Source of the DNA: Archangium sp.
GTDB taxonomy: Bacteria; Myxococcota; Myxococcia; Myxococcales; Myxococcaceae
Assembly: GCA_030695565.1 (NCBI GenBank)
Contig: JAUYRZ010000081.1
Location: 1-40,033, forward strand
Length of the DNA: 40,033 bases
Reading direction: 5' to 3'
Under the pieces are notes generated by a model. That model was given only the letters and a program-made list of their open reading frames with translations, had not been told where the DNA came from and searched no databases. Numbering within the stretch: position 1 is the stretch's first letter; each line of letters begins with the position of its first letter. The translations under genes and the position numbers were made by a program. Positions 1 through 40,033 of this stretch are shown here, one piece after another.

Positions 1-1989
1 CGCGCCGAACGCCGCGACGTTGGTGACGATGCCGTTGAGCACCTGGCCGGGCTTCACGTGACTGAGCTCGGTGATGCCGTCATCGAAGCCGACCTCGGTG
101 AACTCCGCGCGGGGATCGCGGCCCGGCTTCTTCAGCTCGAGCACGATGTCCTTGAGCGTGGGCAGACCAACGCCCGCCGCGTCGTCGACGTACTTCGCAG
201 GCTCGAGCTTCGAGGCCAGCGCCTCGTCACCCACCAGCGCACCGCGCGCGACGCCGAGATCCTTCGCCATCTTGGTCACCAGGGCGTACCGCTCCGGGTG
301 CACCGCGCTCGCATCGAGCGGCTCATCACCACCTCGAATGCGCAAGAAGCCCGCGCACTGTTCGAACGCCCGCGCACCCAGCCGCGGCACCTTCTTGAGC
401 TGCGCCCGGGTGGCGAACGCCCCGTTCTCAGCGCGGAACGCGACGATGGCGGTGGCGAGCGCCGGCCCCAGCCCTGCGATGTAGCGGAGCAGCGTGGGCG
501 AGGCGGTGTTGAGATCGACGCCCACCTTGTTCACCACGCTCTCCACCACGCGATCGAGTGACGCGGTGAGCGCGGGTTGATCGACGTCGTGTTGGTACTG
601 GCCCACGCCGATGCTCTTGGGGTCGAGCTTCACCAGCTCGGCGAGCGGATCCTGCAGGCGCCGGCCGATGGACACCGCGCCGCGCAGGGTGACGTCCATG
701 TCGGGCAGCTCTTCGCGCGCGACCTCCGAGGCGGAATAGACCGAGGCGCCCGCTTCACTGACGCTGATCACCCTGAGCTCTTTGGGGATGAGCCCGGTGG
801 TCTGCAGCTTCTTCACGAAGGTCTCGGTCTCGCGCCCCGCGGTGCCGTTGCCGATGGCGATGGCGGCAGACGGGTGCTTCTTCACCAGCGCGGCGAGCTG
901 AACACCGGCCTCCGACTCGCGGCCGGTGTGCGGGTAGATGGTGAGCTGCGCGAGCACGCCGCCGCGCGCATCGAGCGCGACCACCTTGCAGCCGGTGCGC
1001 AGCCCCGGGTCGATCGCGATGAGGGGCTTCCCGCCTAACGGTGGCGCCAACAACAGCGCGGTGAGGTTCTTCGCGAAGACGGCGATGGCCTCTTCGTCGG
1101 CGCGCTCCTTGAGGGCACGGCGGCGTTCGCTCTCCAGTGAAGGCAGGAGCAGCCGCTCGGTGGCGTCGGTGAGCGCGAGCTCGAGTTCTTTGGCGAGCAC
1201 GGGCGCGGCGCCCCGGCGCACCACGGCCTGTCGAACGCGCGGGCTCACCTGGGCTGCGGGCAGCTCGAGCGAGACCTTGAGCAGGCCTTCGGTCTCTCCG
1301 CGTTCGGCGGCGAGCACGCGATGCGAAGGCGCGTTCTTCGCGCGCTCCCGGCGGCCGAGGTGGTCCTGGTACTTGGCGAGCTCAGGGGCTTTCGACTTTC
1401 CGCGCGCGACGTCGACGACCAGCTCGGCTTCGTCGGCGAAGAGTTGGCGCAGCTCGGCGCGCAGGGAGGCCTTCTCGGCGATCACCTCGGCCACGATGTC
1501 GCGTGCGCCGGCCCAGACCGCGTCGACGTCGGGCAGCTCCCTGGCGGCGTCGACGTACGGCGTGGCCAGCGCGTCGCGGGCCGCCGACGTGGGTCCCTGG
1601 GCGAGCAGCACGTCGGCCAGGGGCTGCAGGCCCCGTTCACGCGCGGTCTGTGCGCGGGTGCGGCGTTTCGGGCGCCAGGGAAGATAGAGGTCTTCGAGCG
1701 CGGCGAGCGTGCTGGCCGCGAGGATGGCGCGTTCGAGCTCCGGCGTGAGCACGCCCTGTTCTTTCAAGCTCTCCAGGATGGTGGCCCTGCGGCCTTCGCG
1801 CGCGTCGACGACCTTCGCGTGTTCGGCGATGCGGGAGATGGCCTCGTCGTCGAGCGCACCGGTGGCTTCTTTGCGGTAGCGCGCGATGAAGGGCACGGTG
1901 GCGCCGCCTTCGAGGAGGTCGAGCGTGGCGGTGACGCCGGCGAGAGGAAGAGAGAGTTCGCGGGAGACGAGTTGAGCGCGGTTCGACAT
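1..1989 (-). CDS. tex: Tex / YhgF family RNA-binding transcription accessory protein (3' end outside window)
   Basis: The open frame starts at the ATG whose complement lies at 1987-1989 and is still open after 663 codons at the left edge. The order of blocks matches Tex: an N-terminal helical region with VPFIARYRKEATGALDD near residue 30, a YqgF/RNase H-like core starting LIAIDPGLRTGCKV, helix-hairpin-helix segments (NTASPTLLRYIAGLGPALA and GAFATRAQLKKVPRLG), and the first strand of a C-terminal S1 domain (GQVLNGIVTNVAAFGA) that is cut by the edge. Tex proteins are usually about 770 residues, so roughly 100 are missing. The family binds RNA and acts in transcription-linked processes in the cytoplasm; that role is family knowledge. 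The upstream region is a divergent intergenic space of 233 bases carrying two inverted repeat elements. Confidence 0.95.
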   Translation of the reverse strand, partial: MSNRAQLVSRELSLPLAGVTATLDLLEGGATVPFIARYRKEATGALDDEAISRIAEHAKVVDAREGRRATILESLKEQGVLTPELERAILAASTLAALEDLYLPWRPKRRTRAQTARERGLQPLADVLLAQGPTSAARDALATPYVDAARELPDVDAVWAGARDIVAEVIAEKASLRAELRQLFADEAELVVDVARGKSKAPELAKYQDHLGRRERAKNAPSHRVLAAERGETEGLLKVSLELPAAQVSPRVRQAVVRRGAAPVLAKELELALTDATERLLLPSLESERRRALKERADEEAIAVFAKNLTALLLAPPLGGKPLIAIDPGLRTGCKVVALDARGGVLAQLTIYPHTGRESEAGVQLAALVKKHPSAAIAIGNGTAGRETETFVKKLQTTGLIPKELRVISVSEAGASVYSASEVAREELPDMDVTLRGAVSIGRRLQDPLAELVKLDPKSIGVGQYQHDVDQPALTASLDRVVESVVNKVGVDLNTASPTLLRYIAGLGPALATAIVAFRAENGAFATRAQLKKVPRLGARAFEQCAGFLRIRGGDEPLDASAVHPERYALVTKMAKDLGVARGALVGDEALASKLEPAKYVDDAAGVGLPTLKDIVLELKKPGRDPRAEFTEVGFDDGITELSHVKPGQVLNGIVTNVAAFGA

Positions 1990-2004
1990 GGCGGCCGCAC
2001 CGTA

Positions 2005-2044
2005 CTCTCCCTCTCCCTTTGGGAGCGGGTTGGGGTGAGGGCAG
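2005..2044 (-). repeat. Dispersed palindromic repeat, copy A (inverted relative to copy B)
   Basis: Read on the minus strand this is CCCTCACCCC, then a CCCGCTCCC block, then GGGAGAGGGAGAG. The same arrangement recurs at 2174-2215, 12544-12589 and 31048-31095. It can fold on itself through the CTCCC and GGGAG blocks. It lies just upstream of tex, facing copy B. REP-like non-coding element; the family is not named here. Confidence 0.6.
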
Positions 2045-2173
2045 TCCTCTCATCAAGCCGCAGGTCGACGGGCGCACGCGGTTCCGCCTTGTCGACGGAT
2101 GGATTATCGACGAGCTGCGAAGGCGGCCGGAAGCGCTGCGCCGCAGTGCGGCTTCGAGAGATACTCAGCGGTA

Positions 2174-2215
2174 GTCCCCTCACCCGCCCCTCTCCCCACA
2201 GGGGAGAGGGAGATA
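2174..2215 (+). repeat. Dispersed palindromic repeat, copy B
   Basis: CCCCTCACCC is followed by CCCCTCTCCCC, a two-base loop, and GGGGAGAGGGAGA, a strong hairpin ending eight bases before the GTG start of the next gene. It is the inverse of copy A 130 bases away, so the two could also pair with each other. Confidence 0.6.
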
Positions 2216-2222
2216 GGCTCTC

Positions 2223-2708
2223 GTGATCTCGCTTTCTCTGCTCGTTCTGCTCCTCGGTGCTGACGACTGCGTGCTCAACGAGGGCGTCTTCAAGTCGCAG
2301 CTCGATTCCACCCGGCTGAGCAAAGGCGCTCGCATCAAGGATCAAGGCCGGAAGGATCGCGTCTTCCGCGAGACGCTCGAGTACTCCGACGGAACCAGCG
2401 TCACCCTGCAGGTCAGCGGCTGTGCCCACCTGGGCCTCTCGGTGGAGCTGCGTTCGAAGAAGTTGATCACCTCTTCGCTCACGCCCGCAGAAGCCGTGAA
2501 GCTGCTCACGAAGACGCTGGGGGCGTTGCCGATGATCAAGCAGCCCACCCTGCGGCCCGGCATCTTCCTCGATGCGCTCAAACGGCTGAAGACCGTGCCC
2601 GAGAAGTTCCCCGTGCCGCTCCAGTGCAACGAGTTCGAGAGCTGCGAGCTGCAACTCGACACCAGCAAAGAACCCGTGCTCCTCGCCCTCTACGATTTTC
2701 CGCTCTGA
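2223..2708 (+). CDS. Small exported protein of unknown function
   Basis: A 161-residue protein from a GTG start. It begins with a short hydrophobic stretch (ISLSLLVLLLG) followed by ADDC, which reads as a signal peptide or anchor, though the residues before Cys are not a good lipobox. The rest is a soluble mixed sequence with four more cysteines and no motif I recognise. The stop TGA shares its last base with the ATG of the following lipoprotein gene, so the two are probably translated together. The start is uncertain because no strong ribosome binding site is visible and the upstream hairpin ends only eight bases away. Exported location is inference. Confidence 0.65.
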   Translation: MISLSLLVLLLGADDCVLNEGVFKSQLDSTRLSKGARIKDQGRKDRVFRETLEYSDGTSVTLQVSGCAHLGLSVELRSKKLITSSLTPAEAVKLLTKTLGALPMIKQPTLRPGIFLDALKRLKTVPEKFPVPLQCNEFESCELQLDTSKEPVLLALYDFPL

Positions 2709-3325
2709 TGTGGCGACTGCTCTTCGTGCTCGGCCTCAGCAGCTGTCAGTGCCTGCAACCGGTCGATGAAGACGCGGGTATCACGCGCCCCGATGCGGCC
2801 GTTCAAGACGCCGGCCCCGAGTGCACCACCGCCGCCGACTGCACTGGCACGCCGCGGGTGACCGAGTGGTGCCGCGACATTCTTCAGAGTGACGCCGGCT
2901 TCAGCTGTGTCGATCAACGCTGTGTCGCGCAGTGCGCCGACAGCGCCGGCCAGACCTGCATTCAGGACCGCGGCGTGGAGTGCCTGCGTTGTCCGCCCAC
3001 CACGTCGTGCATTCCTCCGTCGTGCGGGGGCGGCTTCGAGTTCACCTACGTCGTCACCCAGTTCGCGTGCCGTGGGCCTGCCCCACTCGCGCTGGGCGAT
3101 CGCATTCGCGAGACGGCGAGCACTGATGGCGGGTGCGGCGTGCAGCTCTTCCTGCAGACCGATGCGGGCGAGGTGTCGTGGGGCCGGATGTACCTGCAGA
3201 GCGCGCGGGGACTCTCGGCGCGCATCGACTCGCTCGGGGGCACCTGCCTCGTGAACGATCTACCTACCGGCGCCCCGCGGGTGTTGATCGACTGCCCGCG
3301 CTGTCAGGTCGGCCTCGGCCCCTGA
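2708..3325 (+). CDS. Cys-rich lipoprotein with DAG spacer
   Basis: A 205-residue protein starting at the ATG that overlaps the previous stop by one base; a longer reading upstream would overlap the previous gene and add a basic, non-signal N-terminus, so it was not chosen. MWRLLFVLGLSSC is a lipoprotein signal with Cys13 as the acylation site. It is followed by an Asp-Ala-Gly-rich spacer (EDAGITRPDAAVQDAG) and then a cysteine-rich first half with spaced Cys pairs (CRDILQSDAGFSC, CLRCPPTTSC, CIPPSC). The second half is a compact domain with fewer cysteines. This layout is common among surface lipoproteins of myxobacteria. Function unknown. Confidence 0.8.
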   Translation: MWRLLFVLGLSSCQCLQPVDEDAGITRPDAAVQDAGPECTTAADCTGTPRVTEWCRDILQSDAGFSCVDQRCVAQCADSAGQTCIQDRGVECLRCPPTTSCIPPSCGGGFEFTYVVTQFACRGPAPLALGDRIRETASTDGGCGVQLFLQTDAGEVSWGRMYLQSARGLSARIDSLGGTCLVNDLPTGAPRVLIDCPRCQVGLGP

Positions 3326-3335
3326 CGGTGCGTTT

Positions 3336-4313
3336 TCAGACCGCTTCCGCCGCGACCACTTTGTCCGCGTGGGTGCGCCAGATGAACGTGTACACGTCGA
3401 GCAGGTCGCGCGGCTGAGCCCCCGCCTCGCGCAACAACGCCTGCGTGCGCGTGGCCACCTCGAGAAACAACGCATAGCCCGCCGCATCGAGCGCCTGCGT
3501 CTTCTGCAACGCGATGCCCAGCAGCGCAGCCTGCGCAGCGAAGGCGGTCGGCTTCACGCACGTGTGCTGCTTGGGGTCGAACAGCGCCCCGAACACCGTG
3601 GCCAGCGGCCAGCTGACCTTCTTCGCCACGCCTTTGCTGTCCTTCAAGTTGATCGACGCCGCGAACCGCTGGAGCCGCTCTCCGTATGCGCCCGCTCCGT
3701 GCAGCGCGTCTTTCAGACCCGCGGCCGTCTTCACCTGGTCCTCACCGACGATCAGCTTGAAGGGGATGGGCCCTTCGATGGGAAACACGATGTCGGTCGC
3801 CGAGAGCACCGCCTGCGCCCGCTGAAACATCTCGGCAGGCGGCTCGCTGGCGAATGAAGCGGCGGTGAGCTGCAGCTGGGCCAGCGCAATGGCGGCTTCA
3901 CGCGGCTCGCGCTCCTTCTTCACGTACGTCTCTCCCTGGAAGCCGCCGGCGAACAGCCGCTCGAACACCGCGAGCTGCTCTTCGAACTTCGTGTAGCGCG
4001 GCCCGCTGCTCTTCTTCGCCGCGGGCTTCTTCTTCACCGAGCGAAAGTTGGCGCTGGGCTTGAAGCCCGCCTTGGGTTTGCGCGCGGTGGCGCGTTTCTG
4101 CAGCGCAGCGAGTTCATCCGCCTCGAGCTTCACCTGGGTGAGCACCTTCGCCATCGCCTTGACGAACTTCTTCTCGCCGGCGTTCTCGAAGAAAATCACC
4201 CAGTGGCTGGGCAGATCCTGCACCACCAGCCCCACACCCCAGGTGGGCTGGGTCTCGTGCTTCAAGGTCAGCGGCTGCGCGGGGAGCTTCGGCGTCGTCG
4301 GGTCGGTGCTCAT
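3336..4313 (-). CDS. DUF3553-like N-terminal domain protein with Lys-rich linker
   Basis: A 325-residue soluble protein. Residues about 20-50 (TWGVGLVVQDLPSHWVIFFE then NAGEKKF) resemble DUF3553, a small barrel-like domain also found appended to DNA repair proteins. A basic linker follows at about 90-120, rich in Lys/Arg/Pro (KKKPAAKKSSG). The remaining 200 residues form a mostly helical domain (PLATVFGALFDPKQHTCVKP near residue 245) seen in uncharacterised bacterial proteins. There is no signal peptide, so a cytoplasmic, possibly nucleic-acid-linked role is inferred. The gene ends ten bases from the end of the convergent lipoprotein gene. The DUF3553 match is by eye and the function is not known. 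Confidence 0.75.
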   Translation of the reverse strand: MSTDPTTPKLPAQPLTLKHETQPTWGVGLVVQDLPSHWVIFFENAGEKKFVKAMAKVLTQVKLEADELAALQKRATARKPKAGFKPSANFRSVKKKPAAKKSSGPRYTKFEEQLAVFERLFAGGFQGETYVKKEREPREAAIALAQLQLTAASFASEPPAEMFQRAQAVLSATDIVFPIEGPIPFKLIVGEDQVKTAAGLKDALHGAGAYGERLQRFAASINLKDSKGVAKKVSWPLATVFGALFDPKQHTCVKPTAFAAQAALLGIALQKTQALDAAGYALFLEVATRTQALLREAGAQPRDLLDVYTFIWRTHADKVVAAEAV

Positions 4314-4425
4314 GTCGCCGCACCATACCGGGGCCGGTGGGGCTTGGTCTGATCACTGCGTGTCCGATCAGCGAGGCCGCCACAGGGGAGACCGGAGCGG
4401 TTCGAAATGAAGTACGCCCCTGATC

Positions 4426-5205
4426 GTGCTCGCCTCGTTGATGATCCCCACGATGAATGCAGCGCTCGTGGTGGGCGTGGGTGCGGTGATGCCGTTCTCC
4501 TTGAAGGAGCGGCCGCTGCCCTGGTTCCTCGCGGCCCTCGGCGTCACCGTGGCTTTGCTGCTGGGGCCCGGGCCCCTCGCGGCGCTCTTCGTGGGGCCGT
4601 GGGTGGCGCTCACGGTGATCGCCGGCGTGCGTTCACTGCTTCAGCGCGAGGGCTGGGCGGCGATGGTGGCGGGCTTCGCGGGCACCGCGTCGTTGGCGCT
4701 GGTCGCCTCGCGGCTCGAGGTCACGTTGTTCGAAATCCCCGAGCCGATCGTGAAGCTGACCGCGCTTCATTTCACCTACGCAGGTGCGGGCACGCTGGCG
4801 TTGGCGCTCCGGCTTCAGGCGGTGCGGCCGAGCCGGTGGACCAGGCTCGCGCGGGTGCTGGTGTTCATCGCACCGCCCGTCGTCGCCCTGGGTTTCATCA
4901 CCCGCAGTGCGCTGGGCCAGGTCGGTGGCGCGAGCCTGATGACCGCGGGCGTGTGGCTGGTCGCGGCGCTGCAGTGGCCTGATGCGCGAGCGGGCCGCAG
5001 CCGGTGGTGGTGGCGCGTGTCGTGTTTCGCTCCGCTCGTCGCGATGGTGCTCGGCGTGAGCTGGGCGGCCAATCAGTACTGGCCGTGGGTTCCGGCGCTG
5101 ACCGTGCCCGACATGGTGCCCACGCACGGCGCGCTCAACGCGTTTGGTTTCGTGTTGTGCGGCCACCTCGCGTGCTGGCTGGATTGGAGAAGGTCCGCTC
5201 CTTAG
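4426..5205 (+). CDS. YndJ-like integral membrane protein
   Basis: A 259-residue very hydrophobic protein with about eight predicted membrane spans and short loops. Two motifs recall the YndJ family: LTALHFTYAGAGTLALAL in the middle and PTHGALNAFGFVLCGHLA near the C-terminus, where His and Asn residues sit inside membrane segments. YndJ was named from Bacillus and its activity is unknown. The GTG at 4426 is the first usual start after an in-frame stop at 4408; ATG codons at 4441 and 4450 are equally possible because no ribosome binding site decides. The gene converges on the DUF4394 gene with 52 bases between their ends. Confidence 0.75.
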   Translation: MLASLMIPTMNAALVVGVGAVMPFSLKERPLPWFLAALGVTVALLLGPGPLAALFVGPWVALTVIAGVRSLLQREGWAAMVAGFAGTASLALVASRLEVTLFEIPEPIVKLTALHFTYAGAGTLALALRLQAVRPSRWTRLARVLVFIAPPVVALGFITRSALGQVGGASLMTAGVWLVAALQWPDARAGRSRWWWRVSCFAPLVAMVLGVSWAANQYWPWVPALTVPDMVPTHGALNAFGFVLCGHLACWLDWRRSAP

Positions 5206-5211
5206 GAACGG

Positions 5212-5221
5212 CCCCCCCCCC
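5212..5221. other. Run of ten C bases between convergent genes
   Basis: A homopolymer of ten C lies in the 52-base gap between two converging genes. It is followed by CCGGT and, about twenty bases on, ACCGG, which could pair weakly. No clear terminator is visible. The tract is a likely site of length variation or sequencing error. Confidence 0.5.
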
Positions 5222-5257
5222 GGTCCTCCCGAGCCTCCCGAACAACCGGTGTGCGAT

Positions 5258-7612
5258 TTACTGGAACCGGATCGCGAGGCCGACCACCGGGGTCGTCGCA
5301 CCGATGGAGCCCACCGAGGTGGCGGCGCCGGTGGTCAGATCAACCCGGTACAGGTTCGAGGTGGTCGCCGCCGTCACCTGCATGGCCGCCAGCACCAGGT
5401 TGTTGCTGAGGCCGGCGATGTCGAGATCGCCCACGTTGGTCACGTCGACGCCGAGCGGGCCGACGTCGGTGGTCGCTCCCAGGTTCGGCGCCGCGTTGGT
5501 GAGCAGCCGGTTGCTGCCGGAGTCGAGGTAATAGAGCGCGGTCGAAGTGGTGCCCACGAAGTTGTTCGTGTAGCCCGCGCCGAAGAGCGAGATGTTCGTC
5601 GTCAGGGTCGCGATGCGACCGTCGACCGTCGCGGCGCCCGTGACCACGTTGACCCGCAGGTTCTGGCCTTCATTCACCAACTGCGCGCCCGCTGCAGGAA
5701 TGGTCGAGACGATGCGCAGGCGATCGACCGTCGGGTTGAAGTCGATGCCGAACGCGTTGCCGTCGAGGGTCGCGCCGGTCATCACCAAGCCCGACATCGC
5801 GGCGCCCGTGGTGGTGTCGAGCACGTAGAGCCGGCTCTGGTTGGTCAACGCGATCAGCGCACCCGTCGCAGGGCGGAAGTCGATGCCCACGATGTTCTCA
5901 GCGGCCATCAGCCCGGTGATGGCCACGTCGAGCGTCAGGGTGGCCGGCGTGTTGGCGGCGAAGCTGATCAACCGGTTGTCGGTGGTGACGCCGAACGAGT
6001 TCTCCACGTAGGCCGAGGCCGTGACGTGCGAGCCGATGGGGTTCAGATCCTGATCAGAGGTGACCAGGCCCGTCGCCGGGTTGATGCGCAGGTTGAGACC
6101 GGCCTCGCTCACCACGCGCAGGCGATCCACCGTGGGGTTGAAGTCGACGCCGAACGAGGCGCCCACCAGCTGCGCGTACGGTGAGGTCAGGTCGGCGGGA
6201 TCCGCGGCGAGCACCACCTGCGGCGTGGCCACGGCCGTCGCCACGTTCACCGTGTAGAGGCGGCCTGCGCCCGCGGGGCCCAGCGCCAGCGCGTAGAGCT
6301 CTCCGGTGGCCGGACGCGTGTCGATGCCGACCACCGCGTCACCCATGTTGAGGCCGGTGAGCTGGGTGGGGCCCGTGCACAGCTGCTGCGGCGCGCCCGC
6401 GTTGAAGCTGACCAGCTTGCCGGTGATGGTGAGGCCGACCAGCTCACCCGCAGCCTGCACCGGTGCCGTCGCCGGAGGCGTCAGCGCCAGGCCCATCACG
6501 GTCTCGCTCGCCATCAGGCCGGTGAAAGCGACGAGGGGCATGGCCGCGCCGGTGGTGAGGTTCACTTCATAGAGGCTGTTGACGCCGGCCACGGTGAGCG
6601 AAGCCAACGCGCGGTTGGTCCCTGCGCTCGCGGTGATGATGTCGAAGGCGGAGACGGCGTCTGCGTTGACGCCGAGCACACCGATGGAAGTGAGCGTGCC
6701 CCCGTTGGGATCCGTGGTGGTGAAGAGCTCATCGGTGGTGGTGTCGAGGTAGTAGAGGGCCGTACGGCACGCGGTGCTGAAGTCGTTGGTGTACGCGACA
6801 GCGGTCACACCTGCGCGCGGCGTCGCAGCCACGTTCAAGTCGCCGTCGGTGATGGTGGCGCCCGTGTCGGCGTTGATGCGCAGGTTCTGGCCGGTGTTGC
6901 TCACCACGCGAAGGCGGTCGGCGACCGGGTTGAAGTCGACGCCGAACTGCGCGCCGGTGAGCGCCGTGAACGCCGCGGTGGTGTCGTTCGGGTCAGCGAC
7001 CAGCGTGGCCTTCACGGTCGCCGCGCCCGTCGCCGGATTGAGCACGTAGAGACGGCCCGAGCTGCCCAGCGCGATGGCCTGGTTCGCCGTCGTTCCACCC
7101 GGGCGCACGTCGAGGCCCAACAACACTTCACCACCCTGCAGCCCGGTGACCGCGGTGGCCGTTCTCACGGCGCCTTCGGTCAGGTTGAAGGTGACCAGCC
7201 GGCCTGCAGAGGTGAGCGCCAGCGTGTCGCCGGGGCTCAGGCCCGCGTCGACGCCCGCGTCAGCGGTCCCCGCATCCATGCCGGCGTCCAACTCGGTGCC
7301 TGCGTCGATGCCGGCATCTTCGCCCGCGTCGACCTCACCTCCGCCACCGCCCGTGTTGCCGCCGCCGCCGCCGGTCGCGCCCCCGCCACCACCGGTCGTG
7401 CCACCACCGCCACCGCCGGTCGTGCCACCACCGCCACCGCCCGCTGCGCCCGCGTCGGGGAACGGAGAGCCCGCCACACACTTGCCAGCCGCACACGTCA
7501 TGCCCGAGCCGAGGCCACCACAGTCGGCGACGTCGACACACTCGGGAGCACAACCAACAAAAGCCAATGAAGCAGCAGACAGCGCCAGGAGAACGCGATG
7601 GGAAAATGGCAT
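5258..7612 (-). CDS. Lipoprotein with three DUF4394 copies and Gly/DAG-rich linker
   Basis: A 784-residue protein. A signal peptide ends at a lipobox (AFVGC, Cys21), followed by a small Cys-rich segment, a glycine-rich linker at about 57-100 (GGGGGGTTG units) and an Asp-Ala-Gly spacer at about 100-126. Three DUF4394 copies follow, each with the hallmark G(V/I)DFNPxxDRLR(V/I)VS then NLRxN. The copies begin near residues 128, 383 and 550. Copy two stops after its TSDQDLNP motif and runs straight into copy three, so it lacks the C-terminal part present in copies one and three. DUF4394 is thought to be beta-rich and its role is unknown. Surface display is inferred from the lipobox. The phosphatase-like gene lies 19 bases upstream and may be co-transcribed. 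Confidence 0.9.
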   Translation of the reverse strand: MPFSHRVLLALSAASLAFVGCAPECVDVADCGGLGSGMTCAAGKCVAGSPFPDAGAAGGGGGGTTGGGGGGTTGGGGGATGGGGGNTGGGGGEVDAGEDAGIDAGTELDAGMDAGTADAGVDAGLSPGDTLALTSAGRLVTFNLTEGAVRTATAVTGLQGGEVLLGLDVRPGGTTANQAIALGSSGRLYVLNPATGAATVKATLVADPNDTTAAFTALTGAQFGVDFNPVADRLRVVSNTGQNLRINADTGATITDGDLNVAATPRAGVTAVAYTNDFSTACRTALYYLDTTTDELFTTTDPNGGTLTSIGVLGVNADAVSAFDIITASAGTNRALASLTVAGVNSLYEVNLTTGAAMPLVAFTGLMASETVMGLALTPPATAPVQAAGELVGLTITGKLVSFNAGAPQQLCTGPTQLTGLNMGDAVVGIDTRPATGELYALALGPAGAGRLYTVNVATAVATPQVVLAADPADLTSPYAQLVGASFGVDFNPTVDRLRVVSEAGLNLRINPATGLVTSDQDLNPIGSHVTASAYVENSFGVTTDNRLISFAANTPATLTLDVAITGLMAAENIVGIDFRPATGALIALTNQSRLYVLDTTTGAAMSGLVMTGATLDGNAFGIDFNPTVDRLRIVSTIPAAGAQLVNEGQNLRVNVVTGAATVDGRIATLTTNISLFGAGYTNNFVGTTSTALYYLDSGSNRLLTNAAPNLGATTDVGPLGVDVTNVGDLDIAGLSNNLVLAAMQVTAATTSNLYRVDLTTGAATSVGSIGATTPVVGLAIRFQ
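7340..7449. repeat. GC-rich minisatellite coding for glycine linker
   Basis: Two perfect 24-base units (7394-7417 and 7418-7441) and degenerate copies before them make up this stretch. It encodes the glycine/threonine linker of the DUF4394 lipoprotein and is likely to vary in length between strains. Confidence 0.8.
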
Positions 7613-7631
7613 GGGTGGCGCTCTACGTACG

Positions 7632-8657
7632 TCACCGCGAACCGGATTTCACGAACTCCCCGACCACGTCACCGCAAGGTAACCCTCCGATAATCGCCTC
7701 GATGGCGCGGCCGTCTTCGTTGACACGTGCAGGGCACAACCCGAACAACCGCTGCACCGTGGGCCGGAGATCACGTTGATCGACTTGTGCCGCGGCGCCG
7801 CGTTTCACCAGCGGTCCGATCGCCGCCACGAAGATCTCCGTGCTGCCGGGGTAGAGCAGACCGTGCCGGGTCCAGTCGGCGCGGCCGCGGCCGTGATCAG
7901 AAGCGAGCAACACGGTGGTGAGCGCCGCTTCTTCTGGAGGCAAGGCCGCCACCCACTGCAGCACCTCCACGATGCGCGCGTCGGTCTCGCGCAGCGCCTG
8001 CTCGTATTCCGTGCGCAGCCCCAGGTGCGCCCACTCGTCGGTGTCGAGGAACGCGAGGTGCATGAAGCGGGGCCGGTGCGTTTGCCAGTGGGCGCGCGCG
8101 GCGCTGAACGTCACCGCGTCGAAGCGGGCGTTCTTCCAGCGGGGTCCGCCGTCATGAGGGGGGCCATCAGCGGGCAGGTCGAGAAACACGCCGGCGTCTC
8201 GTGAAGTCGCTGCGAGCGCGAAGCGCGACCAGGACGCGAAGAGGGCCACGTCTTCGGGCGCGAGGTGAAGCGTGCGCGCGATGGTCTCGGCCATCGTCTC
8301 GAGTTGGATGCGGGCGCAGTCGTTGTCACGGCAGCCGGTGAGCGCCCCGGCGGCCATGGTCTGGTAACCGGGCAGGCTCATGGCCGTCATGGCGGAGGTG
8401 GTTGCGGCGAAGGCCACGCCTTCTTTGCGCACCGCAGCCTGCAGGCCCGGCATGTGCGCCCCGGTGAGCACGTCGTCGCGCACCGGCCCATCGAGGGTGA
8501 TGAAGATGACGCGCGCTGATGACTGCAGCTGCGCTGCACGGAATTCGTCGCGTGGTGCTTCGGGGAAAGGGCGTTCTTTGCGCGAGACCAGGGTCACGGC
8601 GATCCCGCCGACGAGCAGCACCAGGAGCCCTCGTTTCATCTTCGGCCTCAACTGCAT
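7632..8657 (-). CDS. Membrane-anchored alkaline phosphatase superfamily (sulfatase/phosphatase-fold) protein
   Basis: A 341-residue protein with an N-terminal anchor or signal (MKRGLLVLLVGGIAVTLV); translation may begin at the internal ATG at 8639 rather than 8657. The fold is recognised from metal-site motifs in order: VIFITLDGPVRDD (first Asp), AMSLPGYQTMAAG (likely Ser nucleophile), FLDTDEWAH (Asp and His), LLASDHGRGR (Asp-His) and RHGLLYPGS (last His). This superfamily includes alkaline phosphatases, phosphopentomutases and sulfatases. No Cys in a CxPxR sulfatase context is seen, so a phosphatase or phosphodiesterase is more likely than a sulfatase. The substrate is unknown. The active site would be outside the cytoplasm. 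The gene is 19 bases upstream of the DUF4394 lipoprotein. Confidence 0.85.
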   Translation of the reverse strand: MQLRPKMKRGLLVLLVGGIAVTLVSRKERPFPEAPRDEFRAAQLQSSARVIFITLDGPVRDDVLTGAHMPGLQAAVRKEGVAFAATTSAMTAMSLPGYQTMAAGALTGCRDNDCARIQLETMAETIARTLHLAPEDVALFASWSRFALAATSRDAGVFLDLPADGPPHDGGPRWKNARFDAVTFSAARAHWQTHRPRFMHLAFLDTDEWAHLGLRTEYEQALRETDARIVEVLQWVAALPPEEAALTTVLLASDHGRGRADWTRHGLLYPGSTEIFVAAIGPLVKRGAAAQVDQRDLRPTVQRLFGLCPARVNEDGRAIEAIIGGLPCGDVVGEFVKSGSR

Positions 8658-8983
8658 GAAGCATGCGCTGATTCCAGTCGCTCACTTCACGGTTCGGCCG
8701 TCAGCGTCGCGGCCGCCGCAGCTCCGCCTACGAGAACGCTGGAGCCGCCGATGCGCGGTCCATCCGCGGTTCTGATGGCCCCGCCGCGTACCTCCACAGA
8801 CCAGTCGACGGATGGGCGCGGCGCGGACTGTGCGTCGCCCGCCTCTCGAACGGAGCGCTCGGGCCTCCGCCGCCCAGAGTGGACCTTCGTACGGCGGTGC
8901 TCACGCCCCTGTTGTCCGCGGCGGAACAACAAACGCCTCCCGTGAAGGACACGGCGGGCGATGCCGCGTTTGGAGCCACCGCT
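8658..8983. other. 326-base intergenic stretch without a confident gene
   Basis: It lies between two minus-strand genes. A minus-strand frame at 8687-8932 (81 codons) reads a basic N-terminus followed by a Gly/Ala/Val-rich end (VRGGAIRTADGPRIGGSSVL), which could be the tail of a decayed gene. No start signal, recognised domain or repeat supports it. The plus strand offers only short Arg/Pro/Ser-rich frames typical of GC-rich non-coding DNA. Confidence 0.4.
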
Positions 8984-9547
8984 TCACTTCTTCTTCGGCG
9001 CGACCTTCTTCTTCGCCGCGGGCTTCTTCTTCGCGACGACCTTCTTCGCCGAGGGCTTCTTCTTCGCGACGACCTTCTTCGCCGCGGGCTTCTTCGGCGC
9101 GGGCTTCTTCTTCGGCGCGGCGACCGGCGCCGACACGTCTTCCGAGTCGTCGTCATCGGCGTCGAGGCGCAGCTTCTCGATGACCTCTTCGATGTTGTCG
9201 GCGTTCATCGCCCACTCGCTGCCGTGGTGATCGAACGACAGGCGGAGCAGGTCGCCCGACGCCTGAAAGAGCATCGCCTTCCACGGCTCGTCGGTCTTCG
9301 CCATCTCGTCGCGGAGCTGCCCAGCGAGGTCGATGACGTTCGACTCCTCGGGCACTTCGGCTTCGGCGCTGCCATCGTGACCGAACACGTAGCCGAACAT
9401 GTTGCGACCGCCGTCGAGCTGCACGACCAGCGCGAGCGATGCCCACTCGCGGCTCTTGATGTTGGCGTCTTCGAGGATCGCCTTACCGAGGTTCAGCACC
9501 AGCTCGTCAGCGCGGGCAAATTCGTTCTTCGTCTTCTTGGTGGCCAT
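8984..9547 (-). CDS. Unknown domain with histone H1-like Lys/Ala/Pro tail
   Basis: A 187-residue protein. Residues 1-130 form an acidic to neutral globular domain (LALVVQLDGGRNMFGYVFG, then WKAMLFQASGDLLRLSFDHH) recalling small single-domain proteins of the YezG/immunity type, but I cannot assign a family. A short acidic stretch (DADDDDSED) precedes a tail of about 50 residues made of repeated AKKVVAKKKP and PAAKK units, like eukaryotic histone H1 and bacterial AlgP-type tails. Such tails bind DNA, RNA or other polyanions without sequence specificity. There is no signal peptide, so the protein is probably cytoplasmic. A role in nucleoid or RNA binding is inference from the tail alone. Confidence 0.8.
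   Translation of the reverse strand: MATKKTKNEFARADELVLNLGKAILEDANIKSREWASLALVVQLDGGRNMFGYVFGHDGSAEAEVPEESNVIDLAGQLRDEMAKTDEPWKAMLFQASGDLLRLSFDHHGSEWAMNADNIEEVIEKLRLDADDDDSEDVSAPVAAPKKKPAPKKPAAKKVVAKKKPSAKKVVAKKKPAAKKKVAPKKK
8987..9115. repeat. Degenerate tandem repeat coding for the Lys/Ala tail
   Basis: Blocks of CTTCTTCTTCGCC(G) alternate with GCGACGACC or GCGGGC. They encode the repeated AKK motifs at the C-terminus of the preceding gene. Unit number is likely to vary among related strains. Confidence 0.65.
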
Positions 9548-9564
9548 GCGCGCCCTATTTCACA

Positions 9565-10503
9565 TCACCGCGCCTTCGTCGCGGCATGGATGCGCCGCGC
9601 CCTCCACGCCTTCCACGCCCCCGTCGACCACAGCGCCCACGCGACGAGGAGCGGTTGAAAGAACAACCGAATGAACCGCGCCCGGTCGCTGTCGAGCCCA
9701 AACGCGTCGATGCCGTTCATGTACTGCGACACGTTGCCCGGGAAGATGAGGACGAAGAACGCGGCCACCACCAGCCCCACCAGCACGCGCTGCCGAGCGA
9801 GGACGAGCAGCGCTGCTCCGAGCGCGAGCTCGACCACGCCCGAGGCGAGCACCACGAAGTCGGCGTCGAGCGGCAGCCAGCGCGGAACCTGCGCGAGGAA
9901 TTCGCTGCGCTGGAAGCTCAGGTGGGCGGTGCCCGCGAAGAGCAGCGCGAGCCCCAGCACGACGCGCGCGAGGGTCGCAGCGATGCCTACCGGTGGAGGC
10001 GAGCTCGTCAGCGCCGTCGCCTTGCCGTCGATGGTCGCCTCGATCGTCTCGGCGAGCGCCTCAGGCTTCTCCGTCGGAGCGAACCGGGCGACGACCTCTC
10101 CCCGTCCATTCACCAGGAACTTGGTGAAGTTCCACTTGATGGCCTCGGTGCCCGCCAGCCCCGGAGCGGTGCTCTTGAGGTGCTGGTAGAGCGGGTGCGC
10201 GGCCGGGCCATTCACGTCGAGCTTCGCGAAGAGCGGGAAGGTGACGTCGTACTTGAGCCGGCAGGTCTCCTGAATTCCCTCGGCGCTCAGCGGTTCCTGA
10301 CCCCCGAACTGGTTGCACGGAAAACCGAGCACCTCGAAGCCGCGATCCTTGAAGCGGCGGTGCAGCGCCTCGAGCCCTTCGAATTGGGGCGCCAGTCCGC
10401 ACCCGGTGGCGGTGTTGACGATCAGGATCGTCTTGCCCTCGTACGCGGACAGCGACGTCTTCACGCCGGCGATGGTGGTGACTTCGATCTGATGGAGCTT
10501 CAT
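9565..10503 (-). CDS. Glutathione/thioredoxin peroxidase fused to DoxX-like membrane domain
   Basis: A 312-residue protein starting at the ATG at 10503, which overlaps the stop of the ohrR-like gene by four bases; a longer reading would run back through that gene. Residues 1-160 are a glutathione peroxidase domain: Cys35 in NTATGCGLAPQFEGL, Gln69 in FPCNQFGGQEP, and Trp124-Asn125 in IKWNFTKFLV form the expected tetrad. Cys81 is placed like the resolving Cys of thioredoxin-dependent enzymes such as yeast Gpx3. Residues about 172-312 hold four hydrophobic spans with the DoxX-like pattern GTAHLSFQRSEFLAQVPRWL and VVELALGAALL. The peroxidase half has no signal peptide, so it probably sits on the cytoplasmic face, anchored by the DoxX-like half. 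It would reduce organic hydroperoxides; membrane lipid peroxides are a reasonable guess. Confidence 0.92.
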   Translation of the reverse strand: MKLHQIEVTTIAGVKTSLSAYEGKTILIVNTATGCGLAPQFEGLEALHRRFKDRGFEVLGFPCNQFGGQEPLSAEGIQETCRLKYDVTFPLFAKLDVNGPAAHPLYQHLKSTAPGLAGTEAIKWNFTKFLVNGRGEVVARFAPTEKPEALAETIEATIDGKATALTSSPPPVGIAATLARVVLGLALLFAGTAHLSFQRSEFLAQVPRWLPLDADFVVLASGVVELALGAALLVLARQRVLVGLVVAAFFVLIFPGNVSQYMNGIDAFGLDSDRARFIRLFFQPLLVAWALWSTGAWKAWRARRIHAATKAR

Positions 10504-10979
10504 GCGGACCTTTTCATGGCGTGATCGAGACTGGAGACGAGCGCCCGGAGCTGAGCTCGCAGGACGGCGACCTGCGAGAGAGCAGCAGCGTCGAGCTTTC
10601 GGCCATCGAGCATTCTGCACAGCAGCGCCTCGGGCACGCTCTGGGCACGTTCGCGCAGCCGACGGCCCTTCGCGGTGAGCGCCAGCACGGTCACGCGACC
10701 GTCGTCGGCGAAGGGCTTCTTCGCGATGAGGCCCGACGTCTCGAGCCGCCGGAGCAGCGGGGAGAGGGTGCCGCTGTCGAGCATCACCCTCAGCTCGAGG
10801 TCGCGCACCGTGATGCCATCACGCTCCCACAGCACCAGCATCACCAGATACTGCGCGTAGGTCAGACCGAGCGGCTCGAGCAGGGGCCGGTAGATGCGCT
10901 GAATCAGATTGCTCGCCGCGTACAGCGGGAAGCAGACCTGCTCGTCGAGTGCGAGCGCGTTGGGCGAGAGTGACGTCAC
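10500..10979 (-). CDS. ohrR: OhrR-type organic-hydroperoxide-sensing MarR regulator
   Basis: A 159-residue protein from a GTG start. It follows OhrR closely: LDEQVCFPLYAASNLIQR carries the sensing Cys16, then YRPLLEPLGLTYAQYLVML with the two Tyr residues that in Bacillus OhrR hold the Cys. The winged helix includes MLDSGTLSPLLRRLETSGLI and a wing around FADDGRVTVLALT. Cys121 lies in the region where two-Cys OhrR proteins have a resolving Cys. OhrR represses its target until an organic hydroperoxide oxidises the Cys. Here the overlapping downstream gene is a peroxidase-DoxX fusion instead of ohr, so it probably controls its own operon through the intergenic region upstream. A 12-base inverted repeat lies there. 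Confidence 0.93.
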   Translation of the reverse strand: MTSLSPNALALDEQVCFPLYAASNLIQRIYRPLLEPLGLTYAQYLVMLVLWERDGITVRDLELRVMLDSGTLSPLLRRLETSGLIAKKPFADDGRVTVLALTAKGRRLRERAQSVPEALLCRMLDGRKLDAAALSQVAVLRAQLRALVSSLDHAMKRSA

Positions 10980-11003
10980 CTCGCAGTAGTAAAAGCGATA
11001 TGG

Positions 11004-11015
11004 GTTGCACGCAAC
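11004..11015. promoter_or_regulatory. Inverted repeat GTTGC-AC-GCAAC, candidate OhrR operator
   Basis: A perfect 5-base-arm dyad lies 25 bases upstream of the regulator start, inside the 78-base divergent space before the lipoprotein gene at 11058. MarR/OhrR proteins bind short palindromes in such positions. The site is proposed from position and symmetry only. Confidence 0.35.
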
Positions 11016-11057
11016 TTAGATTTGTCCCACCGCAAGTGAGTAGGGTGTCGAAGACCC

Positions 11058-11764
11058 ATGAGAGTTCAGCTGGCCGTGCTCCTGATGCTTGTCGCGGGGT
11101 GTCAACGCTCGAACGACGTGTGTCCGGGCAGCGATCCCGGAGTCGGACCTGTCCCGGACTTTGCCTGTACGCCGCAGCTCGTGGGCTCGATGGTCTGTCC
11201 GGGAGGGCAGATCGGCCACGGCTATCAGTGCGCGGACGAGGGGTGCTGGCGGCTGTTCGCCGATGGTCCCTGCACGCCGCCCTTCAGCGTCGATGCCGGA
11301 GGGGTGGACGCGGGCCCTGATGGCGGGGTCTGCCCTGGTGCTGTGTGCACGCAGCAGGGTGACTTGCAGTGCGACGGCTCCAACCGGCTGCAGCAGTGTC
11401 AGCAGGGATGCTTCGTCCCGATCGGGACCTGCGACATCGATGGCGGCGCCGACGGGGGCTGCTCTGCGGTGCGCCGCTGGGCGGTAGGCTGCCTCAAGGT
11501 GCTTGCAATGCCGATCGCGTGGGCGCCACCATTTGCCCGGGTGGCCCTGGGTCAGGCACGGGATTCGACTGCTCGGACGCGGGGTGTTGGAACCAGTTCT
11601 TCGATGGGCCCTGCGCGCCTCCGTACGATGGCGGCGGTCCTCCTTGTGGTCTCGAGCGGCGGTTCCCTGGAGAAGAAGGGCGCATCACCTGTCGCGGCGA
11701 CTTCCGGTCTGTGTGCAGCTCAGGGTGTTGGCTCGATCTCGATGTCTGCGCTGACGGCGGGTGA
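11058..11764 (+). pseudogene. Cys-rich lipoprotein gene with an apparent frameshift
   Basis: The start MRVQLAVLLMLVAGC is a lipoprotein signal (Cys15). The protein then has a module of about 33 residues (VCPGGQIGHGYQCADEGCW then DGPCTPPF) and a DAG spacer. Around 11455-11460 the frame breaks. The original frame continues without cysteine pattern to a stop at 11799-11801, inside the convergent gene. The next frame resumes a clear second module (ICPGGPGSGTGFDCSDAGCW then FFDGPCAPPY) and stops at 11764, exactly one base before the end of the convergent gene. Adding one G to the run GGGGG there joins the two frames. The gene is either a recent pseudogene, phase-variable at the G run, or the product of a sequencing error. 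Function unknown; surface location inferred. Confidence 0.75.
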
Positions 11765-12520
11765 TCAGTCGAAGAGGTCGACGAGATCGATCCCGCCGTG
11801 ACGGCGACGGTTGTCATTGGGCATCGCGAGCTTCCACACTTGCTCCGTCACCACCGCCGCCGTGGCGATGAGTCGTTCGAGGCCGGTGGCCCCTTCGAAG
11901 AACGAGAGATCGAGCTCGTAGGAGTCGAGCAGGATCCCCGGTTGGGTGATGCGCAGCAGCGAGCCGACCAGGCGCTTTCCCGCGAGGAAGTCGTACTGGG
12001 TGGGGTGGGCCTCTTCCATTCGCAGCAGGGTGCGGCCTTCTTCATCGATGCACTCGACGCGCGGTGACCTGCTGTGCACCGCGAGCTCGGCCAGCAGGGT
12101 TCCATCGCGCGCGAACAGGTGCGCCTTCGCTGAGGCCCGGGAGATCACCCGCTGTACGCGCAGCAGGGCAACGCACGTTCCGGCGCACATGACGTCGAGG
12201 TCGTAGCCTTGCTCGACCACCAGACGCGAGAGGGTGGCGAGCAGCGGCTCGTCGCTCATCACGAAGGAGACCAGGCCTTCGGTGGCGTTCGTCTCACGGA
12301 ACAGCCAGCCGTTGTCTTTGCCGCCGCTGCGGTTGGCGAGCTCCGCCCGTTTGAGCACGAGGGCTTGTTGGAGCTCGAGGAAGCCGGCGTAGGGATCGGC
12401 CGGCTTGCGCTTGACTGATTTGACCTTGCGCGTGGTGAGGTGGGCGACGTCGGATACGGGCGCGGGTTTGCGTTTGACGGATTTCGTGGCGGGTCGGGTC
12501 TTCTCGTCTTCGATGCCCAT
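11765..12520 (-). CDS. Unknown cytoplasmic protein with basic N-terminus; possible LURP-one/scramblase-like fold
   Basis: A 251-residue protein. The first 42 residues are strongly basic and contain SVKRKPA twice (residues 14-20 and 35-41), like a disordered nucleic-acid or membrane tether. The rest is a single domain with alternating strands (AHLFARDGTLLAELAVHS, VECIDEEGRTLLRMEE) and a hydrophobic final helix (ERLIATAAVVTEQVWKLA). The strand-rich body ending in a hydrophobic helix recalls tubby/LURP-one/scramblase-like proteins, but no diagnostic motif is present, so this is a weak suggestion. No signal peptide. It ends back to back with the frameshifted lipoprotein gene and is preceded by a dispersed repeat copy. 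Confidence 0.7.
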   Translation of the reverse strand: MGIEDEKTRPATKSVKRKPAPVSDVAHLTTRKVKSVKRKPADPYAGFLELQQALVLKRAELANRSGGKDNGWLFRETNATEGLVSFVMSDEPLLATLSRLVVEQGYDLDVMCAGTCVALLRVQRVISRASAKAHLFARDGTLLAELAVHSRSPRVECIDEEGRTLLRMEEAHPTQYDFLAGKRLVGSLLRITQPGILLDSYELDLSFFEGATGLERLIATAAVVTEQVWKLAMPNDNRRRHGGIDLVDLFD

Positions 12521-12543
12521 GCGGGGAGAGAGGCTACTCCGAA

Positions 12544-12589
12544 CACTCTCACCCTGACCCTCTCCCGAAGAGCCCGAAGAGAGAGGGGA
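12544..12589 (+). repeat. Dispersed palindromic repeat, copy C
   Basis: CTCACCCTGACCCTCTCCCG, a loop with CCCGAAGA, then GAGAGAGGGGA. It is the same layout as the copies near 2.0-2.2 kb and 31.1 kb. It fills the gap between the end of the lectin gene and the start of the next minus-strand gene, where its hairpin could act as a transcript end. Confidence 0.6.
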
Positions 12590-12596
12590 TTTCTGG

Positions 12597-14531
12597 CTAG
12601 AGGCCGCCGTCGGCGCTCAGACAGGCTGACGGGTCGATCGGCTGCTCGCGCCGCGTCTCGCACAACGCCGCGGCCTGGCCCGCGCAGGGCAGATCGTTCC
12701 ACGCGCCGTTCACCATGATCGACGCGCAGTCTTCGTTGTTGCTGTTGTCAGGCTGGCCCATCGCCCAGTTGAACCAGACCGCCGACGCGCTCTGCCAACT
12801 CCACGTGCCCTCGACGGTCTTGTCGTCGAGACCGATCCACGCGGGCACGCTCAACTTCGTGCGCAGAAAATCGTTCTCGGCCACGTCGGCGATCTCCACC
12901 AGCCTGCCGCCGTTGGCAGCGCAGCGTTCACCCGCCTCGGCCCACGTCGAGGTGACCGCGCACGAGAGGTACGCCGAAGCGCCGAGCACGTGCAGGTCGC
13001 AGCCCGTCTGCGCGCGGCACTCGGCAGCCGAGCGGCACCCGAACGGTGCGCGGGCCTTCGAGGCGACGGGTCGAAGCGGGCAGGTGTCGAAACGATCCGG
13101 CCAGCGATCGCCATCCGAATCCAACTCGCCGGGCAGGGTGAGCACGAAGAGCGAAGGGCGGCTCAGGCCGGCACGGCTCACGAACAACTCGGGCACGCCG
13201 TCGAGATCGAAGTCGGCGACCGCGACATCCGCCACCGACAGCTTCGCGTCATTGCCCACCGCTTCAGCGGAGTAGTCGAACAACCGGCCCGCTCCATCGT
13301 TGCGCAGCAGGCGCACGCGGCCGGGTCGCTCGACCAGGGCCACGTCGAGGTGGCCATCGAGGTCGAGATCCACCAGGCGCGCGGCGAGGCCCACGGAGCT
13401 CTCCGGCCCCAGGAAGGCCTCGGTGAGATCGGCGAAGTGCGCGGTGCCGTCGTTGATGAACACCCGGTCTTGCGTGGCGGTCGGCACGAAGAGATCGGGG
13501 AAGCCGTCTTCATTGAGATCGCCCAGCGCCGCCCGGCCCGCGCGCGGTTCGAGGTCATGAGGGAGCGCATCACCCGCCGCGCGTTGGAACGCCCCGCGCC
13601 CATCACCCAGGAAGAGCCGGTTGCTCTCGGCATCCATCGAGAAGAAGAGATCGATGTCGCCATCACGATCGAGATCGCCCGCGGTGATACCCGTCGCGGC
13701 GAGCGGCGTACCCGGCAGCCGTTCACTCGCGTCGCGAAAGTGACCACGCCCATCGTTGACCAACACCATCACCACCGGCGTGCCGGCTTGCGTGGTGGCG
13801 CTGCCAGTGACGATGAGATCGAGATCTCCATCGGGCTCGAGGTCGAGCGGCGTGGCGACCTGCGCCGTTCCGAAGAGCGCGGGCAGTGCATCGGGGGAAG
13901 GCGTGAACTCAGCCGCACCTTCGCCGAGCAGCACCTGGCTGCGCGTCTTGCCCGTCGTGCCCAGGAAGAGATCGACCACCCCATCACCGCTGAAGTCGGC
14001 CGCCACCACCGACCACACGTCGGCCAGCGGCACGGAGACGCGCACGTGCTCCTGAAAGCCGCCCAGCCCGTCGTTGATGTAGACCGACACGCCTTCACCG
14101 CGCGCGGCCTGGAAGACGTCGAGGTCACCATCACCCTGCACGTCGGCCGTGGCGATGCCGCCGCCTTCGAGAGGCCAGGCAGGAACGCGCTGCTCGGCCG
14201 CGTCGACCAGCTCGAACGCGAGCCGTTCGTAGGTGAAGCCGCCATCGAGCGCCGACTGGCGATCGCCCAGGCTCACTTCGACCTTCGCGAGGCCCGCCAC
14301 CCCGCGCGGCATGATCAGCTTCAGCTCGGTGCTGGTCGCCTCGAGCACGCGCGCTTCGAGACCGCCGACCTTCACGGTGGCCTTCTTGTCGAAGCCGGCG
14401 CCTTCGATCTTCGCCGTCTGCCCGCCCCGCGCGGAGCCTCGCAGCGGAGAGATCGAAGTGACCATGAGTGGACCATTCACCTCGACGCCGCAGCCAGCGA
14501 AGGCGATCAACAGGAACAGGCGGGTCTTCAT
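12597..14531 (-). CDS. FG-GAP/VCBS repeat lipoprotein with C-terminal C-type lectin domain
   Basis: A 644-residue protein; MKTRLFLLIAFAGC is a lipoprotein signal (Cys14). An IPT/TIG immunoglobulin-like domain follows (SISPLRGSARGGQTAKIEGA, residues about 27-100). Then come about seven FG-GAP/VCBS repeats with calcium-loop motifs such as DVQGDGDLDVF, DLDRDGDIDLFF and DLNEDGFPDLFV up to about residue 465, a DSDGDRWPDRFDTCP type-3-like loop, and a C-type lectin domain at about 510-627. The lectin part keeps the paired cysteines, QPD at 593-595 and WND at 611-613, the calcium/sugar-binding residues of galactose-type C-type lectins. It would be a propeller-like surface lipoprotein with a sugar-binding head. 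It is last of four overlapping genes; its start overlaps the previous stop by four bases (ATGA). Confidence 0.92.
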   Translation of the reverse strand: MKTRLFLLIAFAGCGVEVNGPLMVTSISPLRGSARGGQTAKIEGAGFDKKATVKVGGLEARVLEATSTELKLIMPRGVAGLAKVEVSLGDRQSALDGGFTYERLAFELVDAAEQRVPAWPLEGGGIATADVQGDGDLDVFQAARGEGVSVYINDGLGGFQEHVRVSVPLADVWSVVAADFSGDGVVDLFLGTTGKTRSQVLLGEGAAEFTPSPDALPALFGTAQVATPLDLEPDGDLDLIVTGSATTQAGTPVVMVLVNDGRGHFRDASERLPGTPLAATGITAGDLDRDGDIDLFFSMDAESNRLFLGDGRGAFQRAAGDALPHDLEPRAGRAALGDLNEDGFPDLFVPTATQDRVFINDGTAHFADLTEAFLGPESSVGLAARLVDLDLDGHLDVALVERPGRVRLLRNDGAGRLFDYSAEAVGNDAKLSVADVAVADFDLDGVPELFVSRAGLSRPSLFVLTLPGELDSDGDRWPDRFDTCPLRPVASKARAPFGCRSAAECRAQTGCDLHVLGASAYLSCAVTSTWAEAGERCAANGGRLVEIADVAENDFLRTKLSVPAWIGLDDKTVEGTWSWQSASAVWFNWAMGQPDNSNNEDCASIMVNGAWNDLPCAGQAAALCETRREQPIDPSACLSADGGL

Positions 14532-16048
14532 GGTGCGGGCTCCACGGACAGATAGAGGTGTGCCTGATCAGCCATCGACGGGAGCACCAGGAGATCCCAG
14601 TCGCCGTCACCATCGACGTCAGCGCTGGCGACCTGCGCGATGGTCTCCGCGCGTACCGGCAACAGCGGGGTGCGGTCGATGAAGCGGCCCGCGCCGTCGT
14701 TCACGTAGAGGCGAGTGGTGGCGCCTGCGTTGCCGATGAGGAGATCGACGTCGCGATCCCGATCGAGATCCACCAGCGCGACCGAGGTGCCGTTCGAGCC
14801 GTCGACGGGCAGCAACGTGCTGGTGGCGTCGAAGAAGTGCGCCGCGCCGTCGTTGAGGAGCAAGCGGTCTTGCCCCGCGCCGACGCAGATGAGGTCGACC
14901 ACGTGATCACCATCCACGTCTGCCGCGGCGAGCGCGGTCACCGGCTGCACCGGGCCACCCGGCAGGCCACCGGGCACCTCGGTGAGCACGCCGCCCGAGT
15001 TGAGGAAGAGCCGGAGCGCGACACCCTGGTGCACGGCGATGGTGGCCGCGATCACGTCGAGCTCACCGTCGCCGTTCACGTCGGCCAGGGTCAACGCGCG
15101 GGTCGGGGGAAGGCTGAGCGGTCCCGCATCACGTTCGCTGAACTGCATGCCACTCGTGTTGAACGCCACGTGAAGTTCGGAGCCATTCGCGCTCACCAGA
15201 TCCATCCGGCCGTCGCCGTCGAGATCGCCGCGCGCGGTGGCCACGGTGCCGGCGGGCAGGCGCCACTCCGAGGGACCTTCGAAGCGGCCGCCGAGGTTGC
15301 GGTACACCGCGCCGCCGTCGGCGAAGGCGAAGAGCAGGTCCGGTGCGCCATCGACGTCGAAGTCTTCCAGCGCGAGGAAGCGTGCGCCCGAGGGCAGCGC
15401 GGGAAGGGGCGAGCCCGCATCGGGATCGAGCGCGTCGAAGTTGCCGCGGCCGTCGTTGAACCAGAACGAACACGTGGTGCCGCAGGTGAGGAGATCTCCA
15501 TCACCGTCGCCGTCGATGTCGGCCGTCGCGGCGGTGGTCAGCGGCGTGGCAGGCATCGCGAGCGAGTGGGGCGGCGCTTCGACGAACCGGAGCTCGAGCG
15601 GCAACACCTCGAGGCCGCCCAGCAATTCGCTCTGCCACTCGGCGCCTTCGACCACCAACAGCTTCGCGCGGCCGGAGAAGAGCGGCGGCGTGGTGAAGCG
15701 CAGCTCGGTGGGTGAGACCAGCACGCTGGAGACCGGTGCGCCTTCGACGAGCACTTTGGTCGCGGGGGAGAAGCCGAGGCCGGTGATGGTCACCGCCGTG
15801 CCACCCCGGGCGGAGACCACGTGCGGCGAAGCGGCGATCAAGCTGACCGGATCATTCGCGGTCACCAGCATCGCCTGGCCGCTGCAGGCCGAGAGGGTGA
15901 TGAGCAGGCTCGAGGTGATGGCGAGCCGGAGAACCGGCCTCCCCGAGCGAAGTCGAGGGGGCACTGGTCGCGCAAATTCATTGGCCGCACGAAGCAGAGA
16001 TGGCATCTCGACTTCGCTCGATGCGAGCGGTCGGTGCGCTTCACGCAT
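14528..16048 (-). CDS. FG-GAP/VCBS repeat lipoprotein with IPT/TIG domain
   Basis: A 506-residue protein if started at the ATG at 16048, eight bases inside the end of the CHAP gene. The hydrophobic signal and lipobox (LAITSSLLITLSAC) come only after about 45 residues, which is unusually late. The stretch in front is largely encoded by an inverted repeat (15944-16020), so the true start may be a later ATG at 16006 or a GTG just before the signal. After the Cys comes an IPT/TIG domain (IAASPHVVSARGGTAVTITG) and then six or more FG-GAP/VCBS repeats (DIDGDGDGDLLTCG, DFDVDGAPDLLFAF, DVNGDGELDVIAAT, DVDGDGDWDLLVL). It is a close architectural sibling of the next gene but lacks the lectin domain. 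A beta-propeller surface role is inferred. Confidence 0.88.
   Translation of the reverse strand: MREAHRPLASSEVEMPSLLRAANEFARPVPPRLRSGRPVLRLAITSSLLITLSACSGQAMLVTANDPVSLIAASPHVVSARGGTAVTITGLGFSPATKVLVEGAPVSSVLVSPTELRFTTPPLFSGRAKLLVVEGAEWQSELLGGLEVLPLELRFVEAPPHSLAMPATPLTTAATADIDGDGDGDLLTCGTTCSFWFNDGRGNFDALDPDAGSPLPALPSGARFLALEDFDVDGAPDLLFAFADGGAVYRNLGGRFEGPSEWRLPAGTVATARGDLDGDGRMDLVSANGSELHVAFNTSGMQFSERDAGPLSLPPTRALTLADVNGDGELDVIAATIAVHQGVALRLFLNSGGVLTEVPGGLPGGPVQPVTALAAADVDGDHVVDLICVGAGQDRLLLNDGAAHFFDATSTLLPVDGSNGTSVALVDLDRDRDVDLLIGNAGATTRLYVNDGAGRFIDRTPLLPVRAETIAQVASADVDGDGDWDLLVLPSMADQAHLYLSVEPAP
15944..16020. repeat. 14-base inverted repeat pair inside a signal-peptide coding region
   Basis: CGAGCGAAGTCGAG at 15944-15957 is the exact reverse complement of CTCGACTTCGCTCG at 16007-16020, with 49 bases between. 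The element lies where the lipoprotein leader of the FG-GAP gene should be. It looks like a small REP/MITE-like insertion. Confidence 0.65.
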
Positions 16049-17306
16049 GACGCGAGCTCCGGCGGCGCAGCGCAGCCAGCACGAGGAGCAAGCCACCCAG
16101 ACCCGGCGCCGTCGAACACCCCCGGCTCTCCAGCGCCATGTGTTTCGCGCCACCATCGGCAGAAGCCTGGCCCGCGTCGACGTTGGCGTTGAGCACCAGC
16201 AGCGGCACCTTCAGCTCGGAGTCAGGGCAGGTGATGGGCGTCTCACCGGGGCTGCGCAGCTTGAACTTCTCTTCCAGCTGCGCGCCCGGCGTCTCCGGTG
16301 CCTGCACCTCGAACGCGAAGCGGGCCACTTCTCCGGGCGCCACGGGCACGCTCAGGCCCGCAGCGATGTTCCACGCGGGCCAGCTGTCGGCCACGCTGAG
16401 GGCGCTCATACCCTGGGTGGAGAGCCACACGTCGCCGCGCTCCCAGGTCTTCTTGCCCATGTTGCGGAACTCGACCCACACCGTGCCGCGTTCACCGGCC
16501 GCGAGCGTGCGGGGGTACGAGCTGTCGACGCGTTTGGCGGCGTAGTCGAGCTCGTTGGCGCCTACTTCAGGGTTGCCCTCGTCGGTCTCGCCATCACAGT
16601 CGTTGTCGCGCGTGTCGCAGCGTTCGGGTGAAGGCTCGACCAGTGAGCGGCAGGTGAGGTTGCCACCCTCGCAGCGGCGGCGCGCGTCTGCGCAGACCCC
16701 GTGCTTTCCGTTCGAGCAGACCTGATTGCCATTTTCGGGATCCGCACCGGCGCACCCACTCCAGCCGCCCCAGCTGCACGAGGCGCCGCAGGTGCGTGAG
16801 CGGCGGCCACAATCGCCACACGCTTCGGTCTGCACCTGGCCCGGCGAGCACTGGCACTGCGTTCCGTGGCGCACCACGTAGCCGCTGTTGAACTTGCTGC
16901 TGTTGTACCGAATCGTGCGAACGCTCCCGCCGCAGCCGACGCAGCAGTTCTGTTCGGTGACCGTGACCGTCGCGCCGTCGGTGGCGATGACCCAGGCGAC
17001 GTGGCCGTAGTTGCCCAGCGTGCTGGTGGCGATGCTGCCGACGGTCGGTCCGACGAGATCGTAGTTGGGGTCGACGTTGGCGTGACCTGCCCAGGTGTTC
17101 GCGTTGCCCCAGTTCACCAGGCCCGCGTTCCAGTTGCGGCAGACGCTCTCCCACGCCCACCAGGTGCAGTTCCCGCCGTTGGGGCAGCAGGGGTAGATGT
17201 TGTACGCGCGGCCGCAGGTGTTCTGGTGCGTGACGCCGCCGCAGTAGTTGACGGCCGGCGCGTACGACGCGGTGAGAAGGATCGCGAGGGCGAGCAGCTT
17301 CTTCAC
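16041..17306 (-). CDS. CHAP-domain secreted hydrolase with MopE-like motif, Ig-like domain and MYXO-CTERM anchor
   Basis: A 421-residue protein with a Sec signal (MKKLLALAILLTASYAPA). Residues about 20-148 are a CHAP domain: Cys47 in GGNCTWWAW, His102 in NYGHVAWV and Asn120 in TEQN are the catalytic positions, and GNANTWAGHA is typical. A thrombospondin-like Cys/Trp segment follows (CGDCGRRSRTCGASCSWGGW), then a MopE-like C-DTRDNDCDGETDEG motif near 230-243, then an NBR1-like Ig domain at about 255-375 (VWVEFRNMGKKTWERGDVWL). The end, GCSTAPGLGGLLLVLAALRR plus Arg/Ser, is a MYXO-CTERM signal, which in myxobacteria directs Cys-linked surface sorting. CHAP enzymes cut peptidoglycan or peptides as amidases or endopeptidases. 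The target is unknown; cell-wall or prey attack are both possible. Confidence 0.93.
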   Translation of the reverse strand: MKKLLALAILLTASYAPAVNYCGGVTHQNTCGRAYNIYPCCPNGGNCTWWAWESVCRNWNAGLVNWGNANTWAGHANVDPNYDLVGPTVGSIATSTLGNYGHVAWVIATDGATVTVTEQNCCVGCGGSVRTIRYNSSKFNSGYVVRHGTQCQCSPGQVQTEACGDCGRRSRTCGASCSWGGWSGCAGADPENGNQVCSNGKHGVCADARRRCEGGNLTCRSLVEPSPERCDTRDNDCDGETDEGNPEVGANELDYAAKRVDSSYPRTLAAGERGTVWVEFRNMGKKTWERGDVWLSTQGMSALSVADSWPAWNIAAGLSVPVAPGEVARFAFEVQAPETPGAQLEEKFKLRSPGETPITCPDSELKVPLLVLNANVDAGQASADGGAKHMALESRGCSTAPGLGGLLLVLAALRRRSSRHA

Positions 17307-17845
17307 GGCTTCACCTCGAGCTCGAGCTCGTGCAGCAGCGCTTCGAAGAGCGCGCGGGGCAGCGCACTGCCCTCGGCGTCGGAGTCGATGCAGGTGACCC
17401 GGAAGACCTGTTCGCGGTGCGCGAAGACGGCGACGGCCATCGAAATGGCCTGCTCGGAACGCGGCTGCTCGAGCAGCAGGGCGGGCAACTTGAGGCTGGT
17501 GACTTCGCGCTCGCTGACCCGCGTTTCGCCGTCGATCAAGAACGAGAGGTGCTCACCGAACCAGTCCTGCAGCGTGCGGTGCGTGGGGTTGTCCCAGACG
17601 TCGATGACCACGGCGACGCCGTTCGAGGTGATCAGGTGAATCGAGTGGCGGAACTTCTTGAGCGGCAGGGTGGGGTCGTAGTGTTTGTCTTCGACCGTCA
17701 CGCCTTCGCGCAGGGGAAACCGCAGGCGGGTCTGGGGTTCGACGAAGCGGTCGGTGAGTTCCTCGAGCGGCGCTGCTTGCGTGGCCACCGCCGTCGGCGT
17801 GCCGACGCTGCAGGCGGTGAGGCAGAGGATCAGGCTGAAGCGCAT
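17303..17845 (-). CDS. Small lipoprotein, first gene of the CHAP/lectin operon
   Basis: A 180-residue protein. The ATG at 17845 is preferred over one six codons upstream because it gives a clean lipoprotein signal, MRFSLILCLTAC, with Cys12. The mature part has one compact domain with alternating strands (KFRHSIHLITSNGVAVVIDV, AISMAVAVFAHREQVFRVTC) and no motif I recognise; its size and pattern suggest an alpha/beta sandwich. Its stop overlaps the CHAP gene start by four bases (ATGA), so the two are translationally coupled. It may be an accessory or inhibitor of the hydrolase, which is a guess from position only. Confidence 0.8.
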   Translation of the reverse strand: MRFSLILCLTACSVGTPTAVATQAAPLEELTDRFVEPQTRLRFPLREGVTVEDKHYDPTLPLKKFRHSIHLITSNGVAVVIDVWDNPTHRTLQDWFGEHLSFLIDGETRVSEREVTSLKLPALLLEQPRSEQAISMAVAVFAHREQVFRVTCIDSDAEGSALPRALFEALLHELELEVKP

Positions 17846-17955
17846 GCTCCGTTGTCGGCGCAACGCCTTCAGCAGTCAGCGGGACGGAGTGTCATCCGCT
17901 TTGACAGATGTTGCTGAATACTTTCGGGTCGCCTGGGACGAGAGGTGCTGTAGCC

Positions 17956-19131
17956 ATGTGCACTCGAGTTCTCAGTCTGGTGCTGGCCGGTGCGCTGGTG
18001 GGGTGTTCAGCGGTTCCGGGCCCGTCCGACCTTGTCGATTCGGGCGCGATCGCCGTCGCGGATGCCGGGGTCGATGCAGGCATTCCGCCCTCGAGGATTT
18101 GTGAGGACACGGCCGAGGCGTACTTCGCGCGGCTGGTGCGGTGCGGGGAGCTCACCGAGGCGTTGGCGGCGCTCTACAAGCCGGCCTTCGTCGCGGAGTG
18201 CCCGACCTTGATTCCACCCGGGGTCGCGGATGGGCGGATCGTGATCGAGGCGGCTGAGGTGCAGGCGTGCCTCTCCCGGGCCAGCGCGGCGAGCTGCCTG
18301 GTGGAGCCTCCGAGCTGCAACATTCTGCGCGGGGTGGTGAGCGCGGGTGGGGCGTGTTTCGAGAGCGATGAATGTGAGGCGGCGTTCTCGTGTGACACGT
18401 CGGCTGCGTGCCCGGGTACGTGTGTGGCACGGGTCGCGATTGGAACGCGCCCGACGGCTTCGCAGGAGTGCGTGAAGTCGGCGTTCCTTCACGACGGCGT
18501 CTGCACTGCGTTCTCGACGGGCTCGTGTGCGGGCGGGTTGACCTGTGCGGATCCGCTGGTGTGTTCAGTGAGTGATGTCTGCGTGACGGCTCCGCCGTTG
18601 CGTGCGGTCAATGAGCGCTGCTCGCTCGTTGATCAATGCGGGAAGGGTCTGCAGTGCGTCAGTGACGTCTGCGTGGCGCGGGTCGCGGAGAACGGTGCGT
18701 GCGGTGCGACGCGCCGGTGCAAAGACGGCCTGCGGTGCTCGAGCGCGAACGTGTGCGTGGTGGTGAACTATGGAGGCGCTGGTGCGAGCTGCGCTGAAGC
18801 CGGCGACGGCTGCCGGCCCGGGTTCTTCTGCGACAGCGGGACGTGTGCGGCGCTGCGGACGAGTGGTGGTGCGTGCACGGATACCGGGGCCGAGTGCAGC
18901 CCTGAGCTGTATTGCGAGGCGAACGTCTGCAAGGCGCCGGGGGTGGTGGATCAGCCGTGCGTGCTGGGGGGTCCACCGATGCAGTGCGCTGACGGGCTGT
19001 ACTGCGACGCGAGCGGACGCTGCACTCAGCGCAAGCCGGCGAATGCGCAGTGCATCGAGTCGGAGGAGTGTCTGGGGTTCTGCCAGGGACTGCGCTGTAC
19101 CGTTCCTCCGTGCCGCGATCTGACGCCCTGA
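17956..19131 (+). CDS. Cys-rich lipoprotein with Dickkopf-like repeats
   Basis: A 391-residue protein. Start chosen at 17956, giving MCTRVLSLVLAGALVGC with Cys17 as the lipobox residue; a start 48 bases earlier would bury the signal. A DAG spacer follows (VADAGVDAG), then a helical Cys-containing module (residues about 40-110), and then eight or so repeats of the type GxxCxxxxxCxxxLxCxxxxC (for example CSLVDQCGKGLQCVSDVC). Such repeats resemble the Dickkopf N-terminal Cys-rich fold and are frequent in myxobacterial surface proteins. With more than 40 cysteines it must be exported and disulphide-bonded. Function unknown. It is transcribed away from the CHAP operon, across 110 bases. Confidence 0.85.
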   Translation: MCTRVLSLVLAGALVGCSAVPGPSDLVDSGAIAVADAGVDAGIPPSRICEDTAEAYFARLVRCGELTEALAALYKPAFVAECPTLIPPGVADGRIVIEAAEVQACLSRASAASCLVEPPSCNILRGVVSAGGACFESDECEAAFSCDTSAACPGTCVARVAIGTRPTASQECVKSAFLHDGVCTAFSTGSCAGGLTCADPLVCSVSDVCVTAPPLRAVNERCSLVDQCGKGLQCVSDVCVARVAENGACGATRRCKDGLRCSSANVCVVVNYGGAGASCAEAGDGCRPGFFCDSGTCAALRTSGGACTDTGAECSPELYCEANVCKAPGVVDQPCVLGGPPMQCADGLYCDASGRCTQRKPANAQCIESEECLGFCQGLRCTVPPCRDLTP

Positions 19132-19308
19132 GGGCTTCATCGGGTGGTGTTTGCTGACGCTGCGCTCGCGCTCGAACAGGCCTCTCAGCGCGCGCTTTCG
19201 GCGCACCAATTCAGCAAAGCTTCGACGCGGGTAGCGGGCGTACGCTGGCCTCGCCCGAAGCCGAGAGCCTGCACGACACGAGCAAGGCCGCGAACCCCAA
19301 GGCTGTTG

Positions 19309-20943
19309 TCAGTTCACGGGCCACGGCTGCAGTTCACGCAAGGGCGCGATGGGCACCGATCCACGCGCCCGCTCACCACTCTTCGCATCCGCGATCCGAT
19401 ACGCGAGCGCATCACCGAACAACGGCTGCGACTCGAGGAAGATCACCCTCAGCTCACCCTCCTCGAACCCGCACTGCGCTTGCACCGCCTGGAGCAACCC
19501 TTCGTCGTGCAGGTGCCCCTCACCGAAGTTCCACCCGAGCGCGTAGCCCGCGACGAGCTCCCCGTCGGCCCACTCGTAGTCCTCCACCCGGTCGACCGCC
19601 TTCGGCAGCAGTGACTGCAGCGCGCGCCCGTGCAGGTGCATCAACCGAAACGCGATCACCTTGCCGAGCAGCGCCACCGCGATGGGCTTGTCGTAGAGCT
19701 TGCGCAGCTGCTCCATCGGCCACGGCGCGCTGGTGGTGAGCTTCGCGAGCTTCTTGCGTGAATCCCCGCGAAACAGCCACACGCTGTTGGCCCAGTTCCC
19801 CGCGTAGTACCGCATGGAGAACAAGAACGAGACCCACCGTGGCACGAAGTTCCCCAGCAGCGGGACGCCGATCAACATCACCGCCAGCACCACCAACATC
19901 GGCGCACCCACGGCGAAAACGCTGACGTCCGCGTGGGCGAAGAACAGGAAGATCGCCCCGTACACCACCGTCACGTTCCACTCGATCGGCACGCCCATCG
20001 GAACCGAGCTGGTGATGAAGCCGTGTAGGCCGAACATCAACGCCATGCCCACCACCGTGCCCACTCCGCCCGAAGACAGACCGAGCACGACGGGCACCGA
20101 CAGCTCGAGCAGCGTGCCCAGGTGCGCCATGCGCACCGCCAACATCGAGGGCCGCAGGTCATCCGGATACGCGCGGTACATGCGCTTGCGGATGAAGGGA
20201 AACCGCAGCACCGGGCTGTTGCTCACCATCACGCCCACCACCGATGGAAAGTGGTGGTTCAACTTCGAGACGCCCGCCCAGAACCACAACGCCAGCTGCA
20301 CTGCCTTCGCGCCGGCGATCCAATTCCCCGCGAAGAGGAAACAGGCGATCGTCGTGAGGTAGTGCTCCGCGCGCGCCGCCAGGAAGAGGGTGCGGTCGAG
20401 CACGCCGAGGATCAACAACAAGCCCAGCACCGGCCACAACAACGAAGCGTCGATGCTCGGCGCGAGCAGCGCGCGAAGCAGGCTCACCTGCAACGCAGCG
20501 TAGAGCAGCACGTCGAGCACCGTGCGCCGGTGACCGAGCACCGCGAACAGCGGCCGCTTGGTGGTGCCCGGCCGCAAGAAATACAGAAAGCCGCCGACCG
20601 GTGGCAGGTACCGGCCGGTGAGTGGGCCACTCCCGCAGCCGAAGCCGAGTGACTCGAAGCACAGGCTCCAGAGAATCGCCTTCTGAAACGCGAGCGGCTC
20701 GAGCCACCAGCGGCTCACTTCACTTGCAGGAAAGGAAGCCGAGCAGAACCCCCACCACGCCGCGATGAAGAGCGCCGCCTTGAGCGCGTACACGAACGTC
20801 ACGCTCAGCGGCGAGCCGTAGCCTTGAACGGCCCAGGCCTGACACACCTGGCGGCATCGTTCGGGAAACGGGGCCCGCTCCCATTCGAGCGCGTCGTACG
20901 GCGGCGCAACCGGAGTGATCAGCCCGCGGAGGAAGCTCGGCAT
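19309..20943 (-). CDS. DUF3556 family integral membrane protein
   Basis: A 544-residue protein from the ATG at 20943, where the family's usual N-terminus (MPSFLRGLITPVAPPYDALE) begins; an upstream start at 21003 would overlap the divergent gene. About nine membrane segments span residues 60-400, with motifs shared by DUF3556 proteins: EPLAFQKAILWSLCFESLGF, CGSGPLTGRYLPPVGGFLYF, LRPGTTKRPL and LWFWAGVSKLNHHFPSV. The last 150 residues form a soluble domain. DUF3556 is best known from actinobacteria and its role is unknown. Several conserved His/Asn residues lie in membrane helices. A divergent gene starts 38 bases away, so the two probably share regulation. Confidence 0.88.
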   Translation of the reverse strand: MPSFLRGLITPVAPPYDALEWERAPFPERCRQVCQAWAVQGYGSPLSVTFVYALKAALFIAAWWGFCSASFPASEVSRWWLEPLAFQKAILWSLCFESLGFGCGSGPLTGRYLPPVGGFLYFLRPGTTKRPLFAVLGHRRTVLDVLLYAALQVSLLRALLAPSIDASLLWPVLGLLLILGVLDRTLFLAARAEHYLTTIACFLFAGNWIAGAKAVQLALWFWAGVSKLNHHFPSVVGVMVSNSPVLRFPFIRKRMYRAYPDDLRPSMLAVRMAHLGTLLELSVPVVLGLSSGGVGTVVGMALMFGLHGFITSSVPMGVPIEWNVTVVYGAIFLFFAHADVSVFAVGAPMLVVLAVMLIGVPLLGNFVPRWVSFLFSMRYYAGNWANSVWLFRGDSRKKLAKLTTSAPWPMEQLRKLYDKPIAVALLGKVIAFRLMHLHGRALQSLLPKAVDRVEDYEWADGELVAGYALGWNFGEGHLHDEGLLQAVQAQCGFEEGELRVIFLESQPLFGDALAYRIADAKSGERARGSVPIAPLRELQPWPVN

Positions 20944-20981
20944 TTCCCCAGTCTGGCTCACCCCCGTGTAGAAATCAGAAC

Positions 20982-21671
20982 ATGCACATGGCCTACGCCG
21001 CACCGACGCTCGTCTTCGGCGCCATCTCTGCGCTTGGCTTCTTTCTCGCTCAACGCAAAGCGAACAAGGTGAAGTTCTTCCAGCAGGAGGAACTCGAGGT
21101 CTCGCAGGTGAAAGGGCCCGGCGTCTGCAAGGTGCACGGCGTGGTGGTGGCCCCGCAGCCGTTGATCAGCCCCATCAGTGAAAAGCCCGTCGTCTGGTAC
21201 CGCATGCTGGTGCAGGAGTACGTGCGCGCCGGCAAGTACAGCCGGTGGTCGACCATTCATGATGAAGCGGTGGGCACCCGCTTTCAGCTCAAGGATCGCA
21301 AAGGCCCCGGCAGCATCGAGGTCGATCCGAGCGGCGCTGAGGTGCTGCTGTCGGCCGAGAGCGGCAGCGAGGATCACGGCGTGCTGGTGCGCTACCTCGA
21401 GTCGAAGGGCATCCGCCGCATGCTCGGTCACGGTGAGCTGCGGTGTAACGAGACCACGCTGCAGCCGGGCGAGAAGATCTTCGTGTTGGGCACGGTGACC
21501 GAAGCGCCGGGGCGGTACTCCATCGCGAAGAGCACATCGCCGTTCGTGCTGTCGGATACCGACTCAGGTCAGGTCGCGTATGCGGAGAACAGCAAGATGT
21601 ACGTGACGCGGTTCTGGGCCGGTGCGGCCGGCTTGATGACGCTCTGGTGGCTGTGGCACTGGGTTCGTTAG
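20982..21671 (+). CDS. GIDE/MULAN-like membrane protein
   Basis: A 229-residue protein with a hydrophobic N-terminal span (YAAPTLVFGAISALGFFLAQ), a central domain, and a C-terminal span (FWAGAAGLMTLWWLWHWV). The central part has the GIDE-domain pattern: KVHGVVVAPQPLISPISEKP then VVWYRMLVQEYV, later FQLKDRKGPGSIEVDPSGAE and GEKIFVLGTVTEAPGRYSIA. In eukaryotes this domain sits between two membrane spans of the mitochondrial ubiquitin ligase MULAN; bacterial versions lack the RING finger, as here. Topology (two spans enclosing the domain) matches. Function in bacteria is not known. The ATG two codons downstream is an equal start. Confidence 0.8.
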   Translation: MHMAYAAPTLVFGAISALGFFLAQRKANKVKFFQQEELEVSQVKGPGVCKVHGVVVAPQPLISPISEKPVVWYRMLVQEYVRAGKYSRWSTIHDEAVGTRFQLKDRKGPGSIEVDPSGAEVLLSAESGSEDHGVLVRYLESKGIRRMLGHGELRCNETTLQPGEKIFVLGTVTEAPGRYSIAKSTSPFVLSDTDSGQVAYAENSKMYVTRFWAGAAGLMTLWWLWHWVR

Positions 21672-21687
21672 TCCGCGACGAGGGAAG

Positions 21688-22545
21688 TCAGAGGCCTCGT
21701 TCGACCAGATCAGAGACGACCGACTCGTAGAACCCCGGCGCATCGAAGCCGAGCGCCCAGCCCACCTGCGCCCAGTGATCCGCTTCGATCCGCCCGCACG
21801 TCACGCCCCATGACTGCGAGGTGACCGGCACCAGCCCGTCGTTTTCGCCCGCCTTCAATTTCAACAGCTGCCAGGTCGGAAACAGCAGCGGGTTCAAGCC
21901 GCGGAACGTCGCCTTCGCCAACCAGCTTCCGTAGAAGATGCCCTCTTGATCGAGCACCTCCTCGTTGAAGCGCTTCATGCGCTCGGTGGTGAGTTCGAGC
22001 AGCCCGTGTGCATCGAAGCCGCCCTTGTCGAGCAGCAGCTTGGTGGCCGGCGCGACCAGCCACAGGCCTGATCCGAGATCAGCCAACGGCGTGCCCCGGT
22101 GCGGCGTGCCCACCGTGATGATCGAAGCGATGCGGCCACCGAGCTTCAGCTTCGACGCCGCATACCGGGCATCGAGCCCGCCCATGCTGTGCGCCACGAT
22201 GTTCACCCGCTCGGCGTCGAGCAGCTCCAGCGCCTTCGCCAACTCGGCCGCGCGCGAAGAGATCGTCGCCGTGGGGTGCACCTTGAACGAGTACACGCGC
22301 GTGCCGAGCTTCTCCAACCGCGAGCCCACGCCCCGGAAGTACTTGCTGCGAATCGGCCCCCACTTCAGCTCATCGAACCCCAGAATCCCGTGCGCGAGCA
22401 CCACCGGGGAGCGCAGCTGTGGGCCGCGCTTCTTCGGTATCTCGGCAACGCGTTTGCGGCGGTACCAGATGAACCAGGCGAGGGCAGCCGCCCCGGCGAA
22501 CAACGCCAGGAAGAACGCCAGCAGCAGCCACGGTTCCACCACCAT
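21688..22545 (-). CDS. Membrane-anchored triacylglycerol lipase (alpha/beta hydrolase)
   Basis: A 285-residue protein with an N-terminal anchor (WLLLAFFLALFAGAAALAWF) and a bacterial lipase fold. Oxyanion motif AHGILGFDELKWG (residues 51-63), nucleophile Ser120 in NIVAHSMGGLDARY, acid Asp236 in GENDGLVPVTSQSWG and base His257 in ADHWAQVG make a full triad. The oxyanion and nucleophile motifs fit LipA-like family I lipases. No lipase-specific foldase gene is nearby. The catalytic domain should lie outside the inner membrane, judged from the single N-terminal span followed by KKR residues, though the orientation is not certain. Substrate lipid unknown. It converges on the GIDE-like gene with 16 bases between their ends. 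Confidence 0.88.
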   Translation of the reverse strand: MVVEPWLLLAFFLALFAGAAALAWFIWYRRKRVAEIPKKRGPQLRSPVVLAHGILGFDELKWGPIRSKYFRGVGSRLEKLGTRVYSFKVHPTATISSRAAELAKALELLDAERVNIVAHSMGGLDARYAASKLKLGGRIASIITVGTPHRGTPLADLGSGLWLVAPATKLLLDKGGFDAHGLLELTTERMKRFNEEVLDQEGIFYGSWLAKATFRGLNPLLFPTWQLLKLKAGENDGLVPVTSQSWGVTCGRIEADHWAQVGWALGFDAPGFYESVVSDLVERGL

Positions 22546-22674
22546 TCACCTCTCTTACGACACCTGCAGATCCCAGTGGATTACCCATGCTCCACAAGGG
22601 CCGCTGTCCCTTCTGGCCCTCCTCAATCACTTCATGGTGTTCCGGAGTCCCACAGCGGGCACGGATCGAGCAGA

Positions 22675-24804
22675 ATGGCTGCCGCGATGCGCCCCTCGAA
22701 CCTTCTTCTCTGTGCCCTGGCGCTGTCCTCCTGCGAAGGGAGCCTGTTCGGTCCCCGCTCCATCCCCGGTCCCGGGCCGACGGGGGTCAAGCCGGTCACG
22801 GTCATCCCGCCGCCGGCCGAGAAGTGCAAACCGGGCGTGCACGAGGTGCCCAAGCTGCTGCGGGTCTCGAACTTCGAGTACCAGTCCATCGTGTCCGACG
22901 TGTTGACCGCGCCGGTGGGTCACGAGCTCTTCGCCCGGTGGACTCCGGTCGCGCAGGTCTACGGCTTCGACACCATGAGCGAGACGCGCATCGACGGTCA
23001 GGCGTTGATCGAACAACTGGCCACCGCTGAAAAGCTCGCCGCCGTGGTGCTGGCCACCCCGGGTCTCACCGCGCACTGCCCCGCGCCCGTCGCGCCCACC
23101 AACCCGGCTTGTTCGCTCAAGGCCAGCTACACCTCGAACATCGACTTCTCCGACGCGCAGGGTCGCGAGTGCTGGTCGTACCTCGACTCCAGCGGCACCC
23201 CGATGGTGTTCGATAACGTGCGCGCGCTCTGGAAGAAGGTGCCCGACGAGACCGTGCTGCTCTGGCAGAACGGCACGCACCCGGGCTCCACCGTCGACTC
23301 CGTGCGCCGCTGGTTGGCCGCGGTGAGCGGCTCGGTGACCTTGACCGGCGCCTTCAACGACGCTGATCCAGGTGGCGGCGACGGCGTGGTGGCCACCATT
23401 CGCAAGAACGGCGTGCAGGTGTGGACGCGCTCCGTGCCCAACGGCGGCAGTGGCCCCTTCACCTTGCCCATGCAGATCAACCGCGGCGACACCATCGACT
23501 TCGTGATCAACCGCAACGCCGAGCCCAGCTACGACAGCACCGCGTTCAACGTGACCATCGAGCTGACGCCCACCGCGCCCAAGTCGAACTGGACGTGGAC
23601 CAACTGCGTGGGGCCGCTGGTCAGCCGCCTGGCCAGCCGTGGTTTCCGAAGGCCGGTGCGCCTCGACGAGCTCACCGACTACCGCACGCTGTTCGAGAGC
23701 TCGCGCCAGGAGGCCGCGACCGCGGGTTTCCCCGAGCCCGCCGACGAGGCGCTCTCGGCCGTGGTGCAGGCGGTGTTGCTCTCGCCCAACCTGGTGTTCA
23801 AGCCCGAGCTGGTGCCGCAAGGCCTCGATGCGCAGGAGCGCGGCTTCGGTCTGGCCTCGCGCCTCTCGCTCTTCGTGCGTGGCTCGGTGGCCGATGAAGA
23901 GCTGTGGAACCTGGCCGGCACCGGCGCGCTCGCGGACCCCAAAGTGGTCGAAGCGCAGGCCCGCCGGCTGCTCGACGCGGATCTCCCGCGCTTCTCTCAA
24001 CACTTCGGTGGCCAGTGGCTCGACTACCGCGAGACGGAAGACTTAGGCCCGCTGACCGCGTCGATGCAGGCCGAAGCCGCCGACGTGTTCAGCGAAGTGC
24101 TGGCGAACGATCTGCCTGCCGAGCGCCTGATGCGCCCCGGCTTCACCGTGGTCGACGCACCGCTCGCCGCGCACTACGGCCTGCCCTTCACCTCGCAGAA
24201 GCTGGTGACCCCGCTGCGCGGCGGGGTGCTCGACCAGGCGTTGTTCCTCACCCGCACCGCGACGGGCTCCGAGTTCCGTCGGCCGATTCACCGCGGCTTG
24301 TGGGCGTTGACGCGCCTGATGTGCCGCTCGTTGCCCCGCCTCGACGCCGCCACGCTCGAGGAGATCAGCAACTCGGTCAACGCCATCGATCGCAACCTCT
24401 CGCTGCGCGAACAGATGGAGATCCACCGCAACGACTCCGCCCGCTGTGGTGGTTGCCACAACATGATGGATCCCATCGGGCTGGCGCTGGAGAAGTACGA
24501 CGCGCGGGGCCTTTGGCGCGACCGCTACCCGAACGGCGTCGCCATCACGAGCGACCTCGAGCTCGACGGCACGGTGGTCACCGACCCGCACTCGTTGGCC
24601 GCGGTGATCGAGTCTTCGCCTGACTACCGCGCGTGCGTGGCGAGCAAGCTGCTCACCTTCGGCCTCAACCGCGGGCCGCTCGAAGGCGAGCAGTGCGTGG
24701 CCCAACGAATCGCCGCGCCCATCAACGGCGTGGCGCCTTCACTCAAGCAGATGACCATCGAGTCGCTGCTCACGTCGATCGAGCTCACGGAGGTCTCGCC
24801 ATGA
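22675..24804 (+). CDS. DUF1592/DUF1588/DUF1585-type exported protein with inserted beta-sandwich and CxxCH motif
   Basis: A 709-residue protein; the start is one of two ATGs (22675 or 22687), and the second gives a lipoprotein-like signal MRPSNLLLCALALSSC. Blocks in order: a DUF1587-like region (VPKLLRVSNFEYQSIVSDVL), an inserted beta-sandwich of about 160 residues (LTGAFNDADPGGGDGVVATI, INRGDTIDFVINRNAEPSYD), DUF1595 (RGFRRPVRLDELTDYRTLF), DUF1592 (VVQAVLLSPNLVFKPELV onward), DUF1588 with CGGCH at 591-595 (ARCGGCHNMMDPIG) and DUF1585 (CVASKLLTFGLNRGPLEG). CxxCH is a possible c-type heme site. These multi-domain proteins are common in planctomycetes and myxobacteria, always with a DUF1552 partner. 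Their reaction is unknown; links to polysaccharide or redox chemistry are speculative. Confidence 0.9.
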   Translation: MAAAMRPSNLLLCALALSSCEGSLFGPRSIPGPGPTGVKPVTVIPPPAEKCKPGVHEVPKLLRVSNFEYQSIVSDVLTAPVGHELFARWTPVAQVYGFDTMSETRIDGQALIEQLATAEKLAAVVLATPGLTAHCPAPVAPTNPACSLKASYTSNIDFSDAQGRECWSYLDSSGTPMVFDNVRALWKKVPDETVLLWQNGTHPGSTVDSVRRWLAAVSGSVTLTGAFNDADPGGGDGVVATIRKNGVQVWTRSVPNGGSGPFTLPMQINRGDTIDFVINRNAEPSYDSTAFNVTIELTPTAPKSNWTWTNCVGPLVSRLASRGFRRPVRLDELTDYRTLFESSRQEAATAGFPEPADEALSAVVQAVLLSPNLVFKPELVPQGLDAQERGFGLASRLSLFVRGSVADEELWNLAGTGALADPKVVEAQARRLLDADLPRFSQHFGGQWLDYRETEDLGPLTASMQAEAADVFSEVLANDLPAERLMRPGFTVVDAPLAAHYGLPFTSQKLVTPLRGGVLDQALFLTRTATGSEFRRPIHRGLWALTRLMCRSLPRLDAATLEEISNSVNAIDRNLSLREQMEIHRNDSARCGGCHNMMDPIGLALEKYDARGLWRDRYPNGVAITSDLELDGTVVTDPHSLAAVIESSPDYRACVASKLLTFGLNRGPLEGEQCVAQRIAAPINGVAPSLKQMTIESLLTSIELTEVSP
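24789..24794 (+). promoter_or_regulatory. Strong ribosome binding site GGAGGT
   Basis: A near-perfect Shine-Dalgarno sequence lies six bases before the ATG at 24801, inside the last codons of the preceding gene. It fixes the start of the DUF1552 gene. Confidence 0.75.
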
Positions 24805-26096
24805 AGGCCGACCGGCGCACAGTGCTGAAGTGGATGGGTGGTTCGCTCGCGTTGCCGCTGCTGGCGCCTCACCTGGCGAACGCGCAGACGGTTACCCGCA
24901 AACGCTTCATCGCGGGCTACGTGCCCAACGGCGCGCACATGCCTGCGGGCGCGAACGGCGCGTGGACCTGGGCCGAGTCGCTGGCCCCGCTGGTCTCGCG
25001 CGGACTTCAGGCCAACACCATGGTGATGCGCGGCATCTTCAACGGCTTCCCCGCAGCCGACCCGCACTGGCAGAACTGCGCGGGCTTTCTGTCGTGCAAG
25101 CCCATCGAGCTGGGAGACCCCGGCGTCGCGCGGTGCGGCATCACGCTCGATCAATACGTGGCCGATCGCCACCCGTCGTCCCTGCGTTCGTTGGAGTTGG
25201 GCGGGCTGTACTACCACGTGCATCCGCTCAACGATCACCCCGGCTATTCCAACGACTACCTCAACCGCATCGCGTGGCAGGCGCCCGACAAGTTCCGTTC
25301 GCCCATCCCCGACCCTGCGCAGCTGTTCGCGAAGTTGTTCGGTGGCGAGTCGGGCAGCGCCGCGCAGATCAACTACCTGCACAACCGCAAGCGCAGCATC
25401 CTCGACTCGCTCCACAAAGACGCCGATCGCATGTCGACGCGGCTGCCTGCGACGTACCGGCCGGTGTTGCGCTCGTACATGGAGACCGTGCGCGAAGTGG
25501 AGATGGGCCTGGGCACCGTGTCGACCTGCACGCCCAACCTCACGCAGCCCACGCAAGACTTCGGCTCGCCGAACACGAACTACGTGCTGCGGTTTCAGCT
25601 GATGCACCAGATGATCGTGCTGGCGATGCAGTGCGGGCTGACCAACGTGGCCACGCTGATGTACGGCCCGGGCGTCTCTGAGCTGATGAACTTCCCCGAG
25701 GCGCTCGGCGGCGGGGCCGGTCACCACGCGGTCGCCCATCATGGCGGCACGCAGTCGTCGATCGACCGGCTCAAGCGCATCAACGAGGTGCAGGTGGGGC
25801 TGCTGGCCGACCTGCTCACCCGGCTCAAGACGGCGAACCTGCTGCAGGAGACGCTGGTGCTCTACGGCTCCGACATGTCTGACGGCAACGTGCACCTCAC
25901 CGAGAACCTGCCGATGCTGCTGTGCGGCGCGGGTGCGGATCTCAGGTTCGGCCAGGAGATCGGCTCGACCTCGGCGCGCCGCCCGTTGTCCGACCTGCAC
26001 ATGGACATCGCCCAGTTGCTCGACGTCACCACCCTCACCTCGTTCGGCAGCGGCGTGTGCGCCAGCACCGGGCAGACCATGGGTGTCCGCGTTTGA
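24801..26096 (+). CDS. DUF1552 protein with Tat signal
   Basis: A 431-residue protein. Its ATG overlaps the previous stop by four bases (ATGA) and has a strong ribosome binding site. The leader, DRRTVLKWMGGSLALPLLAP ending ANA, has the twin-arginine motif and Ala-x-Ala cleavage site of Tat export, which suggests the protein folds in the cytoplasm, perhaps with a cofactor. Characteristic DUF1552 segments include RKRFIAGYVPNGAHMPAG, VMRGIFNGFPAADPHWQNCA and TLVLYGSDMSDGNVHLTENL near the C-terminus. DUF1552 proteins are distantly related to the alkaline-phosphatase superfamily/DUF1501 group. Pairing with a DUF1592-type gene is constant in the family and suggests one complex or pathway. Substrate unknown. 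Confidence 0.93.
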   Translation: MKADRRTVLKWMGGSLALPLLAPHLANAQTVTRKRFIAGYVPNGAHMPAGANGAWTWAESLAPLVSRGLQANTMVMRGIFNGFPAADPHWQNCAGFLSCKPIELGDPGVARCGITLDQYVADRHPSSLRSLELGGLYYHVHPLNDHPGYSNDYLNRIAWQAPDKFRSPIPDPAQLFAKLFGGESGSAAQINYLHNRKRSILDSLHKDADRMSTRLPATYRPVLRSYMETVREVEMGLGTVSTCTPNLTQPTQDFGSPNTNYVLRFQLMHQMIVLAMQCGLTNVATLMYGPGVSELMNFPEALGGGAGHHAVAHHGGTQSSIDRLKRINEVQVGLLADLLTRLKTANLLQETLVLYGSDMSDGNVHLTENLPMLLCGAGADLRFGQEIGSTSARRPLSDLHMDIAQLLDVTTLTSFGSGVCASTGQTMGVRV

Positions 26097-26142
26097 GCTG
26101 AGCGGGTCCCCCCCAACCCCCGCTTCGCAGGGCGAGGAGAGC

Positions 26143-27021
26143 TCAGGGCTTCTCGAGCTGGCTGAAGAAGAGCGGGCCTTCTCCTTTGTGCTTCGCCGCG
26201 TACATCGCCGCGTCGGCCTTCTCGAGCAGCTCCTGCGCCGAGTGGCCATCGTCGGGGTACACCGCGATGCCGATGCTCGGCTTGATGGTCAGGTTCAGCG
26301 CGCGCACTTCACACCTGGTCTGCATCGATTTGGAGAGCTTGAGCGCGAGCGCTTCGATGACGGGCAGGCTGCCCGCTTCGGTCATCAGAAATTGAAACTC
26401 GTCTCCGCTGCGGCGGCAGGCGGTGTCTTCAGCGCGGGTGATGGTCTCCAGCCGCTCACCGATGATCTGCAGGCACGCGTCGCCCACGTCGTGCCCGTGC
26501 GTGTCGTTGATGTGCTTGAAACGATCGAGGTCGATGAACATCACCGCGACCCGCCATTCGTGACGGCGGGCCTGCGACAGGGCGACGTCGAGGCGATCCT
26601 TGAAGAGGGTGAAGTTGGGCAGCCCGGTGAGCGGGTCGTGCAGCGCGTCTGACCTCGCCTTACGCGCCTGGCGGCGGCTCTCCATCAGCGCGGCGTAGGT
26701 CTTGGCGAGCTCGTCGCTGAGGCTCTTGCGCTCCTGAATGCCCTCGGCGAGCGAAGAGGTCACCGAGGCGAGCTCGTCCGCGCTCTCCTCCACGCGGATC
26801 TCAGCATCTTCACTCTTCGCGAGCGCCAGCTTGATGGCGGGAGAAGAGCCGCTTTCATCGACCTCCTTCTTCAGAACGGTGTTCACCGTCGAGAGGTCGA
26901 CCGCGCACGCCTCCACCATGTCCTTGGCGTGGTTGGTGTGACCGCGCGCCTTGATGAGCGAAGTCGGCTCGCGGGATTGTGGGGCCTGTTTCGCCGGGGA
27001 CCGATGCAGGAGTGTTTTCAC
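26143..27021 (-). CDS. Soluble GGDEF-family protein with SGDEF motif
   Basis: A 292-residue protein without membrane spans. Residues 1-65 are unassigned, 70-125 look like a helical coiled coil, and 126-290 are a GGDEF domain. It keeps HDPLTGLPNF, the metal-binding FIDLDRFKHINDTHGHDVGD, and an inhibitory I-site RAED (196-199) five residues before the signature. The signature is SGDEF (205-209) instead of GG(D/E)EF, so the first Gly is Ser. GGDEF enzymes make cyclic di-GMP; whether this variant is active cannot be told from sequence. The intact I-site and metal Asp residues argue for retained binding at least. The coiled coil probably promotes the dimer needed for activity. Confidence 0.92.
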   Translation of the reverse strand: MKTLLHRSPAKQAPQSREPTSLIKARGHTNHAKDMVEACAVDLSTVNTVLKKEVDESGSSPAIKLALAKSEDAEIRVEESADELASVTSSLAEGIQERKSLSDELAKTYAALMESRRQARKARSDALHDPLTGLPNFTLFKDRLDVALSQARRHEWRVAVMFIDLDRFKHINDTHGHDVGDACLQIIGERLETITRAEDTACRRSGDEFQFLMTEAGSLPVIEALALKLSKSMQTRCEVRALNLTIKPSIGIAVYPDDGHSAQELLEKADAAMYAAKHKGEGPLFFSQLEKP

Positions 27022-27113
27022 AGGCCCCCAATATGTGCACGGCCAGATGGGCGCGAATCAGCAGTTCAGCCCAGCTCGATCGGCCCCTGGAGTTCCTGAA
27101 CGGCCAGGGAGCC

Positions 27114-27857
27114 TCAGCGCGCGCAGCTGCGGGTGAAGTCGGAGTCGGCGAGGAACTGGTCGAGCACCGCTTTCCACGAGGTCCACTTGTGACCGCCCGG
27201 CACCTTGAACACGTGCCCTTCCGGCAGCGCCGCGGCGAGCAGCGACGCCGATTCTCCCAGGCGATCTTCCGTGCCCCAGCCGAGGTACAGGTTCGGCCCG
27301 GGCTCTTTGTTCGCCGTCACGCCCTGCAACCAGCGCCACACTTCGCGCTGATACGTGTCGGAGGTGATCGGGCCCTTCGCCGGCGCCTGCCAGGCGGCGA
27401 GCCCACCGGCCGCGCGGATCTCTTCGCTCAACGAGCGGTCACCCAGGAACGGCGCCAGCAGCAGCACGCCGTTCACGTCGGCCGCGTGCTCGCGCGAGTA
27501 CAGCAGGGTACCCATGCCGCCCATCGACATGCCCATCACCCAGGTCTGCTGGTAACCCTTCGCGCGCGCCGGGGCGACGACGTCGGCGTGCACCCGCTCG
27601 GGGAAGAGGCCGCGCATGTAGTAGCCGAGGGTCGCGTCGGCGGCGACCACGTCGACCGAGAGGCTCTTCTGCCGCAGCGCTTCGATGAAGCCGTACTTCA
27701 CGAAGTCGGAGGCCTTGTCACCGGCGCCAGGAAGGAAGACCACCAGGCACTTCGCGTCACCGCCGGGCAGCTCGTCACGCAGCGAGGTCATCGGCGTCGG
27801 CGCGGGCATGAAGACGGCACAACCGGAGCAGCACAGGAGGAGCGCGAGGGTCCGCAT
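27114..27857 (-). CDS. Alpha/beta hydrolase lipoprotein
   Basis: A 247-residue protein with a lipoprotein-like leader (MRTLALLLCCSGC; Cys13 most likely). An alpha/beta hydrolase follows: oxyanion region VVFLPGAGDKASDF, nucleophile Ser111 in VMGMSMGGMGTLLYS, acid Asp198 in LGWGTEDRL and base His223 in VPGGHKWTSW. The shape resembles esterases and cutinase/dienelactone-hydrolase relatives. Exported location is inferred from the leader; the substrate is unknown. Transcribed divergently from the sigma factor gene across about 48 bases, so the promoter regions must overlap. Confidence 0.87.
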   Translation of the reverse strand: MRTLALLLCCSGCAVFMPAPTPMTSLRDELPGGDAKCLVVFLPGAGDKASDFVKYGFIEALRQKSLSVDVVAADATLGYYMRGLFPERVHADVVAPARAKGYQQTWVMGMSMGGMGTLLYSREHAADVNGVLLLAPFLGDRSLSEEIRAAGGLAAWQAPAKGPITSDTYQREVWRWLQGVTANKEPGPNLYLGWGTEDRLGESASLLAAALPEGHVFKVPGGHKWTSWKAVLDQFLADSDFTRSCAR

Positions 27858-27905
27858 GGCGGAGGTCCTACTCAGCGTGAAGTTCTCATGCGAGCCTGCT
27901 GCGTG

Positions 27906-28547
27906 ATGAGTGATGATCTCACGCTGGCCCGCCGTGCGCTCGAAGGAGATGCCGCCTCGTTGGCCGAGGTGGACCGCCGCATCATGGCCGAGAGTTCACG
28001 CGTCGCCGCCGCGCAGAACTTCCCCGCGGACGAGCTGGGTCAGTTGCTGCGCGAGCGGTTGCTGGTGGGGGAGGCGCCGAAGTTGTCGCGCTACGACGGC
28101 AGTGGACCGCTCTCGGCGTGGCTTCGCGCGGTGGCCGTGCGGATCTCCAGCAACGCCCGGCGAAGTGGTGCGCAGGAGGACGTGGTGTCCACCGTGCCCG
28201 AGGCGGCGCTCGCGGAGCCGAACCCCGAGCTCTCGTTGCTGCGGCTGCAGTATCGCGTGCAGTTCCGGGAGGCGTTCGTCGAGGCGTTGGGCAAGCTCGA
28301 GGCGAAGGAGCGCACCGTGCTGCGGTTGCACACGCTCGATGGGCTGAGCCTGGCGAGCATCGGGACCATGTTTCAGCGCGACGCTTCGAACGTGTCGCGG
28401 TGGCTGGGGCGCATTCGGGAGCAGTTGTTGACGGAGACCCGGCGGGCGCTGGCGAAGCGGCTGGCGCTGGAGGGGTCGGAGCTCGATTCGGTGATGCGCG
28501 TCGCTGACAGTGAGCTCACCATGAGCCTCTCGGGCCTGCTGACCTGA
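27906..28547 (+). CDS. ECF-like sigma-70 family RNA polymerase sigma factor
   Basis: A 213-residue protein from ATG 27906; an in-frame ATG at 27888 is possible, while any earlier start would run antisense through the hydrolase gene. The N-terminal half has a region 2-like helical part with YDGSGPLSAWLRAVAVRISS. The C-terminal half has sigma region 4: ALGKLEAKERTVLRLHTLDG, then SLASIGTMFQRDASNVSRWL as the helix-turn-helix. The linker carries PNPELSLL. This divergent form with a glycine-rich GSGPLSAWLR motif is common in myxobacteria. It is followed by the tandem PF13629 protein after 106 bases and by the kinase, so it probably serves that signalling cluster. No classical anti-sigma gene is next to it, but the kinase begins with a zinc-finger of the anti-sigma type. 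Confidence 0.88.
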   Translation: MSDDLTLARRALEGDAASLAEVDRRIMAESSRVAAAQNFPADELGQLLRERLLVGEAPKLSRYDGSGPLSAWLRAVAVRISSNARRSGAQEDVVSTVPEAALAEPNPELSLLRLQYRVQFREAFVEALGKLEAKERTVLRLHTLDGLSLASIGTMFQRDASNVSRWLGRIREQLLTETRRALAKRLALEGSELDSVMRVADSELTMSLSGLLT

Positions 28548-28653
28548 GAGAATCCCCGCGGCCGGCGAATTCGGTACGTTGGCTCGACTGCGTCGTTTCA
28601 CCGCAAGGAAAAGCGAATCGCTGTGTCTGCCCAATCAGAAAGGGAAACACACC

Positions 28654-29187
28654 ATGCCGCTCCACCGACTCGCACTGCTCCTCGCCGTTTTCACCACCTC
28701 GACCGCCTTCGCCCAACAGCCGCTCCGGCTCGCAGTCGGCGCGCAGAAACACCTCACCATCCCCGGCCTGCAGCGCGTCGCCGTGGGAGACCCCACCATC
28801 GCCGACATCAAGACGCTCGGCGTCAGCGAGCTGGTGGTCCTCGGCGCTTCCCGGGGCCGCACCACCTTGCTGGTGTGGACCGCTGGCGCGACCACGCCCG
28901 ATCGTTTCGAAGTGACCGTGACCGGGCCCGGCAGCCTCACTTCAGCCCCCACCCCGATCGACACCACCCCCGAACCCAGCTTCACCGCGACCTTGAGGCC
29001 CGGAGAGAGCACGACGCGCCCGACGCCGAACCTCAAGCGCGTCGCCATCGGGGATCCCAACATCGCCGACTTCACCACCGGCACGGACACCGTCACCCTC
29101 CTGGGCGTGAGCGCGGGGCAGACCACCGTGCTGCTCTGGTACGCCGATGGCCACCGCGAGCAGTGGCTCGTGACCGTGGTGAAGTAG
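28654..29187 (+). CDS. Secreted protein of two tandem secretin/pilus N-terminal (PF13629-like) domains
   Basis: A 177-residue protein starting at 28654 behind an AAAGGG ribosome binding site. Signal peptide MPLHRLALLLAVFTTSTAFA with Ala-x-Ala cleavage. Two copies of the T2SS-T3SS_pil_N domain follow, residues about 23-90 and 108-177, each with RVA(V/I)GDPxIAD, then (V/L)LG and TTxL(V/L)W. In pilus and secretion systems this domain sits at the N-terminus of outer-membrane secretins such as CpaC/RcpA, where it is periplasmic. Here it stands alone, without any secretin. Nine bases separate it from the kinase gene, whose extracytoplasmic end has the same domain. A periplasmic ligand or partner of that kinase is the simplest reading, which is inference. 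Confidence 0.88.
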   Translation: MPLHRLALLLAVFTTSTAFAQQPLRLAVGAQKHLTIPGLQRVAVGDPTIADIKTLGVSELVVLGASRGRTTLLVWTAGATTPDRFEVTVTGPGSLTSAPTPIDTTPEPSFTATLRPGESTTRPTPNLKRVAIGDPNIADFTTGTDTVTLLGVSAGQTTVLLWYADGHREQWLVTVVK

Positions 29188-29196
29188 AACTGCGCG

Positions 29197-30477
29197 ATGC
29201 AGTCGGCCTGCCCTGACGAGAACGAGCTGGTGCGTTTCGCGCGGGGCGCGTTCGACGAGGTGTCGGGGGCGAGTCTCTCTTCGCATCTCGACTCGTGCAC
29301 TTCGTGCCGGAAGGCGGTGGCCGAAGCCGCCAGCGATGTGCCGCGCGCGCCGTTCACCGTGCAGACCGGGGCGCGGGTGGGCCGCTACGAGGTCGATGCC
29401 CTGCTCGGCTCGGGTGCGATGGGTTCGGTCTTCGCTGCGCGTGATGCGTCGCTCAACCGGCGGGTGGCGATCAAGCTGCTCCACGCCACGGGCGATGCGC
29501 AGTCTCGCGCCCGCTTGGAGCGCGAGGCGCAGGCGATGGCCCGGCTCAACCACCCACACGTGGTGACGGTGCACGAGCTGGGAGACTGGGCGGGTGGCCG
29601 CTTCATCGCGATGGAGTTGGTGGAAGGGCAAACCCTCGACGCCTGGCTTCCCACCGCGCGACCTGAGGAGCGGCGGCGTGTGTTGCTCGATGCAGGACGC
29701 GGTCTCTTCGCCGCGCATCAGGCCGGCGTGGTGCACCGTGATTTCAAGCCGCACAACCTGCTGGTCGGTGTCGAGGGCCGGGTTCGGGTGACGGACTTCG
29801 GCTTGTCGCGGCCCAGCGAAGGAGACACCGCTCGGGAAGAATCGGGTGGGCTCCTCGCCACGGCGCACGGGGCGCTGGTGGGAACGCCCGCGTGGATGTC
29901 ACCTGAGCAACTCGACGGTCGCACCGCCGAGGCGCGCAGTGATCAATTCGCCTTCTGCGTGGTGTGGGTCGAGACGCTCACCGGCCGCCGGCCCTTTCAA
30001 GGCGAGAGCAAAGCCGCGCTGCGGGAAGCCATGCGGGGTCCACCGGTGTTGGGCAGTGCGCTGAGCTCAGTGGAGTGCGCCGCCTTGCGACGGGGGCTCT
30101 CCGAAGATCCCGCCGCTCGCTTCGAATCGATGGACGGACTGCTCGCCGCGTTGACCCGCCGGCCCCGCATGCCGTGGATCTCAGGCGTGGGCGTGGGCGT
30201 GGCCGTGCTCCTGGGCGCGCTGGGAGGTGCGTGGCGAATCGACCGGAACAAGACGCCGGATCCTCCTCCCCCGCTCGAGCTGCAGGTCGGCAAGATGCAC
30301 CCGCTCGTCGTGGACTGCCTCAAGCGCGCCGCGGTGGGAGACCCGAACATCGCCGACGTGAAGACGGTGGGCGTACAGGAGCTGCTGATCCTCGGTGTTG
30401 CTGCAGGGGAGACCACGCTGATCCTGTGGGATTGCGATGATCATCGGGTCAGCTACACCGTGCGCGTCTCGCCCTGA
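29197..30477 (+). CDS. Membrane Ser/Thr kinase with zinc-finger N-terminus and extracytoplasmic PF13629-like domain
   Basis: A 426-residue protein. Residues 1-45 form an anti-sigma-like zinc finger with His30, Cys34 and Cys37 (HLDSCTSC) and a further Cys5. A complete Hanks-type kinase domain spans about 64-320: GSGAMGSVFAA glycine loop, Lys93 in VAIKLL, HRD at 180-182 (HRDFKPHN), DFG at 200-202 and a TPAWMSPEQLDG activation segment. A membrane span covers 327-346. The outer part, residues 357-426, is one PF13629-like domain (RAAVGDPNIADVKTVGVQEL then LILG, TTLILWD). Thus a single protein joins a possible sigma-binding finger, a kinase and a pilus/secretin-type sensor. It is the third gene of the sigma factor cluster and its 3' end overlaps the convergent FHA gene by 25 bases. 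Confidence 0.95.
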   Translation: MQSACPDENELVRFARGAFDEVSGASLSSHLDSCTSCRKAVAEAASDVPRAPFTVQTGARVGRYEVDALLGSGAMGSVFAARDASLNRRVAIKLLHATGDAQSRARLEREAQAMARLNHPHVVTVHELGDWAGGRFIAMELVEGQTLDAWLPTARPEERRRVLLDAGRGLFAAHQAGVVHRDFKPHNLLVGVEGRVRVTDFGLSRPSEGDTAREESGGLLATAHGALVGTPAWMSPEQLDGRTAEARSDQFAFCVVWVETLTGRRPFQGESKAALREAMRGPPVLGSALSSVECAALRRGLSEDPAARFESMDGLLAALTRRPRMPWISGVGVGVAVLLGALGGAWRIDRNKTPDPPPPLELQVGKMHPLVVDCLKRAAVGDPNIADVKTVGVQELLILGVAAGETTLILWDCDDHRVSYTVRVSP

Positions 30478-30995
30478 CGAGAGGGGCGCAGCGGCACGGT
30501 CGACACGCGCGCCTTGAACGACTTCGAGTCGTAGAACGCCAGCCGCACCCCGCCCAGCTCGATGGCCTGACCTGAAGCGAGCTGCTGCGTCGCGCCCGGG
30601 CCGACCACGTCTTCGCCGACCAGCGCGGGATCGTTCACCGGCGTCACGCTCCAGATCTTGTCCTTCAACTCGAGGCGCGCGTGAAAGCGGGACACCGTCG
30701 GATCAGCGATGACGATTTCGTTGTCCACCGCGCGGCCGAGGCGAATGGCCGTGCCGTCGGGGACCTTGAGGCCGAAACACAACGCATCGCCGTTCCCCTG
30801 GCGGGGGGCGTGCCGTTCTTCGAGCCGGGTCTCCGCGACGCTCTGCTCGGCATCACTCTCGGGCACCGCCCAACCACCGGGCTCCCAGACCAACCAGCTG
30901 TGCGAGTAGCGCATCAGGAAGGCATCGGGGCCGAGCGCGAGCTGCCGTGTGAGAACTGACATCAGGTACGCGGGCATTGCGGGTGTCGCAGGCAC
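30453..30995 (-). CDS. FHA domain protein, convergent with the kinase
   Basis: A 180-residue cytoplasmic protein from a GTG at 30995, or from ATG at 30977 or 30962. Residues about 80-165 are an FHA domain: IRLGRAVDNEIVIADPTVSR then FHARLEL gives the conserved Gly-Arg, Ser-Arg and His residues that hold a phosphothreonine, and VNDPALVGEDVVGPGATQQL continues the sandwich. The first 75 residues are unassigned (YSHSWLVWEPGGWAVPE). FHA proteins read kinase output, so a link to the neighbouring Ser/Thr kinase is likely although the genes face each other and overlap by 25 bases. Convergent overlap means they are not one operon; mutual antisense effects are possible. Confidence 0.88.
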   Translation of the reverse strand: MPATPAMPAYLMSVLTRQLALGPDAFLMRYSHSWLVWEPGGWAVPESDAEQSVAETRLEERHAPRQGNGDALCFGLKVPDGTAIRLGRAVDNEIVIADPTVSRFHARLELKDKIWSVTPVNDPALVGEDVVGPGATQQLASGQAIELGGVRLAFYDSKSFKARVSTVPLRPSRQGETRTV

Positions 30996-31038
30996 GTGGA
31001 CGACTGTAGCCGAGAGGTCATGTGGGCGAGGGTGGGTC

Positions 31039-32268
31039 TCAAGTCAGCCTCTCACCCCGACCCTCTCCCCGCTGGCGCAGGGCGAGGGAGAGAAGCAGAC
31101 AGAGCGCTGGTGCTCCCGTCACTGAGCAACCACCACGTGGTTCAGGTTCGGGTTCGGCGACCGGAGCGGTGCAGACACCTGCTTCACACGCACCGTCGCA
31201 CGACGTGCCGCACGCACCACAGTTCGCCGCATCGTGGAGCAGGTCGACGCACTGGCCTCCACACGCATCGCACGGCTGACACCGCACGCCCCCGTCGTCC
31301 CAACCGCAGCCCAGCCCACGCGCAGCACAGTCGAGCTGCTCCGGACCACCGGGACCACACCACTGCGCAACGCCACGCGCACACACACCATGACCATCCA
31401 ACGCGCCGCACGGAGCAGGCAGACACCCCAGGCCCTCGCTCTCACTGCGCCAACCACACGCGCTGCCCGTCGCCGCACACTCACGCGGACGCCACCAGCC
31501 CGCCACGCACGCCCACGCCACGTCACCTTCGCAGCGCGGCGCCGTATCGACGGCACACGGCTCGCTCAACGCCGGGAGCGGTGCACTCATGCGCTCCATC
31601 ACCCACTCGGAGAACACGTCAGCCCGCGGGCCCCACGTCGAACCCTCACAGCTCGCCGCGCCCGCGCTCACCAGCGCCACCACCCGGGTGAACGGCGCGG
31701 TCTCGAACGAACGCACGAACGGCCCGCCCGAATCACCCCGGCACACGCCCTGCGTCTGACTGCGACCGACCGTGAGCAAGACCGGCCCCACCGAAATCAG
31801 CGGGAACGAACCCGCCGTCACGCCCGCCATCGGCGACGTGCCGAAGCCGCCGCCATGGATCTCCAGCGGCTGCCCGACCCAGCGCTGATCAGCCACGTCC
31901 CGGTTCAGCTCGAGCGGCGTCAACTCGGGCAACTCCACGCCCAGGGTGACCAGCGCCACGTCGAGTGAAGGGTGCTTCTCCACGCGCACCAGCGGGAAAC
32001 GAGGGTCACCCGCCACACCGCCCGGAATGAAGTCGACCTGCCCCGCGGTCACCTGCTCATTGAAACAGTGCCCCGCGGTCACCAGGTGGCGCGAAGCGCT
32101 CGCCCACCCGGTGCACAACATCGCATCACCCACCATCAACCGGCCGATGGCGCGTTGCTGCGAGACGCTCAGCAGCACCGACGCCGTCCCCCCGATGAGG
32201 GAGGAAGACGCCACCTCCTGCTCCTGGCACGCGACCAGGAGCAGGGCTGCGAGCGAGACGGCGCGCAT
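31039..32268 (-). CDS. S1-family serine protease lipoprotein with Cys-rich region and degenerate MYXO-CTERM
   Basis: A 409-residue protein with lipoprotein signal MRAVSLAALLLVAC (Cys14). The chymotrypsin-fold catalytic triad is intact: His67 in TAGHC, Asp103 in LDVALV and Ser180 in CRGDSGGPF. The residue at the bottom of the S1 pocket (two before the Cys of CRGDSGG) is Gly, not Asp, so specificity differs from trypsin. A Cys-rich part with about 20 cysteines occupies residues 235-375. The C-terminus, GGCSVTGAPALCLLLSLALR, resembles a MYXO-CTERM segment, although the final residues come from a dispersed repeat copy that overlaps the stop codon. Four bases separate its start from the end of the 919-residue lipoprotein gene, so it is the third gene of that operon. 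Confidence 0.9.
   Translation of the reverse strand: MRAVSLAALLLVACQEQEVASSSLIGGTASVLLSVSQQRAIGRLMVGDAMLCTGWASASRHLVTAGHCFNEQVTAGQVDFIPGGVAGDPRFPLVRVEKHPSLDVALVTLGVELPELTPLELNRDVADQRWVGQPLEIHGGGFGTSPMAGVTAGSFPLISVGPVLLTVGRSQTQGVCRGDSGGPFVRSFETAPFTRVVALVSAGAASCEGSTWGPRADVFSEWVMERMSAPLPALSEPCAVDTAPRCEGDVAWACVAGWWRPRECAATGSACGWRSESEGLGCLPAPCGALDGHGVCARGVAQWCGPGGPEQLDCAARGLGCGWDDGGVRCQPCDACGGQCVDLLHDAANCGACGTSCDGACEAGVCTAPVAEPEPEPRGGCSVTGAPALCLLLSLALRQRGEGRGERLT
31048..31095 (+). repeat. Dispersed palindromic repeat, copy D, overlapping a gene's 3' end
   Basis: CCTCTCACCCCGACCCTCTC, a GCTGGCGCAG loop, then GGCGAGGGAGAGA. It has the same layout as the copies near 2.0-2.2 and 12.5 kb. On the minus strand it codes for the last residues (QRGEGRGERLT) of the protease, so the repeat supplies its stop-codon region. 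Confidence 0.6.
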
Positions 32269-32272
32269 GGCT

Positions 32273-35032
32273 TCAGGGAATCGGCGCGATGGTGACCGTC
32301 ACACCCGAGCGCGTCACCGAACCATCGGTCTCCAACGCCACCGTGACGTTCGGCGAACACACGGTCATCTGCTGGTTGATGTCACCCGTCCACCCGCTGC
32401 CGGAGGGGCTGGTGTTCATCACCTGCCCTGCGGCGTTGTAGATGACCACGCGGTCGTACCAGGGCTCGGTGAGCCCGCTGACCGTGACGCTCGCGCAAAT
32501 CTTACCCGCGCCCGCCGTGTCGAACGTCGTCTTGTACGCCGCGAGCACGTTGCCCATCGCCGGCGCTGAGGACCAACGGTTGGGGTTGCTCGAGGTCGCG
32601 TTGCAGTAGCCGCCCGCGCAGCTGGTGGGTGAACGCCAGACCGCGGGACCGGCCGCCGTGGCGCCCGCGCACATGCCCGACTCGCCCGCCTTCTTGCTCC
32701 AGGCGGTCGACTCCTTCCAGGCGAACCAGGTCTGACTGGCGCTGCTGAAGCGGGCGATGGTGAGGTCGAGCACCTTCACTTCGACCTTCCAGCACTTCCA
32801 CACGCAGATCTTCCGGCCGACGTAGGCGACGATGGACACCGTGCCCGACGGCCCGGTCAGCGTGATGGGGCCTTCGTAGTCGATGCCGAACTCAGCGTGC
32901 TTGAAGCACCCCGCGTTCGCGTCGTACTCGAGCCGCGCCTTGGGCCGGATGAGCGGCGTGAAGTCGAGCCGCACGATGGTGAGCGAACCCTGCACACCGG
33001 CGCGCGCCATACCGACCGAGACCCCGCCAAAGACGCTGGCTTCCAACGCGATGTACGGCCCTGCCGCGAACTCCACCCCGTAGAAGGGCGCGCGGCCGCT
33101 GGTCTTGCCCGTCTCATCGATGAGGAACTTGCCGCTGAAGGTCATGCCCGACGAGAAGCCCGCTGACGCTTCGATGGTGAGCGGAACCGGGCCGGCCATG
33201 AAGAAGAACTCCTTCTCCCACTTCACCTGGCGGCCGGTCTTCTTCTTGTCCTTGGGCTGGTTGTTGGCCGTCTTGGTGGCCTCGTTGCGCGGCGAGGCGC
33301 TGGGCTCGGCTTCGAACAGCGGGCAGTAGGTGATGTCGCCGTCCTTGGTGCACCACGTGGGGCTGAACTGCGCGTTGAGCAGCGTGTAGCCCCACACGTT
33401 GATGTTGGCGCTCGCGCTCCACGTGTTGTGCAGGCGCAGAGTGGACCAGTCGACCTGCGCGCCGAGGGTCAGCACGCGCAGGTTCTGCTTGAGCACCATG
33501 CCGTCGACGCTCGCCGTGGCCTTGCGGAACTGCGCCACCGCCACGCCCTGGCGTTTGTCGACCGAGGCCAGCGAGCTGTTGCGGAAGCTCGCGCCAAACC
33601 AATCATTGCCAAACCCATTCGCCAGCGAGTCGTCGCGGAGCACGAAGGGGTAGGGCGACGTCAGATCAGACATCGACCCGGTAGCGCCTTGATCGTCGAC
33701 GTCGGTCTCGGCCGCCGTTGAACTGTCGGCAGGGGCCATGAACACCACCGGTTTGCGCGCCACGTTGTCGGCCAGGTTGTTCTGGTACTCGGCCTGGGTG
33801 GTGCTCAAGCGGTACACGAGCGTGCCGGCCACTTCGCCGTTCGCGTCGAGACCGGGGTTGAGCGACGCCAGCCGGCGGGTCATCGCCAGCAGGCGGGTGT
33901 CTTCGGCGCTCAGGTGCAGCTGGTAGACGGCGTCGCGGCCGTCGTCGTTGAAGATGGTGGCGCACTCATCGGGCACCACGGGATCTTCGGTGCCACCGTC
34001 GTCGTCGGCCGCGGTGGGCGTGCCGGGTCGGCAGTCAGCCGAATACCGCACCTGGGGCTGCGGTCCGTTCTCGGTCTCCGCCAGGAGCGAGAACTTGCGG
34101 GCGGCGTCGTACACGTAGCTGGTGGCGTCGGGCGCGGCGGCGAAGTCCTGGCCGTGCGCGGTGAACCACGCTTCGCCGAGGTCCTTGCCGGGGGTCTGCA
34201 CCTTGTGGCCGGGCAGCTCGAGCTCGAAGGTGGCCGTCACGGGCTCGGTGATGTTCAACGCCTGAGCGCTCATGCGGGCGCTCATGGTGAAGGCTCTCTC
34301 GACCCCGCGCTCGCTGCGGTCGAGCAGGAAGCTGGCGTTGTCGAGCGACGAGAAGAGCACGCGCAGGTTCGGCTGCGCGGGCGTGCCGATGATCACGGTG
34401 GCCGGGGCGAAGACCAGCGCCGCGTCGTCGAGCCGCAGCGTGCCGTCGGCGCCAGCCATGCCCGGCGCGGAGTAGTCGAGGCGGTACTCGGTGTCGCTGA
34501 TGCGCTGGAGCGGCACTTCGTCGACCGCGAAGAAGAAGCCGTACAGCCCATCGCTCAGGCTGCTGGGCGCCGACAGGTAGTACTCCACCGTGCGCTGCTC
34601 GCCGGGCGCGAGGTCGCGAATCACCACCTGGCCCAGGAAGGCGCCCCCGAGCTCGGTGTCGTCATCGAGGTTGTCGAGGCGAGCTCGCAGCTCTTGAATG
34701 GTCGCCTGCACCGGTGAGACGGCGTAGCGGATGAGCACCAGTTCGCGGTGCGTGGTGCCGGCGTTCTTGATCTTGAAGCTGCGGGTCTGCGGGCTGCCCA
34801 CCTGGAGCGACTCGGGCACGTCGACCTGGGTCATCTCGAATTCGCCCAGGTTGAAGTCCTCCACGATGATGTTCAGGTCGGGCGCCTTCACGCACTCGTT
34901 GTGAGCCGAGTCGAAGACGGTGCCCAGGCCGCAGGTGACGGGCGGCGTGCTGCAACCCGAACCGAGCGCCAACAGCGCGCCGACGGTGAGGGTCAACAGG
35001 CGCACGGAGAATGACGACTGATTGGTTTTCAT
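32273..35032 (-). CDS. Large lipoprotein of unknown function (919 residues), partner of HEAT-repeat protein
   Basis: A 919-residue protein with a lipoprotein signal ending LALGSGC (Cys27). Residues 50-330 read as beta-sandwich domains (VGSPQTRSFKIKNAGTTHRE, DLAPGEQRTVEYYLSAPSSL), with a low-complexity Asp/Thr patch near 345. A long beta-rich middle has alternating strands and glycine turns (AGPVPLTIEASAGFSSGMTF, GPYIALEASVFGGVSVGMAR). The C-terminal 110 residues with several Cys look like a pre-peptidase-type beta domain (VVIYNAAGQVMNTSPSG). I recognise no enzyme motif. Its ATG shares one base with the stop of the HEAT-repeat gene and its end is four bases from the protease start. A surface scaffold is likely. 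An open beta-sheet like that of lipid-transfer proteins is a low-confidence idea for the middle part. Confidence 0.82.
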   Translation of the reverse strand: MKTNQSSFSVRLLTLTVGALLALGSGCSTPPVTCGLGTVFDSAHNECVKAPDLNIIVEDFNLGEFEMTQVDVPESLQVGSPQTRSFKIKNAGTTHRELVLIRYAVSPVQATIQELRARLDNLDDDTELGGAFLGQVVIRDLAPGEQRTVEYYLSAPSSLSDGLYGFFFAVDEVPLQRISDTEYRLDYSAPGMAGADGTLRLDDAALVFAPATVIIGTPAQPNLRVLFSSLDNASFLLDRSERGVERAFTMSARMSAQALNITEPVTATFELELPGHKVQTPGKDLGEAWFTAHGQDFAAAPDATSYVYDAARKFSLLAETENGPQPQVRYSADCRPGTPTAADDDGGTEDPVVPDECATIFNDDGRDAVYQLHLSAEDTRLLAMTRRLASLNPGLDANGEVAGTLVYRLSTTQAEYQNNLADNVARKPVVFMAPADSSTAAETDVDDQGATGSMSDLTSPYPFVLRDDSLANGFGNDWFGASFRNSSLASVDKRQGVAVAQFRKATASVDGMVLKQNLRVLTLGAQVDWSTLRLHNTWSASANINVWGYTLLNAQFSPTWCTKDGDITYCPLFEAEPSASPRNEATKTANNQPKDKKKTGRQVKWEKEFFFMAGPVPLTIEASAGFSSGMTFSGKFLIDETGKTSGRAPFYGVEFAAGPYIALEASVFGGVSVGMARAGVQGSLTIVRLDFTPLIRPKARLEYDANAGCFKHAEFGIDYEGPITLTGPSGTVSIVAYVGRKICVWKCWKVEVKVLDLTIARFSSASQTWFAWKESTAWSKKAGESGMCAGATAAGPAVWRSPTSCAGGYCNATSSNPNRWSSAPAMGNVLAAYKTTFDTAGAGKICASVTVSGLTEPWYDRVVIYNAAGQVMNTSPSGSGWTGDINQQMTVCSPNVTVALETDGSVTRSGVTVTIAPIP

Positions 35033-36972
35033 TAGCGGACCCCTGCGGCCGGTGCGATGTAGGTGTAGATGTCTCGGCGCACGCGGCGCTCGGTGGTTGT
35101 CTTGAGGAGCTCACGCAAGGTGTCTGCGTTGGCGGCGTGCTGGGCGATGCCTTTGCCCAGCAGGTGAACCAGCTCGCCCTTCACGATGGGATCCTGTTCG
35201 GTGATGACGGCAGCGCGCGCCCACGAGGCCAGGGCCTCGGAGTCAGGCAACTGCCCCGCGGTGCGCACGGCGCCACGGCGCACTTCGAACGAACGCTCGT
35301 TCGTGAAGGCGGTGGTGAAGGCGGGCAGGGTGGCAGGGCCCATGCGGCGGAAGGTGCCGAACGCGGCGACGCGCACGGCCTCGTCTCTCGAGCTGAGTGC
35401 GGGTGCGGCGAGCGCCAACACGCGCGCGTCGTCGCCCACGTTCGACAGGCCGTCGAGCGCGAGCACCTGCTGACGCACATCCGCCGAAGCGAGCAGCGCG
35501 CTCAGGTTGCGCACCACTTCGGTGGTGAGGGTGGGGTTGGCCTTGCTGACGTCGCCCAACGAGCCGTACACGTTGGTGGCGATCGACAGCTTCGCGCCCG
35601 GCGCGCCGACCTGCTGGCTGGCGAGGGTGCGGCGCAGCTCCCAGATGCCGGCGGCGAGCGCGGGTTCGGGCCGCTCGAGGCTCATCATCGCGATCAACGC
35701 CTGCTCCTGTGACTCGGGTTTGAAGCCGCTCCCGGCGGCGGCCTGGAGGAGCGCGGTTTGCGCTTCACGATGGCCGGCCGAAGCGAGCGCCGCCCAGCCG
35801 AAGCCGAAGGCGCGTTCGTCTGTTTTCGGATCGAGCGCGTCGATGGAACGCGCCGTGGCCAGCGACTGCGACGGGTTCAGGCGCAACCACGCTTCGAGGA
35901 AGCGCACGCCCAGGCCGAGGTTGCCGGCCACCTGCGTTCGGTAGGTGCTCAGCGCGGTGGCGGCGTCGAGGCCTTCCACCAGCGGGCGGGTGTGCAGGTC
36001 GACGTCATAGAAGCGGGCGCGCGCGAAGGCAGGGTCGGCCAGGGTGGCCTTCGCTCCGGCGAGCGTGGTGGGCAGCTTGTTCGAGGGCAGCGGCGCTTCG
36101 ACGGCGCTGAAGGTGTGCGCGTCAGCGGTGAAGAGCGAGCCGCCGACCATCAACGAGGTCTCTTCGTTCGAGGTCAGGCGCTCCACGCTGTGGCGCGCGA
36201 GGTTGAAGGCGATCTTCGTCTCGGAGCGTGCGATGCGCGCTTCGCCCGTCAAGGAAAGCTCGGCGCTGTCGAGCGAACTGCGGGTGATGCGCGTCTTGTT
36301 CTTGATCAGCTGCGCGAGCCCACCGTCGACTGCTTTCACCTCGTAGGTCGCGGTGAAGCCGGTGTCGACGCCCTGCTCCTGGGTGACCCAGCGTGCGGCG
36401 CCGGGGGCGGCCAACGCCACCTGCAGCGGCTCGATCAACCGCGAGATGGCCCGCTCCAGCTCGTGGGGATACTTGTCCATGAAGGACAACGCGCCCATGC
36501 GGCCAGTGGCGTCGAAGCGCACCATGAACGGTGCTTGAAAGAGGTCCTGCCGCGGGTCGGCTTCTCCGTCGACCAGGTACTTCACGTCGTGCAGGCGGGC
36601 CGCGACGGTCCAACCGCTGGCGTCCACCGAGATGACCCGCGTGTGGAGGACCGCGTCGATGTCGTAGCGCAACGACTGGATGCGCGAGAGGTCACGGCTG
36701 GAGGCCACACGGGCGGTGCCCAGCGAGCGGGTCATCGCAGAGGCCACGCGGCTGTAGTCGACCTGCGCGGTGCCCTGGTACTGCAGGCGCCAGGCGCGCT
36801 CGACGCCGAGCTTCGTCTGCCAGCTCAAGGACGCCGGGGCGGGCGCGGTGACCGAGGTGATCACCGGAGGTACGGCCTGCGAGGAGGACTGAGCGAGCGC
36901 CAACGGCGTCCACGCCTGACTCAGCCCCAATGCGACGAACTGCCATGACCTGATTCTGCTCTTGAGTTTCAT
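35032..36972 (-). CDS. Exported HEAT-repeat protein, first gene of a three-gene unit
   Basis: A 646-residue protein with a long signal peptide ending ALA (residues 1-28), then a beta-rich first half of about 300 residues (LGVERAWRLQYQGTAQVDYS, ITRSSLDSAELSLTGEARIA) and a helical second half of HEAT-like repeats from about residue 360 (DDARVLALAAPALSSRDEAV, RVAAFGTFRRMGPATL, RRGAVRTAGQLPDSEALASW). The order beta barrel-like then helical repeats recalls the vitellogenin/microsomal-transfer-protein N-terminus of animals, and the VERAWRLQYQG segment fits its first strand, but the likeness is structural guesswork. Its product should be periplasmic or outer-membrane facing. Its TAA stop overlaps the next ATG by one base. 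Confidence 0.82.
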   Translation of the reverse strand: MKLKSRIRSWQFVALGLSQAWTPLALAQSSSQAVPPVITSVTAPAPASLSWQTKLGVERAWRLQYQGTAQVDYSRVASAMTRSLGTARVASSRDLSRIQSLRYDIDAVLHTRVISVDASGWTVAARLHDVKYLVDGEADPRQDLFQAPFMVRFDATGRMGALSFMDKYPHELERAISRLIEPLQVALAAPGAARWVTQEQGVDTGFTATYEVKAVDGGLAQLIKNKTRITRSSLDSAELSLTGEARIARSETKIAFNLARHSVERLTSNEETSLMVGGSLFTADAHTFSAVEAPLPSNKLPTTLAGAKATLADPAFARARFYDVDLHTRPLVEGLDAATALSTYRTQVAGNLGLGVRFLEAWLRLNPSQSLATARSIDALDPKTDERAFGFGWAALASAGHREAQTALLQAAAGSGFKPESQEQALIAMMSLERPEPALAAGIWELRRTLASQQVGAPGAKLSIATNVYGSLGDVSKANPTLTTEVVRNLSALLASADVRQQVLALDGLSNVGDDARVLALAAPALSSRDEAVRVAAFGTFRRMGPATLPAFTTAFTNERSFEVRRGAVRTAGQLPDSEALASWARAAVITEQDPIVKGELVHLLGKGIAQHAANADTLRELLKTTTERRVRRDIYTYIAPAAGVR

Positions 36973-37099
36973 TCCGACTCCTGTGGGTGACCAGCGCGAC
37001 GGCTGAGAGGTGCGGGGTTGCCGCTGAGCAAGCGGCGGTCCACCTGATCCGACTCACCGTCTCCGAGCGAAGAGGCCCTGCCTCCGTCAGGCGGCTGGC

Positions 37100-37132
37100 G
37101 GGTCAAACCAACGGCTGGCGCGCCGTTGACCC
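37100..37132. promoter_or_regulatory. Interrupted palindrome in a divergent promoter region
   Basis: GGGTCAA, four unpaired bases, ACGGC, a six-base loop, then GCCGTTGACCC form an 11-base right arm matching the left arm apart from the bulge. It sits in the 244-base space between the divergent HEAT-repeat and EGF-repeat genes. An operator or a regulatory RNA hairpin are both possible. No convincing -35/-10 boxes were seen around it. Confidence 0.35.
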
Positions 37133-37216
37133 ACTCAGGGCCGCGCCGGGAGCGCTCATTTTCCCAGCGCCGCCGAGCGGATGGGTCGTGGCCCTTCGCT
37201 TGCGTAGGGCCCCGGA

Positions 37217-40033
37217 ATGATCCGGTCCTTCCGCATCGAACGAGCTGTTGTGGCCCTTGGCGCCGCGTTGGTCTTGCTGGGGTGTCAGCCTCCGCCGAAG
37301 AAGCTGGTGCTGCCCACCAGCCCGGTCGAGAGCGGCTTTGCCATCGACACCGACGCCTTCGCGTTCTCGAACTTCGGCGGCGCCACCAATGGGTCGACCA
37401 TGACGCCGGCCCTCGCCTCCCGTTTGTTCGGGGCCGAGAGCATCTGCGCTGCCTCCAGTGAGATGGACGGCTGCCGGCCCACGCCCATCGCCAAGGAGTG
37501 GATCAAGAAGGTCAACGAGTCGATGAAGGGCGGGCGCTGCGAAGGGTTCGCGGTGCTCTCCAACCTGCTCTTCCTGGGGCAGCTCAAGCCGCAAGACTTC
37601 GGCGCCGAGAACGCGCGCGAGCTCACCCTGAGCAACAACGAAGCCCTGGGCAAGGAGATCGCCTACTGGTTCTCCACCCAATACGTGAGCAGCGTGGTGG
37701 GCAAGTCGACGGTGACCTTGAGCGCGAAGGAGGCGGTGTCGTTCTTCGCCGAGGAGTTCGCGAAGAACCGCGGCGAGATGTACCGCATCGGCATGGTGCG
37801 CATCGACGAGGCCGGCCGCATGGCGGGTGGCCACGCGATGGTGCCCACCAGTGTCGGCCCGGGCATCATCGAAGGCACGTACGTGATTCGGGTCTACGAC
37901 AACAACCACCCCAACGAAGACCGGCAGATCCTCATCGACGCGAAGTCTGACCGCTGGGAGTACCAGGCCTCGAGCAACCCCGACAAAGCCAGCTCGCTCT
38001 ACATGGGCGACCCGGCGAACAAGAATCGGCTGTTCATCACCTCGGTGAGCCCGCGGCTGGGCACGCACGCGTGTTCGTTCTGCGAAGGCGCCACCAGCGA
38101 AGGCGCGACGGTCAACCAGGTCTTCACCATGGGCGGGGCAGAGGTGGCCGCCACCAATGAAGATGGTCAGACCGCGGGCATCGTGGAAGGCCGCATCCTC
38201 AATCAGATCGACGGCGCGTTCATCACGCCGAGCTTCACGGTCGATCCCTGGGACGACGACGCGCCGGTGAGCATGGTGCTCCCTTCGGCGTCGGGCAGCA
38301 CGAAGCTGTCACTGGCCGGGCGGGGCGGAGCAGACAAGGCGCAGGTCACCATCTTCGCGGCCGGCAGCGCGACGGGTGTGGAGGGGCTGATCCCCGTGGG
38401 GGCTGCCGACACGCTGACGCTGACCGAGGGTGGCGCAGGCATGAAGTACGCGCCCAGCTCGGGAAGCGCGCCGCAGATCTTCATGGCCCGCCAGACCAAG
38501 TTGGGCACGCAGACGATGGTGAAGTTGCAGATCCCCGCGGGGCTCGGGGTGTCCGGCGTGTCGATGGCCGTCGATGTGGAGACAGGCAACGTCAGCCTCG
38601 CCGCGCGCGGTATGGGCGATCTGAAGCTCGACGTGTCGATCACCCGCGCGACGGGTGATGGTGAAGACGAGTTCGTCGGCGTGGTCGAAGCGCCCGCGAG
38701 CGGCTCGGTGGACTTTGAGGTGGCCGCGTGGGCGGGTGAAGGCTCTCCCATCGGGGCCACCGTCGACGTCGATGGTGACGGCACGCCTGATCAGACCGTG
38801 GAGGTGGTGCCCACCGGCCCCGCCGGAGAAGCGCCCGCGAGCCCCCTCAACCTGGTGGCCAGCGCGATGGGGCCTGACCTGGTGAGCGTGCGCTGGACTG
38901 ATCAGTCGGCCGGCGAAGAGTCGTTCGAGCTCGAGCGGGACGCGATGGGCGGCGGCACGTTCGTCGCGCTCGCCACGTTGGTTCCCAATGCGAGCTCGTA
39001 CGCCGACAGCGCGGTGCGCCACTCGGCGAGCTACCGCTACCGCGTGCGCGCGGTGAATCGGTACGGCGCGTCGGCGTGGTCGAACGAAGCCGACGTCACG
39101 CTCCCGGGTTGTGTCGCGGGCCGGCAGGACGCAGACGGTGATGGTCAGTGCCTACCTGATTGCACGACGGCGGGTCTTTCCTGCGGCAGCTTTGGCCAGT
39201 GCAGCACCGCCAGCGGCACCGCGGCGTGCGTGTGTATGCCCGGCTACGTCGGCGCCACCTGCACGCAGTGTGACGCCGGTTACCAGGACGCGGACGGCAA
39301 CGGCACCTGCCTGCCCACCTGCGCGACCGCGGCGTTGAGCTGCGATGGTCACGGCACCTGCAGCGACGTCAGCGGCACCGCTTCGTGTGTCTGTCAGCAG
39401 GGGTATACGGGCACCGGTACGCTTTCGTGCTCCGACATCGACGAGTGCGCGGTCAACCGCGGCGGCTGTGATGCGCTGAGCACGTGCACCAATACGCCCG
39501 GTGCTCGCACCTGCGGCGCGTGTCCTGCTGGCTACACCGGCACTGGCGAGACGGCGTGCGTCGACATCGACGAGTGCGCCACCAACAACGGCGGCTGCGA
39601 TTCGTTGTCGTCGTGTTCGAACACGCCCGGTGGGCGCACCTGCGGTAGCTGCCCGGCGGGCTACGCCGGCACAGGTGGAACCGCCTGCGTGGACGTCGAT
39701 GAGTGCGCGGTTGCTCACGGCGGTTGTGATGCCCTGGCGAGCTGCACCAACACGCCCGGCGCGCGCACCTGCGGCGCTTGTCCTTCGGGCTACACCGGCA
39801 GTGGCGAGACAGCGTGTGTCGACGTCGATGAATGCGCGACGGCTCACGGCGGTTGTGACGCCCTGGCGACCTGCACCAACACGCCCGGCGCGCGCACCTG
39901 CGGCGCGTGTCCTGCTGGCTACACCGGCACGGGCGAGACCTCGTGCGTCGACGTCGACGAGTGCGCGGTCAGCAACGGTGGCTGTGATTCGTTGGCGAGC
40001 TGCACGAACACGCCTGGCGCTCGCACCTGCGGC
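37217..40033 (+). CDS. Large lipoprotein: peptidase-like domain, fibronectin III, calcium-binding EGF repeats (3' end outside window)
   Basis: The frame opens at ATG 37217 and is still open after 939 codons. MIRSFRIERAVVALGAALVL then LGC gives a lipobox (Cys23). Residues about 85-260 form a domain with a cysteine-peptidase-like set: Cys108 in GGRCEGFAVLSNLLFLGQL, His206 in MAGGHAMVP and Asp228/Asn229/Asn230 in VYDNNHPNEDRQILIDA. A beta-rich middle follows, then a fibronectin type III domain at about 539-629 (PLNLVASAMGPDLVSVRWTD, SYRYRVRAVNRYGASAWSNE), two plain EGF-like modules at about 632-739, and from residue 740 a tandem array of 43-residue calcium-binding EGF repeats (D(I/V)DECA, NTPGARTCG). 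Such a stalk is typical of large adhesins. The catalytic assignment is inference. Confidence 0.9.
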   Translation, partial: MIRSFRIERAVVALGAALVLLGCQPPPKKLVLPTSPVESGFAIDTDAFAFSNFGGATNGSTMTPALASRLFGAESICAASSEMDGCRPTPIAKEWIKKVNESMKGGRCEGFAVLSNLLFLGQLKPQDFGAENARELTLSNNEALGKEIAYWFSTQYVSSVVGKSTVTLSAKEAVSFFAEEFAKNRGEMYRIGMVRIDEAGRMAGGHAMVPTSVGPGIIEGTYVIRVYDNNHPNEDRQILIDAKSDRWEYQASSNPDKASSLYMGDPANKNRLFITSVSPRLGTHACSFCEGATSEGATVNQVFTMGGAEVAATNEDGQTAGIVEGRILNQIDGAFITPSFTVDPWDDDAPVSMVLPSASGSTKLSLAGRGGADKAQVTIFAAGSATGVEGLIPVGAADTLTLTEGGAGMKYAPSSGSAPQIFMARQTKLGTQTMVKLQIPAGLGVSGVSMAVDVETGNVSLAARGMGDLKLDVSITRATGDGEDEFVGVVEAPASGSVDFEVAAWAGEGSPIGATVDVDGDGTPDQTVEVVPTGPAGEAPASPLNLVASAMGPDLVSVRWTDQSAGEESFELERDAMGGGTFVALATLVPNASSYADSAVRHSASYRYRVRAVNRYGASAWSNEADVTLPGCVAGRQDADGDGQCLPDCTTAGLSCGSFGQCSTASGTAACVCMPGYVGATCTQCDAGYQDADGNGTCLPTCATAALSCDGHGTCSDVSGTASCVCQQGYTGTGTLSCSDIDECAVNRGGCDALSTCTNTPGARTCGACPAGYTGTGETACVDIDECATNNGGCDSLSSCSNTPGGRTCGSCPAGYAGTGGTACVDVDECAVAHGGCDALASCTNTPGARTCGACPSGYTGSGETACVDVDECATAHGGCDALATCTNTPGARTCGACPAGYTGTGETSCVDVDECAVSNGGCDSLASCTNTPGARTCG
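39434..40033 (+). repeat. 129-base tandem repeats encoding EGF modules
   Basis: Units begin at 39434, 39563, 39692, 39821 and 39950, each exactly 129 bases (43 codons), and the last is cut by the window edge. They share long identical stretches, for example around AACACGCCCGGCGCGCGCAC. High identity suggests recent duplication or gene conversion. Confidence 0.9.

What the first reader, a model, noticed from the sequence alone, without database searches (positions are those of the whole stretch)
27906..30477. Sigma factor, secreted tandem PF13629 protein and kinase-PF13629 form a candidate envelope signalling system
The three consecutive plus-strand genes put an ECF-like sigma factor, a periplasmic protein built only of two secretin/pilus N-terminal domains, and a membrane kinase whose outside end is a third copy of that domain in one cluster (gaps 106 and 9 bases). 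All three copies share RVA(V/I)GDPxIAD-like and LG..TTL.LW motifs. PF13629 is known from secretin N-termini of type II/III secretion and pilus systems, yet no secretin gene is present. I infer that the domains bind each other or a secretin, and that this binding controls the kinase and, through the zinc finger, the sigma factor.
Basis: partly seen in the sequence, partly recalled or inferred. Interest (0 to 1): 0.82.

Follow-up and report, generated by a model that had tools for sequence, protein, structure and literature searches.

The report
Pilus-derived sensor kinase controlling a sigma factor
In myxobacteria, a membrane kinase whose outer end resembles the docking piece of a pilus export pore sits beside a gene-switch protein and a secreted protein made of the same piece, and together they look like one self-regulating circuit that may watch pilus assembly.

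Summary
Window 27906-30477 encodes a TIGR03001 sigma factor, a secreted protein of two PF13629 domains, and a kinase with an N-terminal Cys-His-Cys-Cys finger, one membrane helix and a third PF13629 domain outside. The same gene order on one strand is in 15 of 43 sigma-kinase clusters compared, a Myxococcus xanthus record included; the window shares only these genes with its nearest relative. Related kinases carry 3-5 PF13629 domains, SAF domains, or both. The outer domains match the Tad-pilus secretin CpaC/RcpA and its partner CpaB/RcpC. A promoter-like element, GCAA[C/G]-N15-GTGTC, lies after the sigma gene in 21 of 23 PF13629/SAF clusters and 0 of 25 others, and before three secreted PF13629 genes on other contigs. 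Best reading: an autoregulated sigma-kinase system whose sensor is built from Tad docking domains and whose conserved targets are its own sensor and secreted partner. Binding, phosphorylation and promoter use are inferred. New variant of a known kind.

The parts
27906..28547 (+). ECF-type sigma factor, 213 aa, TIGR03001 (Sig-70_gmx1)
   Evidence: 182.6 bits against cut-off 154.6; acidic pair DE kept in the stretch PADELGQ that I take, by eye, as sigma2.2
28603..28627 (+). promoter-like element GCAAG-N15-GTGTC, 26 nt before the next start codon
   Evidence: only match in the 40 kb window, shuffles mean 0.31, 27 of 100 shuffles have one; same place in 21 of 23 related clusters, 0 of 25 controls
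28654..29187 (+). secreted protein, 177 aa: signal peptide (by eye) and two PF13629 (RcpA N-domain-like, Ig-fold) domains
   Evidence: PF13629 at 28717-28923 and 28990-29178; PDB sequence match RcpA 8odn 6.1e-9; model mean pLDDT 83.3
29197..29340 (+). kinase N-terminus: Cys-His-Cys-Cys finger (C5, H30, C34, C37), likely anti-sigma domain
   Evidence: invariant in 13 of 13 kinases; weak ChrR anti-sigma match E 0.0019; zf-HC2 under cut-off here
29386..30156 (+). Ser/Thr kinase domain with catalytic residues kept (K93, E110, D182, N187, D200)
   Evidence: Pkinase 130.4 bits; these residues invariant in 13 of 13
30172..30222 (+). single transmembrane helix, residues 326-342
   Evidence: helix in model; hydrophobic by eye
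30271..30471 (+). extracytoplasmic PF13629 domain of the kinase
   Evidence: 51.9 bits; 34 of 65 residues identical to the N-domain of the C112 secretin of the same genome

Best explanation
The three genes form an autoregulated transmembrane signalling unit. The kinase's N-terminal finger holds the sigma factor at the inner membrane; its outer PF13629 domain, homologous to the N-domain of a Tad-pilus secretin, docks with periplasmic partners, namely the secreted PF13629 protein and probably the Tad conduit (CpaB/RcpC ring or CpaC/RcpA). A change in docking alters kinase pairing and activity; phosphorylation of the finger or of sigma frees sigma. Sigma then transcribes, from the GCAA[C/G]-N15-GTGTC element just downstream of its own gene, the secreted partner and the kinase, closing a feedback loop. 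Shown: domains, conserved order, domain ancestry, the element and its positions. Inferred: sequestration, docking, phosphorylation, direction of feedback, that the element is a promoter and that this sigma reads it.
For: Same three-gene order in 15 clusters on one strand, with flanks not shared between the window and its nearest relative L131. Kinases with several outer domains and no neighbouring secreted gene (L137 3, L138 3, L051 5) look like the two proteins merged. In genome G018 the kinase tail is SAF-PF13629 and a secreted protein on another contig is PF13629-SAF-PF13629, with the element before its gene. The element: exact in 21 of 23 against 0 of 25, 8-45 nt before the start codon in 24 of the 25 places listed (for L140 with the start; L138 has no clear ATG start), and before three secreted PF13629 genes elsewhere. 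A stricter form, TGCAAC-N15-GTGTCA, occurs 8 times in six genomes, 6 of them at this operon; reversed control 1 (the window's own copy does not match that form). Of seven domains compared, the kinase's PF13629 scores best with the C112 secretin (164; 148 and 136 for its own operon's domains); SAF1 of the sister kinase is 61% identical to a CpaB of this genome. Published: RcpA's N-domain binds the RcpC ring (PMC12307814, passages). An acidic residue is kept at sigma position 43 in 14 of 14, arguing for control by sequestration.
Against: No complex was modelled (only single-chain prediction was on offer). The finger is under the Pfam cut-off in the window protein. The element was found by looking at these clusters, and they are related by descent, so the Fisher value overstates independence; one control, L144, has it with one mismatch. 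In whole genomes the loose form is only moderately enriched over its reversed control (42 v 30, 61 v 29, 60 v 45, 53 v 28), and GCAAC-N15-GTGTCA gives 18 hits in six genomes, only 4 of them at this operon (reversed control 3). Two further genomes or clusters with a multi-PF13629 kinase and no secreted neighbour (G022; second cluster of G003) showed no element at the other PF13629 genes I fetched from them. The cluster is not next to Tad genes; in six own-genome regions with CpaB or secretin-type genes (83 kb) the one match is inside a coding frame. PF13629 has a common Ig-like fold, and the best structural matches are S-layer and phage Ig domains. The branch that unites PF13629 and SAF kinases is weak (69).
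Confidence: 0.6

Rival explanations
1. Closed homotypic circuit without the pilus: the secreted PF13629 protein is the kinase's dedicated ligand or blocker and senses something else in the envelope (for example wall or surface-layer state); the Tad-like domains are only borrowed Ig-like and SAF folds.
For: The places where I recognised the element outside chance are the secreted protein and the kinase genes, not Tad genes. The cluster is unlinked to Tad loci. PF13629 also stands in proteins outside Tad, for example MXAN_1370 in a minor-pilin/PilY1 cluster (PMC13190605, passage).
Against: Two different domains were recruited in one kinase group, and both resemble the two partner proteins of one machine: 52% identity to this genome's C112 secretin, 61% for the first SAF domain to its CpaB (the second SAF domain only 36-42%).
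Confidence: 0.3
2. ECF43-type control: the kinase directly phosphorylates sigma in region 2.2, restoring a missing charge needed for polymerase binding; the finger is secondary.
For: Kinase next to sigma, catalytic residues intact; ECF43 members EcfP and EcfK are described so (PMC8999054, PMC13147305, passages). Four of 14 sigma factors here keep only one of the two acidic residues.
Against: An acidic residue is kept in 14 of 14 at position 43, and a second before it in 10 of 14, the window's included (region assigned by eye); the kinases carry a conserved finger, a term that does not occur in PMC13147305.
Confidence: 0.15
3. Neighbours by history: the genes travel together without acting together, and the element is an ordinary promoter read by another sigma factor.
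For: Clusters of one lineage share descent; the sigma was not shown to read the element.
Against: Window and L131 share the three genes but not the flanks; the exact element is absent from 25 other clusters of the same sigma kind and recurs at secreted PF13629 genes on other contigs.
Confidence: 0.07

Closest known systems
ECF sigma factors paired with Ser/Thr kinases (ECF43: EcfP-PknT, EcfK-PknS)
   Same: Sigma gene beside a transmembrane Hanks-type kinase with an outer domain
   Different: Here sigma keeps acidic residues in the presumed sigma2.2, the kinase has an N-terminal Cys-His-Cys-Cys finger, and the outer domain resembles a Tad protein and has a secreted twin
TIGR03001 (Myxococcales sigma family 1) with kinases
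   Same: The sigma passes the family cut-off; 19 of 20 loci that I picked from the family hits have a kinase frame in the fetched 8.8-10 kb
   Different: The 20 compared clusters outside this group have other tails (378-694 aa beyond the kinase domain, several with tetratricopeptide-like repeats by eye), no PF13629 or SAF and no exact element
Tad pilus secretin RcpA/CpaC and alignment protein RcpC/CpaB
   Same: Outer domains are homologous to the RcpA N-domain and, in sister kinases, to CpaB's SAF domain
   Different: No secretin barrel, no RcpC domain; joined to a kinase and an anti-sigma-like finger
ZAS-type anti-sigma factors (ChrR, RsrA)
   Same: HxxxCxxC finger plus an upstream Cys at the N-terminus (ZAS motif recalled)
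   Different: Finger is joined to a kinase and a membrane helix; matches are weak (ChrR E 0.0019, RsrA 0.18)

Membership tests
PF13629 (T2SS-T3SS_pil_N) | Score over the curated cut-off of 23 bits | tested here: met
   55.2, 43.7 and 51.9 bits
TIGR03001 sigma factors | Score over the curated cut-off of 154.6 bits | tested here: met
   182.6 bits
ECF43 (phosphorylation-activated sigma) | Loss of the acidic DAED/DxxD motif in sigma2.2 | tested here: not met
   Acidic residue at position 43 in 14 of 14 (13 E, 1 D), at 42 in 10 of 14 (region assigned by eye); definition from PMC8999054 and PMC13147305 passages
ECF43 (phosphorylation-activated sigma) | Neighbouring Hanks-type kinase | tested here: met
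zf-HC2/ZAS anti-sigma domain | Pfam zf-HC2 over cut-off (22.2 bits) | tested here: inconclusive
   Window protein 11.2; of 8 relatives' kinases scanned, L051 (30.0) and L061 (26.3) pass and six do not; C5, H30, C34, C37 invariant in 13 of 13
zf-HC2/ZAS anti-sigma domain | Binds the cognate sigma factor | not testable with these tools
   No complex prediction or assay available
Tad secretin (RcpA/CpaC) | Secretin domain PF00263 | tested here: not met
   None in the secreted protein or the kinase; four secretin genes elsewhere in the genome
CpaB/RcpC (for the SAF-tailed sister kinase) | TIGR03177 over cut-off 71 bits | tested here: not met
   L112 kinase 43.3 bits, SAF part only

The most novel reading that the evidence does not exclude
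These kinases are checkpoints of pilus assembly: by carrying copies of either half of the Tad conduit's docking joint (secretin N-domain or CpaB SAF), they compete for or plug into the alignment ring, so that free versus assembled conduit sets the activity of a dedicated sigma factor, with the secreted PF13629 protein as a soluble competitor that resets the loop.
Probability: 0.35. Interest if true: 0.85.

Novelty: new variant of a known kind. Interest (0 to 1): 0.7.

Why it matters
How bacteria might sense the state of their Tad pili, used in adhesion and, in Myxococcus xanthus, in prey killing (PMC10499894 passage), is to my knowledge open. This system would give a receptor whose sensing part is homologous to proteins with published structures (RcpA, RcpC), a candidate soluble partner, a sigma factor and a predicted promoter; a Myxococcus xanthus record carries it, a species with good genetics. 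It also offers a predicted target promoter for one branch of the large TIGR03001 sigma family.

Tried and rejected
ECF43-type activation as the main mechanism was set aside because acidic residues are kept in the presumed sigma2.2. A wider regulon was sought by scanning genomes for the element: the strict form finds mostly the operon itself in six genomes (6 of 8); an intermediate form gives 14 other hits out of 18 in a different set of six genomes, of which I looked only at L183's surroundings and placed none in the system; the loose form is too common to read. One shared extra hit in two Myxococcus genomes lies at the 5' end of a kelch-like gene (L232, L233); not pursued. A loose match beside a CpaB gene (L223:6948, also in G003 and G002 by its letters) lies inside a 281-aa coding frame and was not counted. 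The SAF tail has no good PDB sequence match (one at E 0.84). Fold comparison of the secreted protein gives many Ig-like domains (best 4uid_B Z 10.1, rmsd 1.7 over 68 residues); VirB9-type domains are among them (8rt6_B Z 9.2, rmsd 1.7 over 69; 6gyb_B Z 7.0, rmsd 2.6 over 72), in line with PMC10499894 on RcpA, but a shared common fold proves little. RcpA is not among the 50 rows shown; PMC10499894 says its N-domain was not resolved. Paper searches (listings seen): 'T2SS-T3SS_pil_N' 2 papers; 'PF13629' with 'kinase' 0; searches listed nothing that I could recognise as this arrangement. The ECF43 tail survey cited in PMC13147305 (its reference 18) was not read.

Sampling limits: the clusters were chosen by PF13629 similarity, by sigma similarity, or by hand from the capped list (20 loci), so frequencies in nature are not given. 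The tree has 43 rows; L111 was dropped (no kinase found); L120, L121, L124, L125, L149, L150, L153, L156 and L158 were not put on it. The 25 controls are 17 loci from the TIGR03001 hits (L111, L120, L121, L124 and L125 among them) and 8 from the sigma scan, which were not scored against TIGR03001. Six loci were replaced by copies of the same place in named records; L159-L163 match only a short stretch of the sigma factor. Kinase alignment A2 holds 13 of the 23 PF13629/SAF kinases.

Full report
What is there. The sigma factor belongs to TIGR03001. The secreted protein has a signal peptide (by eye) and two PF13629 domains, with no other Pfam match over a cut-off; the kinase has an N-terminal finger, a kinase domain, a helix at 326-342 taken as the membrane span, and a PF13629 domain. 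Predicted models show a 7-stranded fold for each of the three PF13629 domains at high confidence.

Is it conserved. Of 60 genomes searched with the secreted protein (this one included), 49 have a PF13629-like match; many lie in frames of secretin length, which I did not test one by one. From these and I fetched 40 regions and found sigma plus PF13629-kinase clusters in ten genomes, eleven clusters in all with the window's, a lower bound. A scan of named genomes with a sigma alignment gave 33 loci; 28 match at 4e-20 or better, and their records are titled as myxobacteria except two 'Deltaproteobacteria' and one 'Comamonas' (L140), which groups with Myxococcus in the trees and is probably mislabelled. 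43 sigma-kinase clusters were compared: 15 have sigma, a separate secreted PF13629 gene and a PF13629 kinase in that order on one strand (one outer PF13629 domain in 14, two in L042); 3 have a kinase with 3, 3 and 5 outer PF13629 domains and no separate gene; 1 has SAF plus PF13629 (this kinase, L134, runs to the end of its contig); 4 have 2-3 SAF domains; 20 have other tails. In 4 of the 15 (L043, L048, L139, L141) about 1-1.5 kb lies between two of the three genes. Between the window and its nearest relative L131 (72% identity in the kinase) only frames in the three-gene stretch match within 22000-36000 (whose output was cut, but not in the window's part).

Ancestry of the outer domains. Of seven other PF13629 domains of this genome compared, the kinase's scores highest with the N-domain of the secretin on contig C112 (34 of 65 identical, score 164), above the two domains of its own operon (148 and 136). 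The first secreted domain is also closest to the secretin (182); the second is closest to the kinase's (136; secretin 131). In the PDB the secreted protein matches RcpA (8odn, 6.1e-9) and another secretin (8jvb, 5.9e-5); a profile of ten secreted proteins gives the same two (1.3e-12, 1.7e-11) and one weak hit. A paralogue in this genome (C121, locus L112) has two SAF domains instead; the first is 61% identical (41 of 67) to a CpaB of this genome, the second 36-42% to the four CpaB-like domains compared; the kinase matches the CpaB model TIGR03177 at 43.3 bits, below its cut-off. In the kinase tree the PF13629 and SAF kinases fall on one side of a branch, weakly supported (69), with SAF as one group inside (99) and the SAF+PF13629 kinase beside it (99); the sigma tree needs two changes instead of one; both trees warn of long branches among the others. 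PMC12307814 (passages) reports that RcpA's N-domain, monomeric alone, binds the RcpC dodecamer; PMC10499894 (passages) describes that domain as VirB9-like. So one kinase lineage seems to have used domains of both partners of one joint. That RcpC's SAF part makes the contact is not known: the passages speak of two contact sites, of the C-terminal beta-hairpin and of a linker needed for oligomerisation, and the term 'SAF domain' does not occur.

The promoter-like element. Reading the DNA between sigma and the next gene showed GCAAC-N15-GTGTC in the Myxococcus/Archangium-type clusters. With C or G at the fifth place it is exact in all 15 three-gene clusters, in the 3 multi-domain and the SAF+PF13629 clusters, and in 2 of 4 SAF clusters; the other two differ by one base (GCAAT). 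It is exact in none of 25 other clusters of the same sigma kind; with one mismatch 23 of 23 against 1 of 25 (for L043 the searched stretch was longer, about 1600 bases). In the window it is at 28603-28627, 26 nt before the start codon, the only match in 40 kb, where shuffles give 0.31 on average and 27 of 100 have one. It also stands directly before secreted PF13629 genes on other contigs: L053 (8 nt), L056 (21 nt) and, from a later genome scan, L238 (28 nt), in two of the genomes (G002, G018) whose kinase has no secreted neighbour; for G022 and for the second cluster of G003 I saw no such case among the PF13629 genes fetched. Against about 30 non-secretin PF13629 loci outside the clusters (my count: 28, C123, and G018:C45), chance would give about 0.007 such placements (rough, and the element was already chosen). 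The L056 protein is PF13629-SAF-PF13629, echoing the SAF-PF13629 tail of that genome's kinase. The form resembles ECF promoters (-35 with AAC, -10 with GTC; recalled). Limits: I found it by looking, clusters are related, and whole-genome scans show only moderate excess over reversed controls.

How it probably works. Sequestration by the finger is favoured over direct sigma activation since acidic residues are kept in the presumed sigma2.2, unlike ECF43 (PMC8999054, PMC13147305 passages). In PknS, forms without the outer domain were phosphorylated in cells and the full-length one was not, though the cut forms did not restore function (PMC13147305 passages), so outer domains can restrain such kinases. 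Here the outer domain and its secreted twin would set that restraint. Because the recognised targets of the element are the secreted protein and the kinase, the circuit looks self-limiting or self-priming; sign unknown. The pilus link rests on ancestry, not on linkage or on binding data.

Verdict. Observation confirmed, interpretation partly supported. ECF-kinase pairs are known; a sensor built from Tad docking domains with a secreted twin and a shared promoter-like element was not found in print by the searches listed (open-licence library only). I call it a new variant of a known kind. Of the papers named, I saw passages only.

Noticed in passing
L112 (own genome C121:13000-23000), sigma 3580-4380, kinase 4420-6261: Paralogous sigma and finger-kinase with two CpaB-like SAF domains outside, and the same promoter-like element at 4387.
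   Followed up: yes
L221 (own genome C78:61000-73000), 4487-6992: Another ECF sigma gene directly followed by two CpaB genes, the first with a repeated N-terminal SDYLW..SGRD stretch that looks like an anti-sigma leader (by eye, no Pfam match).
   Followed up: partly
L223 (own genome C131:152000-161900), 2914-6277: An ECF sigma and a zf-HC2 protein stand upstream of a CpaB gene, a further ECF-Tad neighbourhood.
   Followed up: partly
L064 (own genome C73:3000-13000), 4132-5436: A protein with weak tetratricopeptide-like matches and PF13629, next to a weakly sigma-like frame.
   Followed up: no
L226:11242-11844 (own genome C114): A 201-aa protein with PF13629 and a weak BON-like match but no secretin domain: it looks like a secretin N-terminus standing alone.
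   Followed up: no
L080:3070-5139 (G018:C709): A different kinase, with no finger or sigma match found, that also ends in PF13629: possible independent recruitment.
   Followed up: no
L232, L233: Strict form of the element at the 5' end of a kelch-like gene in two Myxococcus genomes.
   Followed up: partly
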